Source: Salinibacterium sp. (GTDB taxonomy: Bacteria; Actinomycetota; Actinomycetes; Actinomycetales; Microbacteriaceae). From it: a stretch of 64,000 bases of DNA. The stretch lies in the NCBI GenBank assembly GCA_019638845.1, contig JAHBSZ010000001.1, positions 620,001 through 684,000 on the forward strand, written 5' to 3'. Below the pieces are notes generated by a model that did not search any database, was not told the DNA's origin, and saw only the letters and a list, made by a program, of their open reading frames with translations. Of the stretch, positions 1 through 64,000 are shown piece by piece (position 1 is the stretch's first letter; the number at the start of each line of letters is the position of its first letter). The position numbers and the translations under genes are program-made.

Positions 1-1088
1 ACCTCAAGCGGGTCGAAGAGATACCAGTCGTCGTCGTTCTGTACGCGCTTCATGAACTCGTCGCTGATCCACACTGCCGTGTTGGCGGTGCGGGTGCGAC
101 GATACGGGTCTCCCGAGTTCTGGCGGAGGTCCAGGAACTCGGGAAAATCGAGGTGCCAGTTCTCCATGTAGAAGCACAGGGCGCCGAACTTCTTGCCGCC
201 GCGGCTCACTGCACGAAGGATCGAGTCGATCGTGTGCATGAACGGGATCGGACCGGTCGACGTCGTGTTGTTGCTTCGGATGGGCGACCCTTGGGCACGC
301 AATTTGGTAACACTGAGACCGATGCCGCCCGTGCCTTTGGTGAGCCACATGACATCGCGGGTCGTCTTCGCGATGTGCTCCATGTCGTCTTGCATCTCCA
401 TGACGAAGCAGTTCGCGAGCTGGGGGTAGATGGTCCCGGCGTTGACGAGCGTGGAGCCGGCCGCGAGGTACTCGAGGCTCGACATCTTCTCGTAGAACGC
501 GAGAGCCGCCTTCGTGGGGTCCGCCTCATTGAGCGACAGGCCCATGGCAATGCGCATCCAGAAGTACTGGGGAACCTCGAGCGCGTCGCCGTTGCGCCCC
601 TTGATGCCGTAACGGTTGTTGAGAGTAACGACGCCGATGTACTTGAGCAGTTCGTCGTGCGCGGGCTCAAGCTGCGAAGCAAGGAAGTCGAGGTCGAACA
701 GTGAGGTGAGTCGCGGGTCGAGAAGGCCCTCGTCGACACCCCGCGTCACGTTCGTCGGGAAATGCGACCGGTGCAGCTCCTTGAGCTCCGCGGCGGTCTT
801 GTAGTCGCCGAGCACGCGCTTGTAGATGGTCTTGAGTAGGAGGCGCGCCGCCACGATGTCGAAAGCGGGGTCATCCTTGACGTTCTGGAGGGCGACCTGA
901 ATAACCGCCTCGTCGAGCTGCTGAGTCGTGATGCCGTCGAACAATGTGAGTTCGAGTTCCGAGGCGATCTGCGTCACCCAGGTGATGTTGTCGTCGAGAC
1001 CAGCGCTTGCTGACTCGATCGCCAGATTGATCTTGTTGGCGTCGTACGGCTCCCGCTCGCCGCTGCGCTTGACGACTGTGATTCCCAC
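1..1088 (-). CDS. nrdA: Ribonucleoside-diphosphate reductase, alpha (large) subunit, class I, 3'-truncated by window edge
   Basis: Catalytic subunit that reduces ribonucleoside diphosphates to dNDPs in the cytoplasm with a small radical subunit, which would lie beyond the left edge. Translating the minus strand from a GTG at 1088 gives an ATP-cone start (VVKRSGEREPYDANKINLAIE), then the RNR core with PQLANCFVMEM (an active-site cysteine) and RGGKKFGALCFYMENWHLDF. About 362 residues are visible; the family is usually about 700-850. The GTG start is chosen because GAGGGAG lies at suitable spacing upstream and the ATP cone begins immediately. The promoter carries NrdR and DnaA-like sites (separate entries). 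The ATP cone and sequence style fit NrdA rather than NrdE, but the subclass cannot be settled from this part. Confidence 0.93.
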   Translation of the reverse strand, partial: MGITVVKRSGEREPYDANKINLAIESASAGLDDNITWVTQIASELELTLFDGITTQQLDEAVIQVALQNVKDDPAFDIVAARLLLKTIYKRVLGDYKTAAELKELHRSHFPTNVTRGVDEGLLDPRLTSLFDLDFLASQLEPAHDELLKYIGVVTLNNRYGIKGRNGDALEVPQYFWMRIAMGLSLNEADPTKAALAFYEKMSSLEYLAAGSTLVNAGTIYPQLANCFVMEMQDDMEHIAKTTRDVMWLTKGTGGIGLSVTKLRAQGSPIRSNNTTSTGPIPFMHTIDSILRAVSRGGKKFGALCFYMENWHLDFPEFLDLRQNSGDPYRRTRTANTAVWISDEFMKRVQNDDDWYLFDPLE

Positions 1089-1196
1089 CGTTTAACTCCC
1101 TCTGCGTCGCCAAACAACGCTCCAAAATGACCCGCGCGCCCCGTGAAATTGGTATCTACAGTGCCCGAACCTGCAACCCCCGGCCCGGCGGTTCCA

Positions 1197-1244
1197 CCAC
1201 TATATATCGTGCCGACGACACTCTGCCAACCCCAGATGTAGTGG
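1197..1244. promoter_or_regulatory. Tandem NrdR boxes upstream of nrdA
   Basis: Two 16-bp elements matching the known NrdR box acaCwAtATaTwGtgt: box 1 at 1197-1212 (ccaCtAtATaTcGtgc) and the weaker box 2 at 1229-1244 (accCcAgATgTaGtgg). Their starts are 32 bp apart, about three helical turns, which is the arrangement known for NrdR pairs. NrdR represses ribonucleotide reductase genes through its ATP/dATP-sensing ATP cone. Control of nrdA here is inferred from position. Confidence 0.75.
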
Positions 1245-1249
1245 GCGTG

Positions 1250-1288
1250 TCGTCCACAATTGTGGATAACTTCGGCTAGTTGTACACA
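1250..1288. promoter_or_regulatory. Cluster of DnaA-box-like 9-mers in the nrdA promoter
   Basis: TCGTCCACA at 1250-1258 differs by one base from TTGTCCACA. TGTGGATAA at 1261-1269 is a perfect TTATCCACA box on the minus strand. TTGTACACA at 1280-1288 has one mismatch. The first two abut around a 12-bp palindrome, CCACAATTGTGG, at 1254-1265. DnaA is known to regulate nrdAB in Escherichia coli; its role here is inference. Confidence 0.5.
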
Positions 1289-1383
1289 GCCTGTGAGCAG
1301 TTTTTGTACCCCACAGGACAACCATAAGGAGGACATCCGACACCCCCGAGCCCGTGCATCCCCCGGTCTAAGCTGGTGATCTC

Positions 1384-2613
1384 GTGAAGAGCTACATCGA
1401 CCTCCTTAAGACGCCGGGCGTCGGGCGCATCATTGCGGCACAGCTCACGGCACGTTTTCCGAGCGGGATGCTCTCCCTCGCGTTTCTCATCCACATCGAG
1501 CACACCCTGCATTCCTACGGGGCTGCGGGCCTCGTCCTCGGTGCCACGAGCCTCGGTCAAGCGATCGCCGGACCCCTCACCAGCCGATGGATGGGCAGGT
1601 GGGGCATGCGCCCCGTGCTCACCCTCACTCTCATCGTGTGCGCTGCGGCAATCTTCACCATTGCCTTTGCGCCCCTCACCCTTCCCCTCTACATGCTCGT
1701 CGGGCTTATCGGTGGTCTGAGCACGCCACCCATCCAGCCCGCGGTGCGGACCATCTATCCCAAGATGGTGAACTCCCGCCAGCTCACACCGTTGTTCTCG
1801 CTCGACGCCTCGGCCCAGGAGATCATCTGGATCGCGGGGCCGGTTGTGACAACCTTCGTTGCGGTGCAGATCTCCAGCGTGCTCGCGATCTGCCTAGCGG
1901 GCATCTTCCTCATCGGTGGTGGAATCTGGTTCATCGCGAGCCCCGAAGTCGGGCAAGTTCGCATCCCCCGCAGCAAAGGACGCCTGGGCGCCGTCTTGCG
2001 GCGACCGGCAGTACTGCTCGGGACCATTACGGGCTTCTTGCTCGTCGGATCGTGCGCTGCAGTCGAGGTCGGAGTCGTCGCGGTGTTCGGCGAAGGGGGT
2101 CCGCAGGCCGGACTCGTGCTCGCCATCTGGGCAATCGGATCAATCATCGGCGGGCTCTCCCTCGGCCACGTTCCGATCGGTCCGTGGGCGCTCGCGCGAC
2201 GCATGTTCGCGGTCTTGGTGGGTCTCTCCCTCGCGATGGGGTTCACTGTTGCGCAGGGCTACGGACTCGAGTTCTGGTGGCTCGCCGTCACCCTACTCAT
2301 CGCGGGCGTCGGTATTGCACCTGCACTGGCGGTGATCTTCGCCATCGTCTCGTCGAGCGTCAAGTTCAGCGACACCGCTGAGGCTTACGGATGGGTCGGC
2401 ACTGGCCAACTCATCGGTGCAGCCTTGGGTTCCGCCGCCGCAGGCTTCCTCATCGACGCCAACGGTGCGATCGGCGCCTTTTGGGCGGCAGGGTCGCTGG
2501 CTCTGGTCGGATTCCTCGTCCCGACGCTCTTGCGCGCCTGGCACCCCGACCTGCGGGGCAAGGACGCGAGTCCGATTGCCGACACCGAGCCGGTGGCCAT
2601 CCAACCGAGCTAG
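1384..2613 (+). CDS. MFS transporter
   Basis: Predicted 12-helix major facilitator, 409 residues, GTG start. Alternating hydrophobic helices run throughout, and the loop after helix 2 reads TSRWMGRWGMRP, a weak form of the MFS loop 2-3 motif. Substrate unknown. It is transcribed divergently from nrdA. It resembles the MFS gene at 5863-7086: both open with a tyrosine-x-D-(L/I)-L-x-TP element before helix 1 and are of similar length, so they are probably diverged paralogues. A multidrug or sugar-efflux role is possible but not shown. Confidence 0.85.
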   Translation: MKSYIDLLKTPGVGRIIAAQLTARFPSGMLSLAFLIHIEHTLHSYGAAGLVLGATSLGQAIAGPLTSRWMGRWGMRPVLTLTLIVCAAAIFTIAFAPLTLPLYMLVGLIGGLSTPPIQPAVRTIYPKMVNSRQLTPLFSLDASAQEIIWIAGPVVTTFVAVQISSVLAICLAGIFLIGGGIWFIASPEVGQVRIPRSKGRLGAVLRRPAVLLGTITGFLLVGSCAAVEVGVVAVFGEGGPQAGLVLAIWAIGSIIGGLSLGHVPIGPWALARRMFAVLVGLSLAMGFTVAQGYGLEFWWLAVTLLIAGVGIAPALAVIFAIVSSSVKFSDTAEAYGWVGTGQLIGAALGSAAAGFLIDANGAIGAFWAAGSLALVGFLVPTLLRAWHPDLRGKDASPIADTEPVAIQPS

Positions 2614-2640
2614 CGCCGTGGCATCCGAAGCACAGTTGCG

Positions 2641-3198
2641 CTAGCCGCGCAGAGGCGTGAGCGCCACGCTCAGTGACTCGAGTTCGTCGAGCACCTTGCC
2701 CAAGATCGCCGTCTCCCTGTCACTGGGCACGAAGGTCCCATCGGTGATCATCGTCGCCACGAACGGAATCTCGACATTCGCCATGGTCTTCACCGCGCCA
2801 ACAGTTGTGTAGACCGGGTCGAATGCGGCAACCCCGCGCGCTCCGCCGGCAACTCCGCCGTAGCTCACGAACGCGATCGGCTTGCGCCACCACTCCCGGT
2901 AGAGGAAGTCGAAGGCGTTCTTGAGGGCGGGCGAGTAGCTGTGGTTGTACTCCGGGGTGACAAAAATGAAGGCGTCCGCAGCATCGACTCGTTCGCTCCA
3001 CGCGATGGTGTGCGCCTTCGTGTACTGGCGCTTCGCTGGATGATTCGGCTCATCCAGCCACGGAAGGTCGATCTCGAGCAGGTCAGCCCAGTCGAGCTCG
3101 AACCGTCCGTCGGCTTCGACGCGCGACCGCACCCATTCGCCGACGGGAAGTCCAGCACGACCGGGACGGACACTTCCCACGACAATCATCAGTTTCAT
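2641..3198 (-). CDS. NADPH-dependent FMN reductase family protein
   Basis: Flavodoxin-like fold protein of 185 residues, expected to bind FMN and transfer electrons from NAD(P)H in the cytoplasm. The start (MKLMIVVGSVRPGRAG) holds the FMN-phosphate loop GSxRxGR, and TPEYNHSYSPALKNAFDFLYREW is the usual family signature (central part quoted only in outline: PEYN, SPALKNA). The minus-strand frame is open much further upstream, but the protein fold clearly begins at ATG 3198, so that start is used. It lies convergent to the upstream MFS gene and 8 bp downstream of the broken permease gene on the same strand. Confidence 0.88.
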   Translation of the reverse strand: MKLMIVVGSVRPGRAGLPVGEWVRSRVEADGRFELDWADLLEIDLPWLDEPNHPAKRQYTKAHTIAWSERVDAADAFIFVTPEYNHSYSPALKNAFDFLYREWWRKPIAFVSYGGVAGGARGVAAFDPVYTTVGAVKTMANVEIPFVATMITDGTFVPSDRETAILGKVLDELESLSVALTPLRG

Positions 3199-3206
3199 AT
3201 GACAAG

Positions 3207-4064
3207 TCAACCACTTATTGCGGCCGCCTTCCTGCCACGCGAGTGCCCGAGAAGAGCGAGCAGGAGCCCTGCCACCGCCCACCCGGTCAGAACAAGCCAC
3301 GGGAACGTGGCGTCTGCACTCGGGAAGTAGGAGAGGTCGCGCAGCAGGGTCGCGGCAGCGCCCGGCGGGAACCACTGACCCACCACTCCCCAGGGCTGGA
3401 GGAGAAACTCGAGTGGCTGAGCGAACGACGAGATCGGGTTGGCGATAAGCAGGAAGACGATCGGCCCAACGGCGAGGCCGGGTCGACCGAGGACCGACAC
3501 CAACCCGACGATCACCGCCGACATCGACAGCAGGGCCAACGCGATCGCAGCGGCATTCACCAGATACGCACCCTGCAGGGCGCCGAACCATCCCTGCATG
3601 ATGCCCGCGAGCGAGAGACCGGCCACGACGGAGTACCCCACGACCGCCGCCACTCGGCGCCACACGCCCACGACCGCGAGGGAGATCGCGATTCCGCCGA
3701 GCAGTCCGCCGAGCAAGAGCGGGAATGAAGAGGAGGCGAGTCCCGCGCCACGGCTATCGGTTGCCGCAAGCGGAACCACATCGGTGACGGTGACGACGAT
3801 GGGTGCGGGCGGCTGGATGCCCTGCGCCGCGAGCGCGGCCGTTAGCTTGGCCTGGAGTACCGGGGCCAGGGAGGCAAGCTGCTGCGCCACGATGGGGCTA
3901 CCCGCGGACGCGGTCAAAACCTCGGGAGCCTGCCCGAGAACTATCGCGCCATAGACCGCGCGAGATTCGATAAGGTCGACCGCCCCTGCTCGGTCCGCAG
4001 CCTCGACGAAGGCGAAGGCCCCCGGCGATTGCTGTTCGAGGGCGCCCTCGAGCTGGCTCGCCAT
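3207..4064 (-). pseudogene. ABC-2-type permease-like membrane protein lacking its N-terminal helix (probable 5' deletion)
   Basis: The 285-residue frame encodes an extracytoplasmic segment (about residues 1-115) followed by roughly five membrane helices, as in ABC-2/YhgE-like exporters. Homologues of this layout normally begin with a membrane helix before the periplasmic domain; none is present here. The frame is closed by a TGA (4088-4086) just upstream of ATG 4064. A strong AGGAGG with a well-placed ATG lies at 4116 in a different frame and yields only a short hydrophilic peptide. This suggests a deletion or frameshift between the original ribosome site and the body of the gene. The divergent TetR gene probably controls it. 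If the ATG at 4064 is used, the product would be an unusual truncated permease. Confidence 0.6.
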
Positions 4065-4094
4065 CGATGCATCGCCGGCGATGCGTCAAGGACT

Positions 4095-4153
4095 CCGAAT
4101 GTGCGTTTGTCGACATTGACTACTACCTCCTAAAGAAACCGAATGTTCGTTCT
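4095..4153. promoter_or_regulatory. Duplicated putative TetR operator
   Basis: CCGAATGTGCGTTTG (4095-4109) and CCGAATGTTCGTTCT (4139-4153) are near-identical copies 44 bp apart, between the truncated permease and the divergent TetR gene. The second contains the perfect palindrome CGAATGTTCG (4140-4149). TetR repressors normally bind short palindromes in the divergent promoter, so these are the likely sites. Confidence 0.5.
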
Positions 4154-4185
4154 TTATAGTCCTCTCGCGCGATACTCTTGTCAAT

Positions 4186-4779
4186 GTGCCTAAGGTGTCT
4201 GACGAATATCGCGAAGCCAAGCGCGATGAGATCGCCACTGCAGCAATGCGCGCCTTCGTCCGCAAGGGCTTTCAGGCCACATCGATGGCGGACATCATCG
4301 CCGAGTCGGGACTCTCTGCAGGTGCGATCTACGGGCACTTCGCGGGCAAGAGTCAACTCATCCTTGCTGTGGCCGAGCGGGTAGTTGGCGCGCGAGTGGG
4401 CGAGATCGAGTCGCTGTCCAACCGGGACCCTCAGCCACCTCCAGCAGCACTCACGCGCATCCTGATGAGCGGAATGCTGCACGATATCGGCAGGCCGTCT
4501 CTCCTTCTGCAGTTGTGGGGCGAAGCGGTGACCGACCCCGCCGTGCAACAACTCGCGACGCAGGTGATGCATCAACTGCGTGGCGTCTACATCAACTACA
4601 TCTCCCTGTGGCAACAGCGGGAACACGGGCTATCCCCCGCCGACGCCGACCTGGTCGCGACGGAACAGTCGCTGCTCTTCATCAGTGTCGCGCAGGGCTA
4701 CATTCTGCAATCAGCACTCTTCGACGACTTCGACAGCGAAGCATTCCTGTCGAGTATCGAAAAATATCTGCCGCGCTGA
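4186..4779 (+). CDS. TetR/AcrR family transcriptional regulator
   Basis: 197-residue regulator with an N-terminal helix-turn-helix: AMRAFVRKGFQATSMADI followed by AESGLSAGAIYGHFAGKSQL, the classic TetR recognition helix with GxIYxHFxxK. The C-terminal ligand domain is not assignable. The GTG start is chosen because the overlapping ATG at 4184 is out of frame. The gene is divergent from the truncated permease, with repeated operator-like sites between them, so it probably represses that gene and itself. Its stop lies 10 bp from the end of the convergent aldo/keto reductase gene. Confidence 0.93.
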   Translation: MPKVSDEYREAKRDEIATAAMRAFVRKGFQATSMADIIAESGLSAGAIYGHFAGKSQLILAVAERVVGARVGEIESLSNRDPQPPPAALTRILMSGMLHDIGRPSLLLQLWGEAVTDPAVQQLATQVMHQLRGVYINYISLWQQREHGLSPADADLVATEQSLLFISVAQGYILQSALFDDFDSEAFLSSIEKYLPR

Positions 4780-4789
4780 CCTACCCGCG

Positions 4790-5764
4790 TCACCACCGGT
4801 CGTGGATTACCGCGCGGAAGTATCGGTCATACAGCTCGGTAACTTGCGGCGTGATGTCGAGACCGTCGACCGATCCCGCACTCGCATTGCTTCTCGCTTG
4901 CGCAACGGTGCGAGCACCGGGGATGACGGTGGACACCCCGGGGAGCTGTGCAAGCCACGCAAGAGCCGCGACCGGGGCGGTGAGGCCCACGGATGCCGCG
5001 AGCGCAGAGAACTCGGCGGCCGCAGTCACACCGCGCTCGAAGTCAACGCCCGAGAACGTCTCGCCGACGTCGAACGCCTCGCCGTGCCGGTTGAAGGTGC
5101 GGTGATCATTGGCCGCGAAAACCGTCTCGGTCGTGTACTTTCCGCTCAGCAGTCCGGAGGCGAGGGGCACGCGGGCGATGATCGCGACACCCGCGTCGAC
5201 TGCTGCCGGAAGTACCGCGTCGAGCGGCTTGAGCCGGAACGCGTTGAGGATGATCTGCACGCTGACCACTCCGGGACGGGCGATGGCTGCCAGCGCCTGG
5301 TCCGCGGTCTCGACGCTTACGCCGTAGCGCGCGATTGCGCCCTCCTCGACGAGGGTGGCGAGGTTGTCGAAGACCTCGTTGCTCTCGGTGACTTCGGTGG
5401 GAGGGCAGTGCAATTGCACAAGATCGAGAGTGTCAACCCCAAGGTTCGTGCGCGAACGATCGGTCCACGCACGGAAATTGGCCATCGAATAGTTCGTGGG
5501 AACCTGCGACAGGCGACGCCCCATTTTGGTGGCGACGAAGATCTCGGGGTGCGACTTCGTAAACTTCCCGATGATCTGCTCGCTGCGTCCGTCGCCGTAG
5601 ACGTCGGCGGTGTCGAAGATCGTGACGCCGGACTCGAACGACGCCTCGAGGATCGCCGTGGCATCCGCTTCGCTGACATCGCCCCAGTCGGCACCGAGCT
5701 GCCAGGTGCCGAGGCCGATGACGGAGAGCGAACGACCGAGGCGGGTGGGGTTGCTGGTGTGCAT
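4790..5764 (-). CDS. Aldo/keto reductase
   Basis: Cytoplasmic NAD(P)H-dependent oxidoreductase of 324 residues with a TIM-barrel fold. The catalytic tetrad is visible: Asp and Tyr in FDTADVYGDG, Lys in VATKMG and His in LVQLHCPP. The C-terminal cofactor-binding segment contains STVIPGARTVAQARSN. Length is normal for the family. Substrate unknown. It is convergent with the TetR gene and divergent from the MFS gene at 5863. Confidence 0.93.
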   Translation of the reverse strand: MHTSNPTRLGRSLSVIGLGTWQLGADWGDVSEADATAILEASFESGVTIFDTADVYGDGRSEQIIGKFTKSHPEIFVATKMGRRLSQVPTNYSMANFRAWTDRSRTNLGVDTLDLVQLHCPPTEVTESNEVFDNLATLVEEGAIARYGVSVETADQALAAIARPGVVSVQIILNAFRLKPLDAVLPAAVDAGVAIIARVPLASGLLSGKYTTETVFAANDHRTFNRHGEAFDVGETFSGVDFERGVTAAAEFSALAASVGLTAPVAALAWLAQLPGVSTVIPGARTVAQARSNASAGSVDGLDITPQVTELYDRYFRAVIHDRW

Positions 5765-5862
5765 CCCCCAAGCCTAAGCGTCGCCTCCGATAGGCTGATC
5801 CAGTCGCGCGAGGAGCGGACGGGCATTCCCGTCTTCGCCGGCCAGAACGGGAATCGGTAGCA

Positions 5863-7086
5863 GTGGCCCTCGTCCGTCCGTACGTAGACATCCTCTCCAC
5901 GCCGAAAGCTTGGCGATTCTCCCTCGCTGCGTGGTTCGGGCGCATCATGCGCTCGACCGCCGGAATCGGCGCGATCCTGCTCGTGGCCGGCCGCGCCGAC
6001 AACTACGCCCTCGCGGGTGCGGTCTCCGGCTCGGTGGTGCTGGGTGCTGCGCTGGCCGGACCGTTGTGGTCGCGCGCGGCGGATGCCCGGGGCCAGGGTC
6101 GCGTGTTGCCGTTCGCGATCGTGGCATCCGTCACCAGCGCCATTGGCCTGATCGCCACCGTCGAGCTTCACGCACCCGCGTGGACCTGGTTCGTCACCGC
6201 CTTCCTCGTGGGGGCGAGTTCCATCGATGCGGGATCGCTGGCCCGTGCCCGCTGGGTACACCTGCTGACGACTCCCGAGGGACGGCACACCGCACTCGCC
6301 CTCGAATCCGTCGGCGACGAGTTCACCTTCGTGATCGGCCCGCCCGTCGTGACCGTGCTCGGGGGACTCATCTCACCCGCCTTCGGTTTCGCGGTGGGCG
6401 TCGGCGTCTCCGTGGTGGGGCTCGTCGCTCTGCTCATGCAGCGCTCAACGGCACCCCTTCCGGGCCCGTCACGAGATCGCCCGAAGTCGTGGCTTCCGCT
6501 CACCGTACTTGCACTTCTCGCCGGCTACGCGGGCGTGGGGTTCCAATTCGGTGCGATCGATCTCGCCGCCGTCGGGGTCGCTAACGAGATGGGATCCCCT
6601 GCGCTGGCAGGCTTGCTGCTCGCGGTCTTCGCCGTGGGCAGCGTGCTCTCGGGTCTCGTGTTCGGCGCGGTGAGCCCACACTGGAGCCCGCTGCGACGGG
6701 TGTGGATCTCCGGCGTCGCGTTTGCGGCGGTGATGCCACTCTTCCTCGTGGTGCGCGACGTGTCGTGGCTCGCCCTCGTCAGCCTTCTCGCAGGTGTCGT
6801 CACGACGCCAGTCATGATCTCTGGCGCGTCACTCATCGAACAGACTGTCGACCGCTCGATCATCACATCGGCGATGGCGTGGCCGTCGGTCGCGCTATCC
6901 GTCGGAGTCACTGTCGGCGCCAGCCTCTCCGGTGCCGCCATCGATGCAGCCGGTGCGTACGACGGACTCTACGTTCCCGTGATCGGTGGGGTTCTCGTCG
7001 GGGTGTGCGGGGTGCTCAACGCCATCATCCGTCGAGGACATGCGCGACGGCGCGCGCCAGTCTCTTCCGCACCAGGTGGTCGCTGA
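5863..7086 (+). CDS. MFS transporter
   Basis: 407-residue predicted major facilitator with 12 hydrophobic segments and a GTG start. The opening RPYVDILSTPKAWRFSLAAW and the loop PLWSRAADARGQGRVLP mirror the MFS at 1384-2613, suggesting an old duplication. Substrate unknown. The last 62 bp overlap the 3' end of the convergent alpha/beta hydrolase gene (7025-7831), and both frames remain plausible to their stops. Confidence 0.85.
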   Translation: MALVRPYVDILSTPKAWRFSLAAWFGRIMRSTAGIGAILLVAGRADNYALAGAVSGSVVLGAALAGPLWSRAADARGQGRVLPFAIVASVTSAIGLIATVELHAPAWTWFVTAFLVGASSIDAGSLARARWVHLLTTPEGRHTALALESVGDEFTFVIGPPVVTVLGGLISPAFGFAVGVGVSVVGLVALLMQRSTAPLPGPSRDRPKSWLPLTVLALLAGYAGVGFQFGAIDLAAVGVANEMGSPALAGLLLAVFAVGSVLSGLVFGAVSPHWSPLRRVWISGVAFAAVMPLFLVVRDVSWLALVSLLAGVVTTPVMISGASLIEQTVDRSIITSAMAWPSVALSVGVTVGASLSGAAIDAAGAYDGLYVPVIGGVLVGVCGVLNAIIRRGHARRRAPVSSAPGGR

Positions 7087-7831
7087 CCTCGACCCGATGC
7101 ATTGTCACGTGACGCATCTGCTCAAGGATGCGCATCGTGCCAGCGGGGATGAACTGGTCAAGGGCGCCGTAGACGACATCGATGGGCACCTGCACCGCAG
7201 CGATGTCGCTCACCGTGGTCTGCGACTCGATGCAGTTCTGGAGGCTCAACATGAAGGGCACCCAGTTGCGCTCCGACACCTCGAGCGCATCTTTCAGCCC
7301 GAACAGTTGCGAGATATTGGCGGCGGTCGACATCGTGAACGCTTTGTTCTCGCGCATGAACTCGTAGACCTTGAGATACGCCCCAACCTGCAGTCGCACA
7401 CGCGGATCGCTGATCTCCGAGGGCGCCACATAGACGGGCGGACTGACCAGGATCAGGCGGGAGACCTGCTCCGGATGCTGTGCCGCGAAGCGTGCAGCGA
7501 GGAGGCTCCCGAGCGAGTGGCCGACGAGCACGAACGGAGCGACGAGCCGCAGGGACCGAATGGTCTTGTGGATGGCCGCGACGTGCTCTTCGATCGTGTA
7601 TTTCGCGTCAACGGGAGCGGGAGAACCACCAAACCCAAGGAGGTCGATCGAAATGCAACGGTACCGGTCATCGAGCAAGGGGATGAGCCGGTTAAACGTC
7701 GCCGCGGACGACGCGATGCCGTGTACGAGAATGACGACCGGGCCTTGCCCCACGTCACTGGCAATATGCAACAGCGGGGCTCGTCGGAGCCACACACGCT
7801 GCTTGATCGCGCCCCACCAGCTCATCTGCAC
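7025..7831 (-). CDS. Alpha/beta hydrolase
   Basis: 268-residue soluble alpha/beta hydrolase. The oxyanion motif VILVHGIASS and nucleophile elbow VGHSLGSLLAARF are clear. The acid lies in the VVYGALDQFIP region and the histidine in a late SDHLVRKR segment. Substrate cannot be inferred; esterases, lipases and C-C hydrolases share this layout. The 3' end overlaps the preceding convergent MFS gene by 62 bp. ATG 7825 is an alternative start. Confidence 0.9.
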   Translation of the reverse strand: MQMSWWGAIKQRVWLRRAPLLHIASDVGQGPVVILVHGIASSAATFNRLIPLLDDRYRCISIDLLGFGGSPAPVDAKYTIEEHVAAIHKTIRSLRLVAPFVLVGHSLGSLLAARFAAQHPEQVSRLILVSPPVYVAPSEISDPRVRLQVGAYLKVYEFMRENKAFTMSTAANISQLFGLKDALEVSERNWVPFMLSLQNCIESQTTVSDIAAVQVPIDVVYGALDQFIPAGTMRILEQMRHVTMHRVEVSDHLVRKRLARAVAHVLDG

Positions 7832-7902
7832 AGCTTAAGTGACGACAGGCTCGCTCAAAACGTTGGGTAGTGGACGCCGAAGTGTGTCAGTAGCGTGAAG
7901 CC

Positions 7903-8757
7903 ATGAGGCGCACAGCAACCATTCCCGTATTCCTTGTCCTCGCCGCGCTCGCCCTCACCGGGTGCTCAGCGGCGGGCTCGTCGTCCGACACCTCCTATGG
8001 TGGTGTCGCGGCTCCCCAGTCCGAGGAGGTCGCGGCCGGCAGCAGCGCCGACTCCGCGAACGTCATCGTCGCTCCCGGCGACCGGCAGGTCATCACCACC
8101 GGGTACGTGACCATAACCGTGGACAGTCCCACGGATGCCGCGGCCGATGCCGTACGGATCACCGAACAGAGCGGCGGCCGAGTCGACGGTCGAAGCGAAT
8201 ACGCCCCGAAGGACGACACCGACAAGGGCAGCGCGACGCTCACGCTGCGCATTCCGTCGGTGCGACTCACCGCCACTCTCGACGAGCTCCGCACGCTCGG
8301 GACCGTGGAGGAGGTCTCCCTCAACTCGCAGGATGTCACTCAGACCACGACAGACCTCGACGCGCGGATTACTGCGCTGCAGGCATCCGTCGATCGCTTG
8401 GTCACACTACTCGCGAACGCAACGGACACCGACACGCTCCTGAAGATCGAGGCCACGCTTTCGGATCGTCAAGCCCAACTCGAGAGCCTCCAGAGCGACC
8501 GTCGCTACTACGCCGACCAGGTGAGCCTGTCGACGGTCACGCTCAACCTCGTGGCGACCTACAACGCGCCGGTCACCGAACCCGACACATTCCTCTCCGG
8601 GCTCATCACCGGCTGGAACTTCTTCGTCGCCTTCTTCGCCGGGCTACTCGTCGTTATCGGTGTGCTGCTGCCGTGGATCATCCTCGGGGGCGTCGTCACC
8701 GCCGCGGTCCTGTTGATCGTGCGCTGGAACTCCCAGCGCAAGCTCAACGCGGAGTGA
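7903..8757 (+). CDS. DUF4349 domain lipoprotein
   Basis: 284-residue membrane-anchored protein. The N-terminus (MRRTATIPVFLVLAALALTGC) is a lipoprotein signal with an LTGC lipobox. A DUF4349 region follows (about 60-225), with the coiled-coil stretch around TTTDLDARITALQASVDRLV. A single C-terminal membrane helix lies at about 232-265. The family function is unknown; double anchoring suggests a cell-envelope role. The 3' end overlaps the convergent oxidoreductase gene by 14 bp. Confidence 0.88.
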   Translation: MRRTATIPVFLVLAALALTGCSAAGSSSDTSYGGVAAPQSEEVAAGSSADSANVIVAPGDRQVITTGYVTITVDSPTDAAADAVRITEQSGGRVDGRSEYAPKDDTDKGSATLTLRIPSVRLTATLDELRTLGTVEEVSLNSQDVTQTTTDLDARITALQASVDRLVTLLANATDTDTLLKIEATLSDRQAQLESLQSDRRYYADQVSLSTVTLNLVATYNAPVTEPDTFLSGLITGWNFFVAFFAGLLVVIGVLLPWIILGGVVTAAVLLIVRWNSQRKLNAE

Positions 8758-9799
8758 CAGCTCGATCCGACGAAGAGAGCAGGTCTTTCACCATCGGGAT
8801 GACCTTCGACCCGTAAAGCTCGATCGACGTCATCATGAGCTCGTGCGGGAGGGTGCCCGCACTGTACTTGAGGTCGAAGCGTTGGATGCCCAGAGTTCGG
8901 ATGGTGTTGGCGAGCTTGCGGGCGACGGTCTCGGGCGAGCCGAGATAGAGGGATCCGTGTGCGATCTCGTTCGCGAACTCGTCTTTCGTTGACGGGGCCC
9001 AGCCGCGCTCGGCGCCAATCCGGTCGCGCATCGCCTTGTGGTGTTCGTAGTACTGCTCGGCGGCGAGTTCGTCGGTCGCGGCGATAAATCCTGGCGAGTG
9101 CACGGCAATCGGCAGATCGGGCTTCTCCAGTTGAGCGAGCGCGCGGTGGAACAGGTCGACGTAGGGGGCGAACCGCGCGGGGTCGCCTCCGATGATCGCC
9201 AGCACGAGAGGCAGCTCGTACCGGGCGGCACGCACCACCGACTCGGGGCTACCGCCGACTCCGATCCACGTCTTCAGGTGCCCACCTTGGGTACGCGGGT
9301 ACACGTTCTGGTCCTTGAGGGCGGGGCGCAGTTCGCCGGCCCAGGTCACGGGGCGCTCTTTGATGAGCTCGGAGAACAAATCGAGCTTTTCTTCGAAGAG
9401 CTGCTCGTACATCGATAGATCGAAGCCAAAGAGCGGAAACGACTCAGTGAATGAACCTCGCCCGAGGATGACCTCTGCACGCCCGTTGGACAGCGCATCC
9501 ACTGTCGCGAAGCGCTGGAACACGCGAATCGGATCATCCGAACTGAGCACGGTCACGGCGGAACCGAGGTGAATATTTGTGGTGGCGGTAGCGATTCCGG
9601 CGAGAACGACCTCGGGGGCAGAGACCGCGAAGTCGACGCGATGGTGCTCCCCCACCCCGATGAAGTCGATGCCGAGCTCGTCAGCGAGCACCGCCTCAGC
9701 GACAAGATTCCGGATGACCTGCGCCTGACTCACGGGCGAGGAATCCAGTCCTACTGTCACGTCACCGAAAGTGTCGAGTCCGAACTCTACGTCTGCCAT
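8744..9799 (-). CDS. LLM class flavin-dependent oxidoreductase (luciferase-like)
   Basis: 351-residue TIM-barrel flavin oxidoreductase of the luciferase-like family. Diagnostic segments include IDFIGVGEHHR, IHLGSAVTVLSSDDP, GRAEVILGRGSF, and YLGSPETVARKLANTIRTLG near the end. ATG 9799 (MADVEFGLDTFGD) is chosen over the longer frame because the beta-barrel starts there and GAGG-like sequence precedes it. FMN or F420 dependence cannot be told apart from sequence alone. Substrate unknown. Confidence 0.92.
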   Translation of the reverse strand: MADVEFGLDTFGDVTVGLDSSPVSQAQVIRNLVAEAVLADELGIDFIGVGEHHRVDFAVSAPEVVLAGIATATTNIHLGSAVTVLSSDDPIRVFQRFATVDALSNGRAEVILGRGSFTESFPLFGFDLSMYEQLFEEKLDLFSELIKERPVTWAGELRPALKDQNVYPRTQGGHLKTWIGVGGSPESVVRAARYELPLVLAIIGGDPARFAPYVDLFHRALAQLEKPDLPIAVHSPGFIAATDELAAEQYYEHHKAMRDRIGAERGWAPSTKDEFANEIAHGSLYLGSPETVARKLANTIRTLGIQRFDLKYSAGTLPHELMMTSIELYGSKVIPMVKDLLSSSDRAVTPR

Positions 9800-9904
9800 C
9801 ACTGACCTCTGCTCTCCCCACCATATTCGATGCGTTCGCATCGATCTGTTCAACTGTGTGATGGCCCTGCGCATTCCCGTGTCGAGTATCTCAGCCCGGA
9901 CGCC

Positions 9905-9938
9905 ACGATGCCCCGGGCCTTACGGCCCGGGGCATCGT
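9905..9938 (-). terminator. Strong GC-rich hairpin downstream of the glycerol operon
   Basis: A perfect 15-bp stem (9905-9919 with 9924-9938, core GATGCCCCGGGCC) closed by a 4-base loop. It sits 11 bp past the stop of the last glycerol-operon gene. No T-run follows on the minus strand, so it may act as a weak terminator or as a 3'-end stabiliser. Confidence 0.6.
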
Positions 9939-9949
9939 TCGTCCCGCTA

Positions 9950-11797
9950 TCAGTAGATGACGGTCAGGGTGTTCGACACCGCGATGAGCGTCACCACTGT
10001 TGCGCTGATGAATCCACCGATGTACGGGTTGCCCGTGATGCGGTAGAGCTTGCGCGACAGTACCGCGGTTGCGGCCAAGATCACGATCACCGGGAACAGC
10101 CAGATACTGAAGATTCCGCCGAAGTTCGGGATCGTGTAGCCCGTGACAAAGAACGTCACGTACTGCGCGACAACCAGAACGATCGGTGCGAGCGCGTTGA
10201 CGAGCGCCAGCACCAGCGTGTTCAGCCACTCCTTGCCCCGGAGGGTAAAGCGGTTGAAGACGTTGATCGCTACCGAGTTGGCCACGAAGTAGACCAAGAA
10301 GAACGGCACATAGAGCAGTGCGATCCACAGCTTGTCAGCCCCGAAGTCCTTGACCGCGATCGTCCAGAACCGGAAGTCGGTGTTGAGCAGCCAGCTGAAG
10401 AAGAACACGATGCCGTAGGCGGCCGCGACCGTGACAACTGCAAGCGCGGCTGCAAGGCCGACCTTGCGCCAGCCTGGCAGCAGCCCAAGCGCACGCGGGC
10501 TCATCCCGTTCTTGCGACCGAACAGTAGGTACGAAATCGCCATGATGAGAATCGCGGCGAGACCGTTGACCGCCGCCCAGAATGCGATGAAGAACACCGC
10601 GCCCTGAGTGAAGATCGTGGGCAGGAAGTTGAACGAAATGCCCTGAATCCACGGCGTGTTGCTCATGACCACATAGCTGATCCCGGAGACGAGAGCCGAG
10701 ACGACCATCGCTCCCCAGAACCAGCCCAAGCCTGCACGCGTGTTCGGCGCAACGGCCATCGGGGCCTCGAGCTTCAGGCCAGCGAACGCACGCGTGGACA
10801 ACAGAGTGCGAGCGAACGCGAGGAGGAAGATCGCAAAGCCGATCAGACCCAGGGTCGTGAACGTCTCCTTGATCTGCCAGACCTGCGAACCCGAGTCGAT
10901 AGCGGTCGGTGCGCCGAATGCCTTGTCGAAGAAGTCGAGCTGGTCGGCAACGGTGCCCTTCGAGATCGTGCCCCACGGGTGAGTCTGGGGTGGCGTGAAC
11001 ACAACACGGATCGCTCCGCTGGCACCATCGGTGTAGAACGTGCCAGCCTCACGAACATCCGAGATGTCCTTGGGGTCGGTGCCGTAGTGCAAGAAGGACT
11101 GCGCATTCGGCGTTCCGATGTACTCGCGCGGCGGGGTCAGTACTGCTCCTTCTGCGCTGTAGCTACGGAAGAAGAACTCGTCATACTGGTCAGCGACCAG
11201 ACCGGTGTCGCGCGTGCCGTACAGGTTGAAGTAGGCGTTGTCGTTCGTGGCATCCGTGTAGACCGGGTCGTTATCGACGAGGAACACCGCGGCGATCAAC
11301 GGCTTTTCCGCAGCATTGTCGATCGCTACCGAGAAGTTGGCCGCACGCGCTCCGTTGGAGTGGCCGGATACCCCGATCTTCGACGCGTCGACGTACGGGA
11401 GGTCTGCGATCAACTTGACCGCGTCATACATGCCTGTTCCGCCCAGCGTGATATCCGAGGTGAGGTAGTCGGAGTCGCCGTGGCCGTACATGTCGATCGA
11501 CAGCACGACGTAGCCGCGTCGAGCTAGTTCGACGTAGTTGGCATCCTGCATCTCCTTGTTGTTCCACCACCCATGGGAGACGACGATCGCGGGCGCCTTG
11601 TGGTCTGCGGACACCCCGTTGGGCTTGTAGAGCAGCGCGCTCATCGACTCGCCTGAGGCGGTCTCCCAGCTCATGTTCTTGACCGTGACTGTGTACCCGT
11701 TGGTCTGGACGGCGGACGCCACGAGCGACGACACCACCATCAACACCAGCGAGAGCGCCAGCCAGAAGCTATTTCGCTTCATCATTGTGGGTTTCAT
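9950..11797 (-). CDS. Alpha/beta hydrolase fused to a polytopic membrane domain
   Basis: 615 residues. A signal-anchor helix (about 8-30) is followed by an alpha/beta hydrolase domain with VVSHGWWNNK (oxyanion loop), a GHGDSDY loop and nucleophile GHSNGARAA. A C-terminal half with about seven to eight membrane helices begins near residue 300. The catalytic domain is probably outside the membrane. Start ATG 11797 is chosen for its AAAGGAGTGAA ribosome site. It is the third gene after glpD and glpK, 33 bp below glpK, so it is likely co-transcribed and may release glycerol from an ester or lipid. That substrate is inference from context. The hydrolase-membrane fusion is uncharacterised as far as I can tell. 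Confidence 0.85.
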   Translation of the reverse strand: MKPTMMKRNSFWLALSLVLMVVSSLVASAVQTNGYTVTVKNMSWETASGESMSALLYKPNGVSADHKAPAIVVSHGWWNNKEMQDANYVELARRGYVVLSIDMYGHGDSDYLTSDITLGGTGMYDAVKLIADLPYVDASKIGVSGHSNGARAANFSVAIDNAAEKPLIAAVFLVDNDPVYTDATNDNAYFNLYGTRDTGLVADQYDEFFFRSYSAEGAVLTPPREYIGTPNAQSFLHYGTDPKDISDVREAGTFYTDGASGAIRVVFTPPQTHPWGTISKGTVADQLDFFDKAFGAPTAIDSGSQVWQIKETFTTLGLIGFAIFLLAFARTLLSTRAFAGLKLEAPMAVAPNTRAGLGWFWGAMVVSALVSGISYVVMSNTPWIQGISFNFLPTIFTQGAVFFIAFWAAVNGLAAILIMAISYLLFGRKNGMSPRALGLLPGWRKVGLAAALAVVTVAAAYGIVFFFSWLLNTDFRFWTIAVKDFGADKLWIALLYVPFFLVYFVANSVAINVFNRFTLRGKEWLNTLVLALVNALAPIVLVVAQYVTFFVTGYTIPNFGGIFSIWLFPVIVILAATAVLSRKLYRITGNPYIGGFISATVVTLIAVSNTLTVIY

Positions 11798-11830
11798 TTC
11801 ACTCCTTTGTGTTGTTGCACTGTTGATCAT

Positions 11831-13348
11831 TTAGTTCTCCACATCCCCGTCCACCCACCCCATGGTCTTCGTCACCGCTTTCTTCCAATTGCGGTAGAGC
11901 TGGTCGCGTTCGAGCGGGGCCATTTCTGGTGACCATCGCTTGTCCTCCGACCAGTTGTCAGTGACGTCTTGTTCGCCTCCCCAAAAGCCGACAGCGATGC
12001 CCGCGGCGAAGGCGGCACCCAATGCCGTCGTCTCCGTGACCTTCGGTCGGATCACGTCGACACCGAGCTGGTCGGCCTGGAACTGCATGAGCAGTTCGTT
12101 GGCGACCATTCCACCGTCGACGCGGAGTTCAGCGAGATCCACACCCGCATCCGCGTTCATTGCGTCCATCACCTCGCGGGTCTGGAACGCGGTCGCTTCG
12201 AGCGCGGCCCGGGCAATGTGGTTCTTGGTGACGTACCTCGTCAGTCCGAGGAGGGCCCCCCGGGCATCCGGTCGCCAGTAGGGGGCGAAGAGTCCGGAGA
12301 ACGCGGGCACGAAATACGCGCCGCCGTTGTCGTCGACCTTGCGGGCTAGCTTCTCGATATCTGGCGCATCGGCGAACATTCCAAGGTTGTCGCGCAACCA
12401 CTGCACGAGTGACCCTGTGACGGCGATCGACCCCTCGAGCGCATAGACGGGCGCTGCGTCACCAATCTGGTAACAGACCGTCGTCAACAGTCCATTGGCG
12501 CTACGCACGCGTTTCGTTCCCGTGTTCAGCAGCAGAAAGTTGCCGGTGCCATAGGTGTTCTTGGCCATGCCCTCCGAGAAGCAGGCCTGGCCAAAGGTCG
12601 CCGCCTGCTGGTCGCCGAGGATGCCCGCAATCGGCACTCCCGGCAGCATCCCGTGCTCACGCCCGTGGCCATAGACCTCGGAAGAGGAGCGAATCTCGGG
12701 GAGCATCGACAGCGGTATCCCGAACTCGCCGGCGATGTCGTCACGCCAGTGAAGGGTGTCGAGGTCCATGAGCATCGTGCGCGAGGCGTTCGTGACATCC
12801 GTGACGTGGATTCCCCCGTCAACGCCACCCGTCATGTTCCAGAGCAACCACGTGTCGATCGTGCCGAAGTAGAGGTCGCCGCGATCGGCCGCCTCGCGCG
12901 CACCCTCGATAGTGTCGAGGATCCAGCGGATCTTCGGGCCGGCGAAGTAAGTGGCAAGCGGGAGCCCGACGACATCCTTGTAGCGGTCCGCCCCTGCGGC
13001 GCCGCCGAGGTCTTCAACGAGCTTCTGGGTGCGGGTGTCTTGCCACACGATCGCGTTCGTTACAGGAACTCCGGTGTGACGATCCCAGACGACAGTCGTC
13101 TCCCGCTGGTTGGTGATGCCGACCGCAGCGAGATCCTGCGCGGTGAGGTTCGCCCGGGTCAGCGCGATGCCGACGACCTCTCGGACGTTGTTCCAGATCT
13201 GCTGTGGGTCGTGTTCGACCCACCCAGCCCGTGGAAAGATTTGGTCGTGCTCAAGCTGGCCGGACGCCACCACGCGTGCGGACCGGTCGAAGACGATCGC
13301 ACGGGAACTCGTGGTTCCCTGGTCGATCGACAAGACATACTCGGGCAT
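11831..13348 (-). CDS. glpK: Glycerol kinase
   Basis: 505 residues, full family length. Phosphorylates glycerol to glycerol 3-phosphate with ATP. The N-terminus [18 protein letters not shown] is the FGGY phosphate-binding loop. Further on are [12 protein letters not shown], the glycerol-contact region [21 protein letters not shown], and [16 protein letters not shown] near the C-terminal FGGY signature. It lies 35 bp downstream of glpD in the same direction and feeds that enzyme. The stop is followed after 33 bp by the membrane hydrolase. Confidence 0.98.
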
Positions 13349-13383
13349 CTATTTGCTCTCTCCGTTGAGATGGGTGGGTCGGG

Positions 13384-15150
13384 TCAGGGGTTCTGTGAGC
13401 TGAGCTTGTCGCTGAGGTCGACCATGGGGACGACCTCCTCGGCCTTGTCACGCTCACGTGACGCGCTTGCGTCGTCTGGCTGCTCAGCGGCCATCGCGTC
13501 TGCTGCGGCGCGCTTGCGGTAGAGGTCGATCTCGCGCGCCGTCTGCTTCTTCGTCCAGCCGAGCTGTGCCTCTGCGATGGCGGCAACTTCGGCCAGGGCA
13601 TCCGTCGCCTCGTCCGGAAACTCGTACACCATGCGGGTGCGGCGCATCATGAGGTCGTCGAGGTGCAAAGCTCCCTCGTGGGTGAGCGCGTAGACGATCT
13701 CGGCCCGCAAGTACGCGCTTGCGTGTTCGAGTGGCACGGCGGCACTCGGGTCGGCCTGCGCGATTGCGGCGATGTCACGGATGTTCGCGCCGTAGCGGTG
13801 GAAAAGGTGGTCGGTCAGCGCCTTGTCCCAACCGAGGGTCTCGATCACCGAAGCCAACTCGTGCTCGGCGGTGAGGAATCCGTTGGCCCCCTCCAGCGGA
13901 ATGCTCTGGGTGACAGACGGATTGCGCTTGGCCTCGGCGCCCAACGCGAAGTCGACGGCATCTTTCGCCATGACGCGGTAGGTCGTGAACTTGCCGCCCG
14001 CAATCGACACGAGGCCCGGCACGGGCGATGCGACTGTGTGCTCGCGCGACACCTTCGCAGATTGCGTGCCTTCCTTCGTGCCCGGCTGGAGCAAGGGCCG
14101 CAGGCCAGCCCAGGTGCCGATGATGTCGGAATGGGAGATCGGGTGATCGAGAACCTTGTTCGCCTCAGCAATGACATAGTCGATGTCGGCGGCAGTCGCG
14201 ACCGGGTTCATCAGGTCTTCGGTCCACGGGGTGTCGGTCGTGCCAATCACCCAGTACCGCGACCAGGGGATCACGAACAGCACGCTCTTGGAGGTCTGCA
14301 AGATGAGACCGGTCGTCCCCTGGATGCGCTCACGAGGCACGACGATATGGATGCCCTTCGACGCGAGTACCCTCAGGCCGCCCTCGTCGTCGGCGAGCGC
14401 CTGGGACTCCTCGGTCCACACTCCCGTCGAGCTGATGACGGTCTTCGCCTTGACCGGCAACTTTTCCCCGGTCTCGAGGTTCTGCACCACTGCACCGTCG
14501 ACGGCACCCGAGCTGTTCTTGGTGAGTTCGACGACCTGAGTCCGGGAGGCCGCGTGTGCCCCGTAGGAGACCGCGGTCCGCATTACGGTGAGCACGAGTC
14601 GGGCGTCGTCGACGTTCGCATCCCAGTACTCGATTGCACCGACCGCTGCCGTGGGCGCGAAGTCAGGGAACGCCTTCGTGAGACCGGCGCGCGACAGGTG
14701 GCGATGGAACGGCAGTGCGCGCTTCCCCCGTCGAACACTGGCAAGCAGGTCGTACAACAGGATGCCCGCGCCGACGAAAGCACGCTCGAACACGCGGTGG
14801 CGCAAGGGGTACAAGAAGGGAAGCGGCCGCACAAGGTGTGGGGCGATCGTCGTGAGGAGAAGGTCGCGCTCCTTGAGTGCTTCGAGCACGAGTTTGAAGT
14901 CGAGCATCTGGAGGTAGCGCAGCCCTCCGTGCACGAGCTTGCTCGAGCGGCTCGACGTTCCCGCGGCCCAGTCCTGCGCCTCGACAACCGCCGTCGAGAG
15001 GCCCCTGCTCACCGCGTCGAGCGCGATGCCGGCGCCGGTGACTCCGCCGCCGATGATGAGCAAGTCGAGCTCCTCGCCCGGCTTCGAGCTGGCGGCGAGG
15101 CGCGCCAGAGCACGGTCACGGCTCTCGGGGGTCATGCGGCTGTCGGTCAT
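13384..15150 (-). CDS. glpD: Glycerol-3-phosphate dehydrogenase, FAD-dependent
   Basis: 588 residues. Oxidises glycerol 3-phosphate to dihydroxyacetone phosphate at the inner face of the membrane, passing electrons to quinone. The FAD Rossmann motif LLIIGGGVTGAGIALDAVSR is near residue 30, followed by WAAGTSSRSSKLVHGGLRYL, a GlpD signature. The catalytic-domain segments GTTDTPW and SIAGGKFTTYR are present. It is the first gene of the glpD-glpK-hydrolase operon and is divergent from a SorC-type regulator. Confidence 0.97.
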   Translation of the reverse strand: MTDSRMTPESRDRALARLAASSKPGEELDLLIIGGGVTGAGIALDAVSRGLSTAVVEAQDWAAGTSSRSSKLVHGGLRYLQMLDFKLVLEALKERDLLLTTIAPHLVRPLPFLYPLRHRVFERAFVGAGILLYDLLASVRRGKRALPFHRHLSRAGLTKAFPDFAPTAAVGAIEYWDANVDDARLVLTVMRTAVSYGAHAASRTQVVELTKNSSGAVDGAVVQNLETGEKLPVKAKTVISSTGVWTEESQALADDEGGLRVLASKGIHIVVPRERIQGTTGLILQTSKSVLFVIPWSRYWVIGTTDTPWTEDLMNPVATAADIDYVIAEANKVLDHPISHSDIIGTWAGLRPLLQPGTKEGTQSAKVSREHTVASPVPGLVSIAGGKFTTYRVMAKDAVDFALGAEAKRNPSVTQSIPLEGANGFLTAEHELASVIETLGWDKALTDHLFHRYGANIRDIAAIAQADPSAAVPLEHASAYLRAEIVYALTHEGALHLDDLMMRRTRMVYEFPDEATDALAEVAAIAEAQLGWTKKQTAREIDLYRKRAAADAMAAEQPDDASASRERDKAEEVVPMVDLSDKLSSQNP

Positions 15151-15247
15151 CCGGTCCTGTGTTTCTTGTCGTTTGGCGCTTGACTAGTGGCGCCGTGCAG
15201 CAGCGTATTCCCAGCAAGGGGTGCTTTGGCAAACTGAGCAGCGAACG

Positions 15248-15261
15248 TGCACATACGTGCA
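15248..15261. promoter_or_regulatory. Inverted repeat in the glpD / SorC-regulator promoter
   Basis: TGCAC-ATAC-GTGCA, a perfect 5-bp inverted repeat just before the regulator start codon in the divergent intergenic region. Its location suggests an autoregulatory operator for the SorC-type protein; binding is inferred only. Confidence 0.4.
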
Positions 15262-15263
15262 GA

Positions 15264-16229
15264 ATGGTCAGTATGGATCGCGAAGAGACACTGCTAGCTG
15301 CGTCGTCGATGTACTACCTGCAGGACATCAAGATGGAGACGATCGCCAGTCGCCTCCACATGTCGAGGTCAAGCGTGTCTCGACTACTCAAGCAAGCGAG
15401 GGCCAGCGGGCTCGTCGAGATCACGCTCCGGCCGACCCCGACCCGAGCGCCCGGAGTGAGCCAGTACATCGCTTCGCAGTTCGGAGTGGAGGTCTACGTG
15501 GTCCCGGTACCCGACTCGGCAACCGACGAGGTGCGGCTCGAACAGGTCGCCATGAGCACCGCGCGGATGCTCACCGGCTGGTTCGACTCCGACATGGTCT
15601 TGGGCGTCGCATGGGGTACAACTTTGGGCGCCATCGCCCGACATCTCAGCAAAAAGCCGACGCGGGGGAGCTCGATAGTCCAACTCAACGGTGCCGCGAA
15701 CAACCGCACCTCGGGCGTCGAATACGTGGGAAGTCTCATCTCGCGATTCGGTGACGCCTTCGACGCAACCGTGCACCTATTCCCCGTCCCTGCGTTTTTC
15801 GACTACGCCTCGACGCGACGCGCGATGTGGGGCGAGCGCTCGATCGCCCGCGTTCTCGACGTGCAGCGACGAGCCGATGTCGCCCTCTTCTCGGTCGGCG
15901 CCGTCGGCGGTGAGGTGCCGAGTCACGTCTATTCGGCCGGCTATCTCGAAGCCGAGGACATCGAGACTCTCGAGTCCGAAGGGGTTGTCGGCGATGTCTG
16001 CACAGTCTTCCTCCGCGCTGACGGAACGTATGAAGACCTCACCCTGAACGAACGTGCAACTGGCCCCACCCCTGCCGAGCTCCGTCGCGTTCCCCGCCGC
16101 GTGTGCGCCGTGGCGGGCGACAGCAAGGTCATTCCCTTGCTTGCCGCCCTCCGCGCGGGTGTCATCACGCACCTCGTCCTCGACGAGCTGACCGCGACGA
16201 AGCTCGTGTCGATCGACGCTCGCGCCTAG
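15264..16229 (+). CDS. SorC/DeoR-type sugar-binding transcriptional regulator
   Basis: 321 residues. The N-terminal helix-turn-helix (about 8-55) reads YYLQDIKMETIASRLHMSRS followed by VSRLLKQARASGLVEI. It is followed by the SorC C-terminal sugar-phosphate domain with VLGVAWGTTLGAIARHL and ALFSVGAVGGEVPSHVYSAG. Such regulators sense phosphorylated sugars. Being divergent from glpD, it likely controls glycerol use and may respond to glycerol 3-phosphate or dihydroxyacetone phosphate. The frame is open further upstream; ATG 15264 (or 15273) fits the domain start. The usual actinobacterial glp regulators are DeoR-GlpR or IclR types, so this is a variant. Confidence 0.88.
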   Translation: MVSMDREETLLAASSMYYLQDIKMETIASRLHMSRSSVSRLLKQARASGLVEITLRPTPTRAPGVSQYIASQFGVEVYVVPVPDSATDEVRLEQVAMSTARMLTGWFDSDMVLGVAWGTTLGAIARHLSKKPTRGSSIVQLNGAANNRTSGVEYVGSLISRFGDAFDATVHLFPVPAFFDYASTRRAMWGERSIARVLDVQRRADVALFSVGAVGGEVPSHVYSAGYLEAEDIETLESEGVVGDVCTVFLRADGTYEDLTLNERATGPTPAELRRVPRRVCAVAGDSKVIPLLAALRAGVITHLVLDELTATKLVSIDARA

Positions 16230-17515
16230 CCGAAGTAGGACTCGATGGATGCCGCGTCACTAGCCACCACATCGCTGGTGATCAGATCGCCCGCCTGCGA
16301 ATTGAGAAGCGCAACCCACGCATCGAGTTGCGACTGCGCGAGTCCGCTCGCGAAGAGGGAGGCCGTGAGGTCGACCTTCGCCGCGTCATAGAGTGCGGAG
16401 AACGTCGGGTCGGCCATGAAGCGTTCGGCAAGAATGTTGCCCGAACTCGGGCCACCGTTTCCTCCAACGACATTGCCGCCCGCGACATTGCCGCCTTGGG
16501 GCGCGCCCGCCTGCGGGCCACCCGCCTGCGTCGCACCTTGGCCTACCTCGTTGCGCACTCCGAACGCGAGGTTCAGGTCCCACGACACCACGGTCATGAG
16601 CTGCGTCTCTTCGTCGTAGTAGAGGTACGAGTTGTTGCCCGGCCCCGCGATGTCGTCGAAGTTGTCGATCAGATCTTGGAAAGCGAGATAGGTCGCGAAC
16701 GACTCGACGTCGAGGTAGCTGTCCAGCTCGGCCGCGAAGGTCGCGTCGTCGGACTCGTTGATGAACTTGAGGAAAGTCGTGAGCGGAACAAGGTTGTCGT
16801 CGCCTGCCTCCTGGTCGAAGACATCCGTGTAGAGCTCAGCGTCGTCCCCTCGATAGCTGTAGTCGCCGCCGGACTCTGCCTTATAGAGCAGCGCGCTGTC
16901 GTCGCCGAACTGCTCGTCGACCCAGCCCTCGTCCGGATTCTGGATGACCAGACGTAGTTGCTGGGCTCCCCCGTCGAACGAGACTCGGGATGACACCGCC
17001 TCCTGGGTGGCCAGGCCAGTATCCGCGAGCAACTCGAGCGCGAGCGCCTCGTTGAGTGCAGACGACGAGTTGTTGCCGCGCACGACGAACTCGGTCTCGC
17101 CCAGATACTCCTGGTCGTCGACGAACTTGTCGAGCCGGATGACCCACGGCAGCGTTGCAGGGTCTGCATCCGCGGTCACATCCCGCAGGCTCGAATTGCC
17201 CTTGAGCTTGACGCCCACGTTCTCGAACACCACCCCGTCGATGGTGACCGTTCCGGTGCCCCACTCCTTGTCACCGCTGGCAAGATAGCTGGCGATCAGC
17301 GCGTCGTAGTCGACGCCCGCGATATCGATGGTGTGCACCGTTGACGAATCCCAGAAGCTCGACGTGTCGATGACTACCGCCGAAGATTGGGTGGTTTCCG
17401 TTGTTGTCGTCGTGACAGCGCAGGCGGTTAGGCCGCCGCCGACGAGCGCGAGTGTCGTGGCGAGGGCGAGCTGTCGTGCGATGCGGATCGCGAGAGGTGA
17501 AGTGTTCATGCCCAC
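16226..17515 (-). CDS. CotH-family lipoprotein (CotH kinase-like)
   Basis: 429 residues. The N-terminus (RQLALATTLALVGGGLTAC) is a lipoprotein signal with an LTAC lipobox, so the protein is surface-anchored. A CotH domain follows, with the landmarks VGVKLKGNSSLRD, LDKFVDDQEYLGETEFVVR, ESGGDYSYRG, and YLYYDEETQLMTVVSWDLN, where the late Asp residues belong to the atypical kinase site. A low-complexity G/A/Q/N-rich loop lies at about 325-350. CotH proteins phosphorylate spore-coat proteins in bacilli; the role in a non-sporing actinobacterium is unknown. It is convergent with the SorC regulator, overlapping by 4 bp. Confidence 0.87.
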   Translation of the reverse strand: MGMNTSPLAIRIARQLALATTLALVGGGLTACAVTTTTTETTQSSAVVIDTSSFWDSSTVHTIDIAGVDYDALIASYLASGDKEWGTGTVTIDGVVFENVGVKLKGNSSLRDVTADADPATLPWVIRLDKFVDDQEYLGETEFVVRGNNSSSALNEALALELLADTGLATQEAVSSRVSFDGGAQQLRLVIQNPDEGWVDEQFGDDSALLYKAESGGDYSYRGDDAELYTDVFDQEAGDDNLVPLTTFLKFINESDDATFAAELDSYLDVESFATYLAFQDLIDNFDDIAGPGNNSYLYYDEETQLMTVVSWDLNLAFGVRNEVGQGATQAGGPQAGAPQGGNVAGGNVVGGNGGPSSGNILAERFMADPTFSALYDAAKVDLTASLFASGLAQSQLDAWVALLNSQAGDLITSDVVASDAASIESYFG

Positions 17516-17574
17516 ACTTCAGCAACCCACAGTAGGTGCAGCCTTCGGGTTAGCTATGAAGAAACTATGGATGC

Positions 17575-18204
17575 CTAGCGCCAGGCCGGCCGGAATTGCA
17601 CGCTGATGCGCGGCCCCACTGCGTGCTTTGTCTTGAGAATCGCGTGCTCGTGCGTGCGCTGCGTGGACCCGCCCATAACGATCAAGTCGCCGTGGCCGAC
17701 GGGAAACTTCATCGTGCGCCCGCCACCCTTCGGGCGTACGGACAGCGAGCGCTCCGCGCCGACCGAGAGTATGGCAACCATCGTGTCTCGGTCGATCGAA
17801 CGACCGACCCGATCCCCGTGCCACGCGACGCTGTCGTCACCAGTGCGATAGAAGCAGAGCCCCGCTGTCTCGAATATCTGTCCGGGAGGGCGGCCGTAGT
17901 GCTCGTTCAGCGCGTCTTGTGCACTCGTCAGAACGGGGTCTGGGAACGTGGACCCCGCACCGAACCATGACACAAGCCGCGGCACCGCGACCACGCGGTC
18001 GTACATCTCGCGCTTGTCAGCTTTCCAGGGAACATCAACCGCGAGCCGCTCGAACAAGGCGTCGGAGTTGGACAGCCAGCCGGGACGCAAGTCGATCCAC
18101 GCGCCATCGTCGAGCGGGATTCGCTCGACCATGGCACCGAGAGGGCGCAGTTCGGGCTCGGAGAAGATGTCGTCGAAGAGTGAAGTCTGGAACGCAATGC
18201 TCAT
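17575..18204 (-). CDS. alkB: Alpha-ketoglutarate-dependent dioxygenase AlkB
   Basis: 209 residues. Fe(II)/2-oxoglutarate dioxygenase that removes alkyl lesions from DNA or RNA bases. The iron ligands are visible in SVAWHGDRVG (HxD), with a distal His in STQRTHEHAI. The 2-oxoglutarate arginine lies in PRISVQFRPAWR at the C-terminus, and LCFYRTGDDS is the usual nucleotide-lid region. Length is normal. It is a single gene, reading away from the downstream CotH gene's promoter region. Confidence 0.93.
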   Translation of the reverse strand: MSIAFQTSLFDDIFSEPELRPLGAMVERIPLDDGAWIDLRPGWLSNSDALFERLAVDVPWKADKREMYDRVVAVPRLVSWFGAGSTFPDPVLTSAQDALNEHYGRPPGQIFETAGLCFYRTGDDSVAWHGDRVGRSIDRDTMVAILSVGAERSLSVRPKGGGRTMKFPVGHGDLIVMGGSTQRTHEHAILKTKHAVGPRISVQFRPAWR

Positions 18205-18249
18205 GTATCGAGACTAGCAACATTCGAAGATATGTTCGATAGTTGTTGG

Positions 18250-18882
18250 CTATCCCGCAAGCTCACCGAATCCGTCTACCGCCATCACTCGGATCGCCTC
18301 GACCGCATCGGCGGCTTGGGGTCCGGTCGCCGCGATCCGGATGACGTCGCCCTCCTTCGCCCCCAACGACATGATCGCGATGAGGCTGTTCGCGGCTGCT
18401 GGACCTTTGCCGCTCGTGACATCAACAATCGTCACCGTTGCGTCGAAACCCGACACTGTCTTGACGATTGTCGCTGCCGGGCGGGAGTGCAATCCATCCG
18501 GGTTGACCAGCGTGACGTCGACTCCGCCCGCGGCGCTGGGGCCAGCCGCGGCCGGGGGTGCGAGTTGCCCACGTTTGGCGTCCATCGCACCGTGCGCTTC
18601 CCGCTCCACCTCGTCGAGAGATGCCCCTGCGGCGGCGAGCACAACCGCGGCGATTATGCCCTCCACGAAAGGCGCGTCGCTGAGCCGCACCTCCGCAGTC
18701 GTGGCCGCGAACTCAAGAGCCATCGTGGCGCTGAGCACGGCAGAACCCAAGTCCATGAACACGAGCACACCGTCGGCCGAGGCAACGTCGTCGATCGCCG
18801 AAGCGACGCGGGTGGCATCCGTGCCGATAACGTTTTCGCCAGCACCCGCCGCGATGGCAAGAGGCGGCGGGGGCCCGGGAGT
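18250..18882 (-). pseudogene. dhaM: DhaM, PTS-dependent dihydroxyacetone kinase phosphotransferase subunit, 5'-truncated
   Basis: Two domains remain. The C-terminal part of the DhaM EIIA-like domain (IGTDATRVASAI, VLVFMDLGSAVLSATMALE, APFVEGIIAAVVLAAAGASL) is followed by an HPr-like domain with NPDGLHSRPAATIVKTV, where His is the phosphorylation site. The first roughly 30-35 residues, which normally hold the active His of the first domain (VSHS), are absent. An in-frame TGA lies at 18885-18883, immediately beside an inverted duplicate of the tRNA-Ala end. No dhaK or dhaL is adjacent. The gene is probably non-functional in its first domain; an internal start (ATG 18768) would give an HPr-containing fragment. 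Confidence 0.75.
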
Positions 18883-18894
18883 TCATCCACGACG

Positions 18895-18977
18895 AGGGTC
18901 CACAACTACGAGAACGCCGCTGGCCCAAAACGAAGAACGCCGCCAATAGTGGCGGCGTTCTCGTAGTTGTGGACCCT
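18895..18977. repeat. 26-bp perfect inverted repeat containing the tRNA-Ala 3' end
   Basis: The arm at 18895-18920 (AGGGTCCACAACTACGAGAA then CGCCGC) is the exact reverse complement of 18952-18977. The right arm comprises the last 8 nt of the tRNA-Ala gene plus its 3' flank; the left arm is an inverted copy lying 12 bp from where the dhaM frame is cut. This is a likely rearrangement junction. Confidence 0.85.
18935..18960 (-). terminator. Intrinsic terminator of tRNA-Ala
   Basis: Perfect 10-bp stem GAACGCCGCC / GGCGGCGTTC with a 6-nt loop. On the minus strand it is followed by TTCGTTTT. It begins 10 nt after the tRNA 3' end. Confidence 0.75.
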
Positions 18978-19042
18978 AGGAGATTTGAACTCCTGACCTC
19001 CTCGATGCGAACGAGGCGCGCTACCAACTGCGCCAAGGGCCC
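18970..19042 (-). tRNA. tRNA-Ala (anticodon CGC)
   Basis: 73 nt. The acceptor 5' strand GGGCCCT pairs with AGGGTCC (one G-U). The D-arm is GGCGCAGTTGGTAGCGC, and the anticodon stem CCTCG/CGAGG carries loop TTCGCAT with anticodon CGC (reads GCG). The T-arm AGGAGTTCAAATCTCCT and discriminator A are present. CCA is not encoded; CAACTAC follows. Hydrophobic reading frames across this segment are artefacts. Confidence 0.95.
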
Positions 19043-19121
19043 CTGCGCCGCCGAAGCGACTCAGACAAGAAACTAGGTTATCAGAACGCGTCACAGCCGA
19101 ATTGCTGAACTGCGCGATTCA

Positions 19122-19964
19122 CTAGGCGCGGCGTCGAGCCAACACGGCGTCGATGTCGGGCGTCGAGATGGAGTCCTGAGCGACGATTCCCATGCTGGCG
19201 AAGGGTGACGCGGACTCCGCGGCAACCCGCAATGGCGTCGCCTCCTGCTCGGCATTCCGCAACGCGCGCTCCGCGGCCGCCGCCGCGAGGGTTAGCTCGT
19301 GCGCCGGATCCTGAACGGCCGCGGCTGCCTCCACGACGGACCGCGACAGGTATAGGGGTTTAGGCATCGGAACGGGTGTCCACTCCGCTTCCCGCTGCAC
19401 GACCTTCGCCTCGGCCGGGCCGAGCGTGGTGCGACGCGCGGGCCTCGCGGCGACTGGCATCGTGCGCGCCCGAGCGACCTCGGCAATGCGACCAAGGAGG
19501 GCAAGAGATCCGATGGCGGCGGCGACGGAGATCGCGAGCACGAACCACGACTGGGCAACTGCGCCGCCCGAGACCATCATGGCGACCTGGGCACCCGCGG
19601 TGACGAGAGAAACGAGAAGCGCCAAGGCTGTTGCCGCACGGGTGCGGCGAATGCGACGGGACGCGGCAGCAAGCTGGCTCGCGCTCGGCTGCGCGCGCCG
19701 CACTGGGCGACCGACGGATACGGGGCCCTGGCGGTACTCGGCGCGCTGCTGGAGCGCGAGCTGTCGGGCCGCGGCCTCGGCGCGCACGGCCGCGGGAACT
19801 TCCGCGGTCTCGGCGAGTACCCGAATCGTCTGTTGGAGTCGCACGGCGTTCCTCTCGGTAGCGAGATACTCGCGCCGTTTGAACCAGTTCGGCACGAGAT
19901 AGACGAGCCAGAGGGCGGCAGCGATCGCGAGCATGAGCCCGCCACCGACGCCCGTGAGTTCCAT
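19122..19964 (-). CDS. Hypothetical membrane protein with three helices
   Basis: 280 residues, function not recognised. An N-terminal helix (about 7-24, LMLAIAAALWLVYLVPNWF) is followed by a charged, alanine-rich stretch (25-105). Two further helices lie at about 110-130 and 138-160. A long cytoplasmic-type tail is rich in Ala, Glu and Arg. Similar proteins are common in Microbacteriaceae and carry no established function. It reads in the same direction as the GNAT and galU genes upstream, with a 71-bp gap. Confidence 0.75.
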   Translation of the reverse strand: MELTGVGGGLMLAIAAALWLVYLVPNWFKRREYLATERNAVRLQQTIRVLAETAEVPAAVRAEAAARQLALQQRAEYRQGPVSVGRPVRRAQPSASQLAAASRRIRRTRAATALALLVSLVTAGAQVAMMVSGGAVAQSWFVLAISVAAAIGSLALLGRIAEVARARTMPVAARPARRTTLGPAEAKVVQREAEWTPVPMPKPLYLSRSVVEAAAAVQDPAHELTLAAAAAERALRNAEQEATPLRVAAESASPFASMGIVAQDSISTPDIDAVLARRRA

Positions 19965-20035
19965 GGCACTACGGTACGAGCAGGTTGGCCCGAAGGCCGG
20001 TCACCACGCGGCAGCGAAGTGTGTCGACTCGTGAT

Positions 20036-20686
20036 TCAGGGCAGAAGCGGTCGTGCTGTCTTGGCACGGTCCGCTGCGGGAACCTCCGCGTGACTGTGCG
20101 GCGCCTTGCCGTCGAGCCAGCGTCGCAGCACGCCTTGCGGCAACTCTTCGACAGTAAGTCCGAAACAGAAGTGGTCGCGCCAGTCACCATTGATATGGAT
20201 ATACCGGCGCCGCAGCCCCTCGTAGCGGAAGCCGAGCTTCTCGACCACCCGCAGCGACGGCTCGTTCTCGGGACGGATGCAGATCTCCATGCGATGCAAC
20301 CCCACTCCGAAGAAGCAGTGATCGGTCGCAAGCGCCACCGCCGTGGGCGTCACACCCTTGCCGGCGAATCGCTCGGACACCCAGTATCCGATCGTCGCCG
20401 ACGACAGCGAACCGTACGCAATTGACGAGACATTCAGCTGGCCAGCGAGCTCCCCGTCAAACTCGATCACGAACGGTAAGCCGAGACCTGCACGTGCGTT
20501 CTGCTGCAAGCTCCGGATGCTCGACCGCACGTCGAACGACATGGGCCCGTGTGGGTTCGTCGCCTCCCACTTGCGCAGCCAGCCGCGGTTCTCGGCGAGT
20601 TCGCGCTCGAGGGCACGGGAGTCACGAAGCCGGATCGGCCGGATCGTTACGCTGCCCTCGGTCAGGGTGGGAATTGTCGACGACAC
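20036..20686 (-). CDS. GNAT family N-acetyltransferase, RimJ/RimL-like
   Basis: 216 residues. Predicted acetyl-CoA-dependent N-acetyltransferase acting on a protein N-terminus or a small amine. GNAT motif landmarks are IGYWVSERFAGKGVTPTAVA (acetyl-CoA loop region), LHRMEICIRPENEPSLRVVEKLGF (motif B) and the closing RYIHINGDWRDH, which is characteristic of the RimJ branch. It starts 2 bp after the galU stop, so the two are likely one operon. Confidence 0.9.
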   Translation of the reverse strand: MSSTIPTLTEGSVTIRPIRLRDSRALERELAENRGWLRKWEATNPHGPMSFDVRSSIRSLQQNARAGLGLPFVIEFDGELAGQLNVSSIAYGSLSSATIGYWVSERFAGKGVTPTAVALATDHCFFGVGLHRMEICIRPENEPSLRVVEKLGFRYEGLRRRYIHINGDWRDHFCFGLTVEELPQGVLRRWLDGKAPHSHAEVPAADRAKTARPLLP

Positions 20687-20688
20687 GC

Positions 20689-21579
20689 CTACTCCAGAGT
20701 CGCGGAGAACTGCTTAAGCCAAGGCTTCAGTTCGGGTCCAAGGTCGGGGCGCTCGACAGCAAGCTGCACGATCGCCTTAATGTAGTCGAGCCGGTCACCG
20801 GTGTCGTAGCGGCGACCGCGGAAGACAACACCGTAGACACCACCCGCAATATTCTCTGTTGCCATCGTCTGTAGTGCATCGGTGAGCTGGATCTCCCCAC
20901 CCTTGCCCGGTTCGGTGTGCTCGAGCACATCGAAAACGTCCGGTTGCAACACATAGCGCCCGATAATCGCGTAATTCGAGGGAGAGGTGCCCGCAACTGG
21001 CTTCTCCACCAAGCTCAAGACCTTGACCACGTCGGGCGTGCCGGTCTTCTCGACGGTCGCGATTCCGTACATGTGGGTCATCGACGGGTCGACCTCCATG
21101 AGAGCGATGATCGTCGCATTGCGATTGTTCTGCTCCGTGATCATTCGCGAGAGCAGCACGTCGCGCTCGTCGATGAGGTCGTCACCGAGGAGCACGGCGA
21201 ATGGCTCGCGACCCACGTGCATCCGGGCCCGGAGTACTGCGTGGCCGAGGCCTCGCGGGTCGCCCTGGCGGACGTAGTGCATGTCGGCGAGGTCGTTGGA
21301 GTACTCGACTTTCTGGAGGCGATCGACGTCGCCCTTCTCTTCGAGGGTGGCTTCGAGTTCGGTGACCCTGTCGAAGTGGTTCTCGAGCGCGTTCTTGTTG
21401 CGGCCCGTGATCATGAGCACGTCGGTGAGACCGGCGGCGACGGCCTCCTCCACCACGTACTGGATGGCGGGCTTGTCCACCACCGGCAGCATCTCCTTGG
21501 GCATCGCCTTCGTGGCGGGGAGGAACCGTGTTCCGAGGCCCGCTGCGGGAATTACTGCCTTTGTGATGCGAAATGCCAT
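20689..21579 (-). CDS. galU: UTP-glucose-1-phosphate uridylyltransferase
   Basis: 296 residues. Forms UDP-glucose from UTP and glucose 1-phosphate for cell-envelope polysaccharides and trehalose. The nucleotidyltransferase signature KAVIPAAGLGTRFLPATKAM is at the N-terminus, with MLPVVDKPAIQYVVEEAV next, then PFAVLLGDDLID (metal-binding Asp) and VVKVLSLVEKPV. It is divergent from the 5-FTHF cyclo-ligase gene with a 55-bp gap that must hold both promoters. Confidence 0.97.
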   Translation of the reverse strand: MAFRITKAVIPAAGLGTRFLPATKAMPKEMLPVVDKPAIQYVVEEAVAAGLTDVLMITGRNKNALENHFDRVTELEATLEEKGDVDRLQKVEYSNDLADMHYVRQGDPRGLGHAVLRARMHVGREPFAVLLGDDLIDERDVLLSRMITEQNNRNATIIALMEVDPSMTHMYGIATVEKTGTPDVVKVLSLVEKPVAGTSPSNYAIIGRYVLQPDVFDVLEHTEPGKGGEIQLTDALQTMATENIAGGVYGVVFRGRRYDTGDRLDYIKAIVQLAVERPDLGPELKPWLKQFSATLE

Positions 21580-21634
21580 GGTGACAGGCTACTTGGCGGA
21601 CAGCCACAGTAACGGACGCGCCTACTATGAACAT

Positions 21635-22213
21635 ATGGTGGACGAGGTCGCTCACGAAAAGCGTGCGCTGCGCGCCGAACTCCGCGAGCGCCGTCGCATC
21701 ACGACTTCGAAGGAACGCGACGAAGCCGACGCGGCCATCACCCGGAACCTCATTGAGCTGACAACCACACTCGGTTCTCGTTCGGTCGCCGCCTACCTCT
21801 CGCTGCCCGAAGAGCCCGCTACGCGGGATTTCGTCTCGTGGGCGTGCGACCAGGGCATCCGGGTGCTGCTCCCGGTTTCGCGCATCGACGGGCTGCTCGA
21901 TTGGGCGCCCTACGACGGGACCGGCGAAGAGCTCGATCCGCTCGGCATGCCCGCCCCCGTCTCTGAGCTCCTCGGCCCGATTGCGATCAACGAAGTCGAC
22001 CTCATCATCGTGCCTGCGGCATCCGTCGACCGCACGGGCATGCGCATGGGCTGGGGCCGCGGCTACTTCGACAAGACCCTCGGATCGATGGAGAACTGCC
22101 CGCCGGTCTATGCTGTGATCTTCGACAACGAACTCGTCGACACTGTGCCGAGTGAACGTCATGACCAGCGCGTCGGCGGAGTTGTGACTCCGTCTGGCAT
22201 CGTCGCCTTCTAG
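21635..22213 (+). CDS. 5-formyltetrahydrofolate cyclo-ligase
   Basis: 192 residues. Converts 5-formyl-THF to 5,10-methenyl-THF with ATP. The N-terminal basic segment KRALRAELRERRR and the C-terminal ATP-binding signature RMGWGRGYFDKTL are characteristic, with DLIIVPAASVDRTG preceding the latter. Start ATG 21635 gives the standard length. The frame continues upstream but crosses galU and is not used. First of a + strand run with the FmdB-like gene and mscL. Confidence 0.95.
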   Translation: MVDEVAHEKRALRAELRERRRITTSKERDEADAAITRNLIELTTTLGSRSVAAYLSLPEEPATRDFVSWACDQGIRVLLPVSRIDGLLDWAPYDGTGEELDPLGMPAPVSELLGPIAINEVDLIIVPAASVDRTGMRMGWGRGYFDKTLGSMENCPPVYAVIFDNELVDTVPSERHDQRVGGVVTPSGIVAF

Positions 22214-22230
22214 CTTTTCGTAAGGACCCC

Positions 22231-22581
22231 GTGCCCACCTACTCCTACCGCTGCACCGAGTGCGAAAACGCTTTCGACATCGTGCAGGCCTTTACGGATG
22301 ACTCGCTCACCGTGTGCCCGACCTGCGGGGGGAAGCTACGCAAGGTCTTCTCGCCGGTGGGCGTAACGTTCAGCGGCTCGGGTTTCTACCGCACGGACTC
22401 CCGCGCAGCTTCTGCTTCCACCGACTCGGCGTCTAGCTCATCGTCGTCGGGCGACTCAGGGTCGGGCTCCGGCACCGCGAAGAAGGATGCCCCCGCGGCC
22501 GCACCCGCGGCATCCAGCACGTCGTCGTCAAGCAGCTCGTCATCCAGCACGTCGTCGTCAAGTACGTCAGGCAAGGAGTAA
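22231..22581 (+). CDS. FmdB-family zinc ribbon protein with serine-rich tail
   Basis: 116 residues, GTG start. The N-terminal zinc ribbon has two CxxC knuckles: YRCTECENAF and VCPTCGGKLRKVF, then GVTFSGSGFYRTD, the FmdB regulatory-protein signature. The tail (about 60-116) is almost entirely Ser, Ala, Thr and Gly, encoded in part by a 22-bp sequence repeated at a 30-bp period (22511-22532, 22541-22562). Function unknown; it lies between the folate gene and mscL, 3 bp before the mscL start. Confidence 0.9.
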   Translation: MPTYSYRCTECENAFDIVQAFTDDSLTVCPTCGGKLRKVFSPVGVTFSGSGFYRTDSRAASASTDSASSSSSSGDSGSGSGTAKKDAPAAAPAASSTSSSSSSSSSTSSSSTSGKE

Positions 22582-22584
22582 CTC

Positions 22585-23010
22585 GTGTTCAAGGGTTTCA
22601 AACAGTTCATCCTGCGCGGCAATGTCATCGATCTCGCTGTCGCGGTCGTCATCGGTGCCGCATTCACGAACGTCGTCAATGCGCTCGTGAATAGCGTGTT
22701 CAACCCTGCACTCGGCGCACTGTTCAACGCCGCCACCCTGGCCGAAGCGCTTCCGGTCACGATCCCGACGACCTCGGGTGACACGGCAACGATGTACTTC
22801 GGGGCCATCATCGGTGCCGTCATCCAGTTCCTGCTCGTCGCGCTCGTCGTGTACTTCGCGATCATCGTGCCGATCAACTACCTCTCGAAGCTCTCCTTCC
22901 ACCAGCACGAAGCCGAGGCCGCGGCACAGGACGAGACCCCCGCCCCGCCGACCGAACTCGAGCTCCTCACCGAGATCCGCGACCTCCTCGCCAAGCGCGA
23001 CGCAGCGTAG
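22585..23010 (+). CDS. mscL: Large-conductance mechanosensitive channel
   Basis: 141 residues, GTG start. Opens under membrane tension to release osmolytes. The N-terminal FKGFKQFILRGNVIDLAVAV is the conserved amphipathic segment plus TM1 start. TM2 (about 72-95, YFGAIIGAVIQFLLVALVVY) is followed by a C-terminal cytoplasmic helix with ELELLTEIRDLL. Length is typical. It follows the FmdB-like gene with 3 bp between them, so they are likely co-transcribed. Confidence 0.97.
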   Translation: MFKGFKQFILRGNVIDLAVAVVIGAAFTNVVNALVNSVFNPALGALFNAATLAEALPVTIPTTSGDTATMYFGAIIGAVIQFLLVALVVYFAIIVPINYLSKLSFHQHEAEAAAQDETPAPPTELELLTEIRDLLAKRDAA

Positions 23011-23053
23011 GTCGGCGGCTGCACTTCCGAAAGTCGCGCAGACGCAGCGCGCG

Positions 23054-23281
23054 TCAGCCCCAGTGCGGCGGCTTGTCTCGGCGGAGCTGTTCGTCGTTCT
23101 CGGTGGACGAGTGTCGTGCCGGTTCAGCGGTGGGATTCGGGTCGGTCCCGGGTGGAACATCCGTGGTCACACGCCGGTGCTTTCCGCGACCGGGGGGCAC
23201 GTCTTCCGGAACGTCGGCGCGGTGGGACGGCTCCGACGGTACGTACACGGCACCCTCGGATGCCTCAGGGTTTTCAGACAC
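23054..23281 (-). CDS. Small hydrophilic protein of unknown function
   Basis: 75 residues from GTG 23281 (VSENPEASEGAVYVPSEPSH), proline-rich and charged, ending NDEQLRRDKPPHWG. The GTG lies inside the 3' end of the helicase-like gene: GTGTCTGA places the start 3 nt ahead of the helicase stop, indicating translational coupling. The frame extends upstream to an ATG at 23311, but the protein style changes there. No function can be assigned; expression with the helicase-like protein is the only clue. Confidence 0.65.
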   Translation of the reverse strand: MSENPEASEGAVYVPSEPSHRADVPEDVPPGRGKHRRVTTDVPPGTDPNPTAEPARHSSTENDEQLRRDKPPHWG

Positions 23282-26200
23282 TGGCGGAGGACACCACGGG
23301 GACTGCCGCAATCGGATCCGCTGCCGGAGTGGGGTCGGCGCCGAGCATCACCGCAATCTTGGAAGCGACGGCCTCCGGATCGCTGAACAGTTCGAACGCG
23401 TGAACGCGGAGATAGTGCCATCCGAGCCGCCGGAGCAGTTCAGGGCGTAGACGCAGCGACTCGCGCAGGCTCGTGCGATGCAGCACGATGTCGGTTTCGA
23501 TCGCAATACACATGCCGCCGCGGGATGCCACGAGCCCCAGCTTGCCGCGGTGCCCGAGGGCCACGGTCAGTCCGCGAGCCTGGAGGCGGTTGGCGAGGTC
23601 GACAAGCATCGGCTCACTGTCATCGGGGATCGGCTGGGCGGCCTGCCGTGCGCCGACCTCGCCCAAGATCTCGGCAAGTGCGACGGCACCGTGTTGCATG
23701 CGACCGTCGTCGAGGTCTGCCGGTTCGAACGACGAAACGATGACCATGGAGCGCCGCGCTCGGGTCATCGCGACCGCGAGCAGTCGCTCGCCACCCGGCT
23801 CGCCGAGCGCACCGAAATCGGAGAGCACGCGCCCGTGCGGTGTGCGACCGTATCCGATCGAGAAGATGACCCGGTCCCGACTCTGCGCGACCGCCTGCTC
23901 GATAGTCGTGACGGTGAACGGTTCCGGACGGTCCGTGGTCACGAAGTCGAGAAGCTCAGGGCGAGAAACCGCCTGATCGAGCACCGCCTGCATGACATTC
24001 ACCGCGTGCTTCTCAGAGGCGGTAATGACCATGAGCGACTCGTGCGGCTTCTTCAAGGCATGGTCGAGAACGAGATCGACGACCCGCTCGACCTCGGCGA
24101 TCGGGCTTTCGATCGCGCCCGAGTCTGGGTCGGGCATCCCGCTGCCGTCGGCGACGTAGTCGAGTGCGAGGCTGCCGTGACCCAGGAACGACCCGGCCCA
24201 CGGGAGCGAGTCGATGCGGCCGCCGTAGAAGCGTCGGTTGACGAGCTCAGCGAGGTCTTCCCCGCCCGGGCGGTAGCTGCGGGTGAGGGTCAGTGTGGGC
24301 AGCAGTTCGCTGAGGCGAGCGAGGGCGGAATTGGCATGCAGCTCATCGCGCGAGTCATCCGTGACCAACGGCGCATCGAGAGTCGGATCGGTCACCGCGA
24401 TCGTGAACGGCGTCGGCGTCTGGGTGACCGGGTCACCGAAAGCGATAACCTGGCGGGCCCGGCGGATGGCGCCGGCATTCTCCGCGATCGTCGTGGCTCC
24501 AGCATCGACGAGGATGACCGTGTCGAACGGCATCGTGTCGACGATGTTGTCGATCTCGTAGGGCGATGCGAGCCACACGGGCGCGACAGTGCGGGACAGG
24601 TGCGGCGCAGTGGTCTGCAGGTCGTACGCCGAGATGCCCTCCCGGGCGAGGAGCTTCTTGAGGAGAGCTGCTTCCTCCGGCCAATCGACGAGACCGATTT
24701 TCCAATTCTCGGCAAGCTGCCATCCGAGCAATTGTGCGTTGCCAGCGGAGTGCGCTTCATCCACGAGTTTGAAGTCGGCCTCAAGCCGGTCGAGCACGGA
24801 AGTGTTGGCGTTCAGCAGGGCGCGGTCGGTCTCGAGCATGCCTTCGAGCGCCGACTTCCACCATGACAGCTCAAGTTCCGCGGCGACAGCGCTCTCAGGA
24901 ACGTGACGGCGAGCGAGGTCATCGATGAGCGGATCGAGGTCGAGTTCCCGCAGATTGGACATGAGCGCGGTGCGCTCCTGCAGGTTGTGCAGCACATCGG
25001 ACTCGGCGGCGAGACCGGCGATCTTGTCGATGAGGGTGGGGATGGGCATCCCCCCGAGTTGGGTCTCGCGTGTCGTCAGGCCGAGCGGGGTGTCAAGCGC
25101 GCCGAGATCCTGAGCGACGAGCGCGTACGCGGCCTGGACCTCGCCGATGCCGACGGGCACTTGAGGCGTCGCCCCTTCGGCCACGAACCGGTGCCACAGC
25201 ACGCGCTGTTGCTGGATGCGGATGAGTGCCGCGTTGAGGTCGCCGACGCGCACGCCCGGACGCACATACTCCATCGCAAGCTTCTTGAGGCGGCGACGAT
25301 TGCCCCTCGACATGTCCGGGAAGTCCCGGCGCGGGGCCGTGGCGGCGATCAGTTCGGTGATCGACCGGTCGAACACCATCGGCAGGAAACGGTCGAGGCT
25401 GTCGCGCAAGTCGACGAGCAGGCGGAGATAGACGCCCAGCTCGTTGATGTTCTGGAACGGGCGCATGTGGGTGCCCGCAATGAGGTGCATGCCTGCTTCA
25501 ACGAGCGGCGGCAACGTCTCGTTGAGACGTTTGGCGATCTCGTGCGCGCGCAAAGCCTCATCGCCGCTCGCGAACTGTGCGCCGTACCAAGGCGAATCAC
25601 CGGGACCGTACTTGAACTCACCAAGTTGGGCGGCCGCCACCATGACTTCGGCGGCACGGGTGCGGTCGGACGCAAGACGCTCGACAGTCCCGCGGGAGAG
25701 ACGCGCGGTCGTGGACGGCGCATCAGGGAGCAGTGCGAGGCGACTCAGCTCCGTGACACAGTCGAGCACCGAGATGCCGAGCGTCGGATCCTTGCGGGAG
25801 AGACCACCCCGGTAGTCCAACAGCACTTTGCGCAGCCGCAGCAGAGCATCATCGACCTCACCCACGAGCGGCTGCTTGGCCTTCTCGCTGCGGGAGATCG
25901 AGCGGATGATGTCGCGCCGAAGCGTGCGCGGGGCCACAGCGAGACCCGGCAATCCGATGTCGCCGAGGCGGTCGGAGATCGACTGCAGGGACGCCCGCCG
26001 CGCGGAAGCGACGAGAACCCTCTTGTTCTGAGCGACCAACGTGCCGATTGCGTTGACGATGGTTTGGGTGCCACCGGTACCGGGCAGGGTCTTCACGACG
26101 AGGGAGTTGCCTGCCGTGATCTGCGCGATCACGTTCTCTTGTTCAGAGTCGGCGTCGAGCAGGAGGCTGTCGGTCTGTGGCGCCCGCTCGTCCGACGGAA

Positions 26201-27053
26201 CGGACTGCACGGGAGCGTAGGCCTCCTCGACAGTCCACTTCGCGGCGGTGTTCCCGGCGATTGAGTCGAGAATCGGGTGCTCGAGGTGTGCCGAGTCTGC
26301 GATGAGCCCCGTTGCGACATCCGCGAATGATGAAACGATCAGGCGCGGGCTGACGGTGAACGAATCCAAGTGAGAGGTGAGTCCGCGGAGTCGGTCAATC
26401 ACCGGATTCGGCTTGAACGTCCCGTCGTCATCGGTGAGGGCCACGAATGCGTCGGCATCGAGACGAAGCTGAAACTGCTCGTCGAGGGCGCGAGCGAGAT
26501 CCGGGTTGAGGAACGCTGCTCCCCTGAGCTTGACCTCGAAATCGCGACCGTGGCGACGAATGGCGAGCGGTCGGAGCAGGATCGGCGCACGGTACTCGCC
26601 CATCCCGTGACGCCACTCCGCGATCCCGATTCCCAAGTGAATTGCGTCGATACCCCGGGCGCTGTGCAGCTCTAGGCCCTTGGCCGCGATCGCTCCGGCG
26701 GCGTTCTTCGCCGCGCGCAGGGCAACATCGTCGCGAATGAGGTTGGAGAGCAAAGTTGTCTTGCCTGTGATGAACTGCGCGAGACCACCGGGATGAGTCA
26801 CGGAAAGCTCGATACGCGTGCGGGGCGAGTCGACGAAATGCAGCAGCGGTGAGGGACCGCCGACCGCCGCGAGTTCGGCCCGCCAGTCAGCCCAGACCGG
26901 TTCGGCGATATTGCCTGGGGTAACCCCCGGTTCCGCAAGAGTGATCATGTGCGGGGCAGTGACCTGCATCTGCGCGTGCAGGGTGGAGATTTCTGGCTCG
27001 ACAAGGTCTGGCTCGACTGTGAAGTCGTCAGAGTGTCTATCGGCGCGCCGCAC
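23274..27053 (-). CDS. Very large helicase-like protein (DUF4011 / SF1-like) with degenerate ATPase motifs and C-terminal nuclease-like region
   Basis: 1259 residues. The N-terminal DUF4011-like region (about 45-150, WRAELAAVGGPSPLLHFVDS) precedes a helicase core. At the Walker A position the sequence is VVKTLPGTGGTQTIVNAIGT, where the usual GTGK(S/T) lysine is Gly. At the Walker B position is VILVDAGATTIAEN in place of a DEA(S/T). Later helicase-like elements persist: TLTLTRSYRPGGEDLAELVN and LAVAMTRARRSMVIVSS. The final 120 residues (GKLGLVASRGGMCIAIETD, LGWHYLRVHAFELFSDP) resemble the Vsr/REase-like tail of such proteins. It may bind DNA without normal ATP hydrolysis. The start is uncertain. 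Confidence 0.75.
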   Translation of the reverse strand: MRRADRHSDDFTVEPDLVEPEISTLHAQMQVTAPHMITLAEPGVTPGNIAEPVWADWRAELAAVGGPSPLLHFVDSPRTRIELSVTHPGGLAQFITGKTTLLSNLIRDDVALRAAKNAAGAIAAKGLELHSARGIDAIHLGIGIAEWRHGMGEYRAPILLRPLAIRRHGRDFEVKLRGAAFLNPDLARALDEQFQLRLDADAFVALTDDDGTFKPNPVIDRLRGLTSHLDSFTVSPRLIVSSFADVATGLIADSAHLEHPILDSIAGNTAAKWTVEEAYAPVQSVPSDERAPQTDSLLLDADSEQENVIAQITAGNSLVVKTLPGTGGTQTIVNAIGTLVAQNKRVLVASARRASLQSISDRLGDIGLPGLAVAPRTLRRDIIRSISRSEKAKQPLVGEVDDALLRLRKVLLDYRGGLSRKDPTLGISVLDCVTELSRLALLPDAPSTTARLSRGTVERLASDRTRAAEVMVAAAQLGEFKYGPGDSPWYGAQFASGDEALRAHEIAKRLNETLPPLVEAGMHLIAGTHMRPFQNINELGVYLRLLVDLRDSLDRFLPMVFDRSITELIAATAPRRDFPDMSRGNRRRLKKLAMEYVRPGVRVGDLNAALIRIQQQRVLWHRFVAEGATPQVPVGIGEVQAAYALVAQDLGALDTPLGLTTRETQLGGMPIPTLIDKIAGLAAESDVLHNLQERTALMSNLRELDLDPLIDDLARRHVPESAVAAELELSWWKSALEGMLETDRALLNANTSVLDRLEADFKLVDEAHSAGNAQLLGWQLAENWKIGLVDWPEEAALLKKLLAREGISAYDLQTTAPHLSRTVAPVWLASPYEIDNIVDTMPFDTVILVDAGATTIAENAGAIRRARQVIAFGDPVTQTPTPFTIAVTDPTLDAPLVTDDSRDELHANSALARLSELLPTLTLTRSYRPGGEDLAELVNRRFYGGRIDSLPWAGSFLGHGSLALDYVADGSGMPDPDSGAIESPIAEVERVVDLVLDHALKKPHESLMVITASEKHAVNVMQAVLDQAVSRPELLDFVTTDRPEPFTVTTIEQAVAQSRDRVIFSIGYGRTPHGRVLSDFGALGEPGGERLLAVAMTRARRSMVIVSSFEPADLDDGRMQHGAVALAEILGEVGARQAAQPIPDDSEPMLVDLANRLQARGLTVALGHRGKLGLVASRGGMCIAIETDIVLHRTSLRESLRLRPELLRRLGWHYLRVHAFELFSDPEAVASKIAVMLGADPTPAADPIAAVPVVSSASV

Positions 27054-27138
27054 ACCGCAACCTTAAGGTCGCCACCCGGAGAAACGCCGCAGGTTCAGCC
27101 GAGTTTCGCGGAACTGCGCAGCCGTACACTTGAGCGTC

Positions 27139-28398
27139 ATGGACGTGGTTACGGGCATTACCGTTGCAATCGTCACCGTCGTCGCGGTTATGGGAGTTCT
27201 GGTCACCGTCGGGTTCGTCGTCCTGTTTCGGCGGCGCGGCGACCGCGGTATTGCCGCCGCCGGACCGAACACCCTCGAAGCACTCAACAAGCGTGCATCC
27301 AGCCTCCTGGTGAGCATGGACGATGCGGTACGCGCCGCCGACGAAGAGCTCGGCTATGCGATGGCCCAATTCGGGGCGGACCGGGCACGCGACTACGGGG
27401 ACGCCGTGGCTGCCGCGCGCAGCAAGGTAGTTGAGGCATTCCGGCTTCGACAGGCGCTGGACGACTCCGTGCCCGATACCGATCGGACAAAGCGCGAGTG
27501 GACCCTGCAGATCATCGCGCTGTGCGAGCAGGCCGAGGCATCCCTCGATCAGCAGGATGCACACTTCGCGGGCCTGCGCCGGCTCGAGGTCAATGCGGCA
27601 GGCACGCTCGCTGACGTCCGCTCACGAATCGCCGCGTCAACCGCGCGACTCACACCGGCCCGGGACTCGCTCGCCCAGCTCGCGGCACACTACGCCCCGA
27701 CGACTTTTGCCGCGGTCGCGAGCAACGTCGAAGGCGCCGAGCGAGCCCTCGACGAAGCAACAGCAGGCGCAGATGCCGCGGCCCCGGCCATCTCGAACAC
27801 CGGCGTGAACGACGTTTCCGACGCCCTCGATCGCGCTGGCCAGGCCGCACGTCGCGCCGATCAACTGCTGGACTCCGTGGACCGTACCGCCCGTGACCTC
27901 GCCGCCGCGTCGGCCGCACTCGCGACCCTGCGCGACGGCACGAAGAAGGATCTCGTCGAGGCCAAGGCCGAGCGAGAGGCCGCGCCAGACTCTGAGACGC
28001 GGCAAGGCATCATCGACGCGATGGCAGCCGTCGAGGCGGCGCTCGCGGCGCCCGCCGGTCCTTCTGACCCGATCGCGGAACTCGACAACGTCGGTTCGGC
28101 GGTCGCCCAACTCGATCTCGCGCTCGCGAGCGCCCGAAACCAGACCTCACGACTGGCACACGCACGCGCCGCCTATGAAGCGACCCTCGTCAGTGCCACA
28201 AGTCAGATTGCCGACGTGCGCGAGTACATTTCCCAACACGGCAGCGGAGTCGGCGCCCGTACTCGGCTGGCAGAAGCCGAGCGGCAGTATCAACTTGCCC
28301 AGTCGGCAACCGATCCGGTCGACGCGCTCGACACCATCCGGCGGGCCGTCACGCACGCCCGCGACGCGGACGCCCTCGCGCGCTACGACGGTCGCTGA
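27139..28398 (+). CDS. Membrane-anchored alpha-helical protein resembling the C-terminal part of TPM-domain proteins
   Basis: 419 residues from ATG 27139; an upstream TTG at 27130 is an alternative. One membrane helix at about 5-30 is followed by a long Ala-rich helical region, probably coiled coil, with LNKRASSLLVSMDDAVRAADEELGY and RRAVTHARDADALARYDGR. The helical part resembles the tail of actinobacterial TPM-domain proteins, but the TPM phosphatase-like domain itself is missing. Function unknown. It is divergent from the helicase-like gene. Confidence 0.75.
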   Translation: MDVVTGITVAIVTVVAVMGVLVTVGFVVLFRRRGDRGIAAAGPNTLEALNKRASSLLVSMDDAVRAADEELGYAMAQFGADRARDYGDAVAAARSKVVEAFRLRQALDDSVPDTDRTKREWTLQIIALCEQAEASLDQQDAHFAGLRRLEVNAAGTLADVRSRIAASTARLTPARDSLAQLAAHYAPTTFAAVASNVEGAERALDEATAGADAAAPAISNTGVNDVSDALDRAGQAARRADQLLDSVDRTARDLAAASAALATLRDGTKKDLVEAKAEREAAPDSETRQGIIDAMAAVEAALAAPAGPSDPIAELDNVGSAVAQLDLALASARNQTSRLAHARAAYEATLVSATSQIADVREYISQHGSGVGARTRLAEAERQYQLAQSATDPVDALDTIRRAVTHARDADALARYDGR

Positions 28399-28503
28399 GG
28401 TCCCGGCGCCTCCTCCCCTGCCCCTGCCCCGCCGCAGCTCTGCCGCAGCTCTGCCGCGCCTGCCGCGCCCGTTGACCGGGCCCCTTTCCCGCCAGAGCCG
28501 CCG

Positions 28504-28589
28504 GTGCACAACTCCTGCAACTTTGCGCCCGAGAGCGGTTCACGGCTCGGTCAAGCGCTCGACGGCGACGATCTGCCGGAGTTGTGCGC
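28504..28589. repeat. Intergenic hairpin repeat, copy 1
   Basis: 86 bp bounded by 16-bp inverted arms: GTGCACAACTCCTGCA at 28504-28519 and TGCCGGAGTTGTGCGC at 28574-28589, with two mismatches. The loop holds the core GGTCAAGCGCTC (28549-28560). With about 35 bp of right flank it is an imperfect direct repeat of copy 3, including a sequence resembling the thiolase 3' end (CTCGAGCACGA). Confidence 0.8.
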
Positions 28590-28688
28590 ACCACAGGGTG
28601 CGCTGTACAACCTCGAGCACGACCGCCGAACGTGGTCGCCGCCCCGCGGCAGCCGGACCTCCGGCCCGCCCCAGCCCGCGAACCCGTG

Positions 28689-28773
28689 TTGGCAATTCAG
28701 GAGATTTACCCCGAAAGGGCCGACGGACGGCCCGGTCAAGCGCTCAACTATGTCCGAAGTCCTGAGTTGCCGA
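28689..28773. repeat. Intergenic hairpin repeat, copy 2 (diverged)
   Basis: Arms TTGGCAATTCAGGA (28689-28702) and TCCTGAGTTGCCGA (28760-28773) pair with two mismatches. The core GGTCAAGCGCTC recurs at 28734-28745. Same length and layout as copies 1 and 3, but the arm sequence has changed on both sides so that pairing is kept. Confidence 0.7.
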
Positions 28774-28787
28774 CATAGGAGTGCGCA

Positions 28788-28887
28788 GGAATCGCCGGCA
28801 GGAGCCGCTGGAGGAATCGCCGGCAGGAGCCGCCGGAGGAATCGCCGGCAGGAGCCGCTGGAGGAATCGCCGGCAGGAGCCGCCGGG
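28788..28887. repeat. Tandem array, 25 bp x 4
   Basis: Four head-to-tail copies of GGAATCGCCGGCAGGAGCCG plus CTGGA or CCGGA, with units starting at 28788, 28813, 28838 and 28863. Units alternate T and C at position 22, suggesting amplification of a 50-bp dimer. There is no spacer variation as in CRISPR and no convincing coding frame. Confidence 0.9.
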
Positions 28888-28914
28888 GCGGTTCCGCCGC
28901 TGATGTCGCCGCCG

Positions 28915-29000
28915 GCGCACAACTCCGGCAACTTTGCACCGGAGGCCGGCCCACGGCTCGGTCAAGCGCTCGACGGCGACGATCTGCCGGAGTTGTGCGC
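28915..29000. repeat. Intergenic hairpin repeat, copy 3
   Basis: Perfect 16-bp inverted arms GCGCACAACTCCGGCA (28915-28930) and TGCCGGAGTTGTGCGC (28985-29000) around the core GGTCAAGCGCTC (28960-28971). It lies 14 bp past the thiolase stop and could end transcription of that operon. The remainder of 28399-29013 is GC-rich DNA with no supported gene. Confidence 0.85.
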
Positions 29001-29013
29001 AGGACAAGGTGCG

Positions 29014-30183
29014 CTAGACAGCCTCGAGCACGATGGCCGAACCCTGACCGCCGCCGCCGCAGATGCCGGCGGCGCCGAGCGTTCCGGGGCCGAGGGCGGC
29101 GAGCCGGCGAGCGAGGTGCCCGACGATCCGCGCTCCCGAGGCGCCAATGGGATGGCCGAGCGCGATCGCTCCGCCGTGGGAGTTCACGATGGCGGGGTCG
29201 ACTCCGAGCTGGGTGGTCGAGTGCACGGCCACCGCGGCGAACGCCTCGTTGATCTCGACGGCGGCGAGCTCGGCTGCGGTGCGGGATGCGCGGCTAAGTG
29301 CCGCCTCGATCGCGTTGGCCGGTTGGGCGTGAAGGGAGACGTCCGGGCCGCTGACCAGAGCGTGGGAAACGAGGCGCGCGAGAGCCGAGATGCCGTGCGC
29401 CGAGGCGTAGCTGTCGCTGACGAGGATGACCGCGGCCGCGCCATCGGTGAGTTGCGACGAGTTGCCGGCAGTGATGCTGCCGCCGTCGCGGAAAGCCGCG
29501 CGCAGCTTGCCGAGGGTCTCTGCAGTCGTGTTGGCACGCAGACCATCGTCGTCGGTGACGGTCACCGGTGCGCGCCCCGGCACGGTCAACGGCGCGATCT
29601 CATCCCGAAGTGCAGGCTGGGCGGCGGCCAGACGCGCGTGCGACGAGGCCGCGAATGAATCCTGTTCCGCGCGGCCGAGGCCGAGGGATCCGTTGAACTC
29701 GTCCGTCGACAAGCCCATGCTGCGGCGCTCGAACGCGTCGGTGAGTCCGTCGACCTCGAGGGTGTCGACGAGGGTCGCGGAGCCGTATTTCGTGCCCGCG
29801 CGCGATCCGACGAGGGCGTGCGGTGCGAGGGTCATCGACTCCTGGCCAACCGCAACGACGACGTCGGCCTCGCCGCCCGCGATCAGCCGGTGGCCCGCGA
29901 CGATCGCCTCCATGCCCGACAGGCACACGGCGTTCACGGTCATCGCAGGCGTGGAGAGCGGGATGCCCGCCGCCACTGCCGTCTGGCGTGCGGGGTTCTG
30001 GCCGACTCCGGCCTGGAGTACCTGCCCGGCCACGACGTACTGGACGGCGTCCGGTGCGATACCGGCGGCGGAGAGTGCTGCGCTCACGGCGTGCGCCCCC
30101 AGCGCTGGCGCGGTGACATCTTTGAACACGCCATTGAACTTCACGAACGGGGTGCGGGCGTATCCGACGATAAGTGTGGTCAT
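29014..30183 (-). CDS. Acetyl-CoA acetyltransferase / 3-oxoacyl-CoA thiolase
   Basis: 389 residues. Thiolytic cleavage or formation of acetoacetyl-CoA or a longer 3-oxoacyl-CoA. The nucleophilic Cys is in [14 protein letters not shown]. The active-site His and the second Cys lie in [19 protein letters not shown] and [12 protein letters not shown]. The start ATG overlaps the CoA-transferase B stop as ATGA, so the three genes are one operon. With an acetoacetate-type CoA-transferase this would complete conversion of acetoacetate to acetyl-CoA. A beta-ketoadipyl-CoA thiolase role is the main alternative. Confidence 0.93.
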
Positions 30184-30821
30184 GACTGTGTTCCTTCCAC
30201 GAAGGTGGCTCCGGTTTTCTCCCGGACTTCTTCTACGGTGACTCCCGGCGCGAGTTCACGCAACACGAGCCCGACATCCGTGACGTCGAATACCGCGAGG
30301 TCGGTGATTATCTCGTCGACACAGCGGCGCCCGGTGAGCGGTAGCGTGCACTCTTCGACGATCTTGGGGCTGCCGTCTTTCGCAACGTGGTCGGTGATGA
30401 CGGTCACGTGCGGGGTGCCTGCGACGAGGTCCATTGCGCCGCCCATGCCCTTGACCATGGCGCCGGGGACCATCCAGTTGGCGAGGTCGCCTCGGCCCGA
30501 TACCTGCAGGGCGCCGAGCACAGCGGCGTCGATGTGGCCGCCGCGGATCATGCCGAACGAGGTCGCCGAGTCGAAGAAGCTGGCCCCGGGGTTGGCGGTG
30601 ACGGTCTGTTTGCCCGCGTTGATGAGGTCTGCGTCCTCCTCGCCCTCGAACGGGAACGGTCCGATTCCGAGCAACCCGTTCTCGCTCTGCAGGGTCACGC
30701 GCGTGCCCTCCGGAATGTAGTTCGCCACGAGCGTCGGGATGCCGATACCGAGGTTCACGTAGTCGCCGTCTGTGAGTCCGCGCGCCGCGATGGCCGCCAT
30801 CTCGTCTCTCGTCCAGGCCAT
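30180..30821 (-). CDS. 3-oxoacid CoA-transferase, subunit B
   Basis: 213 residues. Pairs with subunit A to move CoA from succinyl-CoA (or acetyl-CoA) to a 3-oxoacid. The catalytic Glu lies in [14 protein letters not shown], and [19 protein letters not shown] and [10 protein letters not shown] are family signatures. Start ATG 30821 is chosen: it follows the subunit A stop by 1 nt and has GGGAG upstream. The stop overlaps the thiolase start by 4 nt. Confidence 0.94.
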
Positions 30822-30822
30822 G

Positions 30823-31542
30823 TCAGTTGCTCCCTGCACTCGTCGAGGGGCGAGGTCGTGTCGTTCGCTGTTCGATGTCCTTCTCGCGGGTGGTCGTCAC
30901 AAGCCGCTGCACGAAGACGCCAGGGGTCACCACATGGTCCGGGTCGAGGTAGCCGTCTTCCACGAGTTCCTCGACCTCGGCGATGGTCACGCGCCCGGCG
31001 GTCGCCGCGAGCGGATTGAAGTTGCGCGCCGTGTGCCGGTAGATCAGGTTGCCTTCGAGGTCGCCGCGGTGGGCGTGGACGAGCGCGACGTCGGCGACGA
31101 TGCCACGTTCGAGCAGGTACTCCTCGCCGTCGAACACCATGGTCGGCTTGCCCTCCGCGATCGGGGTGCCGACTCCGGTCTTGGTGTAGAAGCCCGGGAT
31201 GCCCGCACCTCCTGCCCGCAGTCGTTCAGCAAGGGTGCCTTGCGGTGCGAACTCCACCTCCAGGGTTCCGGCAAGGTAGGCCGCCGCGAATCCCTTGTTC
31301 TCCCCGACGTAGGAGGAGATCACGCGGCGGACTTGACCGTTTTCGAGCAACACCCCAAGCCCTTTGCCGTCGACTCCCATGTTGTTGGAGACCACGGAGA
31401 GGTCTTTCACTCCGGAGTCCCGCACGGCGTCGATCAGGTCGGCGGGGATGCCGCTGAGTCCGAACCCTCCGACCGCAAGGGTCATACCATCGGTGAGAAG
31501 CCCTTCGAGGGCCTCCCGCGCGCTGGGCCATAGCTTCGTCAT
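30823..31542 (-). CDS. 3-oxoacid CoA-transferase, subunit A
   Basis: 239 residues. The CoA-binding motif is [10 protein letters not shown] near residue 24. The segments [40 protein letters not shown] and TKTGVGT are typical of SCOT/PcaI A subunits. First gene of the operon with subunit B and thiolase. A divergent IclR gene starts about 105 bp away and is the likely regulator. The C-terminus has a short Arg/Thr/Ser-rich extension. SCOT (acetoacetate) and PcaIJ (beta-ketoadipate) cannot be separated on sequence impressions alone; no other aromatic-catabolism gene is nearby. Confidence 0.93.
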
Positions 31543-31648
31543 TGATTCTCCTGCTCACAAGGTGGACAGGAGCGAGCCTGTCACTCATGGGATTGTTCGC
31601 GTCGAATCTGAGCACCATGTGACTTCCCGGAGGTATCCTGACCACATA

Positions 31649-32419
31649 GTGGAGAAAATTCAGGGCGGGCAGGTCGTGGCGCGCATCGCCAGCATCCTTC
31701 GCGAACTCAGCACTGGCGGGGCGGAGGGCATGCGCACGAGCGATCTCGCGGCGGCGGTCGGCCTCACCCGTCCGACCGCGTATCGGCTGCTGCGCTCACT
31801 CGCCGCGGAAGGCTTCGTCGATCTGGACTCCGAGAACTCCCGCTGGTTACTCGGACCGGAGTTGTTCGTGATGGGCACGATCGCCGCCGGCCGCTACGAC
31901 GTGACCGCCTCAGCCGCACCGTTCGTGCAACGCCTCGCCGCGCTCACGGGAGAGAGTGCTTTTCTCTCCGTCCGACGGGGTGACGAAACGGTGTGCCTGC
32001 TACGGGAAGAGGGGAGCTTTCCGGTGCGATCGTTCGTGCTGTACGAGGGGGTGCGGTTCCCGCTCGGGGTCGCCTCGGCGGGGCTGGCAATCCTGTCGTT
32101 CCTGCCCGAAAACGAGGTCGATGCGTACCTGCGGCGCTCCCCAGGGCTCGGGGTGGAATGGGGTGCGAGTCACTCGGCTGCGGGCATCCGTGATCGAGTA
32201 GCCCAGACGCGCGACCGCGGCTTCGCGGTCAACCCCGGGCTCATCGTCGAAGGCTCGTGGGGAATGGGGGCCGCGGTGTTCGACTCCAGCGGCAACCCTG
32301 CCTACGCGCTCAGCATCACCGGCATCGAGACACGGTTTACAGATGCCCGGCGCTCAACTCTCGGGCGGATCCTGCTCGACGAGGCCCACGCGCTGTCGCG
32401 CAGGCTCGGGGCGAACTAG
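31649..32419 (+). CDS. IclR family transcriptional regulator
   Basis: 256 residues from GTG 31649. The N-terminal winged helix-turn-helix has ARIASILRELS, MRTSDLAAAVGLTRPTAYRL and LRSLAAEGFVDLDSEN. The C-terminal effector domain carries ESAFLSVRRGDETVCLLREE and FPLGVASAGLAILSFLP. The start is uncertain: GGAGG at 31629-31633 is 15 nt from this GTG, and an in-frame GTG at 31619 is possible. It is divergent from the CoA-transferase/thiolase operon, which it probably controls, sensing an organic acid or CoA ester. Confidence 0.9.
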   Translation: MEKIQGGQVVARIASILRELSTGGAEGMRTSDLAAAVGLTRPTAYRLLRSLAAEGFVDLDSENSRWLLGPELFVMGTIAAGRYDVTASAAPFVQRLAALTGESAFLSVRRGDETVCLLREEGSFPVRSFVLYEGVRFPLGVASAGLAILSFLPENEVDAYLRRSPGLGVEWGASHSAAGIRDRVAQTRDRGFAVNPGLIVEGSWGMGAAVFDSSGNPAYALSITGIETRFTDARRSTLGRILLDEAHALSRRLGAN

Positions 32420-32423
32420 CGAA

Positions 32424-32528
32424 CTAGCCGCGGTACTTGGAGCCGGCCATCGACACGAGCGCCACGACAGCGGCCAAACCGGTCGAGAGGGTCAGGACGC
32501 CGATGATGATCCAGAGTGCGGTAGCCAT
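32424..32528 (-). CDS. 34-residue single-helix membrane protein
   Basis: Translates as MATALWIIIGVLTLSTGLAA followed by VVALVSMAGSKYRG. This is one clean membrane helix (about 4-27) with a short basic tail ending at a TAG. Placed between the IclR stop and the divergent MFS start, it fills a gap that is otherwise empty. The compact hydrophobic profile with a KYR end supports a real protein. Function unknown; its start is 22 bp from the MFS start, so the two share a promoter region. Confidence 0.65.
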   Translation of the reverse strand: MATALWIIIGVLTLSTGLAAVVALVSMAGSKYRG

Positions 32529-32550
32529 GCGATCAGATTACCGTGAAGGA

Positions 32551-33741
32551 ATGGACTTCCGGCGCTTCTGGCTTGCCGAGACCGTTTCGGGGTTCGGCAC
32601 GTACATCACCACGATCGCGCTGCAAGTCCTCGTCGTCATCACCCTCGGCGGAACAGCGCTCGACGTCGGACTACTGAACGCCGCACGGTGGCTGCCGTAC
32701 CTCCTGCTCGGGCTCGTGGTCGGCGCCCTCGTCGACCGGCGCCGACGAAAGCCGATCCTGGTCGGGACGGATCTCGGGCGGGGCATCCTGCTCGGGGCCA
32801 TTCCGCTGTTGTGGTTGTTCCAGGTGCTCACTCTCCCGGTGCTGCTCGTGGTCGTGGGCGGCATCGGGCTGCTGACCCTGCTCAATGACTCGGCCTCCCA
32901 ATCGTTCCTTCCGCGTCTCGTTCCTCGGACGGGCCTCCTTCAGGCGAACGCCAGGCTCGACCAGAGTGCGGCCGTCGCGCAGACATCCGGTCCGCTCGTG
33001 GCGGGCGGGCTCGTGGCACTGTTCGGCGCACCCGTCGCGGTTCTGGTCGACGCGGTGTCGTACTTCTTCTCCGCGATCGTTATGGCGGGCATCCGGGTCG
33101 TCGAGCCTGCACCGAGCACCGAGCGACTGCACCTGCGCAGGGACATCGCCGAAGGGCTTCGGTGGGTGTACCGGCACCCCACCCTCACACCGACCGCGAT
33201 CACCACCCACGTCTGGTTCCTGTTCAACAGCATGCTCACGACGGCGTTCGTTCCTTTCGTGCTGCTCTCTCTGAATCTCAGCGCGTTCGAGCTCAGCATC
33301 TCTCTGGCCGCTGCTGGAGTGGCTGGTCTGCTTGGCGCCTTCCTTTCGACACGGGTCGGTACGCGCTGGGGTGTCGGCCCCGTGGTCATCGCCGGTTACG
33401 TCGTGATGGTGTTCGGGTGGGCGATCATTGCGCTGGTACCGAACGGCGTGTTCACCGTGACGCTGTTGGCGCTCGGTCAGGGCCTCTATGGTTTCGCCCT
33501 CGGGCTGCAAAATGCCAACGAAATGGCGTTCCGGCAGTCGATCACACCAGACGCCCTGCAGGGTCGGACGAACACGACGATCCGCTCGATCAACCGCGCG
33601 GCCATCGTCATCGGCGCCCCGCTCGGCGGCCTTCTCGCCGATGCGATCGGGTACCGACCCACGATCTGGATCGGCATTGCAGGCTTCGTCTCGGTTGCCA
33701 TCGCGCTCGCGCTCTCACCGTTCCGACGAGTGCGGCTCTGA
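32551..33741 (+). CDS. MFS exporter, EntS/MFS_3-like
   Basis: 396 residues, about 12 helices. The opening MDFRRFWLAETVSGFGTYIT and the loop GALVDRRRRKPILVGTD (MFS loop 2-3 motif) are typical of the enterobactin-exporter-like MFS_3 group. LNDSASQSFLPRLVPRTGLLQANARLD is another group marker (central residues QSFLPRLV). ATG 32551 with GAAGGA upstream is preferred to the longer frame. Substrate unknown; such transporters export siderophores or drugs. Confidence 0.88.
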   Translation: MDFRRFWLAETVSGFGTYITTIALQVLVVITLGGTALDVGLLNAARWLPYLLLGLVVGALVDRRRRKPILVGTDLGRGILLGAIPLLWLFQVLTLPVLLVVVGGIGLLTLLNDSASQSFLPRLVPRTGLLQANARLDQSAAVAQTSGPLVAGGLVALFGAPVAVLVDAVSYFFSAIVMAGIRVVEPAPSTERLHLRRDIAEGLRWVYRHPTLTPTAITTHVWFLFNSMLTTAFVPFVLLSLNLSAFELSISLAAAGVAGLLGAFLSTRVGTRWGVGPVVIAGYVVMVFGWAIIALVPNGVFTVTLLALGQGLYGFALGLQNANEMAFRQSITPDALQGRTNTTIRSINRAAIVIGAPLGGLLADAIGYRPTIWIGIAGFVSVAIALALSPFRRVRL

Positions 33742-33769
33742 CTGTTTCATCTCGAAACGGTTACGCCGC

Positions 33770-33799
33770 TTGCCGCGTCGAGCACGCGGGCGCTACGTT
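33770..33799 (+). promoter_or_regulatory. Candidate promoter for the small-gene operon
   Basis: TTGCCG (33770-33775) and TACGTT (33794-33799) are separated by 18 bp, upstream of the strong ribosome site at 33816. A weak match only. Confidence 0.3.
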
Positions 33800-33829
33800 C
33801 TAATCCACGCCATTGAAAGGAGGCCGACC

Positions 33830-33895
33830 GTGTTGATTTTCCGAACCAAGGGAATGTCCCTTACCGCCGGCTTCGCTGGCGTCTTCACCGCGTAG
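33830..33895 (+). CDS. 21-residue leader-type peptide with perfect Shine-Dalgarno
   Basis: GTG 33830 is preceded by AAAGGAGG (33816-33823) at 6-nt spacing, the strongest ribosome site in the area. The peptide is MLIFRTKGMSLTAGFAGVFT plus a final Ala, then TAG. It is followed after 22 nt by a gene without its own ribosome site, so it may couple or regulate translation of the two small genes downstream. Nothing in the sequence identifies an effector. Confidence 0.5.
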   Translation: MLIFRTKGMSLTAGFAGVFTA

Positions 33896-33917
33896 CCGCT
33901 GACAGATTCCGTCACCG

Positions 33918-34106
33918 GTGAACGGTGGCGACGCTCTCGAAGCTCAGGCCCTCGCACAATCCCGTGCGCACGGCGTTGTTCAACGCCTGAGGGCCGACCG
34001 CCCCGTCGACGACCGGTCAACAGCTGATCTGGTCGACCATCTCCCGCCGCCACGAGCGGCACGTCGGGCGCTCACGCGCGCCAGCAGTGAAGGAAAACCC
34101 ACATGA
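33918..34106 (+). CDS. Small hydrophilic protein, 62 residues, unknown
   Basis: GTG start; the product begins MNGGDALEAQALAQSRAHGV and ends SSEGKPT, rich in Arg, Asp and Ala. There is no Shine-Dalgarno, and the start codon sits in the 5-nt loop of a hairpin (CACCG 33913-33917 with CGGTG 33923-33927). This fits dependence on translation of the preceding leader peptide. The stop overlaps the next start as ATGA. Function unknown. The operon-like overlaps are the main support that it is coding. Confidence 0.5.
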   Translation: MNGGDALEAQALAQSRAHGVVQRLRADRPVDDRSTADLVDHLPPPRAARRALTRASSEGKPT

Positions 34107-34363
34107 ATACCACCCTGCCGACTGCCCCCAGTCGTCACGATCACCCACCCCAACCGATCGAGCGCGCCGAGCCTCGGGTGCGCCGTGTCGGGGTCATCGA
34201 CCGCATTGCGTTGCACCTCGGTGTTGCCCTGATCACGTGGAGCCGGCGACCTAGCGCCGCTTCCCGTGAACGTCGCGCCACTCGCCTCGAGCAGAACATC
34301 CTCCGGCTCGAGCGCGAACGCGAATGGGATCGCGCTGCAAGGCTGACCCTCCCCCTGAGATAG
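34103..34363 (+). CDS. Small basic protein, 86 residues, unknown
   Basis: Starts MNTTLPTAPSRHDHPPQPIE. A short moderately hydrophobic segment (VGVIDRIALHLGVALITW) is followed by an Arg-rich helical tail (RRATRLEQNILRLERERE). The start overlaps the previous gene by 4 bp. The tail looks like an amphipathic helix or short coiled coil that could bind membrane or nucleic acid. Function unknown. A hairpin 18 bp past the stop probably ends the operon. Confidence 0.65.
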   Translation: MNTTLPTAPSRHDHPPQPIERAEPRVRRVGVIDRIALHLGVALITWSRRPSAASRERRATRLEQNILRLEREREWDRAARLTLPLR

Positions 34364-34381
34364 CGGTGAGGTCGGCCGGAG

Positions 34382-34413
34382 GGCCGTCGCCGGAGCCTGC
34401 TCCGACGGCGGCC
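34382..34413 (+). terminator. GC-rich hairpin after the small-gene operon
   Basis: GGCCGTCGCCGGAGC (34382-34396) pairs with GCTCCGACGGCGGCC (34399-34413) with two imperfect positions. It lies between two convergent genes (34363 and 34424) and could serve both. There is no T-run. Confidence 0.45.
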
Positions 34414-34423
34414 TTCGACGGCG

Positions 34424-34903
34424 CTAAGCCTCGGTCGGCGCCGGCTTCGGTTCCGTGTCCGGGTCGACCGGGTGGTGGCTCGTGATCGAGAGGCGGTTGA
34501 ACGCGTTGATGGAAATGCCGAGCCAGCGCACGGCAGCGGTTTGGGCATCCGTGAGCTCTGGATGCTCGATGTCGGCAGCACGTCGACCGGACGTGACGTC
34601 GGCGATCAAAGTGATCTCCTCCGTGATGGCGAGCGCCGCGCACTCGGCCTCGGTGAAGTAGTCGGTGTCGCGCCAAGCCGAGAGGATCGCGAGACGGTCC
34701 GTGGTCTCACCCCTCTCGAGCGCAACCCGGGTGTGCAGGCGCAGGCAGTACGCGCATCCGTTGAGCTGGGATGCCCGCAGCTTCACTAACTCGATGAGCA
34801 ACGGATGCAGCCCAGAGTCGAGGGCTGCGAGCTCCGCTTGCTTGCTCACGCCGAGCAGCGCCTCGTATGCCTCCGGGAAAGCCTTGTCGAGAAATATCGC
34901 CAT
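34424..34903 (-). CDS. AhpD-like / carboxymuconolactone decarboxylase family protein
   Basis: 159 residues from ATG 34903 (MAIFLDKAFPEAYEALLGVS). The family active-site motif is LRASQLNGCAYCLRLHTR, with the CxxC and following His of AhpD-type alkylhydroperoxidases. LSAWRDTDYFTEAECAALAI is also typical. It is probably a thiol peroxidase or peroxidase partner in the cytoplasm. The frame extends 14 codons further upstream, but homology style begins at MAIFLDK. It lies 74 bp downstream of an IscA-like gene on the same strand. Confidence 0.88.
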   Translation of the reverse strand: MAIFLDKAFPEAYEALLGVSKQAELAALDSGLHPLLIELVKLRASQLNGCAYCLRLHTRVALERGETTDRLAILSAWRDTDYFTEAECAALAITEEITLIADVTSGRRAADIEHPELTDAQTAAVRWLGISINAFNRLSITSHHPVDPDTEPKPAPTEA

Positions 34904-34977
34904 GGATGCCACGCTACCCGGGCACTCACGAAGAAGGGCCGCCACTCTCGTGACGACCCTGCTTCTAAGCCTGTGAA

Positions 34978-35262
34978 CTACGCCTGTGGCACCAGCGCGA
35001 AGGTGACCGCGCCGTTCTCGCCTACCTGGGCGTCAAGCATCTTGTCATCGAGCACGACGGAGGTCGCCGGCTCGAGGAACACCTTGGCGCCGTCGGACTC
35101 CACGGTGGCGTCACCGGGGACCGGCTCTGCGACGACCGAGACCGCGAAGCCCGGGTTGTCTTCGGGGCCTTGACCGATCCGCAGGCCTCCGCCTGAGGCC
35201 TCCGGGTTACCCGAGATAATCGCCTTGACGGCGGTGGTGGCTGTTTCTGTGAGGGTGAGCAT
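34978..35262 (-). CDS. HesB/IscA-superfamily protein without cysteines
   Basis: 94 residues from ATG 35262, with AAAGGAAG upstream. MLTLTETATTAVKAIISGNP and GGLRIGQGPED, PGFAVSVVAEPVPGDATVES and KVFLEPATSVVLDDKMLDAQ follow the HesB/IscA beta-fold order. A-type Fe-S carriers use three conserved Cys; this protein has none. It therefore cannot hold a cluster in the usual way and its role is unknown. Confidence 0.75.
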   Translation of the reverse strand: MLTLTETATTAVKAIISGNPEASGGGLRIGQGPEDNPGFAVSVVAEPVPGDATVESDGAKVFLEPATSVVLDDKMLDAQVGENGAVTFALVPQA

Positions 35263-35365
35263 GCGCTTCCTTTCCGTTGGCAGCAAACGAGTAAGCCACG
35301 CTTCCGTACCTGACGGCAGGCGTCAACCTGAGCCGAGAATACGGAGGAAACTCACACCCGGGGCC

Positions 35366-36157
35366 TCAGTCGAGGTGCTGCGTGCGCCGGTAGTGCACCA
35401 CGATCATCACCGCGGCGACCGCGCCGAGCACGTGCCAGATGGCGTGTCCCTGTAGCAGCGAATGCCCTTCGCAGAAGTAGGGCGTCTGGTCGAGCAGCCA
35501 GATCCCGTAGGCCACGACCATGGTCGCGACCCCCACGTAGATGAAGCGCACCTTCGGCGACCGCGGGCTGTGGCCGGTGACGGACGGCATGAGCTCGAGC
35601 ACGATTCCCGGGAGCAGGAGCGCTGCGAAGAGCAGGCGGCGGGCATCCGGGACAAGGTATTGCACGACCGCGAGGATCACAGCAAGCGCGACGAACAGCG
35701 CGATCGCCGTCCGAGAGCGAAGCCTGCCGCTGCGATACAACGCGCCCAGCGCTAGCAGGATGCCGAACGTGTACATCGAGAAGATGTCGAGAAACTGGCC
35801 GAAAAATGACAACGTCGCGTGGTACGTGAAGCTCGAGGCGCCGATGAAGACGAAGATCGCGCCGAAGATCGGGGTGAGCCGACGCTCGGGAGTTCCAGGC
35901 GCCGGCCGGAGGCCGCCGAGCACAGTCCAGAGGCCGACGAAGACGAAGGCGAGTGAGCTGAAGGAGTCCGCGAGCTGCGCCGGGAAAACTGTTTGGGGGG
36001 CCTCACAGAAGCAGCCGGTTTCGACGCAGGTCGCTGGCCGCGTGGCAAGGTCGCTCGTGCCGAGCCATTGGGCCACGAAATACAGGAGCGCGGCCAGGCC
36101 GAGCGTGAGCACTACCGCGAGGGCCGTCCGGGCGGCGGTAGAGAGACGGTCGGTCAC
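35366..36157 (-). CDS. Ceramidase-family (alkaline ceramidase-like) integral membrane protein
   Basis: 263 residues from GTG 36157, about seven membrane helices. The metal-binding motifs of the ceramidase/CREST superfamily are present: SSFTYHATLSFFGQFLDIFS gives His and Asp, and the C-terminal HAIWHVLGAVAAVMIVVHY gives HxxxH. The extracytoplasmic segment TCVETGCFCEAP is Cys-rich. The GTG overlaps the permease stop (GTGA), so it belongs to the polyamine-type ABC operon. It probably hydrolyses an amide bond; a lipid or an acyl-polyamine substrate is conjecture. Confidence 0.82.
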   Translation of the reverse strand: MTDRLSTAARTALAVVLTLGLAALLYFVAQWLGTSDLATRPATCVETGCFCEAPQTVFPAQLADSFSSLAFVFVGLWTVLGGLRPAPGTPERRLTPIFGAIFVFIGASSFTYHATLSFFGQFLDIFSMYTFGILLALGALYRSGRLRSRTAIALFVALAVILAVVQYLVPDARRLLFAALLLPGIVLELMPSVTGHSPRSPKVRFIYVGVATMVVAYGIWLLDQTPYFCEGHSLLQGHAIWHVLGAVAAVMIVVHYRRTQHLD

Positions 36158-36954
36158 TTTTGCAACTGCTCGGCGCCGGCCAAACGCTGCGCGAAGTAGA
36201 TCGGCACGATCGAGACGAACACGAGCATGACCGCGATGACGTTGACGATGGGCGCTTGACTCGGCCGGAAGAGGTTGTCGAGAATCCAGATCGGCAGAGT
36301 CGTCACACCGGCACCAGCCGTGAAGGTGGTCACGATGATCTCGTCGAACGACAGGGCGAACGCGAGCAGCCCGCCCGCGAGCAGCGCCGAGCGCAACTGC
36401 GGGAAGGTGACGAGGCGGAAGGTCGTCCACACTCCCGCCCCGAGATCGGCTGACGCCTCCTCGAGAGAGGTGCCCATACGACGCAACCGCGCGATCACGT
36501 TGTTGAACACGGTAACGATGCAGAAGGTCGCGTGGGCCACGATGATCGTCAGTACGCCGAGACGCACGTCGAGGATCGTACGGAACGCGTTGTTGAGCGC
36601 AATTCCCGTCACGATCCCCGGCAGCGCGATCGGCAGGATGACGAGAAGCGACACCGAGTCACGGCCGAAGAAGGTGTGGCGCTGCAGTGCGAGTGAGACG
36701 AGGGTGCCCAGAACGAGGGCGATCGCGGTGGACGCAAGCGCGATCTGAAGGCTCGTGGTCACGCCTTCGAGTGCTCCTGCATTCCGGAACGCCCGGCCCC
36801 ACCACTCCAGGGTGAATCCGGGAGGCGGCCAGGTGAGGCTCGTACTCGTGCTGAAGGAGTTCACGAACACCACGAACAGCGGCATGTAGACCACGGCAAG
36901 GATGAGCGCCGTGATGGTGCCGAGGGTGACGCGTGCAACGCGGCTCAGTCGCAT
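36154..36954 (-). CDS. potC: Spermidine/putrescine-type ABC transporter permease (PotC-like)
   Basis: 266 residues, six membrane helices. The permease EAA motif is SLEEASADLGAGVWTTFRLV followed by TFPQLRSALLAGGLLAFALS. The N-terminal VYMPLFVVFVNSFSTS is typical of PotC. Pairs with the adjacent PotB-like permease to form the membrane channel. Its stop overlaps the ceramidase-like gene by 4 nt and its start is 10 bp after the potB stop. Confidence 0.92.
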   Translation of the reverse strand: MRLSRVARVTLGTITALILAVVYMPLFVVFVNSFSTSTSLTWPPPGFTLEWWGRAFRNAGALEGVTTSLQIALASTAIALVLGTLVSLALQRHTFFGRDSVSLLVILPIALPGIVTGIALNNAFRTILDVRLGVLTIIVAHATFCIVTVFNNVIARLRRMGTSLEEASADLGAGVWTTFRLVTFPQLRSALLAGGLLAFALSFDEIIVTTFTAGAGVTTLPIWILDNLFRPSQAPIVNVIAVMLVFVSIVPIYFAQRLAGAEQLQK

Positions 36955-36964
36955 CCGGATGCTC

Positions 36965-37882
36965 CTAAAGGCTGTTGAGGGCGCCGGTGCGGCGGGCGAC
37001 CCCGAGGTAGACGATCATGATGCCGATCGGGATGAGCGCGATTGCGGCCGCGAGCGGCAGGTTGTTGGCGGCACCCACGTTCGTGAACACGAGGTTACCG
37101 AGCAGTTGGTTAGCGCCCCCGACGATATTGACGGTGATGTAGTCACCGAGCGAGAGCGAGAAGCTGAAGATCGAACCCGCAATGATCGCGGGCCAGAGCA
37201 TGGGGAGTACGACCGACCGCATCGTGCGCCAGGTCTTGGCACCCAGATCGCTGGATGCCTCGAGCAGTGAGTTCGGCACCCGCTCGAGCCCCGCGTAGAT
37301 GGGCAGGATCACGTAGGGAAGCCAGAGGTAGGAGAGCGTAATGATGGTGGCTGGCAACCCGTAGCCGGGCGACGTCCCGCCGAACGGCGTGACCAACCAC
37401 TCAACGATCCCACCTTGCGAGAGGGCCGACCGCCACGCGTAGACCTTCACGAGATAGCTCGCCCACAGCGGCATGAGCACCGCGATTACGAGGATGCGCT
37501 GCAGACGCGGGCTCGCCACCTTTGCCATGAAGAATGCGATCGGGAGGGCGACGATGATGTCGATGATCGTCACGAGGAGTGCGACTCCGACCGTGCGCAG
37601 CGTGACCGCCTGATACAGCGAACCCGTGAACACAGTGATGATGTTGTCGAGCGTCCACGTGGTCTGCACTTGACCCGTGAAGCTGTCGACGGTCCAGAAC
37701 GCAGTGACCAACAGCGCCGCGAGCGCCGCGATGTACACCAAACCCAGCCAGAACAGCGGGGCCGACAGCAACAGCGCGAGTCGAACCCGAGCGTGCTGGC
37801 TCAGGAACACGGAAATCGTGCGTGCCGGAGTCGCCTTCATGGAAGGGACCCCGGCACGCTCGATGGTAGGGCTGGAAGTCAC
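36965..37882 (-). CDS. potB: Spermidine/putrescine-type ABC transporter permease (PotB-like)
   Basis: 305 residues. Six helices follow a 30-residue cytoplasmic leader. The EAA loop is NSLLEASSDLGAKTWRTMRS then VVLPMLWPAIIAGSIF. GTG 37882 directly abuts the binding-protein stop, so the genes are translationally coupled. Together with PotC it forms the heterodimeric channel driven by PotA. Confidence 0.92.
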   Translation of the reverse strand: MTSSPTIERAGVPSMKATPARTISVFLSQHARVRLALLLSAPLFWLGLVYIAALAALLVTAFWTVDSFTGQVQTTWTLDNIITVFTGSLYQAVTLRTVGVALLVTIIDIIVALPIAFFMAKVASPRLQRILVIAVLMPLWASYLVKVYAWRSALSQGGIVEWLVTPFGGTSPGYGLPATIITLSYLWLPYVILPIYAGLERVPNSLLEASSDLGAKTWRTMRSVVLPMLWPAIIAGSIFSFSLSLGDYITVNIVGGANQLLGNLVFTNVGAANNLPLAAAIALIPIGIMIVYLGVARRTGALNSL

Positions 37883-39052
37883 TTAGCCCTTGATCTCCTG
37901 CCACGCGGTGGTCCACGCGGAGTAGTCGGTGCAGGTGACATCCGTGCGCCCGTCGAGGCACTTGGCGATCGGCGTCGACCAGTACCAGATCTTCGCCGCG
38001 TACGCCGCGTCGCCGGCGTGGAACGCCTCACAGTCATCGCGGAACGCACAGGCCGCCTGGCTGGAAGGTGCCTCACCGAAGTAGGCGGTCGCCTGAGCAT
38101 TCGCCTCGGGGCTGGCGATGTAGTCGAGCCACGCATAAGCGCAGTTCGGGCTCTTCGCCTGCGAGCCGATCATCCAGGTGTCGCTCCATCCGGTCGCGCC
38201 CTCCTCGGGCAGAACGACGTCGGTGTTGCCGGTCGACACATAGTTCTGGATGACCTGCCAGGTGGTTCCGACGACGCTGTCACCGGTCTCGAACGCCTGA
38301 ATCTCCTTGAGGTAGTCGCTCCAGTACTCGCCGATGCTCGCGCGCTGAGCCTTCAGCAGGTCGACCGCGGCAGCAAGCTGCGTCTCGTCGAGCGCGTACG
38401 GGTTCGTGATGCCGAGCTCCGGCTTGTGCGCCATGAGGTACACCGCGGCATCCGCGATGTAGATCGGGGAGTCGTAGGCGGTCACCTTGCCTGCGTTAGC
38501 AGCTGCGTCATCGAACACGACACTCCATGAGGTGGGGGCCACCGGGAACACGTCCGTGTTGTACATGAGCAGGTTGGCGCCGTAACCGTGGGGGATGCCG
38601 TACGCGACACCGTCAACGCTGTTCCACGACTGCATCTTCAGGAAGTCGTAAATTCCGCCGTAGTTCTTGAGCAGGTCGGTGTTCACGGGGGCCACGTCAC
38701 CGGCCGCGACCAGACGCAGGCTCGCGTCACCGGAGGCCGCGACCACGTCGTAGTCACCGGTCTTCATGAGGTTGAACGCCTCATCGGATGTGCCGTACGA
38801 CTTGCTCGTCACCTTGCAGCCAGTGGCATCGACGAACGGAGTTACCCAGTCCACGGTCGGGTCATTCGTTCCGTCTTCGACATAACCGGGCCAGGCGAGA
38901 ATCGATACGCTGCCTTCCATCTCGCCGAGGCTGGTCGCCTCTGCTCCACCGGTGGGGGCCGATGTGGTTCCGCAGGCTGTGAGCAACGCGACAGAGGCCG
39001 CGATCGCTAGGCCGGCAAACAGTGCCGACCTTCTTGGGACTGATATTCGCAT
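37883..39052 (-). CDS. potD: ABC transporter substrate-binding lipoprotein, PotD-like
   Basis: 389 residues. Signal peptide with lipobox (ASVALLTAC), then a type II binding fold beginning EGSVSILAWPGYVEDG and containing YDVVAASGDASLRL and VAYGIPHGYGANLLMYNTDV. Binds polyamine or a related cation outside the membrane. Six cysteines in the mature domain (for example GCKV, PNCAY, DDCEA, AKCLD, VTCTD) suggest disulfide bonds, unlike E. coli PotD. It follows potA by 32 bp. Substrate identity is inferred from family only. Confidence 0.9.
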   Translation of the reverse strand: MRISVPRRSALFAGLAIAASVALLTACGTTSAPTGGAEATSLGEMEGSVSILAWPGYVEDGTNDPTVDWVTPFVDATGCKVTSKSYGTSDEAFNLMKTGDYDVVAASGDASLRLVAAGDVAPVNTDLLKNYGGIYDFLKMQSWNSVDGVAYGIPHGYGANLLMYNTDVFPVAPTSWSVVFDDAAANAGKVTAYDSPIYIADAAVYLMAHKPELGITNPYALDETQLAAAVDLLKAQRASIGEYWSDYLKEIQAFETGDSVVGTTWQVIQNYVSTGNTDVVLPEEGATGWSDTWMIGSQAKSPNCAYAWLDYIASPEANAQATAYFGEAPSSQAACAFRDDCEAFHAGDAAYAAKIWYWSTPIAKCLDGRTDVTCTDYSAWTTAWQEIKG

Positions 39053-39084
39053 TGCTGTGCTCCTTATCTGGGTGGGGGTGTAGA

Positions 39085-40122
39085 TCAGGCCATTGCGGGT
39101 TCGAGGTCGACGAGGTCGGAAGGGGAGAATCGGACGCTCACAACCTCACCGCGACGATCAAGTGGCGATGCCGTTCCGGCGTTCTGTTCGAGCACCGTGA
39201 GTCGCTTTCCTCCATCAACGTCGACGAGGATGCGCATGCTCGTGCCGAGGTAGATCACTTCGGTCACGCGGCCGGCGAGGGCAACGGTATCCGTCACGAC
39301 CTTGCCGCCCGGCGCGTGCAGGGTGATCTTCTCTGGGCGGATCGAGCAGACTCCGTCGCGACCGAGCATCCCCTTCGCCTCGTCTGCGTCGAAGATGTTG
39401 GAGGTCCCCACAAACGAAGCCACGAACGGAGACATCGGCGCCTCGTAGATCTCGGCGGGAGTGCCCAACTGCTCGATACGGCCGTTGTTGAACACGGCGA
39501 TCCGGTCACTGAGAGTGAGTGCTTCTTCTTGATCGTGGGTCACGAAGATGAAGGTGATGCCCAGCGAGCGCTGCAGTTCTTTGAGTTCCACCTGCATCTG
39601 CTCGCGCAGTTTGAGGTCGAGCGCGCCGAGCGGCTCGTCAAGGAGGAGAACTTTGGGCTCGACGACGGTCGCCCGTGCGAGTGCGACCCGTTGCCGCTGG
39701 CCGCCCGAAAGCTGGCTGGGCTTGCGGGGACCGAATGTTCCCAGAGCAACGGCCTCCAGTGCGGCGGTCGCACGCTCGAGCCGCTCGTTCTTGGCGATTC
39801 CGCGGACCCGCAACCCGTAGGCAACGTTCTCGAGGACGGTCATGTGGGGAAACAGCGCGTAGTCCTGGAAGACGGTGTTGACGTCTCGGTCGAAGGGGGC
39901 GCGGGAGGTGACATCCTGCCCGAGCAGTTCGACCGTTCCCGAGGTCGGCATCTCGAACCCCGCAATGAGGCGTAGGACCGTCGTCTTACCTGAACCTGAC
40001 GGGCCGAGCATGGAGAAGAACTCTCCCTCGGCGATGTCCAAGTCGAGATTGTCCACCGCGTTGACTGCGCCGAACGTCTTGGTGAGTCCGGTGAGTCGGA
40101 TCGCAGGCGTTTCTGATGTCAC
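39085..40122 (-). CDS. potA: ABC transporter ATP-binding protein, PotA-like
   Basis: 345 residues. Walker A GPSGSGKTTVLRL, Q-loop FQDYALFPHMTV, signature LSGGQRQRVALARA, Walker B LLLDEPLGALD and H-loop FVTHDQEEAL are all intact. A C-terminal TOBE domain (about 265-345) includes IRPEKITLHAPGG. Start GTG 40122 is chosen because AAGGAGG precedes it. First gene of the operon potA-potD-potB-potC-ceramidase, divergent from a GntR regulator. Confidence 0.96.
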   Translation of the reverse strand: MTSETPAIRLTGLTKTFGAVNAVDNLDLDIAEGEFFSMLGPSGSGKTTVLRLIAGFEMPTSGTVELLGQDVTSRAPFDRDVNTVFQDYALFPHMTVLENVAYGLRVRGIAKNERLERATAALEAVALGTFGPRKPSQLSGGQRQRVALARATVVEPKVLLLDEPLGALDLKLREQMQVELKELQRSLGITFIFVTHDQEEALTLSDRIAVFNNGRIEQLGTPAEIYEAPMSPFVASFVGTSNIFDADEAKGMLGRDGVCSIRPEKITLHAPGGKVVTDTVALAGRVTEVIYLGTSMRILVDVDGGKRLTVLEQNAGTASPLDRRGEVVSVRFSPSDLVDLEPAMA

Positions 40123-40203
40123 GCATGGCCTCCTTGCCTGTATGTAGTAAATCATATGGAAACAGATGTCTTGCAGGTCTCCCGGATGTTACGGTCGTGT
40201 CAC

Positions 40204-40956
40204 ATGCCTCAATCGATACGACCCACGACCGCCGCCCGCGCCGCGGTGTTCGCGCCGCTGGCGGGTGGAGGGCGCGCCGAACTGGTCGCGCAGCGGCTGA
40301 CCGACGCAATTGAACTCGGCCTGCTCACCGATGGCGAGCGCTTGCCCAGCGAGAGTGAGATGGCCCGTCAATTCGGAGTGGCCACCGTGACAGCGCGGGA
40401 GGCACTCGAGGCCCTGCGCGAACGAGGGCTGGTCGAAACCCGCCGCGGACGCGACGGGGGCAGCTTCGTGACTGCAGTCGGTTCGCGCAACGAGAGCATC
40501 GACCGGCGAGTGCGGGCTCTCTCGCGCGTCGAACTGCGCGACATGGGGGTGTACTACTCCGCAATCGCGGCGATGGCCGCCGAGCTTGCCGCCGACCGTG
40601 CAACGGATGACGACCTCCAACACCTGTACGACACGATCGAGGCTGTCGATGCGGCGAACGAGACGAGTACGCGGCGCGGCGAGGGGACGTTTCGACTCGA
40701 GATTGCCGCCCTTTCCCAGTCCGCCCGGCTCGTGCGTGAGGAGCTGAGGCTGCAGGCGGAGTTCGCGCCGCTGCTCTGGTTGTGTCTGAGGAACGAATCC
40801 CATCGCCACCGCAGCCGCGCCGCCCACATCCAGGTCGTGGAAGCGATCGCCAAGAACGATGGAAAAGCGGCCCGCGAAGCCACTGTCGGCCACATCGCGG
40901 AAGCCATAGAGTGGCTGCTCGACGCACAAGCTGACCTCGAAGGGCAGGGATCATGA
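40204..40956 (+). CDS. GntR/FadR-type (FCD) transcriptional regulator
   Basis: 250 residues from ATG 40204. The N-terminal winged helix (about 20-85) has LVAQRLTDAIELGLLTDGER, LPSESEMARQFGVATVTARE and ALEALRERGLVETRRG. The C-terminal all-helical FCD-type effector domain has HIQVVEAIAKNDGKAAREAT. It is divergent from the polyamine-type ABC operon and probably represses it. The stop overlaps the next gene as ATGA, so it is made together with a Cache-domain protein. Confidence 0.9.
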   Translation: MPQSIRPTTAARAAVFAPLAGGGRAELVAQRLTDAIELGLLTDGERLPSESEMARQFGVATVTAREALEALRERGLVETRRGRDGGSFVTAVGSRNESIDRRVRALSRVELRDMGVYYSAIAAMAAELAADRATDDDLQHLYDTIEAVDAANETSTRRGEGTFRLEIAALSQSARLVREELRLQAEFAPLLWLCLRNESHRHRSRAAHIQVVEAIAKNDGKAAREATVGHIAEAIEWLLDAQADLEGQGS

Positions 40957-41669
40957 GCCAGACCCTCAGCCCGACGATGAGCGATTGTCTCGACGCGGTG
41001 AGCTCGACCTTCAGCGCGGTATTCGCACGTATCGACGGATGGCGCGTGGCAATCGAGGCACTCGCATCCGACAGCGACGGCACGGTGACCGTACGGGAAG
41101 TTGATGACCTCACCGAGTCGCTCGTGCTGGCGAGCCTCTCGGCGGAGAACGCCCTCACCATCGGCGCTGGCTTCGTCGCCAGACCCGGATTTCTCGTCGA
41201 TTCCGAGTACCACTTGGCCTGGTGGCTCGGTCATTCGAACACCTTCGGCGTGGGTTCGGCAGACCCAATCTTGCGCAGACTCGTTGCCGAAGAGGATCCA
41301 TCGTCCGAACAATTCCGTGACTACACGACCCTCGAATGGTGGCGGGTTCCCGCAGCTACCGGAGCGCGGCACATCACCGGTCCGTACGTCGACTACCTCT
41401 GCACCGACGACTACACACTGACTCTCACCGTGCCGGTGCGATACCGTGAGTCCCTTATCGGGGTGGTCGGAACCGATCTTTATGTGAACGATATTGAACG
41501 TGTGTTGCTGCCCCACGTACGGGCCATTGGCGGCCCCGCGACGGTTATCAACGCGTCCGGTCGCGTGGTCGTCTCGACAGACCCGCACCGCCCTACAGGC
41601 TCTCTCTTTCGCACGGATGCCCCCGCCATCCCGTGCGGCGATACGAGCCTGCGGCTCGTGCTGCGCTAG
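40953..41669 (+). CDS. Soluble Cache-domain protein coupled to the GntR regulator
   Basis: 238 residues, no membrane helix or signal. It has the layout of a Cache/PAS-like ligand domain, with GFLVDSEYHLAWWLGHSNTF, ITGPYVDYLCTDDYTLTLTV and VRYRESLIGVVGTDLYVND. Cache domains bind small amines, amino acids or carboxylates and are normally extracellular parts of receptors; a free cytoplasmic one beside a regulator is unusual. The 4-bp overlap with the GntR gene suggests joint function as ligand sensor or buffer. Confidence 0.78.
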   Translation: MSQTLSPTMSDCLDAVSSTFSAVFARIDGWRVAIEALASDSDGTVTVREVDDLTESLVLASLSAENALTIGAGFVARPGFLVDSEYHLAWWLGHSNTFGVGSADPILRRLVAEEDPSSEQFRDYTTLEWWRVPAATGARHITGPYVDYLCTDDYTLTLTVPVRYRESLIGVVGTDLYVNDIERVLLPHVRAIGGPATVINASGRVVVSTDPHRPTGSLFRTDAPAIPCGDTSLRLVLR

Positions 41670-41739
41670 CTCCTCCGAGTGGTCTTCGCTCGCCGGGCAG
41701 ATTCCGCTATGCGCGCACACGCTCGCATAGTATTGGCGC

Positions 41740-42357
41740 GTGGTGGTCGACGCTATCGTGCTCACCGGCGGCCGGTCCTCTCGGCTGGGCTCGACGCCGA
41801 AGTCGGAACTGATCTTCGACGGCGAGACACTCCTTCGACGCACGCTCCGGGCAGCAGGGGCAGCGCGATGCGCTGTGGTCGTGGGACCAGAGCTTGAGGG
41901 CTTGCCTGCCGGTGTTCTCCACTCCCGTGAGGATCCGCCCTTCGGCGGCCCCGTCGCAGGCATTGCGGCAGGGATGGCCGCGCTGACCACCTTCTCCGTG
42001 GCTGCGAGCGATGCCGTTCTGGTTCTCGCGTGCGATATGCCGCACATCCATCTCGCGATACCGCTGCTGCTCCACGGGCTCGCGGAGCATCCTGAGTCAG
42101 ACGGCGTGATCGCCGTCGACACCGAGCAGCGACGTCAACCTCTTGCCGCCACCTTCCGGACTCGTCGGCTGAGCGCCGTTCTCGCCGCGCGGAGTCGCGC
42201 TGAGCCTCTCGCAGGAATGGCGATGTTCCGCCTTCTCGATGGCCTAACCCTCATCCCTATTCCTATGCCTGCACGAGCGACAGCTGATGTCGACACTTGG
42301 GAGGATGCCCGCCACCTCGGCGTCAGTCGTCCGATATCCTCACCCACCACGACCTGA
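41740..42357 (+). CDS. mobA: Molybdenum cofactor guanylyltransferase-like NTP transferase
   Basis: 205 residues, GTG start. The nucleotide-binding motif LTGGRSSRLGSTPKSEL is the MobA consensus GGxSxRxGxxK. PFGGPVAGIAAGM and VLVLACDMPHI follow, the latter being the metal-binding Asp segment. Attaches GMP to molybdopterin to form the cofactor used by NarG, encoded a short way downstream. A small DUF6457 gene follows after 18 bp. Confidence 0.88.
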   Translation: MVVDAIVLTGGRSSRLGSTPKSELIFDGETLLRRTLRAAGAARCAVVVGPELEGLPAGVLHSREDPPFGGPVAGIAAGMAALTTFSVAASDAVLVLACDMPHIHLAIPLLLHGLAEHPESDGVIAVDTEQRRQPLAATFRTRRLSAVLAARSRAEPLAGMAMFRLLDGLTLIPIPMPARATADVDTWEDARHLGVSRPISSPTTT

Positions 42358-42375
42358 CCAGAACTAAGGAGACAC

Positions 42376-42639
42376 ATGAACGACGACGACAGAACCCTTC
42401 TCGAGTCCTGGGCCGTCAGGCTCCTCACCGCGCTGGACATCAATGACCTCGAGCTCGATATCGACGGGGTGCTCGACCTCGCGGGAGCTGCGGCGAAGTC
42501 TGTCGTGCGCCCCGCAGCACCGGTGACGACTTTCCTCGTCGGATACGCCGCCGGCCGCGCAGCCGCGGCAGGAACCGACCCAATTCGAGCCGTCACAGAG
42601 GCCACGACTGCGGCGGAAACACTAGCCGCCTCGAACTAA
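42376..42639 (+). CDS. DUF6457 protein
   Basis: 87 residues, beginning MNDDDRTLLESWAVRLLTAL and containing LELDIDGVLDLAGAAAKSVVRPAAPVTTFLVG (core: VLDLAGAAAKSV, AAPVTTFL). A small helical protein of unknown function, usually found next to, or fused with, MobA-like proteins in actinobacteria. AAGGAG precedes the start. It is probably an accessory to molybdenum cofactor maturation; that role is inferred from neighbourhood. Confidence 0.8.
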   Translation: MNDDDRTLLESWAVRLLTALDINDLELDIDGVLDLAGAAAKSVVRPAAPVTTFLVGYAAGRAAAAGTDPIRAVTEATTAAETLAASN

Positions 42640-42651
42640 CGTGGATTAAAC

Positions 42652-42665
42652 ACGGCGATCGTCGT
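42652..42665. promoter_or_regulatory. Imperfect palindrome before the nar regulator
   Basis: ACGGCGATCGTCGT is a 14-bp near-palindrome with one mismatched pair of positions, centred on CGATCG and 11 bp from the regulator start codon. Possible autoregulatory site. Confidence 0.3.
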
Positions 42666-42676
42666 TGAATATACCC

Positions 42677-43300
42677 ATGATCGCGCGTCGTCCTCGGAGC
42701 CAGGTCAAGACGCTGTCATCGCTGAGCCGGATCAACCTGCTACATGAACTCCAGCTCCATGGGTCGATGACCGTCACCGAACTCGCGACTGCGACCGGCT
42801 TGCACCACAACACGGCGCGTGAGCACCTGCACTGCCTCATCGACGCCGGGTTTGTGCGCGCAGAGCCGATCCCACGGACGAGCAAGGGTCGACCCAAGAT
42901 CCTCTATCGTGCTGCCAACCGGCCCGACGATCCGGCGCGCGAGGCCCGGCTACACGCTGCTGACATTCGCACCGAGCGGTTTCGCCGCCTCGTACCGATC
43001 CGCGAGATCAGGTCGGATCACGCTTCTCTCAATCGACAACTCGATGTGCTCGACGACCATCTGGATCAATGCGGTTTCGATGCGGATATCAATCCGGATG
43101 CCTCCCTCATGACCGTGCACGCGTGCCCGTTCTCGGATCTCGCGAGAGAGAACCCTCAGGTCTGCCAGGTGCACTTCGCCTTGGTCAAGGACGCCCTTGA
43201 GTTGACGGATGGCCCGCTCGATGCGAGGGAACTGCATCCATTCTCAGGAGTAGACGAGTGCACGCTGGACTTGGAAAGTCCTCCCCGAGCTATTCCTTGA
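42677..43300 (+). CDS. Winged-helix regulator with SufR-like cysteines, upstream of narGHJI
   Basis: 207 residues from ATG 42677. The N-terminal winged helix reads LSRINLLHELQLHGSMTVTE and LATATGLHHNTAREHLHCLI, with the wing SKGRPKILYRA. The C-terminal domain has cysteines at about 132, 150, 163 and 195. VHACPFSDLARENPQVCQVH places two Cys 13 residues apart (C-x12-C), as in SufR-type Fe-S regulators. It likely senses oxygen or NO through an Fe-S cluster and controls the nar operon that starts 116 bp downstream. Both the cluster and the target are inference. Confidence 0.8.
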   Translation: MIARRPRSQVKTLSSLSRINLLHELQLHGSMTVTELATATGLHHNTAREHLHCLIDAGFVRAEPIPRTSKGRPKILYRAANRPDDPAREARLHAADIRTERFRRLVPIREIRSDHASLNRQLDVLDDHLDQCGFDADINPDASLMTVHACPFSDLARENPQVCQVHFALVKDALELTDGPLDARELHPFSGVDECTLDLESPPRAIP

Positions 43301-43416
43301 CCTCACCGTAGGCATTTTTCACGGCCACTATGCCTTGCGCGCGCGCCAGCATCGGTGAAGGCTCGGCAATGGGAGTCTCGCGGTCGCGACACCCCGACGC
43401 ACCGTCAGGAGTAGTC

Positions 43417-46400
43417 GTGAACAGTCGCAAGATAGCTAACATTCCTTCAACCGGTACTGACGGCCTTCTTGCCGATTCCCTTCTCACCCTCGGACGGTTC
43501 CTGCGACCGGGCGCTGTCTCGGCCGATCTGCGCTCCGTCTTTCTTGAAGGTGGGCGCGAGGCTGATTCGTTCTACCGCGATCGCTGGTCACACGACAAGG
43601 AGGTGCGGTCCACTCACGGCGTGAACTGCACTGGCTCGTGCTCGTGGAAGGTGTACGTCAAAGACGGAATCATCACCTGGGAGACCCAGCAGACCGACTA
43701 CCCGTTGGTCGGGCCGGACTCACCGGAGTACGAACCACGCGGTTGCCCCCGGGGAGCGTCATTCAGTTGGTATACCTACTCACCCACTCGGGTGAAGTAC
43801 CCGTACGTGCGCGGCGTTCTGCTCGAGGCATACCGTGCCGCGAAGGCGCTGACGGGCGACCCAGTGCTCGCCTGGGCCGAAGTCACCGGGAATCCCGAAA
43901 CCGCACGCGCCTACAAGAGCGCGCGAGGAAAGGGCGGGTTAGTTCGCGCTAGCTGGGACGAAGCATCCGAGATCGTCGCGGCGGCCCACGTGCACACCAT
44001 CAAAAAGTACGGCCCTGACCGCATCGCAGGTTTCTCTCCGATTCCCGCAATGTCCATCGTGTCGCAGGGTGTCGGGGCCCGGTTCATTTCGATGCTCGGC
44101 GGCACGATGCTGTCGTTCTACGACTGGTACGCCGACCTCCCCGTCGCCTCCCCCCAGGTCTTCGGTGACCAGACCGACGTTCCGGAATCCGCCGACTGGT
44201 GGAACTCGTCCTACCTCGTAATGTGGGGCTCCAACGTTCCGGTCACCCGCACCCCAGACGCGCATTTCATGGTGGAGGCTCGCTACCGGGGGCAGAAGGT
44301 CATCGTCGTCTCCCCCGACTACGCCGACAACACGAAGTTCGCCGATGAGTGGCTCTCGCCCCACCCGGGCACGGATGGCGCCCTCGCCATCGCTATGGGG
44401 CATGTGATCCTCAAGGAATTCTTGGTCGATCGGCGCACTCCGCAGTTCATCGACTACATGAAGAAGTTCAGCGATTCGAGTTACCTCATCGAGCTGACGA
44501 AGCGCGGCAAGTCCTGGGTTCCCGGCAAGTTCCTCATGGCTGACGCACTGCCGGGTGCGGCGGCCAAGCTGCCGAATGCTGCCTTCAAGCCCGTGCTCCT
44601 CGACCAGAAGGGTGCAGCCGTCGTACCCAACGGTTCGATCGGTCACCGCTTCTCTGAGAAGGAGGCAGGACTCTGGAACCTCGACCTCGGCGATGTTGAT
44701 CCTCTGTTGTCGATCGCGGATGCCGCCGACCATGACGGCACGGCAGTTCTCGTCGATCTGCCGCGGTTTGACCTCGCCCCGGACGTCACACAGGAGCACG
44801 CCGGCAGTGCTGGCACGATGCGACGCGGCGTTCCGGTACGAACGGTCGCCGGCCGCACGGTCACGACGGTGTTCGACCTGCTCCTCGCCCAGTACGGGGT
44901 CGGGCGCGACGGGCTGCCCGGCGAGTGGCCGACCGGCTACGACGACGCGAGCTCTCCCGGAACTCCGGCCTGGCAGGAGGAGATCACCTCCGTGCCCGCC
45001 CAGGCTGCGGAGCGGATCGGTCGCGAGTTCGCCCAGAACGCAGAGGACTCCGACGGGCGGTCGATGATCCTCATGGGCGCGGGCACCAACCACTGGTTCC
45101 ACTCCGACACGATCTACCGATCCTTCCTGGCGTTGACCACGATGACCGGTTGTCAAGGAAAGAACGGCGGCGGCTGGGCTCACTACGTTGGACAAGAGAA
45201 GGTTCGTCCGCTCACCGGGTGGGCACAGTACGCATTCGGTCTTGACTGGGTGCGGCCGCCACGCCAGATGATCGGCACCGCCTATTGGTACCTGGCGACA
45301 GACCAGTGGCGGTACGACGGACTCCCCGCCGACACACTGTCCAGCGCCCAGGCCACTGGGCTGTTCCAGGGACGCACCACTGCGGACTGCCTGGTCGAGT
45401 CCGCGAAGCGTGGCTGGATGCCGAGTTATCCGACGTTCAACCGCAATCCGCTCGACATCGTCGATCAGGCGAAGGAGGCGGGCGTCGAGCCAGCACAGTA
45501 CGTCGTCGACCAACTGACGAGCGGCGAGTTGCAGTACGCCTGCGAAGACCCGGATGCCCCGGAGAACTTCCCGCGAGTGCTGAATGTCTGGCGGGCGAAC
45601 ATCATCGGGTCTTCCGGCAAGGGAAACGAGTACTTTCTCAAGCACCTGCTGGGAACGAGTTCGGCGATCCGGGGCGAGGAGTCTGGACCCGACCGGCGGC
45701 CGAAGTCGATCACGTGGCACGAGGAAGCGCCCGAAGGCAAGCTCGACCTGATGGTCACGAGCGACTTCCGGATGACCTCGACGACGACGTTCAGCGATGT
45801 CGTACTGCCGCCGGCCACCTGGTATGAGAAGCACGACCTGTCCACGACGGACATGCACCCGTTCATCCACACCTTCAACCCCGCGATCACTCCGCCCTGG
45901 CAGGCCAAAACCGACTTCGATATCTTCCACCTGCTCGCGAAAAAGATCTCCGAGTTCTCGGTCGAGCACCTCGGGGTGCGCGAGGATCTCGTGGCATCGC
46001 CACTCATTCACGACACGGCAGACGCCATGGCCACGCCGCACGGAGTGGTCGTAGACAACCCCACGTTGATCCCCGGCGTCACGATGCCCAAACTCTCGGT
46101 AGTCGAGCGCGACTATCCGGCATTCGCGGCCCGGATGGCAGCCCTCGGGCCGCTCACCACGAAGCTGGGCATGATCACCAAGGGTCTGAAGTACGACCCC
46201 GATGTCGAGGTCGTCGATCTCGGAGTGCGAAACGGCCTCGTGGAGAGCGGACCGACGAAGGGTCGACCCAAGCTCGATACCGACATCAAAGCCTGCGACA
46301 TGGTGCTCGCCCTGTCCGGTACGACCAACGGTCGGCTCGGAACTCAGGGTTTCGAGTTGTTGGAGAAGAAGACGGGCCAGAAGCTCGCTCACTTGGCGAG

Positions 46401-47169
46401 CGACAGCGCCGATCGCCGATTCACTTTCAGAGAGGTCTCCGGCGCTCCGGTACCCGTGCTCACCTCGCCCGAGTGGTCGGGAAGCGAGCACGGCGGCCGC
46501 CGCTACAGCGCCTTCACCATCAACGTCGAGCACCTGAAGCCGTGGCACACGCTCACCGGGCGCCAACACTTCTACCTCGATCACGACTGGATTCTGGAAC
46601 TGGGAGAGGCGTTGCCCGTCTTCCGGCCACCGCTGGACATGCACCGGCTGTTCAACGACTCGATCGTAGGGTCGACCTCACCTACTGGTGCGCCGGGCTC
46701 GACGGATCGAGCCGAGGTTGCGGTGCGCTACCTCACACCGCACTCGAAATGGTCGATTCACTCGGAGTACCAAGACAACCTCATGATGCTCACCCTCGAC
46801 CGGGGCGGCCCGACAATCTGGATGTCACCGCAGGACGCCGACAAGATCGGGGTGCGCGACAACGAATGGATCGAGTCCTACAACCGAAACGGCGTCGTGG
46901 TGGCTCGGGCGGTCGTTTCACACCGGATGCCCGAGGGAACGGTCTTCATGTACCACGCGAAGGACCGCACAATCAATGTGCCCATCGCCGAGACCTCGGG
47001 AATGCGCGGAGGCACCAACAACTCGCTCACGCGCATCCTGCTCAAACCGACTCACCTGATCGGCGGGTACGCCCAGCTGACATTCGCTTTCAACTATCTC
47101 GGACCGACCGGGAACCAGCGCGATGAAGTCACCGTGATTCGTCGCCGCAGCCAGAAGGTGGAGTACTGA
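43417..47169 (+). CDS. narG: Respiratory nitrate reductase, alpha subunit
   Basis: 1250 residues from GTG 43417, which has AGGAG 5 nt upstream and gives the normal family length. Reduces nitrate to nitrite at a Mo-bis-MGD centre facing the cytoplasm. The N-terminal FS0 cluster ligands are in STHGVNCTGSCSWKVYV and EPRGCPRGASFSW (H/C-x3-C-x3-C...C). The Mo-ligand Asp region is FYDWYADLPVASPQVFGDQT. The gene overlaps narH by 1 nt (TGATG). First gene of narGHJI. Confidence 0.97.
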   Translation: MNSRKIANIPSTGTDGLLADSLLTLGRFLRPGAVSADLRSVFLEGGREADSFYRDRWSHDKEVRSTHGVNCTGSCSWKVYVKDGIITWETQQTDYPLVGPDSPEYEPRGCPRGASFSWYTYSPTRVKYPYVRGVLLEAYRAAKALTGDPVLAWAEVTGNPETARAYKSARGKGGLVRASWDEASEIVAAAHVHTIKKYGPDRIAGFSPIPAMSIVSQGVGARFISMLGGTMLSFYDWYADLPVASPQVFGDQTDVPESADWWNSSYLVMWGSNVPVTRTPDAHFMVEARYRGQKVIVVSPDYADNTKFADEWLSPHPGTDGALAIAMGHVILKEFLVDRRTPQFIDYMKKFSDSSYLIELTKRGKSWVPGKFLMADALPGAAAKLPNAAFKPVLLDQKGAAVVPNGSIGHRFSEKEAGLWNLDLGDVDPLLSIADAADHDGTAVLVDLPRFDLAPDVTQEHAGSAGTMRRGVPVRTVAGRTVTTVFDLLLAQYGVGRDGLPGEWPTGYDDASSPGTPAWQEEITSVPAQAAERIGREFAQNAEDSDGRSMILMGAGTNHWFHSDTIYRSFLALTTMTGCQGKNGGGWAHYVGQEKVRPLTGWAQYAFGLDWVRPPRQMIGTAYWYLATDQWRYDGLPADTLSSAQATGLFQGRTTADCLVESAKRGWMPSYPTFNRNPLDIVDQAKEAGVEPAQYVVDQLTSGELQYACEDPDAPENFPRVLNVWRANIIGSSGKGNEYFLKHLLGTSSAIRGEESGPDRRPKSITWHEEAPEGKLDLMVTSDFRMTSTTTFSDVVLPPATWYEKHDLSTTDMHPFIHTFNPAITPPWQAKTDFDIFHLLAKKISEFSVEHLGVREDLVASPLIHDTADAMATPHGVVVDNPTLIPGVTMPKLSVVERDYPAFAARMAALGPLTTKLGMITKGLKYDPDVEVVDLGVRNGLVESGPTKGRPKLDTDIKACDMVLALSGTTNGRLGTQGFELLEKKTGQKLAHLASDSADRRFTFREVSGAPVPVLTSPEWSGSEHGGRRYSAFTINVEHLKPWHTLTGRQHFYLDHDWILELGEALPVFRPPLDMHRLFNDSIVGSTSPTGAPGSTDRAEVAVRYLTPHSKWSIHSEYQDNLMMLTLDRGGPTIWMSPQDADKIGVRDNEWIESYNRNGVVVARAVVSHRMPEGTVFMYHAKDRTINVPIAETSGMRGGTNNSLTRILLKPTHLIGGYAQLTFAFNYLGPTGNQRDEVTVIRRRSQKVEY

Positions 47170-48836
47170 TGCGAGTCATGGCCCAGATGTCGATGGTGAT
47201 GAACCTCGACAAGTGCATCGGATGTCACACCTGCTCGGTCACCTGCAAGCAGGTGTGGACCAATCGAGACGGGATGGAATACGCGTGGTTCAACAACGTG
47301 GAAACGCGCCCCGGACTCGGCTACCCGCGCCAATACGAGGATCAGGAACGGTGGAAGGGCGGTTGGGTGCGCAACAAGCGCGGCCGGCTCAAGCTCAAAG
47401 CCGGTGGGCGGCTGAAGAAGCTCGCGACGATCTTCGCCAACCCCACGATGCCCACGATCGATGACTACTACGAGCCGTGGACCTATGACTACGACATGCT
47501 CACGAATGCGCCTCAGACGAAGAACGGCCCGGTTGCGCGCCCGAAGTCGCTCCTCACGGGCAAGGACATGGACATCACGTGGTCGGGGAACTGGGATGAC
47601 AACCTAGGGGGCTCGCAGGAGACGGCACACCAGGACCCCATCCTCGCCCACATGAGCGAGCACGTGAAGATGGAGTTCGAGAACACCTTCATGTTCTACC
47701 TGCCGCGCATCTGCGAGCACTGCCTGAACCCGTCCTGCGTATCCGCGTGCCCCTCGGGGGCAATGTACAAGCGTGAGGAAGACGGCATCGTCCTCGTCGA
47801 TCAGGATGATTGCCGCGGCTGGCGCATGTGCGTGCCCGCATGCCCGTATAAGAAGGTCTATTTCAATCACAAGACGAACAAGGCCGAGAAGTGCACGCTG
47901 TGCTACCCGCTCATCGAGCAGGGCAAGCCGACGATCTGCTCTGAGACCTGCGTTGGGCGCCTGCGCTACCTCGGCCTGATGCTGTACGACGCCGACCGCG
48001 TGCTTGAGGCGGCGGCCGTCGAGAACGAGCATGAACTGCTCGACGCGCAGCGCTCGGTCATGCTCGACCCGTTCGACCCTGCCGTCATCGCTCAGGCGAA
48101 GAAGGATGGCATCGCCGATGACTGGATCGCCGCGGCTCAGAAGAGCCCGATCTACAAGCTCATCAGCGAGTACAAGGTCGCGCTTCCGCTGCACCCCGAA
48201 TACCGCACGATGCCGATGGTGTGGTACATCCCGCCTCTCTCGCCCGTCGTCGACGTCATCTCCAACAGCGGCAACGACGGCGAGGATGCACGCACCCTGT
48301 TCGCCGCGATCGACAAGCTCCGCATTCCCGTCGAATATCTGGCGGGGCTCTTCACTGCTGGCGACACCGTCCCGATCGAGCACTCCCTCAAGAAGCTCGC
48401 CGCGATGCGCTCCTACATGCGCGACATCAACCTCGGCAACGAGGCGAACGAGAACATCGCCAGAGCCGTCGGCATGTCTGGTGCGGAGATGGAGGCGATG
48501 TATCGCCTTCTCGCGATCGCCAAATACGAGGACCGCTACGTGATCCCGAAGGCCCACGTCGAGTCCGCACGCGACCTCGATGAGTTCGCCTGCTCGCTCG
48601 ACACAGACGGCGGACCAGGGATGGGCGGCGCGCGCTCCACGGGCGACGTTCTGGCGACTGCGCGCATCCCGGGAACACCGATCGACTCGACGGTGGAGAG
48701 TTTCGCCTCGCTCAAGAATCTCACCGACCCGAGTGAGCCCTCGACGCCGGGCCGATTGAATCTGCTCAACTGGAACGGCGGCGGCATCTCGAACGGGATG
48801 TTCCCACCGACCGCCGAGGCGGGTGGGTCCGCATGA
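47169..48836 (+). CDS. narH: Respiratory nitrate reductase, beta subunit
   Basis: 555 residues. Electron-transfer subunit carrying three 4Fe-4S and one 3Fe-4S clusters. The four Cys groups are seen in order: LDKCIGCHTCSVTCKQVWT, ICEHCLNPSCVSACPSG, CRGWRMCVPACPYKK (Trp replaces one Cys, the 3Fe-4S site), and CTLCYPLIEQGKPTICSETC. Connects NarI haem to NarG. The stop overlaps narJ by 4 nt. A later ATG at 47178 is a possible start. Confidence 0.97.
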   Translation: MRVMAQMSMVMNLDKCIGCHTCSVTCKQVWTNRDGMEYAWFNNVETRPGLGYPRQYEDQERWKGGWVRNKRGRLKLKAGGRLKKLATIFANPTMPTIDDYYEPWTYDYDMLTNAPQTKNGPVARPKSLLTGKDMDITWSGNWDDNLGGSQETAHQDPILAHMSEHVKMEFENTFMFYLPRICEHCLNPSCVSACPSGAMYKREEDGIVLVDQDDCRGWRMCVPACPYKKVYFNHKTNKAEKCTLCYPLIEQGKPTICSETCVGRLRYLGLMLYDADRVLEAAAVENEHELLDAQRSVMLDPFDPAVIAQAKKDGIADDWIAAAQKSPIYKLISEYKVALPLHPEYRTMPMVWYIPPLSPVVDVISNSGNDGEDARTLFAAIDKLRIPVEYLAGLFTAGDTVPIEHSLKKLAAMRSYMRDINLGNEANENIARAVGMSGAEMEAMYRLLAIAKYEDRYVIPKAHVESARDLDEFACSLDTDGGPGMGGARSTGDVLATARIPGTPIDSTVESFASLKNLTDPSEPSTPGRLNLLNWNGGGISNGMFPPTAEAGGSA

Positions 48837-49480
48837 CCCCCGACCAGCGGCGGACCGCGCATATGGCGGCATCCATCCTTCTGGACTATCCGGATGTCGC
48901 GCGCCGCGAGCAGTTCCCTGCGGTTGCCGCATCCGTGGCCACATTGCCTGCGGAGATCGCCGATGAGTTCGAGGCGTTTCTTGCTGCAGCGTCGGCGATG
49001 GACCAGCAGCAGTTGGAAGCTCACTTCACCGCGATTTTCGACCTCAAACGCAAGTGCAGCCCTTACCTCAGCTACTACTCGACCGGTGATACCCGCAAAC
49101 GCGGCATGGCACTCGTGAGTTTTATCGAGGCCTACCGGGCGGCGGGATGGGAGGTGGAAGACGGCGAGTTGCCGGACTATCTGCCCATGGTGCTCGAGTT
49201 CTCGGCTCGCAGCGATTCGCCGATAGCCGGCGAGCTACTCGCCTCTCACCGCGAAGGTATCGAGGTTCTCCGTACCGCTTTGGAGCTATTCGGAAGCCCA
49301 TACATCCACGTCGTCGCCGCAGTCTGCGCCTCGCTTCCGGAGATCGACGACGCGACGCGAGAACGCTATCTGAGGCTCGTCAACGAGGGCCCACCTACAG
49401 AGTTGGTCGGCATCACATTCCTCGGCGCACTCGCCCCATTCGCGCCATCGGGTGCTACCAGTGAAGGAGTGCGGGTATGA
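48833..49480 (+). CDS. narJ: Nitrate reductase molybdenum cofactor assembly chaperone
   Basis: 215 residues. Cytoplasmic TorD/NarJ-type helical chaperone that holds NarGH until the Mo cofactor is inserted. HFTAIFDLKRKCSPYLSYYS followed by GDTRKRGMALVSFIEAYRAA is the NarJ signature, with LPDYLPMVLEFSA next. ATGA overlaps with both narH and narI show tight coupling. Confidence 0.95.
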   Translation: MTPDQRRTAHMAASILLDYPDVARREQFPAVAASVATLPAEIADEFEAFLAAASAMDQQQLEAHFTAIFDLKRKCSPYLSYYSTGDTRKRGMALVSFIEAYRAAGWEVEDGELPDYLPMVLEFSARSDSPIAGELLASHREGIEVLRTALELFGSPYIHVVAAVCASLPEIDDATRERYLRLVNEGPPTELVGITFLGALAPFAPSGATSEGVRV

Positions 49481-50256
49481 ACGTTGTGGATGTTCTGCTG
49501 TGGATCGTCTTCCCCTACATCGCCGTTGCCAGTTTCGTCATCGGTCACCTGCTGCGATACCGCTACGACAAGTTCGGCTGGACCTCACGTTCGAGCCAGA
49601 TCTACGAGAGCAAACTGCTGCGCTGGGGCTCCCCGATGTTCCACTACGGCATTCTCGGGGTGTTCGCGGGCCACGTGGTCGGGCTCCTGGTCCCGCGCGA
49701 GTGGATGGAGTTCTTCGGAGTCAGCGAGCATCTCTATCACCTTGGCGCCACCTGGATTGGCACCGTCGTCGCATTCGTGACGATTGCCGGTTTGGTGATC
49801 CTGCTGTCCCGACGCGGAGCGATCCGCCGGGTCGCTCGAGTGACGAGTGTCATGGATGTCGTCATGTACCTGTTCCTCGCTGGCTCACTTGTGCTCGGCA
49901 CCATCGCGGTCGTCCAGTTTCAGGTTCTCGGCGCTGGCTACGACTACCGCGGCTCGGTGTCGCCCTGGATTCGCAGCCTCATCTTCTTCCAGCCGGATGC
50001 TGCGCTCATGGCCGGCGTTCCCTTGATGTTCCAGCTCCACGTGCTGTGCTCGACCACGCTATTTCTGATCTGGCCCTACACCCGATTGGTTCACGTGCTG
50101 TCGGTGCCGATCGGATACCTGTTCCGTCCCTATGTCGTCTACCGTTCGCGGGACGCCCATCGCGGCGCACGCGCGGTGCGGCGCGGCTGGGAGCCCAGCG
50201 ACCGCCCGGTACCAAAGCGGCCGAAGCAAAAACAACCGGTTCGCCCGGGTCATTAG
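49477..50256 (+). CDS. narI: Respiratory nitrate reductase, gamma subunit (cytochrome b)
   Basis: 259 residues, five membrane helices. Oxidises quinol and passes electrons through two b haems to NarH. Haem ligand His residues are in MFHYGILGVFAGHVVGLLVP and in MFQLHVLCSTTLFLIWPYTR then LVHVLSVP. The opening VLLWIVFPYIAVASFVIGHL is typical. The C-terminus is Arg/Pro-rich and cytoplasmic. It is followed by narK after 33 bp. Confidence 0.96.
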   Translation: MNVVDVLLWIVFPYIAVASFVIGHLLRYRYDKFGWTSRSSQIYESKLLRWGSPMFHYGILGVFAGHVVGLLVPREWMEFFGVSEHLYHLGATWIGTVVAFVTIAGLVILLSRRGAIRRVARVTSVMDVVMYLFLAGSLVLGTIAVVQFQVLGAGYDYRGSVSPWIRSLIFFQPDAALMAGVPLMFQLHVLCSTTLFLIWPYTRLVHVLSVPIGYLFRPYVVYRSRDAHRGARAVRRGWEPSDRPVPKRPKQKQPVRPGH

Positions 50257-50289
50257 TTCCCCGTATGCGCGCAATGTGAAAGGTCCAGA

Positions 50290-51606
50290 ATGACGTCAGC
50301 AGCAGGCTCCGCCCTCAAACCGGATCTCTCCAATTGGAACCCAGAAGACGAGTCCACCTGGGATAAGAAGCTCGCGTGGCGCACCCTGTGGGTCACGACT
50401 TACACGATGGTGCTCGCCTTCGCGACCTGGTATCTCGTAAGCGCAATCGCGCCACGGCTGAACGACATCGGCTATGCCCTCACCAAGGAGCAGCTCTACT
50501 GGCTGGTGGCGGTGCCCGGCCTGGCAGGAGGGTCCCTGCGACTGGTTTTCATGTTCCTTCCGCCGGTGTTGGGGAGCCGTAAGCTCGTGGCGTTGAGCGG
50601 CGCACTCTTGGTGCTGCCCCTCATCGGCTGGACGTTCGCCGCGCGCGATTCATCCACCCCCTACTGGGTGCTCATTTCGCTAGCGCTGGCCGCAGGTGTC
50701 GGCGGGGGAAGCTTCTCCGGGCTGATGGCCTCGACGAGCTACTTCTTCCCGAAACGTCTCGCCGGAACCGCGCTCGGCATTCAGGCCGGAATCGGCAACC
50801 TCGGAATCGGCGTCATGCAACTGCTGCTCCCGTGGGTTGTGGGATTCGGTCTCTTTGGCACCGCCCTACTCACCCCGCAAAGCGCCGCAGAAGGCAAGTT
50901 GGTCTGGTTGCACAACGGTGGACTGGTTCTCATTCCCTGGGTGCTGCTCGCCGTGGGTCTCGCGATCCTCATTCTGCGCCGGGTTCCCGTGAAGGCCAAC
51001 TTCCGGCAGCAGCTCGACATCTTCCGACACAAGCACACCTGGATCATGACCGCGATCTACCTGATGTCCTTTGGGGCATTCAGCGGGCTTGCCGCGCAGA
51101 CCGGGCTCATCATCCTCAATGTGTACGGGCACTTCCCGGATGCCCCGAACCCACTCACCTGGGCGTGGATCGGGCCGATGCTCGGAGCGCTGGTCCGCGC
51201 CGCAGTCGGACCACTGTGTGACAGGCTCGGCGGCGGAGCCCGCTTCACCCTCATTGGTGGGCTCGGGATGACGCTCGGCACCGTGGTGACACTCTTCTTC
51301 CTCAACCCCGCGTCGGCCAGCGAATTCAGCGGATTCTTCACCGGGATGCTCATCATTTTCTTCTTCTCCGGGTTCGCCAACGCGGGAACCTTCAAGCAGA
51401 TGCCGATGATCTTCCCGCCGCGCCAGGCCGGTGGTGCCATCGGGTGGACCGCCTCGATTGGAGCGTTTGGGCCATTCCTGGTCGGAATGTCGCTCTCGGT
51501 CATGGCTCCGTCGGCATTTTTCATTATCTGTGCGATCTGGTGTGCCTTCTGCTCGGGACTCGCGTGGTGGTTCTACGCACGTCCGAATGCCGAAATGCCG
51601 AGCTAA
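50290..51606 (+). CDS. narK: Nitrate/nitrite transporter, NNP-type MFS
   Basis: 438 residues, 12 helices. Nitrate signature motifs are present in both halves: LAAGVGGGSFSGLMASTSYF with FPKRLAGTALGIQAGIGNLG, and FFSGFANAGTFKQMPMIFPP with RQAGGAIGWTASIGAFGPFL. It would bring nitrate in and/or export nitrite for NarGHI. The stop is followed after 1 nt by the P450 reading frame, so the two are likely co-expressed. Confidence 0.95.
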   Translation: MTSAAGSALKPDLSNWNPEDESTWDKKLAWRTLWVTTYTMVLAFATWYLVSAIAPRLNDIGYALTKEQLYWLVAVPGLAGGSLRLVFMFLPPVLGSRKLVALSGALLVLPLIGWTFAARDSSTPYWVLISLALAAGVGGGSFSGLMASTSYFFPKRLAGTALGIQAGIGNLGIGVMQLLLPWVVGFGLFGTALLTPQSAAEGKLVWLHNGGLVLIPWVLLAVGLAILILRRVPVKANFRQQLDIFRHKHTWIMTAIYLMSFGAFSGLAAQTGLIILNVYGHFPDAPNPLTWAWIGPMLGALVRAAVGPLCDRLGGGARFTLIGGLGMTLGTVVTLFFLNPASASEFSGFFTGMLIIFFFSGFANAGTFKQMPMIFPPRQAGGAIGWTASIGAFGPFLVGMSLSVMAPSAFFIICAIWCAFCSGLAWWFYARPNAEMPS

Positions 51607-51607
51607 A

Positions 51608-52771
51608 GTGGTCTCGGCCAAGCAAACCGACGATTGGGATCCGCGAGGCCCCGGGGCTCTCGCGGATCCGACGCAGGCCTATGACGCGATGCGCGGCACC
51701 TGCCCGGTGGCGCACAGCGAGTATCTGGGGTGGTCTGTGTTCCGTCATTCCGACGTGGTCGCGGTAGTCGAGGATCACGCGAGCTACTCCAGCCGCGTTT
51801 CGGCGCGACATCCGGCAGTTCCGAATGGCTACGACCCCCCACAGCACGGACGATACCGAGACCTCGTCGACCACTATTTCCACCCAGACGACGTAAACAC
51901 GTTCGAGCCACTGTTCTCATCCATCGCCTCCGAACTGGCGGCGGAACTCCCGGGCGACGGAAGCGAAATCGAGTTCATCGATCGCTTCGCACTCACCTAC
52001 GCGCTGCAGACTCAGCGTGCCTGGTTGGGCTGGCCCGACTATTTCGCGGTGGCACTGCGGGAATGGGTGACACGACAACACAGTGCCACTCTTTCGGGCG
52101 ATCGCCAGGCGCTCGCCGACGTCGCTCGTGACTTTGATGGGGTAGTCAGTCGGGTGCTCGCGGAATGGCGGGCACGACCGAGTCCCGCTGATGACATCAC
52201 TAGTCGCTTGCTAAGAGAGCAGATCGATGGAGTGCCGCTCAGTGATGACGAGATCGTGTCGATCTTGCGCAACTGGACGGTCGGGGAACTGGCGACGATG
52301 TCGGCGAGTGTCGGCATTCTCGTCGATTACCTTGCGCGTCATCCGCAGCTACAGGAGCGCCTGCGTCACGCTCCTGAAGACCTCCCGGCGGCAATCGACG
52401 AGATCTTGCGTATCCATGCCCCGCTATCGTCCAATCGTCGCGTGACCACGCGCGCCGTTGAACTAGGGGGCCGATACATCGATGCGGGCGAGCGGATCAC
52501 GATTTCCTGGGCGTCAGCGAACCGCGATGAGGCTGTCTTCGGTGATCCAGATGAGTATCGACCCCACGAGAATGCGCCGCACAATCTGCTCTACGGTCGC
52601 GGTATCCACGACTGCCCAGGCGCACCTCTAGCCAGGCTGGAATTACGGGTGGCCATTGCGGAACTGCTCGCGGCTACCCGCCAGATCGCGTTGTCTCTGG
52701 ATACCCCGCCAGTCGTTGCTGCTTACCCCGCAAGCGGCTTTCGGACGCTTCCGGTGCATATCTTTCGCTAA
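51608..52771 (+). CDS. Cytochrome P450, sixth gene of the nar operon
   Basis: 387 residues from GTG 51608 (ATG 51587 is an alternative). The haem-thiolate motif is LLYGRGIHDCPGAPLARLEL with Cys about 336. The K-helix ExxR is in IDEILRIHAPLSSNRR. The I-helix position reads RNWTVGELATMSASVGILVD and lacks the acid-alcohol pair (usual AGxDT) needed for O2 activation. The protein lies directly after narK with no gap, in a nitrate/nitrite/NO island with no visible Nor. A role in NO reduction or detoxification, as in P450nor, is plausible inference; a monooxygenase role is less likely. Confidence 0.85.
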   Translation: MVSAKQTDDWDPRGPGALADPTQAYDAMRGTCPVAHSEYLGWSVFRHSDVVAVVEDHASYSSRVSARHPAVPNGYDPPQHGRYRDLVDHYFHPDDVNTFEPLFSSIASELAAELPGDGSEIEFIDRFALTYALQTQRAWLGWPDYFAVALREWVTRQHSATLSGDRQALADVARDFDGVVSRVLAEWRARPSPADDITSRLLREQIDGVPLSDDEIVSILRNWTVGELATMSASVGILVDYLARHPQLQERLRHAPEDLPAAIDEILRIHAPLSSNRRVTTRAVELGGRYIDAGERITISWASANRDEAVFGDPDEYRPHENAPHNLLYGRGIHDCPGAPLARLELRVAIAELLAATRQIALSLDTPPVVAAYPASGFRTLPVHIFR

Positions 52772-53370
52772 CCGAGCGCAGCGAAGAGGTCAAGGCGCCA
52801 CTGCGCAAGCACAGCGATAAGGAGATAGGCCGCAAACGTGACAAGCGGAATCCAATTGAAGGCGGTCGCGGCGGCGCGACGAACGGGTTGAGGTATCGGA
52901 ACTTCAGCAGCGCGCAGAGTGTCGAACACGACGACGAGAAAGAGCGGGATGGTGGCGGTCCAGGTGACCATGCACCACGGGCACAGCACACCGAGAACGA
53001 ATATGCTCTGGCCGATAAACCAGACAACGAGCCCGAACGCCGCGGCGCTGCCCAAGCTGAACAACCCCCAGAACCAGGGCGCAAAGTGGCCGCCCGCGAG
53101 CAACCCCACGCCCACCACGATGACTGCCGACCAGAACATGAGACCGAGCAACGAGTTGGGGAAGCCGAAAATTGCACCCTGCTCGGAGTTGAGATTCGTG
53201 CTGCAACTCACCAATGCGCTGAAGTTGCACGATAGGGGCGTGTTCGGGTCAGCGAGCAGCGCGAACTTGTCGAGGGTGAGTGCGAGCGACGCAGTGAGCC
53301 CCACGGCACCGGTGACCAACAGTGTGACCACGACGGTGATCGGCGCACGATGCGAGGCGACCGGAACCAT
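52768..53370 (-). CDS. Vitamin K epoxide reductase family protein
   Basis: 200 residues, about five helices. VKOR homologues re-oxidise DsbA-like partners using quinone, making disulfides in exported proteins. The active CxxC is in VLGVLCPWCMVTW, and the loop pair is in PLSCNFSALVSCSTNLNSEQ. No fused thioredoxin domain. It is convergent with the P450, overlapping by 4 bp, and divergent from moeA with a 94-bp gap. Confidence 0.92.
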   Translation of the reverse strand: MVPVASHRAPITVVVTLLVTGAVGLTASLALTLDKFALLADPNTPLSCNFSALVSCSTNLNSEQGAIFGFPNSLLGLMFWSAVIVVGVGLLAGGHFAPWFWGLFSLGSAAAFGLVVWFIGQSIFVLGVLCPWCMVTWTATIPLFLVVVFDTLRAAEVPIPQPVRRAAATAFNWIPLVTFAAYLLIAVLAQWRLDLFAALG

Positions 53371-53464
53371 ACCCGTAGTGTGGCGCGTGCCAGCCTCTCA
53401 GTCGACAGGGAAGTGCCGTGACAAATGCGGATCCGCGCTCCATCGCACTCAGTAGGGTTGAGGA

Positions 53465-54724
53465 ATGACTCAGGGCGGCGATGAGGGCTCGGCCCCGAGG
53501 AGCATTACCGAGCACCGAGACCACATCCTCGCCACAATTCGGCCCCTCGCGCCCGCGACGGTTCCGCTTCACGAGGCGCTAGGCCACACTCTCGCTGCCG
53601 ACCTCCACGCCGACGTGAATGTACCAGGCTTCGACAATTCCGCCATGGACGGTTACGCCGTTCGGCTAGCGGATGTCACATCCGCAGCCCCCGATACGCC
53701 CGTGACCCTGCGGGTGGTCGCTGACCTCCCCGCGGGCGCTTCCGACGATCCCGCACTCAGCACTGGCGAAGTCACGCGCATCATGACGGGGGCTCCGGTC
53801 CCGACAGACGCCGACTGCATCGTACCCATCGAGGACACCGACGAGGGCACCGTGACAGTGACCATCGTCCGGGCTCCGACACCCGCGGCGCACATTCGCC
53901 GAACCGGAACCGATGTGCAAGCCGGTGACCTGGTGCTGCCTGCGGGCCGGGTACTCGGGCCGCGGGATCTCGCGGCGGCCGCCGCGACGGGCGCGAGCGG
54001 CCTGCTCGTGCATCCGGCACCGCGCATCGGCGTCATCTCGACGGGCAGCGAACTGCGCGATCCGGGCGAACCGCTCGGGCGTGGGCAGATCTTCAACTCG
54101 AACTCGGTGCTACTCGCCGCACTGGTCAATAGCAGTGGCGGCATCCCTGTGCAACTCGGCTCGGTTCCGGACGACGAGGATGCCCTGCGCACCATGCTCG
54201 ACCGGGCGGCGCCGTCGATCGATGCGTTTGTGACCTCGGGTGGCGTCAGCGTCGGCGCCTACGACGTCGTAAAGGCTGTGCTCGCGCCGATGGGGGTGTG
54301 GTTCGGCCCGGTGCGCATGCAGCCCGGAAAGCCGCAGGGCTTCGGATCATGGCCCGGCCCCGGCGGCGCGGCTGGGCCGCCGATCTTCGCCCTGCCCGGC
54401 AACCCCGTGAGCGTGTTCGTCTCCTTCGAGGCCTTTGTGCGTCCTGCACTTCTCGCGCTCCAGGGCCAGCATGACGTGCTGCAGGAGTCGCAATCAGGAG
54501 TCGCCACGGCAGGTTGGCGGAGCCCGATCGGTCGAACGCAGTACATGCCTGTCGTCGCCCGCCGACAAGCGGATGGCACACTCGCTGTCCGTCCGGCAAG
54601 CAGCGGAGGGTCCGGCTCCTACCTCGTCGCAAGTCTCGCTGGCGCGAACGGCCTAGCGATCGTGCCCGAGGCGGTGACCGAGGTGCGGATTGGTGACGCC
54701 ATCGAGGTCATCCTCATCCCTTGA
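53465..54724 (+). CDS. moeA: Molybdopterin molybdenumtransferase
   Basis: 419 residues. Inserts molybdenum into adenylylated molybdopterin. Signatures: VPGFDNSAMDGYAVRLADVT, EVTRIMTGAPVPTDADCIVP, RIGVISTGSELRDPGEPLG and SGGVSVGAYDVVK. The C-terminal domain IV is complete. Supplies cofactor to NarG; with mobA it flanks the nar operon. A DUF2249 gene follows after 72 bp. Confidence 0.96.
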   Translation: MTQGGDEGSAPRSITEHRDHILATIRPLAPATVPLHEALGHTLAADLHADVNVPGFDNSAMDGYAVRLADVTSAAPDTPVTLRVVADLPAGASDDPALSTGEVTRIMTGAPVPTDADCIVPIEDTDEGTVTVTIVRAPTPAAHIRRTGTDVQAGDLVLPAGRVLGPRDLAAAAATGASGLLVHPAPRIGVISTGSELRDPGEPLGRGQIFNSNSVLLAALVNSSGGIPVQLGSVPDDEDALRTMLDRAAPSIDAFVTSGGVSVGAYDVVKAVLAPMGVWFGPVRMQPGKPQGFGSWPGPGGAAGPPIFALPGNPVSVFVSFEAFVRPALLALQGQHDVLQESQSGVATAGWRSPIGRTQYMPVVARRQADGTLAVRPASSGGSGSYLVASLAGANGLAIVPEAVTEVRIGDAIEVILIP

Positions 54725-54796
54725 TCACTCGGCCCGTTTAGATTTGTCACGGCCTTCGCGGGCCCACCCGCAGAACTCACTGAGTACGGTGAAGGT

Positions 54797-55135
54797 ATGG
54801 CTGCAGAACCGATCGACCTTCAGAGCTTCGCTCCCGCTCCCGCTCCCGCTCCCGCAACAGGCTCGGCCTGCGCGTGTGGACATGCAAACGAGAGCGAGGT
54901 GGTACTGGATGTGCGACAGATTCCGCACGCGGTCCGTCATGCTGCGATCTTCGGCGCGTTGGGTGCCATCGCCCCAGGATTCAGTATCGATCTCGTTGCC
55001 GATCACAATCCGTTGCCGCTACTCGAGCAGCTAGACCAGAAGAATCCCGGCGAGTTCGCGGTGACCTACCTCGACGCCGGTCCCGAGCTGTGGAAGTTGC
55101 ACCTGGTCCGACAGCACGCAAGCGCTACGGCGTAA
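54797..55135 (+). CDS. DUF2249 protein
   Basis: 112 residues. An Ala/Pro-rich leader containing SACACGHANE is followed by a DUF2249 domain: VVLDVRQIPHAVRHAAIFGA, PGFSIDLVADHNPLPLLEQL and a C-terminal ELWKLHLVRQ. This SirA-like small domain recurs near nitrate, nitrite and NO metabolism genes and haemerythrin-like proteins; its biochemical role is not established. AAGGT precedes the ATG. The 3' end overlaps the convergent nirK-like gene by 11 bp. Confidence 0.85.
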   Translation: MAAEPIDLQSFAPAPAPAPATGSACACGHANESEVVLDVRQIPHAVRHAAIFGALGAIAPGFSIDLVADHNPLPLLEQLDQKNPGEFAVTYLDAGPELWKLHLVRQHASATA

Positions 55136-57707
55136 CGCGGAAGGTCCCGATCGCGCCCTTCTCCGAGTCCGACATCACGTGGGTGACGAACGAGTAGGTT
55201 CCGGCCTCTGGGAACACCAGCTCGACAAAGCCGCCCTGCGCTGGCTGTAGCGCGAGCACCTGTGACCCACCCGTTCCTGTGCTCCCGCCGTTCCTGAGCA
55301 GGTATTCCCCCTCAGAGAACACCGTGTCGAACTGACCGCCCACAATGTGGAACGAGCTTGGTCGGTTGGGGCCGGCATCGAGCACCCACACGCGCACGCG
55401 CTCACCGACCCGCACATCGATCGGTCGGTATCTGTACTGGTTCGCATACCCGTTGAACACGACAAGGTCAGGGTTCTGCGTGGCGATCCTCGTCGGGTCC
55501 GCGACTCCAGCCTGAGGACCGAGATAGAGCTCGGACTGCACAAACACGAACTCGCGATCGGCGGCTGCGAGCCCCGGCGGATCGATGATGACGGCACCGA
55601 ACATACCGTTGGCGATATGCAGCGACATGGGCATGGTCGAGCAGTGATACAGCCAGATCCCGGATCGCGTCGCTGTGAAGCTATAGGTAAGTCGCTCCCC
55701 GGGCTGAAGGGTGCGCATCGGTTCATTCGGCGCAAGCGACCCAGCGTGGAAATCGATCGAATGCCCCATGGTGCCGTCATTGACGAGGGTGATCTCGAAA
55801 GTGTCTCCGACCATCCCGCGCAGGGTGGGACCGGGCGCAGTACCTCCGTAGGTCCACAGGGTCTGCATTACCCCGGGCGCCACCTCGTGCACCTCGTCGC
55901 GTACCGTGAACGTGTATTCGTGAACGGTCGCGGACGTTGCCGGTGGCAGCGCCGCGTCACGCGCCTCGAAGCTGGCATCCGGTTGCTTCATGAGATCGAT
56001 GTCTCCCGCGGCCGAGGGACCCTCGGTCAGGGCGGTCTGGTGACCGCTGTGACTCGGAACGGCAAGCGGGGTCGCCGCAGCGATCATGGTGACCGACATG
56101 ACCATTCCAAGTTGCCGGTGTCCCGCGATAGAACACCACCCGTCGAGGTCCGAGCCGATGACTCCCACCTCGACGTCGACAGTCTGACCAGGGTTCATGA
56201 GCTTCGAGGATGCCCCGTTCTCCAGCACGAGATCATGCACCTGATCATCGTTGTTCGTGAGCCGAATGACGAGCTCATCGCCGGCGGGAACGGAGACAAC
56301 GTCGGGGGTAAAGCGCATGTCTTTCATGCTCATCTCGACGGTCGTCGTGTGGCCGGTCGGGGTCACCGATACCGCGGGTTTGGTGAGCTGGAGGCCAGCC
56401 GCGACCGGGTCGAGTGCGATGCCGAGTGTGAGCGCCATCACCACTGTTGCGACTGCGGCGGCGAGTGCCCCGCCACGGCGCGTGGGCACCAGCGGCGGCT
56501 CGGCGGCAGTCGCGGGCATCCGGGAGGCGACCACCGCACGGAATGCAAGCACGAGGAACACGAGCAGCACCGCGAAGACCAGGAACGAGTCGACGACCTT
56601 GACTAAGCTCGGCACCGGCAGCAGATAGAGGATGATCCCGAGGTTGACCACGGCGGCCCGGTACAACGCGGCTCGGTTCAACTCCAGAGCGGTGCGGCGG
56701 TACGTGCTCGGGCCGCCGCCAAGCACAACGGGTAGCAGATAGCTGAGCGCGCCCAGCAGGATCTGCGCTGCGAATCCGACCGCGAACGGTCCGACGAGCC
56801 AGCCGAGGCCGGCCGCGGCATCCTTCCAACTCTGCGCCTCGACGATCGTCACGCCGAACGCGATTGTGGAGAACACGAACCAGCCAAACGCGGCCGCGAT
56901 GCTCCAACTTGCGAACGTCTGCTGCTGCGGGAAATTCCGGGCCAAACGCACACCGTCGGCGGCGACGAAGCCGACTCCCGCGAGGTATACGAGTAGGCCG
57001 ATCGCGAACAGGGGTCTCAGACCCAGCAGGCTCGCTGTCCCCACCGTCATGAGCCCGACCACGCAGAGCCAGAGTGCACGACGAGCGGTCGCATCCACCT
57101 CGTCGGAGACGCGGGTGTGAAGCACTGTCGGCCAGAGCAGGACGACCGTACCGATGACTGCAAGCCCGAGCCAGCCGAGCAAGTTGAAGGCAAGATGGGC
57201 GGGATAGAGCTGGTCGTGCATCCCCTCCGGGAGAGCGCCGCGCGCCATAGCCACGCCGATCCCGACGCCGATCGCGAGGGAGAGCCCGGCCGCGATGTAG
57301 AAACGGACGACCGGACCGAACCGGCTTGGCAGTGCGCTTCTCGACTGGGCCACGAGCGTCATTGCGTGAGTGACCGCGACTGCGGCCACAACGATTCCGC
57401 CGCTCAGCACAAGCTTCCACAACTCCGTGAGCATGCCCGCCACGACAAGTGCGACGCCGACGGTGTGACCGCCAAGCCGGATGCCATGGAACACCCGCCC
57501 CCCGGGCGCCGGGTGCCGGAGCAACGTGTCGGCGAAGTGCTGACTCCACACCAGTACGGCCGTGCTCATCGCTCCCAGCAACAGCAGGTGGACCATGAGC
57601 CACTCACCGTTCGGCACGAAACGATGCACGGCAACGATGACTGCCGCTGCGACGAGCCACCCGGCGATGAGGCCGTTCATCACGAGGTACCAGCGCTTGC
57701 GGCTCAT
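55125..57707 (-). CDS. nirK: Copper nitrite reductase fused to an N-terminal membrane domain and a cupredoxin
   Basis: 860 residues from ATG 57707, in three parts. About ten membrane helices (1-415). A cupredoxin (about 420-530) with type 1 copper ligands in DDQVHDLVLENG and WCSIAGHRQLGM. A two-domain NirK (about 570-860) with MGHSIDFHAG (type 1 His, catalytic Asp, type 2 His), WLYHCSTMPMSLHIANGM (type 2 His, type 1 Cys, His, Met), SSFHIVGGQFD (catalytic His) and FVTHVMSDSE (type 2 His). All ligands are present. Reduces nitrite to NO outside the membrane. The frame runs upstream to 58709, but that part is antisense to the next gene. ATGA overlap with the NnrS-like gene. Confidence 0.92.
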   Translation of the reverse strand: MSRKRWYLVMNGLIAGWLVAAAVIVAVHRFVPNGEWLMVHLLLLGAMSTAVLVWSQHFADTLLRHPAPGGRVFHGIRLGGHTVGVALVVAGMLTELWKLVLSGGIVVAAVAVTHAMTLVAQSRSALPSRFGPVVRFYIAAGLSLAIGVGIGVAMARGALPEGMHDQLYPAHLAFNLLGWLGLAVIGTVVLLWPTVLHTRVSDEVDATARRALWLCVVGLMTVGTASLLGLRPLFAIGLLVYLAGVGFVAADGVRLARNFPQQQTFASWSIAAAFGWFVFSTIAFGVTIVEAQSWKDAAAGLGWLVGPFAVGFAAQILLGALSYLLPVVLGGGPSTYRRTALELNRAALYRAAVVNLGIILYLLPVPSLVKVVDSFLVFAVLLVFLVLAFRAVVASRMPATAAEPPLVPTRRGGALAAAVATVVMALTLGIALDPVAAGLQLTKPAVSVTPTGHTTTVEMSMKDMRFTPDVVSVPAGDELVIRLTNNDDQVHDLVLENGASSKLMNPGQTVDVEVGVIGSDLDGWCSIAGHRQLGMVMSVTMIAAATPLAVPSHSGHQTALTEGPSAAGDIDLMKQPDASFEARDAALPPATSATVHEYTFTVRDEVHEVAPGVMQTLWTYGGTAPGPTLRGMVGDTFEITLVNDGTMGHSIDFHAGSLAPNEPMRTLQPGERLTYSFTATRSGIWLYHCSTMPMSLHIANGMFGAVIIDPPGLAAADREFVFVQSELYLGPQAGVADPTRIATQNPDLVVFNGYANQYRYRPIDVRVGERVRVWVLDAGPNRPSSFHIVGGQFDTVFSEGEYLLRNGGSTGTGGSQVLALQPAQGGFVELVFPEAGTYSFVTHVMSDSEKGAIGTFRVTP

Positions 57708-58864
57708 GGCCTGCCCTTCCGTCGTTTCGTCAGCGGACCCATCACGGCAGAGGTTGCCGCGAGGGCCGCGAAGAGTAAGACCGACGCGACGTTGAGCACA
57801 CCACCCCAGCGCAGTGCCTCCACGCTGCCCCACGCATCGCCACCGAGCAGCCGGACCATGAGCGAGACGTGCAGTAGCACGACCGGAACATAGAGGAACG
57901 ACCGATACGGCAACGGCTTGCGCAACACCGCTGGCAGTATGACCGGCGCGTGGGCCATGATCATCGACAGTACGAAGCCGAGGAAGATCGCGTGTAGGGC
58001 CGCGTCGTACAAGGTGCCCCCCGCCACGCCGCCCGCGACGATCCAGACGCCAGCAGGCACGATCAGCCAGACATAGCCGACGAGCAGACACACCGCCATA
58101 TAGCGTGGAAGCCCGCTCGCCCCGATGAGGCGCGTCGCCACGTCGTAGCGGAACAGCCACACGATGAGCAATGTCAGCGCTGCGCCAAGCAAGGGGTAGC
58201 CCGGCGCCGGCCAGAGTGGCGCGATTGCGGCAGCGCCGACGAGCAGGAGGGCCGCTCCCAGTCCGAGTCGCTCGGCACGAGCATCCATGACGGGGGAGAT
58301 GCGAGCGAGCTCCAACCGTTCGCCGGCGATCGTCAGAATGAGAAAGAGTGCCATGCCCGGCACGAGTGTCGCGATCGAGGCACCGACCAGCCAGAGGGTC
58401 ACCCCGGTTAGCCCGGCGACCGCGCCAAGTATTTGGATATCGATAGCTACTGCGGGCGAGCGCCTGCGGATCACGAGGTAGACCCCGAGTAGTGCGACGA
58501 ACCCCAGCCCGATCATTGCCTTGCCGACCGCGGCGGGGAGAGGAGAGAGAAGTGCGAGGCTGCCGAGCCCGAGCATGGCGGGCGCCGCGTATCCCCACGC
58601 CCTGCGGGCCGCAACGGCGCGCTCGAGAACAACGAGTGTTCCGACGAAACCGAAAGCCAGGAGCGGCGCATGGAGCTCTGCGATCTCGGCAACCGATAAC
58701 GGCGACCACACGCCCAACAGCAGGAGTGCGGCATCCAATCCGAGCAGTAGCGACAGACCGCCCGGGATGAGGAAAGCGAGGCGCAGCGAGGTGCGGTCGA
58801 GGGCCGGTCGATCGGATGACGCGGCTCCGACCTGCTGGCCGGTCAGTCGTATTGCGGAGGTCAC
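57704..58864 (-). CDS. NnrS-like polytopic membrane protein
   Basis: 386 residues from GTG 58864, about 12 helices. It resembles NnrS, a haem/copper membrane protein linked to NO stress: LRLAFLIPGGLSLLLGLDAA, AEIAELHAPLLAFGFVGTLV (His in helix 2), ALHAIFLGFVLSMIMAHAPV and ILPAVLRKPLPYRS. It is co-transcribed with nirK (4-nt overlap) and comes first. TTG 58882 is an alternative start with no ribosome site. Confidence 0.85.
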   Translation of the reverse strand: MTSAIRLTGQQVGAASSDRPALDRTSLRLAFLIPGGLSLLLGLDAALLLLGVWSPLSVAEIAELHAPLLAFGFVGTLVVLERAVAARRAWGYAAPAMLGLGSLALLSPLPAAVGKAMIGLGFVALLGVYLVIRRRSPAVAIDIQILGAVAGLTGVTLWLVGASIATLVPGMALFLILTIAGERLELARISPVMDARAERLGLGAALLLVGAAAIAPLWPAPGYPLLGAALTLLIVWLFRYDVATRLIGASGLPRYMAVCLLVGYVWLIVPAGVWIVAGGVAGGTLYDAALHAIFLGFVLSMIMAHAPVILPAVLRKPLPYRSFLYVPVVLLHVSLMVRLLGGDAWGSVEALRWGGVLNVASVLLFAALAATSAVMGPLTKRRKGRP

Positions 58865-58880
58865 GTCACACCGCCTATCC

Positions 58881-58914
58881 AATAAAGAGGAAGAAACTCC
58901 TTTTTACCATTATA
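58881..58914 (-). promoter_or_regulatory. Promoter and dyad for the nnrS-nirK operon
   Basis: A perfect -10 hexamer TATAAT on the minus strand (58914-58909) lies 45 bp before the GTG. Just downstream is the AT-rich dyad AAAGAGGAAGAAACTCCTTT (58884-58903), an imperfect palindrome placed where a repressor would block initiation. The best -35 (CTGACC) is weak and at 19 bp, consistent with an activated or repressed promoter. Confidence 0.5.
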
Positions 58915-58935
58915 GGGAGGCGAGGCGCCGGTGGG

Positions 58936-59751
58936 TCAGGTCAACCGAATCTGGCGGTTGACATCCTTGTAGAGCAGATAGCGGAAGTTGCCGGGCCCGC
59001 CCGCGTAGCAGGCTTGCGGGCAGAACGCGCGCAGTGACATGTAGTCGCCCTCCTGCACCTCAACCCAGTCCGCGTTCAAACGGTAGACGGCCTTGCCCTC
59101 GAGCACGTACAGGCCGTGCTCCATGACGTGCGTCTCAGCGAACGGAATCGAGGCGCCGGGCTCGAACGTCACGATGTTGATGTGCATGTCGTAGGCGAGG
59201 TCATCCGTCGGCAGCATGCGCGTTGTGCGCCACCTGTTGTCGGTGCCGGGCATCCCGGCGGGCTCCAGCTGCTGCTCGTTGCCCACGACGGCCTTGGGCG
59301 TATGACCCGCCAACGGCTGGTACGCCTTGCGGATCCATTGGAAGGTAGCGAGCTCGTCGCCCGTGTTCGCCGCCGACCAGGTTGAGCCGGGCGGGAAGAA
59401 CGCGAATCCGCCGGGGGTCAGTTCGTGCCGCTCACCGTCGAGTGTGATCGCGAGGGTGCCGCGCAGGAGGAACAGGAACGACTCGACGCCAGACTCGGGC
59501 TCTGGGGCATCCGATCCGCCACCGGGGGCGACCTCAACCAGATATTGGGCGAAGGTTGTCGCGCCGCCCGCGACCGGGCGGTTCAGTATCCAGGTGCGCG
59601 TGTCGGTCCACTCGGGCAGCACGCTCACGACAATGTCGCGCAGCACGCCGCGCGGAATGACCGTGTAAGCCTCGGTCACGATCGCGCGGTCGCTGAGCAG
59701 GTCGGTCTGCGGCGGAAGCACCGTCTCGGGAACGTAGTAGCTGGGGGTCAT
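58936..59751 (-). CDS. (S)-ureidoglycine aminohydrolase (bicupin)
   Basis: 271 residues from ATG 59751. Releases ammonia from (S)-ureidoglycine in allantoin breakdown; Mn-dependent double cupin. First cupin: GGGATTFAQYLVEVAPGGGS, SFLFLLRGTLAITLDGE, GGFAFFPPGS. Second: FEPGASIPFAETHVMEHGLY followed by VLEGKAVYRLN and EGDYMSLRAFCPQACYAGGP, matching UGHY/YlbA metal ligands (His, Glu, His, Gln). Last gene of the MarR-headed operon. No allantoinase or allantoate amidohydrolase is in view. Confidence 0.9.
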   Translation of the reverse strand: MTPSYYVPETVLPPQTDLLSDRAIVTEAYTVIPRGVLRDIVVSVLPEWTDTRTWILNRPVAGGATTFAQYLVEVAPGGGSDAPEPESGVESFLFLLRGTLAITLDGERHELTPGGFAFFPPGSTWSAANTGDELATFQWIRKAYQPLAGHTPKAVVGNEQQLEPAGMPGTDNRWRTTRMLPTDDLAYDMHINIVTFEPGASIPFAETHVMEHGLYVLEGKAVYRLNADWVEVQEGDYMSLRAFCPQACYAGGPGNFRYLLYKDVNRQIRLT

Positions 59752-59761
59752 GCGGAGGTCC

Positions 59762-61021
59762 TCACTGTGGTCGGGTGGCGCGGGAAGGGAACGCGAGTTC
59801 GGCGAGCTGCGTGGTGGTGAGGGCGGCGTGCTCGACGACTTCGGCCTCCGTAATCGCCCCGCACGAGACACCGCGGTGCATGAAGCCGGCGAGCGCCATC
59901 GCTGTGGCCGGCTCATCCATGAAGCCGCTCGCGGTGTGGTGAACGTAGTCTCGCAGCCGCTCTGCCGCTGCCGCGAATCCCTCACGATAGAAGGCGTAGC
60001 TCGCGATGAAGCGGCTCGGCAACTGTGCCGGGTGCAGGTCCCACCCCTGATAGAACCCGCGCTCAAGGGAGCGCCGCACGAGCCTCGCGTGAAGTTTCCA
60101 CGCCGCGAGCACCTGTTCGCTCCCGCCCACCGGAATCACATTCGTCGAGCCGTCAGACAGTCGAACCCCCGTTCCCGCAACGGCGACCTGCATGACCTGC
60201 TTCGCGAAGTCGGCGGCAGGATGCTCCATAGATTGGTACGCCGCGGCGATGCCGAGTGACGCGCTGTAGTCATAGGTGCCATAGTGCAGCGCGCTTACCC
60301 GCCCACCCGCGCGATGCAGCAACTGGGCGACGGGCAACGTTCCATCGCCAGCCACGATGAGCTGCGGCGTCTCCACTTGCACCTCGAAACGCAGCCGCCC
60401 CTGTGCCAGACCGTGTGCATCCTCTAGTCGGCCGCACGCGTAGGCCATCGCTTCGACCTGCGCGACTGTTGACACCTTCGGAAGCGTAAGAACGAGCCCG
60501 TCGGGCAGTCCCCCTTGTTCGATGAGGGTGCCGAGGAAAAGGTGGAGGGTCCGCAAGCCCCGAGCGCGAGTCGGCCTCTCAAAACACTTGAATCGGATGC
60601 CGATGAACGCGGGAGCCTTCCCGTCGGCCGCCGCCTGCGTGACGGCGGACGCCGCCGCCAGTACGTCCCGATCCTCGACGTCGTCGCCGCGATTGCCGTA
60701 GCCGTCCTCGAAGTCGAGTCGAAGGTCTTCGATCGGCTCGGTGGCAAGTTTCTCAGATACCCGTTCCGCAACGTCGTTAACGAGGTCGTCAGCCACCCCG
60801 AGCTCAGCCGTGAGTCCTGCGATTCCGCCGTGGTCGGCCACCGCCTTCTGGGCGGTCTCCCCCCACTGTGCGACGAAGTCCGGCGTGTAGGTGTCGGCCG
60901 GGGTGTACACGGTGTGCACGGGCTGGCGGGCTGCAGTGTTCCCGGGGTACTGCTCGACGAGCATCCGGTCCGTGTCGGCGAGGGTGGCATCGATTGCCGC
61001 GAGGTCGCTTGCGGTGAACAT
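59762..61021 (-). CDS. DUF6986 / HpcH-HpaI-like aldolase family protein
   Basis: 419 residues from ATG 61021, with GAGGA upstream. It resembles the pyruvate-aldolase/citrate-lyase-beta superfamily: EDLRLDFEDGYGNRGDDVED supplies acidic metal ligands, and RFEVQVETPQLIVAGDG supplies the usual Glu. ALHYGTYDYSASLGIAAAYQ and HPAQLPSRFIASYAFYREGF follow. Found beside ureide and purine catabolism genes in actinobacteria; the substrate is not known. It lies 10 bp upstream of the aminohydrolase gene. Confidence 0.8.
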   Translation of the reverse strand: MFTASDLAAIDATLADTDRMLVEQYPGNTAARQPVHTVYTPADTYTPDFVAQWGETAQKAVADHGGIAGLTAELGVADDLVNDVAERVSEKLATEPIEDLRLDFEDGYGNRGDDVEDRDVLAAASAVTQAAADGKAPAFIGIRFKCFERPTRARGLRTLHLFLGTLIEQGGLPDGLVLTLPKVSTVAQVEAMAYACGRLEDAHGLAQGRLRFEVQVETPQLIVAGDGTLPVAQLLHRAGGRVSALHYGTYDYSASLGIAAAYQSMEHPAADFAKQVMQVAVAGTGVRLSDGSTNVIPVGGSEQVLAAWKLHARLVRRSLERGFYQGWDLHPAQLPSRFIASYAFYREGFAAAAERLRDYVHHTASGFMDEPATAMALAGFMHRGVSCGAITEAEVVEHAALTTTQLAELAFPSRATRPQ

Positions 61022-61080
61022 GTACCGATCCTCCCCCATATGCGGCGGGATCGCTCAGCGATTCGAGCGCGGGCTGCGTA

Positions 61081-61914
61081 TCAGTACGTGAGCGGCGGGT
61101 TCGAGTCGTCGTAGATGCGGACCTTCGAGACCTTGCCGCTCTCGCCGAGTACGTAGACCGCAATCCCGGCCTGCGGGGGAAGGATCGTCGATCCCCACTT
61201 CATGACGTTGTACTCGAGTGCGCTCGCGCGGCCGTCGTCGGTGATGCTGCAATGGTCGAGCACCACTCCGCCTCCGTTCGAGAAGAAGAACGTGTACATC
61301 GCACGCAGGTCTTCGATGCCGCTGTGCACGTACGCGTCGCCGGAGGGCTCGCGGATCGAGGCATCCGGATCTAGCGTCGCGAGAATGCGATCGGTGTCGC
61401 CCGCGGCGAGCGCGTGAAAGTACTCGGCGACGATCGGTGGCTCGTTCAGCTCAGGCTCGAGCTGCAGCAGTGGTTGGCGCACGGCGTGCTCCCCCGTGAT
61501 CGGCCAGGTGCTGAAGTAGAGGCGCAGTTCGACGATCAGGCCGCCGGGTTCGCGGTCGGCGACGATCGCCATAGGCAGACGGATGCGCCCGGCATCCCCG
61601 TCGTAGCTCAGCACGACCTCCTCGACGGTGCGCGTCTCGCTCACGATGAGGTCGACGGGCTCGACCGTGGCGTTGCGCGACTTCAGGTCGGCAGCGGACG
61701 TGCGGACGTATCGGGTGAACGCTGCGGCCCCCTTCACGCGGCCCTGAATAGGGTCATGCAACTGAGGTTCGCCCGCGAAGGAGCGGACAAGCGCATCCGG
61801 ATCGTCAGAGAAGAGTCCGTCGAAGTAGGGCACTGCGCCGACAGTCTCGGTGTTGCGCGCGAGCGCAACCTCGCTGAGGAAACGTGCGGAGAATAGTTGG
61901 GCATCCCAAGGCAT
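61081..61914 (-). CDS. Tandem SnoaL/NTF2-like domain protein
   Basis: 277 residues made of two NTF2-like cone folds. The first (about 25-150) has YFDGLFSDDPDALVRSFAGE and DPIQGRVKGAAAFTRYVRTS. The second (about 160-277) has YFHALAAGDTDRILATLDPD, SIREPSGDAYVHSGIEDLRA and ALEYNVMKWGSTILPPQAGI. No catalytic residues can be named with confidence. The start overlaps the marR stop by 1 nt (TAATG). Probably an isomerase, hydrolase or binding protein in the same ureide pathway. Confidence 0.78.
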   Translation of the reverse strand: MPWDAQLFSARFLSEVALARNTETVGAVPYFDGLFSDDPDALVRSFAGEPQLHDPIQGRVKGAAAFTRYVRTSAADLKSRNATVEPVDLIVSETRTVEEVVLSYDGDAGRIRLPMAIVADREPGGLIVELRLYFSTWPITGEHAVRQPLLQLEPELNEPPIVAEYFHALAAGDTDRILATLDPDASIREPSGDAYVHSGIEDLRAMYTFFFSNGGGVVLDHCSITDDGRASALEYNVMKWGSTILPPQAGIAVYVLGESGKVSKVRIYDDSNPPLTY

Positions 61915-62369
61915 TAGGGCGTTCCTTTCGTGGTGGTCGGGTCGGCATCCGCAGTGCGAAGCCGAAGCTTGTGAAGTGTCTCGGCGAGCACTCTGCGCTC
62001 GTCCTGCTCTAGTCGTGCATCAACGCGGCTGGCCAGTTCGCCGTCGACCAGCTTGGCCGCGCGCTCTCGTGCGCTGATTCCGGCCTCGGTGAGGCGGAGT
62101 ACGGATGAACGGCGGTCGCCGGGGTTGGCGTGGCGGGCGACCAGACCCGCTCGTTCCAGGCGATCGGCAAGCTTGCTCGCGCCGCCGACGGTAATGACGA
62201 GTGTCTCGGCGAGGTCGTTCACCCGCGAGGTTTCTCGCATCGCGATGACCCGGAGCCCCTCGCAGTCGCTCAACGGTAGTCCGAGTTCAGCTCGCAGACG
62301 CGCGTCGAGCGCGTTCCAGAGCTCGATCTGGAGGCCGACAAGATCAGCGAACAGCGCCTCAGTGGTCAT
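61914..62369 (-). CDS. MarR family transcriptional regulator
   Basis: 151 residues. Winged helix: LGLPLSDCEGLRVIAMRETS, RVNDLAETLVITVGGASKLA and DRLERAGLVARHANPGDRRS, the last being the MarR wing. First gene of the operon with the SnoaL-like, aldolase-like and aminohydrolase genes. The strong palindrome 20 bp before its start is its likely operator, so the operon should be induced by a pathway ligand such as urate or a related purine product (inference). Confidence 0.92.
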   Translation of the reverse strand: MTTEALFADLVGLQIELWNALDARLRAELGLPLSDCEGLRVIAMRETSRVNDLAETLVITVGGASKLADRLERAGLVARHANPGDRRSSVLRLTEAGISARERAAKLVDGELASRVDARLEQDERRVLAETLHKLRLRTADADPTTTKGTP

Positions 62370-62374
62370 ACTTT

Positions 62375-62421
62375 ACCTTCCCGAGATCTATATTACCAGT
62401 AATATATATCCTTGGGAAGGT
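62375..62421. promoter_or_regulatory. Concentric palindromic operator for the MarR operon
   Basis: Inner palindrome TATATTAC-CA-GTAATATA (62389-62406), perfect over 8+8 bp. Outer perfect inverted repeat ACCTTCCC (62375-62382) and GGGAAGGT (62414-62421), almost concentric with it. AT-rich against a high-GC background, directly before marR. Confidence 0.75.
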
Positions 62422-62444
62422 GTACGCGATCAGACCGTCACGGG

Positions 62445-62861
62445 TCAGGATTCGCCGTCGCGAGCGCGTAGCGCGTAGGTGCCCGACGTAAGCGTTTCGT
62501 ACGAGCTGGCCACAACCTTCCCGAGGACGTCGAGATCAATGAGCTCGAGATCTTTGATGTAGACGCAACCGACACCAGTCGTGTGCGGGCCGAGACGCTC
62601 GAGCATCGCGGAATGCGCGGCAACTCCGTCCACGAGATAGACAGTCATCGCTGCCTTGCGCGGGGCGAACGCGGCTGCCGCCGTGTCACCCTCGCGCCCG
62701 CTCTCATACCGGTAGTGGTAGTGGCCGTAGCCGACAATGGTCCCCCACAGTCGGGGCTCAGAGCCTGTCGCGCTCGAAAAGAGGTGGAGCAGGGTTTCAG
62801 CGTCACGCCGACGCTTCAACGGGGTCACACTCGCGATGAACGCGTCGATCTCGCTACTCAT
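62445..62861 (-). CDS. DUF1801 (YdhG-like) protein
   Basis: 138 residues. IDAFIASVTPLKRRRDAETL, WGTIVGYGHYHYRYESGREG and AAMTVYLVDGVAAHSAMLER follow the DUF1801 pattern. GVGCVYIKDLELIDLDVLGK is the C-terminal conserved segment. A small soluble protein of unknown function. The end lies 24 bp from the outer repeat of the MarR operator, so read-through across that site is possible. Confidence 0.88.
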   Translation of the reverse strand: MSSEIDAFIASVTPLKRRRDAETLLHLFSSATGSEPRLWGTIVGYGHYHYRYESGREGDTAAAAFAPRKAAMTVYLVDGVAAHSAMLERLGPHTTGVGCVYIKDLELIDLDVLGKVVASSYETLTSGTYALRARDGES

Positions 62862-62886
62862 GTGGGGATATTACCCGGGGCCCTTC

Positions 62887-62909
62887 GACTGGATGCAGCG
62901 CATCCAGTC
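62887..62909. repeat. 10-bp hairpin in the right-end non-coding region
   Basis: GACTGGATGC-agc-GCATCCAGTC, perfect arms with a 3-nt loop, itself flanked by CCCGGGG/CCCGGGG. It lies upstream of the DUF1801 start codon, so it may be part of its leader or control region. Confidence 0.6.
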
Positions 62910-62986
62910 AGCGCCCGGGGGAGATAACGTACTCTGACGTCGACGGAATGACGAAGGCTTGGCGGGACACTCTTGAGCGGACGATG

Positions 62987-63020
62987 GATGAGAAGAAGGA
63001 CTGGATCCCTTCTTCTCATC
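62987..63020. repeat. 13-bp hairpin in the right-end non-coding region
   Basis: GATGAGAAGAAGG (62987-62999) and CCTTCTTCTCATC (63008-63020) pair perfectly around an 8-nt loop. No T-run on either side. The surrounding 62862-63236 shows no gene I can support. Confidence 0.65.
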
Positions 63021-63236
63021 TTGTGCGGGATGTCGGCTTTCACCGCACGACCTCAGTTGTAGAACGAACGAACCTCGCGCTCAGCAGTGCCCCTGGAGGG
63101 ACTCGACGCCCCACCCGTGCCGCCGCCACATCGCGCGGTAGCCCGCATCCGGATCGCCCACGCACAGCGCAATGCGCCGGACTGCGCGGGCGGGGACCCC
63201 GGGCTTCTAGGGGCCACCCATGAGTACGAATTAAAA

Positions 63237-63287
63237 GAGGATCGCTGCGGAAGTCTCGCCGAGCCGACCCGCAATGCAGCGATCCTC
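63237..63287 (+). terminator. Long hairpin before the HTH gene (terminator or attenuator)
   Basis: Perfect 12-bp arms GAGGATCGCTGC (63237-63248) and GCAGCGATCCTC (63276-63287) with a 27-nt loop, preceded by AAAA and followed by CTTTATTT on the plus strand. It ends 10 nt before the likely start of the HTH gene, so it could attenuate it. Confidence 0.5.
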
Positions 63288-63296
63288 CTTTATTTC

Positions 63297-63722
63297 GTGC
63301 ACCTTCTGCAGGTTTACTCGAACCCCTCGGCGAATCGCCTCTCTCCCCAGGCGTTGCTCTTCCGATCGACTGAGTCCACCCGACCCGCTGAAGCCGAAAC
63401 GGTCGCTGTTCGATCCGCCCGGCAGTTGCGAGAGAAGGAGCTGGAGCGATTGGTCGATCGATACCTCGAGGTTCGCAACATGAGGCAGGTCGCCCGCGAG
63501 ATGCGGGTGTCACGCACTACTGTCGCGAAGGTGCTCAAGGGCAGAGGAATTGATACCTCGTCGAGCATGAAGCCAGCCGACGTTGAGCGGGCCGTCGGAC
63601 TCTACGTCGAGGGCCACTCAAGTGGGGCCATCGGAAGGCGTCTGGGCTTCGACAACCACACGGTGCTCAGTGCTCTTCGATCTGAGGGTGTTCAGATCCG
63701 GCCACAGCTCACGAGTAGCTAG
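63297..63722 (+). CDS. Helix-turn-helix protein, resolvase-HTH-like
   Basis: About 141 residues if GTG 63297 is used; the frame is open upstream to 63087 but that part is not protein-like. Two consecutive HTH units: LVDRYLEVRNMRQVAREMRV then SRTTVAKVLKGRGID, and VGLYVEGHSSGAIGRRLGFD then NHTVLSALRSEGVQIRP. Such small proteins accompany recombinases and integrated elements; no recombinase is in the window. The start is uncertain and no ribosome site is evident. Confidence 0.7.
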   Translation: MHLLQVYSNPSANRLSPQALLFRSTESTRPAEAETVAVRSARQLREKELERLVDRYLEVRNMRQVAREMRVSRTTVAKVLKGRGIDTSSSMKPADVERAVGLYVEGHSSGAIGRRLGFDNHTVLSALRSEGVQIRPQLTSS

Positions 63723-63757
63723 TCGCCTCGGACGCTCCCCCGCCCTACGCTCAAGCC

Positions 63758-64000
63758 ATGTCTTCGATTCTGACTCTCAACGCTCGGGACGGCGTCGGCC
63801 TTACGGTCGCCCGCAAGATGTTCAAGATGTCGTCGGAGGAGTTCGGAGGCTTCATTCGCGAGCACTATACGACCCTCCAGAGCGAGCTAGCAAAGGTCGG
63901 CGTCACCTATGACGCATTGAGCCCGGCACTTCTCCCTTCGACCACCCGTCATGAAATCGCGTTGCTCTTCAACATCGATCTCATCGGCTCATCGATGTAT
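63758..64000 (+). CDS. Unknown protein, N-terminal part only
   Basis: ATG 63758 opens a frame that runs off the right edge: MSSILTLNARDGVGLTVARK then MFKMSSEEFGGFIREHYTTL and TTRHEIALLFNIDLIGSSMY. Codon use and composition look coding (GC-rich third positions), 35 bp after the HTH gene. I do not recognise the family. Confidence 0.55.
   Translation, partial: MSSILTLNARDGVGLTVARKMFKMSSEEFGGFIREHYTTLQSELAKVGVTYDALSPALLPSTTRHEIALLFNIDLIGSSMY

Follow-up and report, generated by a model that had tools for sequence, protein, structure and literature searches.

The P450 gene and its neighbourhood

The window, i.e., the whole stretch of 64,000 nucleotides that was analysed, belongs to a Salinibacterium sp. 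genome of 2.96 Mb, which is 98.5% complete and contains four P450 matches. A narGHJI cluster is followed there by a gene for a narK-type transporter and by a cytochrome P450 gene (Table 1); the latter starts with a GTG codon, 1 nt past the narK stop codon (51604-51606), in agreement with an earlier note on this DNA that had been made from the sequence alone. The VKOR-family gene at the end of the P450 gene adjoins it also in three other loci (L018, L019 and L091). Ahead of the operon, a gene at 40953-41669 on the plus strand, whose start lies 4 nt within the end of a GntR regulator gene, encodes a small protein with a sensor domain of the PDC/Cache type. No Rfam family was found at positions 40000-60000 and no FNR-type box in the window.

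The copper nitrite reductase of the window reaches 153.6 bits with TIGR02376, under the cut-off of 296.3; motifs that we take to hold its copper ligands are present, and the membrane domain of the fusion has no Pfam match. Of the 396 genomes of the order, 126 have a relative of this 860-aa protein at E ≤ 1e-60, in many cases matching over the full length. NnrS, which the note had placed in the same island, is not supported in the window: the N-terminal membrane part of NirK gave no Pfam match to it even at E ≤ 1, and a comparison with three NnrS proteins from relatives gave no hit at E ≤ 10 to any window ORF of at least 60 aa.

Table 1. Features of the window, arrangements of the P450 gene beside nar or nirK in the order, and a recurrent upstream arrangement in the Halomonas group
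Feature	Position or locus	Strand	Basis
Winged-helix regulator (ArsR/IclR-like), immediately ahead of narG	42665..43300	+	
narG	43330..47169	+	TIGR01580, 1574.9 bits, above cut-off
narH	47169..48836	+	NCBIfam, above cut-off
narJ	48833..49480	+	NCBIfam, above cut-off
narI	49477..50256	+	NCBIfam, above cut-off
narK-type nitrate/nitrite transporter	50290..51606	+	NarK model, 241.5 bits (cut-off 311.7)
P450 gene, 387 aa	51608..52771	+	ORF, Pfam p450, AlphaFold model
B-C loop VPNGYD, conserved, residues 71-76; B' helix absent from the model	51818..51835	+	Alignment, model
I-helix signature RNWTVGELAT, residues 221-230; acid position A229, alcohol position T230	52268..52297	+	
ExxR motif EILR, residues 265-268 (E265, R268)	52400..52411	+	
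Haem-ligand loop YGRGIHDCPG, residues 329-338, Cys336	52592..52621	+	
VKOR-family gene, convergent, with a 4-nt overlap at the end of the P450 gene	52768..53370	-	
moeA (molybdenum cofactor)	53465..54724	+	
NirK (copper nitrite reductase), 860 aa, fused behind membrane and cupredoxin domains	55125..57707	-	
P450 behind narK	window		
P450 convergent with narK	L020		
P450 behind nirK, convergent with narI	L021, L081		
P450 convergent with narI	L022, L023		
P450 ahead of narG	L024, L077		
P450 behind narI	L072		
P450 near nirK only	L049, L050, L052, L053, L071		
Yip1-domain gene and MarR regulator upstream of P450 (Halomonas group)	L100, L109, L125, L134, L140, L145, L147, L151, L161		

The protein and its motifs

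The gene product is a genuine member of the cytochrome P450 superfamily. It matches Pfam p450 with 75.2 bits (cut-off 22.8), and its haem Cys loop and ExxR motif are intact, as had been noted; the AlphaFold model has a pLDDT of 89.9 and a pTM of 0.90, and all 50 best fold matches listed for it are P450s. The closest solved P450s, by both sequence and fold, are AryC/CYP113A1 and EryK (7AYX, 2JJO), antibiotic-pathway enzymes with about 29-32% identity.

O2-activating monooxygenases carry a canonical acid-alcohol pair in the I helix, and the whole pair had been described as missing. The alignment bears this out for the acid, replaced by Ala, and not for the alcohol, a Thr that is kept. The same pattern, with A, G or S at the acid position and T or S at the alcohol position, occurs in 123/123 members of the family to which the protein belongs; 80 of them were found with patterns that include the I-helix motif, so an unbiased measure of its conservation comes only from the 43 members that protein search turned up with no motif pattern; there the same residues occur in 43/43. 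The pair also deviates in some true monooxygenases.

In these 43 proteins R221, T224, G226, L228, P72, D76, W142, W153, W301, R278 and C336-P337-G338 are invariant, and N222, W223 and N73 vary in one protein each. As the segments carrying such constant residues face the substrate in P450s, the constancy of the pocket may speak for a single small ligand common to the family. No gene for a redox partner and no biosynthetic gene recurs beside the P450 among the neighbour families listed (25 of 135 and 25 of 124), and redox partners may be encoded elsewhere. Long open frames in L022, L070 and L048 were considered as reductase fusions and rejected, the P450 being the only domain that passes the Pfam cut-off.

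A bacterial P450 family distinct from CYP55

Members of the family were collected in two ways. In the order sample, 38 of the 396 genomes have a relative at E ≤ 1e-60; the sample of the window's taxonomic family (299 genomes) gave 12 matches at E ≤ 1e-40, from which four without the motif (L014-L017, taken with wider flanks as L025-L028) were set aside, and five of the other eight lay outside the order sample, making 43 protein-search members. Scanning a species-level collection with patterns yielded at least 574 stretches with a coding region for some relative (tblastn E ≤ 1e-3). The best 80 of them were kept; these are mostly from Pseudomonadota, including Stutzerimonas, Halomonas, Marinobacter, Castellaniella, Mesorhizobium, Paraburkholderia, Accumulibacter and others, and many are close kin (Halomonas, Marinobacter, Castellaniella). 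Terrimesophilobacter mesophilus also carries a member (L149). Two members with the motif are from Deinococcus, while a homologue on a Sphaerospermopsis plasmid (40% identity) has no motif and was not counted as a member. In a phylum-wide sample only 2 of 276 genomes gave a match, one being the window's own, despite many of the 276 being rich in P450 candidates; this finding indicates that the protein is not a generic actinobacterial P450.

The window protein has 58% identity with its homologue from Stutzerimonas xanthomarina and shares with the other members the I helix RNWTxG[ED]L[AGS][TS] and the CPG haem loop. In a quick tree the 123 aligned proteins group in a single clade, with CYP55A1 and three other P450s outside it (SH-aLRT 98; the branch of CYP55A1 is long and its place unsure).

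CYP55A1 of Fusarium oxysporum (P450nor, PDB 1EHE) has in common with the window protein the P450 fold and the tie to denitrification. The note had called for a comparison with CYP55 in the BB' loop and the I helix, and the I helices do align without gaps, window G226-E227-L228-A229-T230 facing A-G-N-A-T in P450nor, with Ala in place of the acid and Thr kept in both proteins (A242-T243 in CYP55A1); moreover, the K291-R292 positions of CYP55A1 correspond to R277-R278. The remaining comparison does not sustain kinship between the two. Identity is 27.3% over 362 columns, below the 40% required for membership in the same CYP family, and P450nor is absent from the 50 fold matches listed for the window protein. 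The family has no counterparts of K62, R64, R174, S286 and D393: of the K62, R64, R174 and S286 positions, which together with the B' helix we take to form the NADH-contact site, the first three show a gap, a gap and Ala (123/123), and the S286 position shows Pro in 121 members and Thr in two. The B' helix is also missing in the AlphaFold model, where no helix lies between residues 56 and 78. It is therefore extremely improbable that the protein is a bacterial CYP55 orthologue, and this assignment was rejected. Roles of Ser286 and Thr243 in P450nor are treated in passages of PMC4030948.

In the open-access full text searched, which leaves subscription papers and P450 nomenclature lists outside, no literature on this family was found among the papers listed. 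Prokaryotic P450s have been put forward as NO reductases, according to passages on Nitrosocosmicus, where the putative enzymes were proposed without biochemistry and are upregulated at low pH (PMC6775971); they resemble the present family by description, but belong to ammonia-oxidising archaea.

Association with nitrate and nitrite respiration

The expectation that the P450 tracks nar and nirK was borne out in the 396 genomes of the order. Calling nirK and narG by E-value limits (1e-60 and 1e-100, respectively), nirK was present in 34/38 genomes with the P450 vs 92/358 without it (Fisher p 9e-15), narG in 36/38 vs 116/358 (p 2e-14) and both together in 32/38 vs 62/358 (p 9e-17), p-values that are too small since the genomes are related. 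The safer genus-level table, the counts of which were read by hand, gives 20/21 genera with the P450 vs 33/89 without it for nirK (p 7e-7) and 21/21 vs 43/89 for narG (p 3e-6). Also within narG-containing genomes, nirK is commoner with the P450 (32/36) than without it (62/116; p 8e-5).

Local linkage in the order is looser. Only 14 of the 43 protein-search loci, including the window, have nar or nirK at a distance of up to about 10 kb, in the several arrangements given in Table 1, and the P450 is separated from narG by 15 and 20 kb in the two nearest relatives. The other 29 loci, five of which are short contigs or contig ends, have neither gene within this distance. An objection raised in advance, namely that homologues would be found mostly outside nar/nir contexts, thus holds locally and fails at the genome level, where narG accompanies 41 of the 43 members.

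In other phyla the linkage recurs. Plasmids of Paraburkholderia fungorum and Caballeronia carry, as annotated, NnrS, narG, narH, narJ, narI, a peptidylprolyl isomerase, a nitrate/nitrite transporter, a small gene and the P450, with one extra gene after NnrS in Caballeronia; the order narGHJI-narK-P450 of the window is therefore found again on beta-proteobacterial plasmids. NnrS is the next called ORF to the P450 in Ensifer and the second in Shinella, NirK adjoins it in Ciceribacter (TIGR02376, 325.5 bits, above the cut-off), and in some Pseudomonadota the P450 lies within 10 kb of norB. Using as markers Nar, NirK, NirS with the haem d1 genes, NorB, NnrS and Hmp, and leaving out nap, nos and regulators, N-oxide genes were found near the P450 in 30/80 loci (25/55 with full flanks) vs 1/20 evenly spaced windows of one host genome; 50 of these 80 loci, the best 80 of at least 574, have none of the tested markers. 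NarG was above the cut-off in 9 of 14 sampled other host genomes, and Nar is thus not obligatory for the P450.

A box of the FNR/DNR type, with at most one mismatch, is present upstream of 27/80 P450 loci vs 43/452 control ORFs (p 1e-7), with start codons being estimated; the exact boxes of L094 and L097 (at -5) are probably within coding sequence, and 25/80 remain when the two are removed (p 1.4e-6). In the Halomonas group, two genes recur upstream of the P450 in the clustering: one for a Yip1-domain protein of about 188 aa, some 1.4 kb away on the opposite strand (14 loci), and one for a MarR regulator (12 loci).

Clade, motifs, association, linkage and boxes set these soluble bacterial P450s apart as a conserved family with a tie to nitrate/nitrite respiration. 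The presence of copies on plasmids and the loose local linkage are what would be expected of an ordinary O2-dependent monooxygenase hitch-hiking on mobile denitrification islands; however, the association holds where the genes are not adjacent and at the level of genera, the arrangements beside nar or nirK differ from locus to locus, the I-helix acid is missing throughout and the pocket residues are constant across phyla, which makes such a passenger improbable.

Nitric oxide reductases in the same genomes

The absence of qNor and cNor noted at the locus extends to the source genome, in which no norB was detected: the NorB-specific PF22085 has no match, and the one COX1-family match (E 7.6e-161) is a 561-aa frame, unlike the qNor of other genomes, which are frames of 790-900 aa with COX1-family E-values of about 1e-50. 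Both the COX1 and the NorB-specific domains are present in the five qNor proteins checked. The combination of a norB elsewhere in the genome and a conserved monooxygenase partner, which would have spoken for another function, was thus not encountered in the source genome.

The P450 had further been predicted to track the absence of norB, and here the opposite was found. Among the 126 nirK-containing genomes of the order, 110 have no PF22085 match and 16 have the qNor domain, which occurs in 10/34 genomes with the P450 vs 6/92 without it (p 0.0015). The P450 therefore does not serve solely as a substitute in genomes that lack Nor, and the reading of it as a general replacement of norB was rejected.

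Proposed function

It is very probable that the P450 has some role in N-oxide respiration. The anaerobic-type boxes, the loss of the acid, the lack of a recurrent redox partner among the neighbour families listed and the company of NO-forming and NO-handling proteins would be most simply accounted for by an enzyme acting on NO, or on an NO-derived species. Read widely, as an auxiliary enzyme in NO handling, this function is the likeliest of the explanations considered, though close to evenly balanced between being right and wrong; in the narrower form, i.e., reduction of NO to N2O, it is advanced tentatively and remains rather doubtful.

Under the proposed mechanism, the P450 would be made when cells respire nitrogen oxides at little O2, and its haem-thiolate iron would bind NO, or species formed from it, in the cytoplasm. 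NarG can form NO from nitrite in this compartment; there such leakage would meet no direct protection by the membrane-bound Nor, and this source may explain why the P450 occurs both with and without Nor. NO would then be removed, most simply by reduction to N2O, for which NAD(P)H or a general ferredoxin would supply the electrons, the P450 acting as an auxiliary to Nor and, in the nirK-bearing source genome without a detected norB, perhaps as a main NO-consuming enzyme. Reduction of NO to N2O by a P450 is known from P450nor and, by this precedent, would be the most economical chemistry for the family; as the NADH and proton residues and the B' helix of P450nor are not conserved, another electron route would be needed, and none was found. 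Should this chemistry apply, the family might represent a second, independently evolved bacterial P450 NO reductase in nitrate/nitrite respirers of Pseudomonadota and Actinomycetota, cytoplasmic and with an electron route unlike that of the fungal enzyme, contributing to the removal of NO and the release of N2O in nirK bacteria without norB as well; we consider this a possible, though on balance unlikely, outcome.

It is also quite possible that the P450 serves nitrate/nitrite respiration without consuming NO, by modifying an organic cofactor, quinone or signal (with peroxide or with no O2), by nitrating a substrate as TxtE and RufO do, or by sensing NO. Such a protein would show the same genomic association with nar and nirK, and the co-occurrence of qNor and the absence of the P450nor NADH site fit it. 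TxtE and RufO are bacterial P450s that use NO for nitration, the NO coming from bNOS, as described in passages of PMC9500659; the TxtE model TIGR04458, however, gives the window protein 66.6 bits against a cut-off of 500, placing it outside the TxtE type, and the lack of a recurrent biosynthetic gene among the neighbour families listed also argues against this explanation. A P450 has moreover been called possibly involved in signal transduction, in passages on the sox-tusA-p450 locus of Hyphomicrobium denitrificans (PMC12423496); it is similar by description, as a P450 of a denitrifier without assigned function, but its locus is one of sulfur oxidation.

The family marks nitrate/nitrite respirers of several phyla and provides a single, soluble and easily tested candidate for NO handling. 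Surveys that look for norB would overlook a source of N2O if the family produces this gas; should its function be another one, denitrification would have a further conserved component.

The plasmid-borne Deinococcus ficus member (L173, 11983-13095) has genes for CbiX/SirB, uroporphyrinogen methyltransferase, nitrite/sulfite reductase and a radical SAM protein of TIGR04053 next to it. The plasmid copy of Ensifer canadensis (L174, 11959-13145) is split over two reading frames, so it is either a broken gene or a sequencing error.
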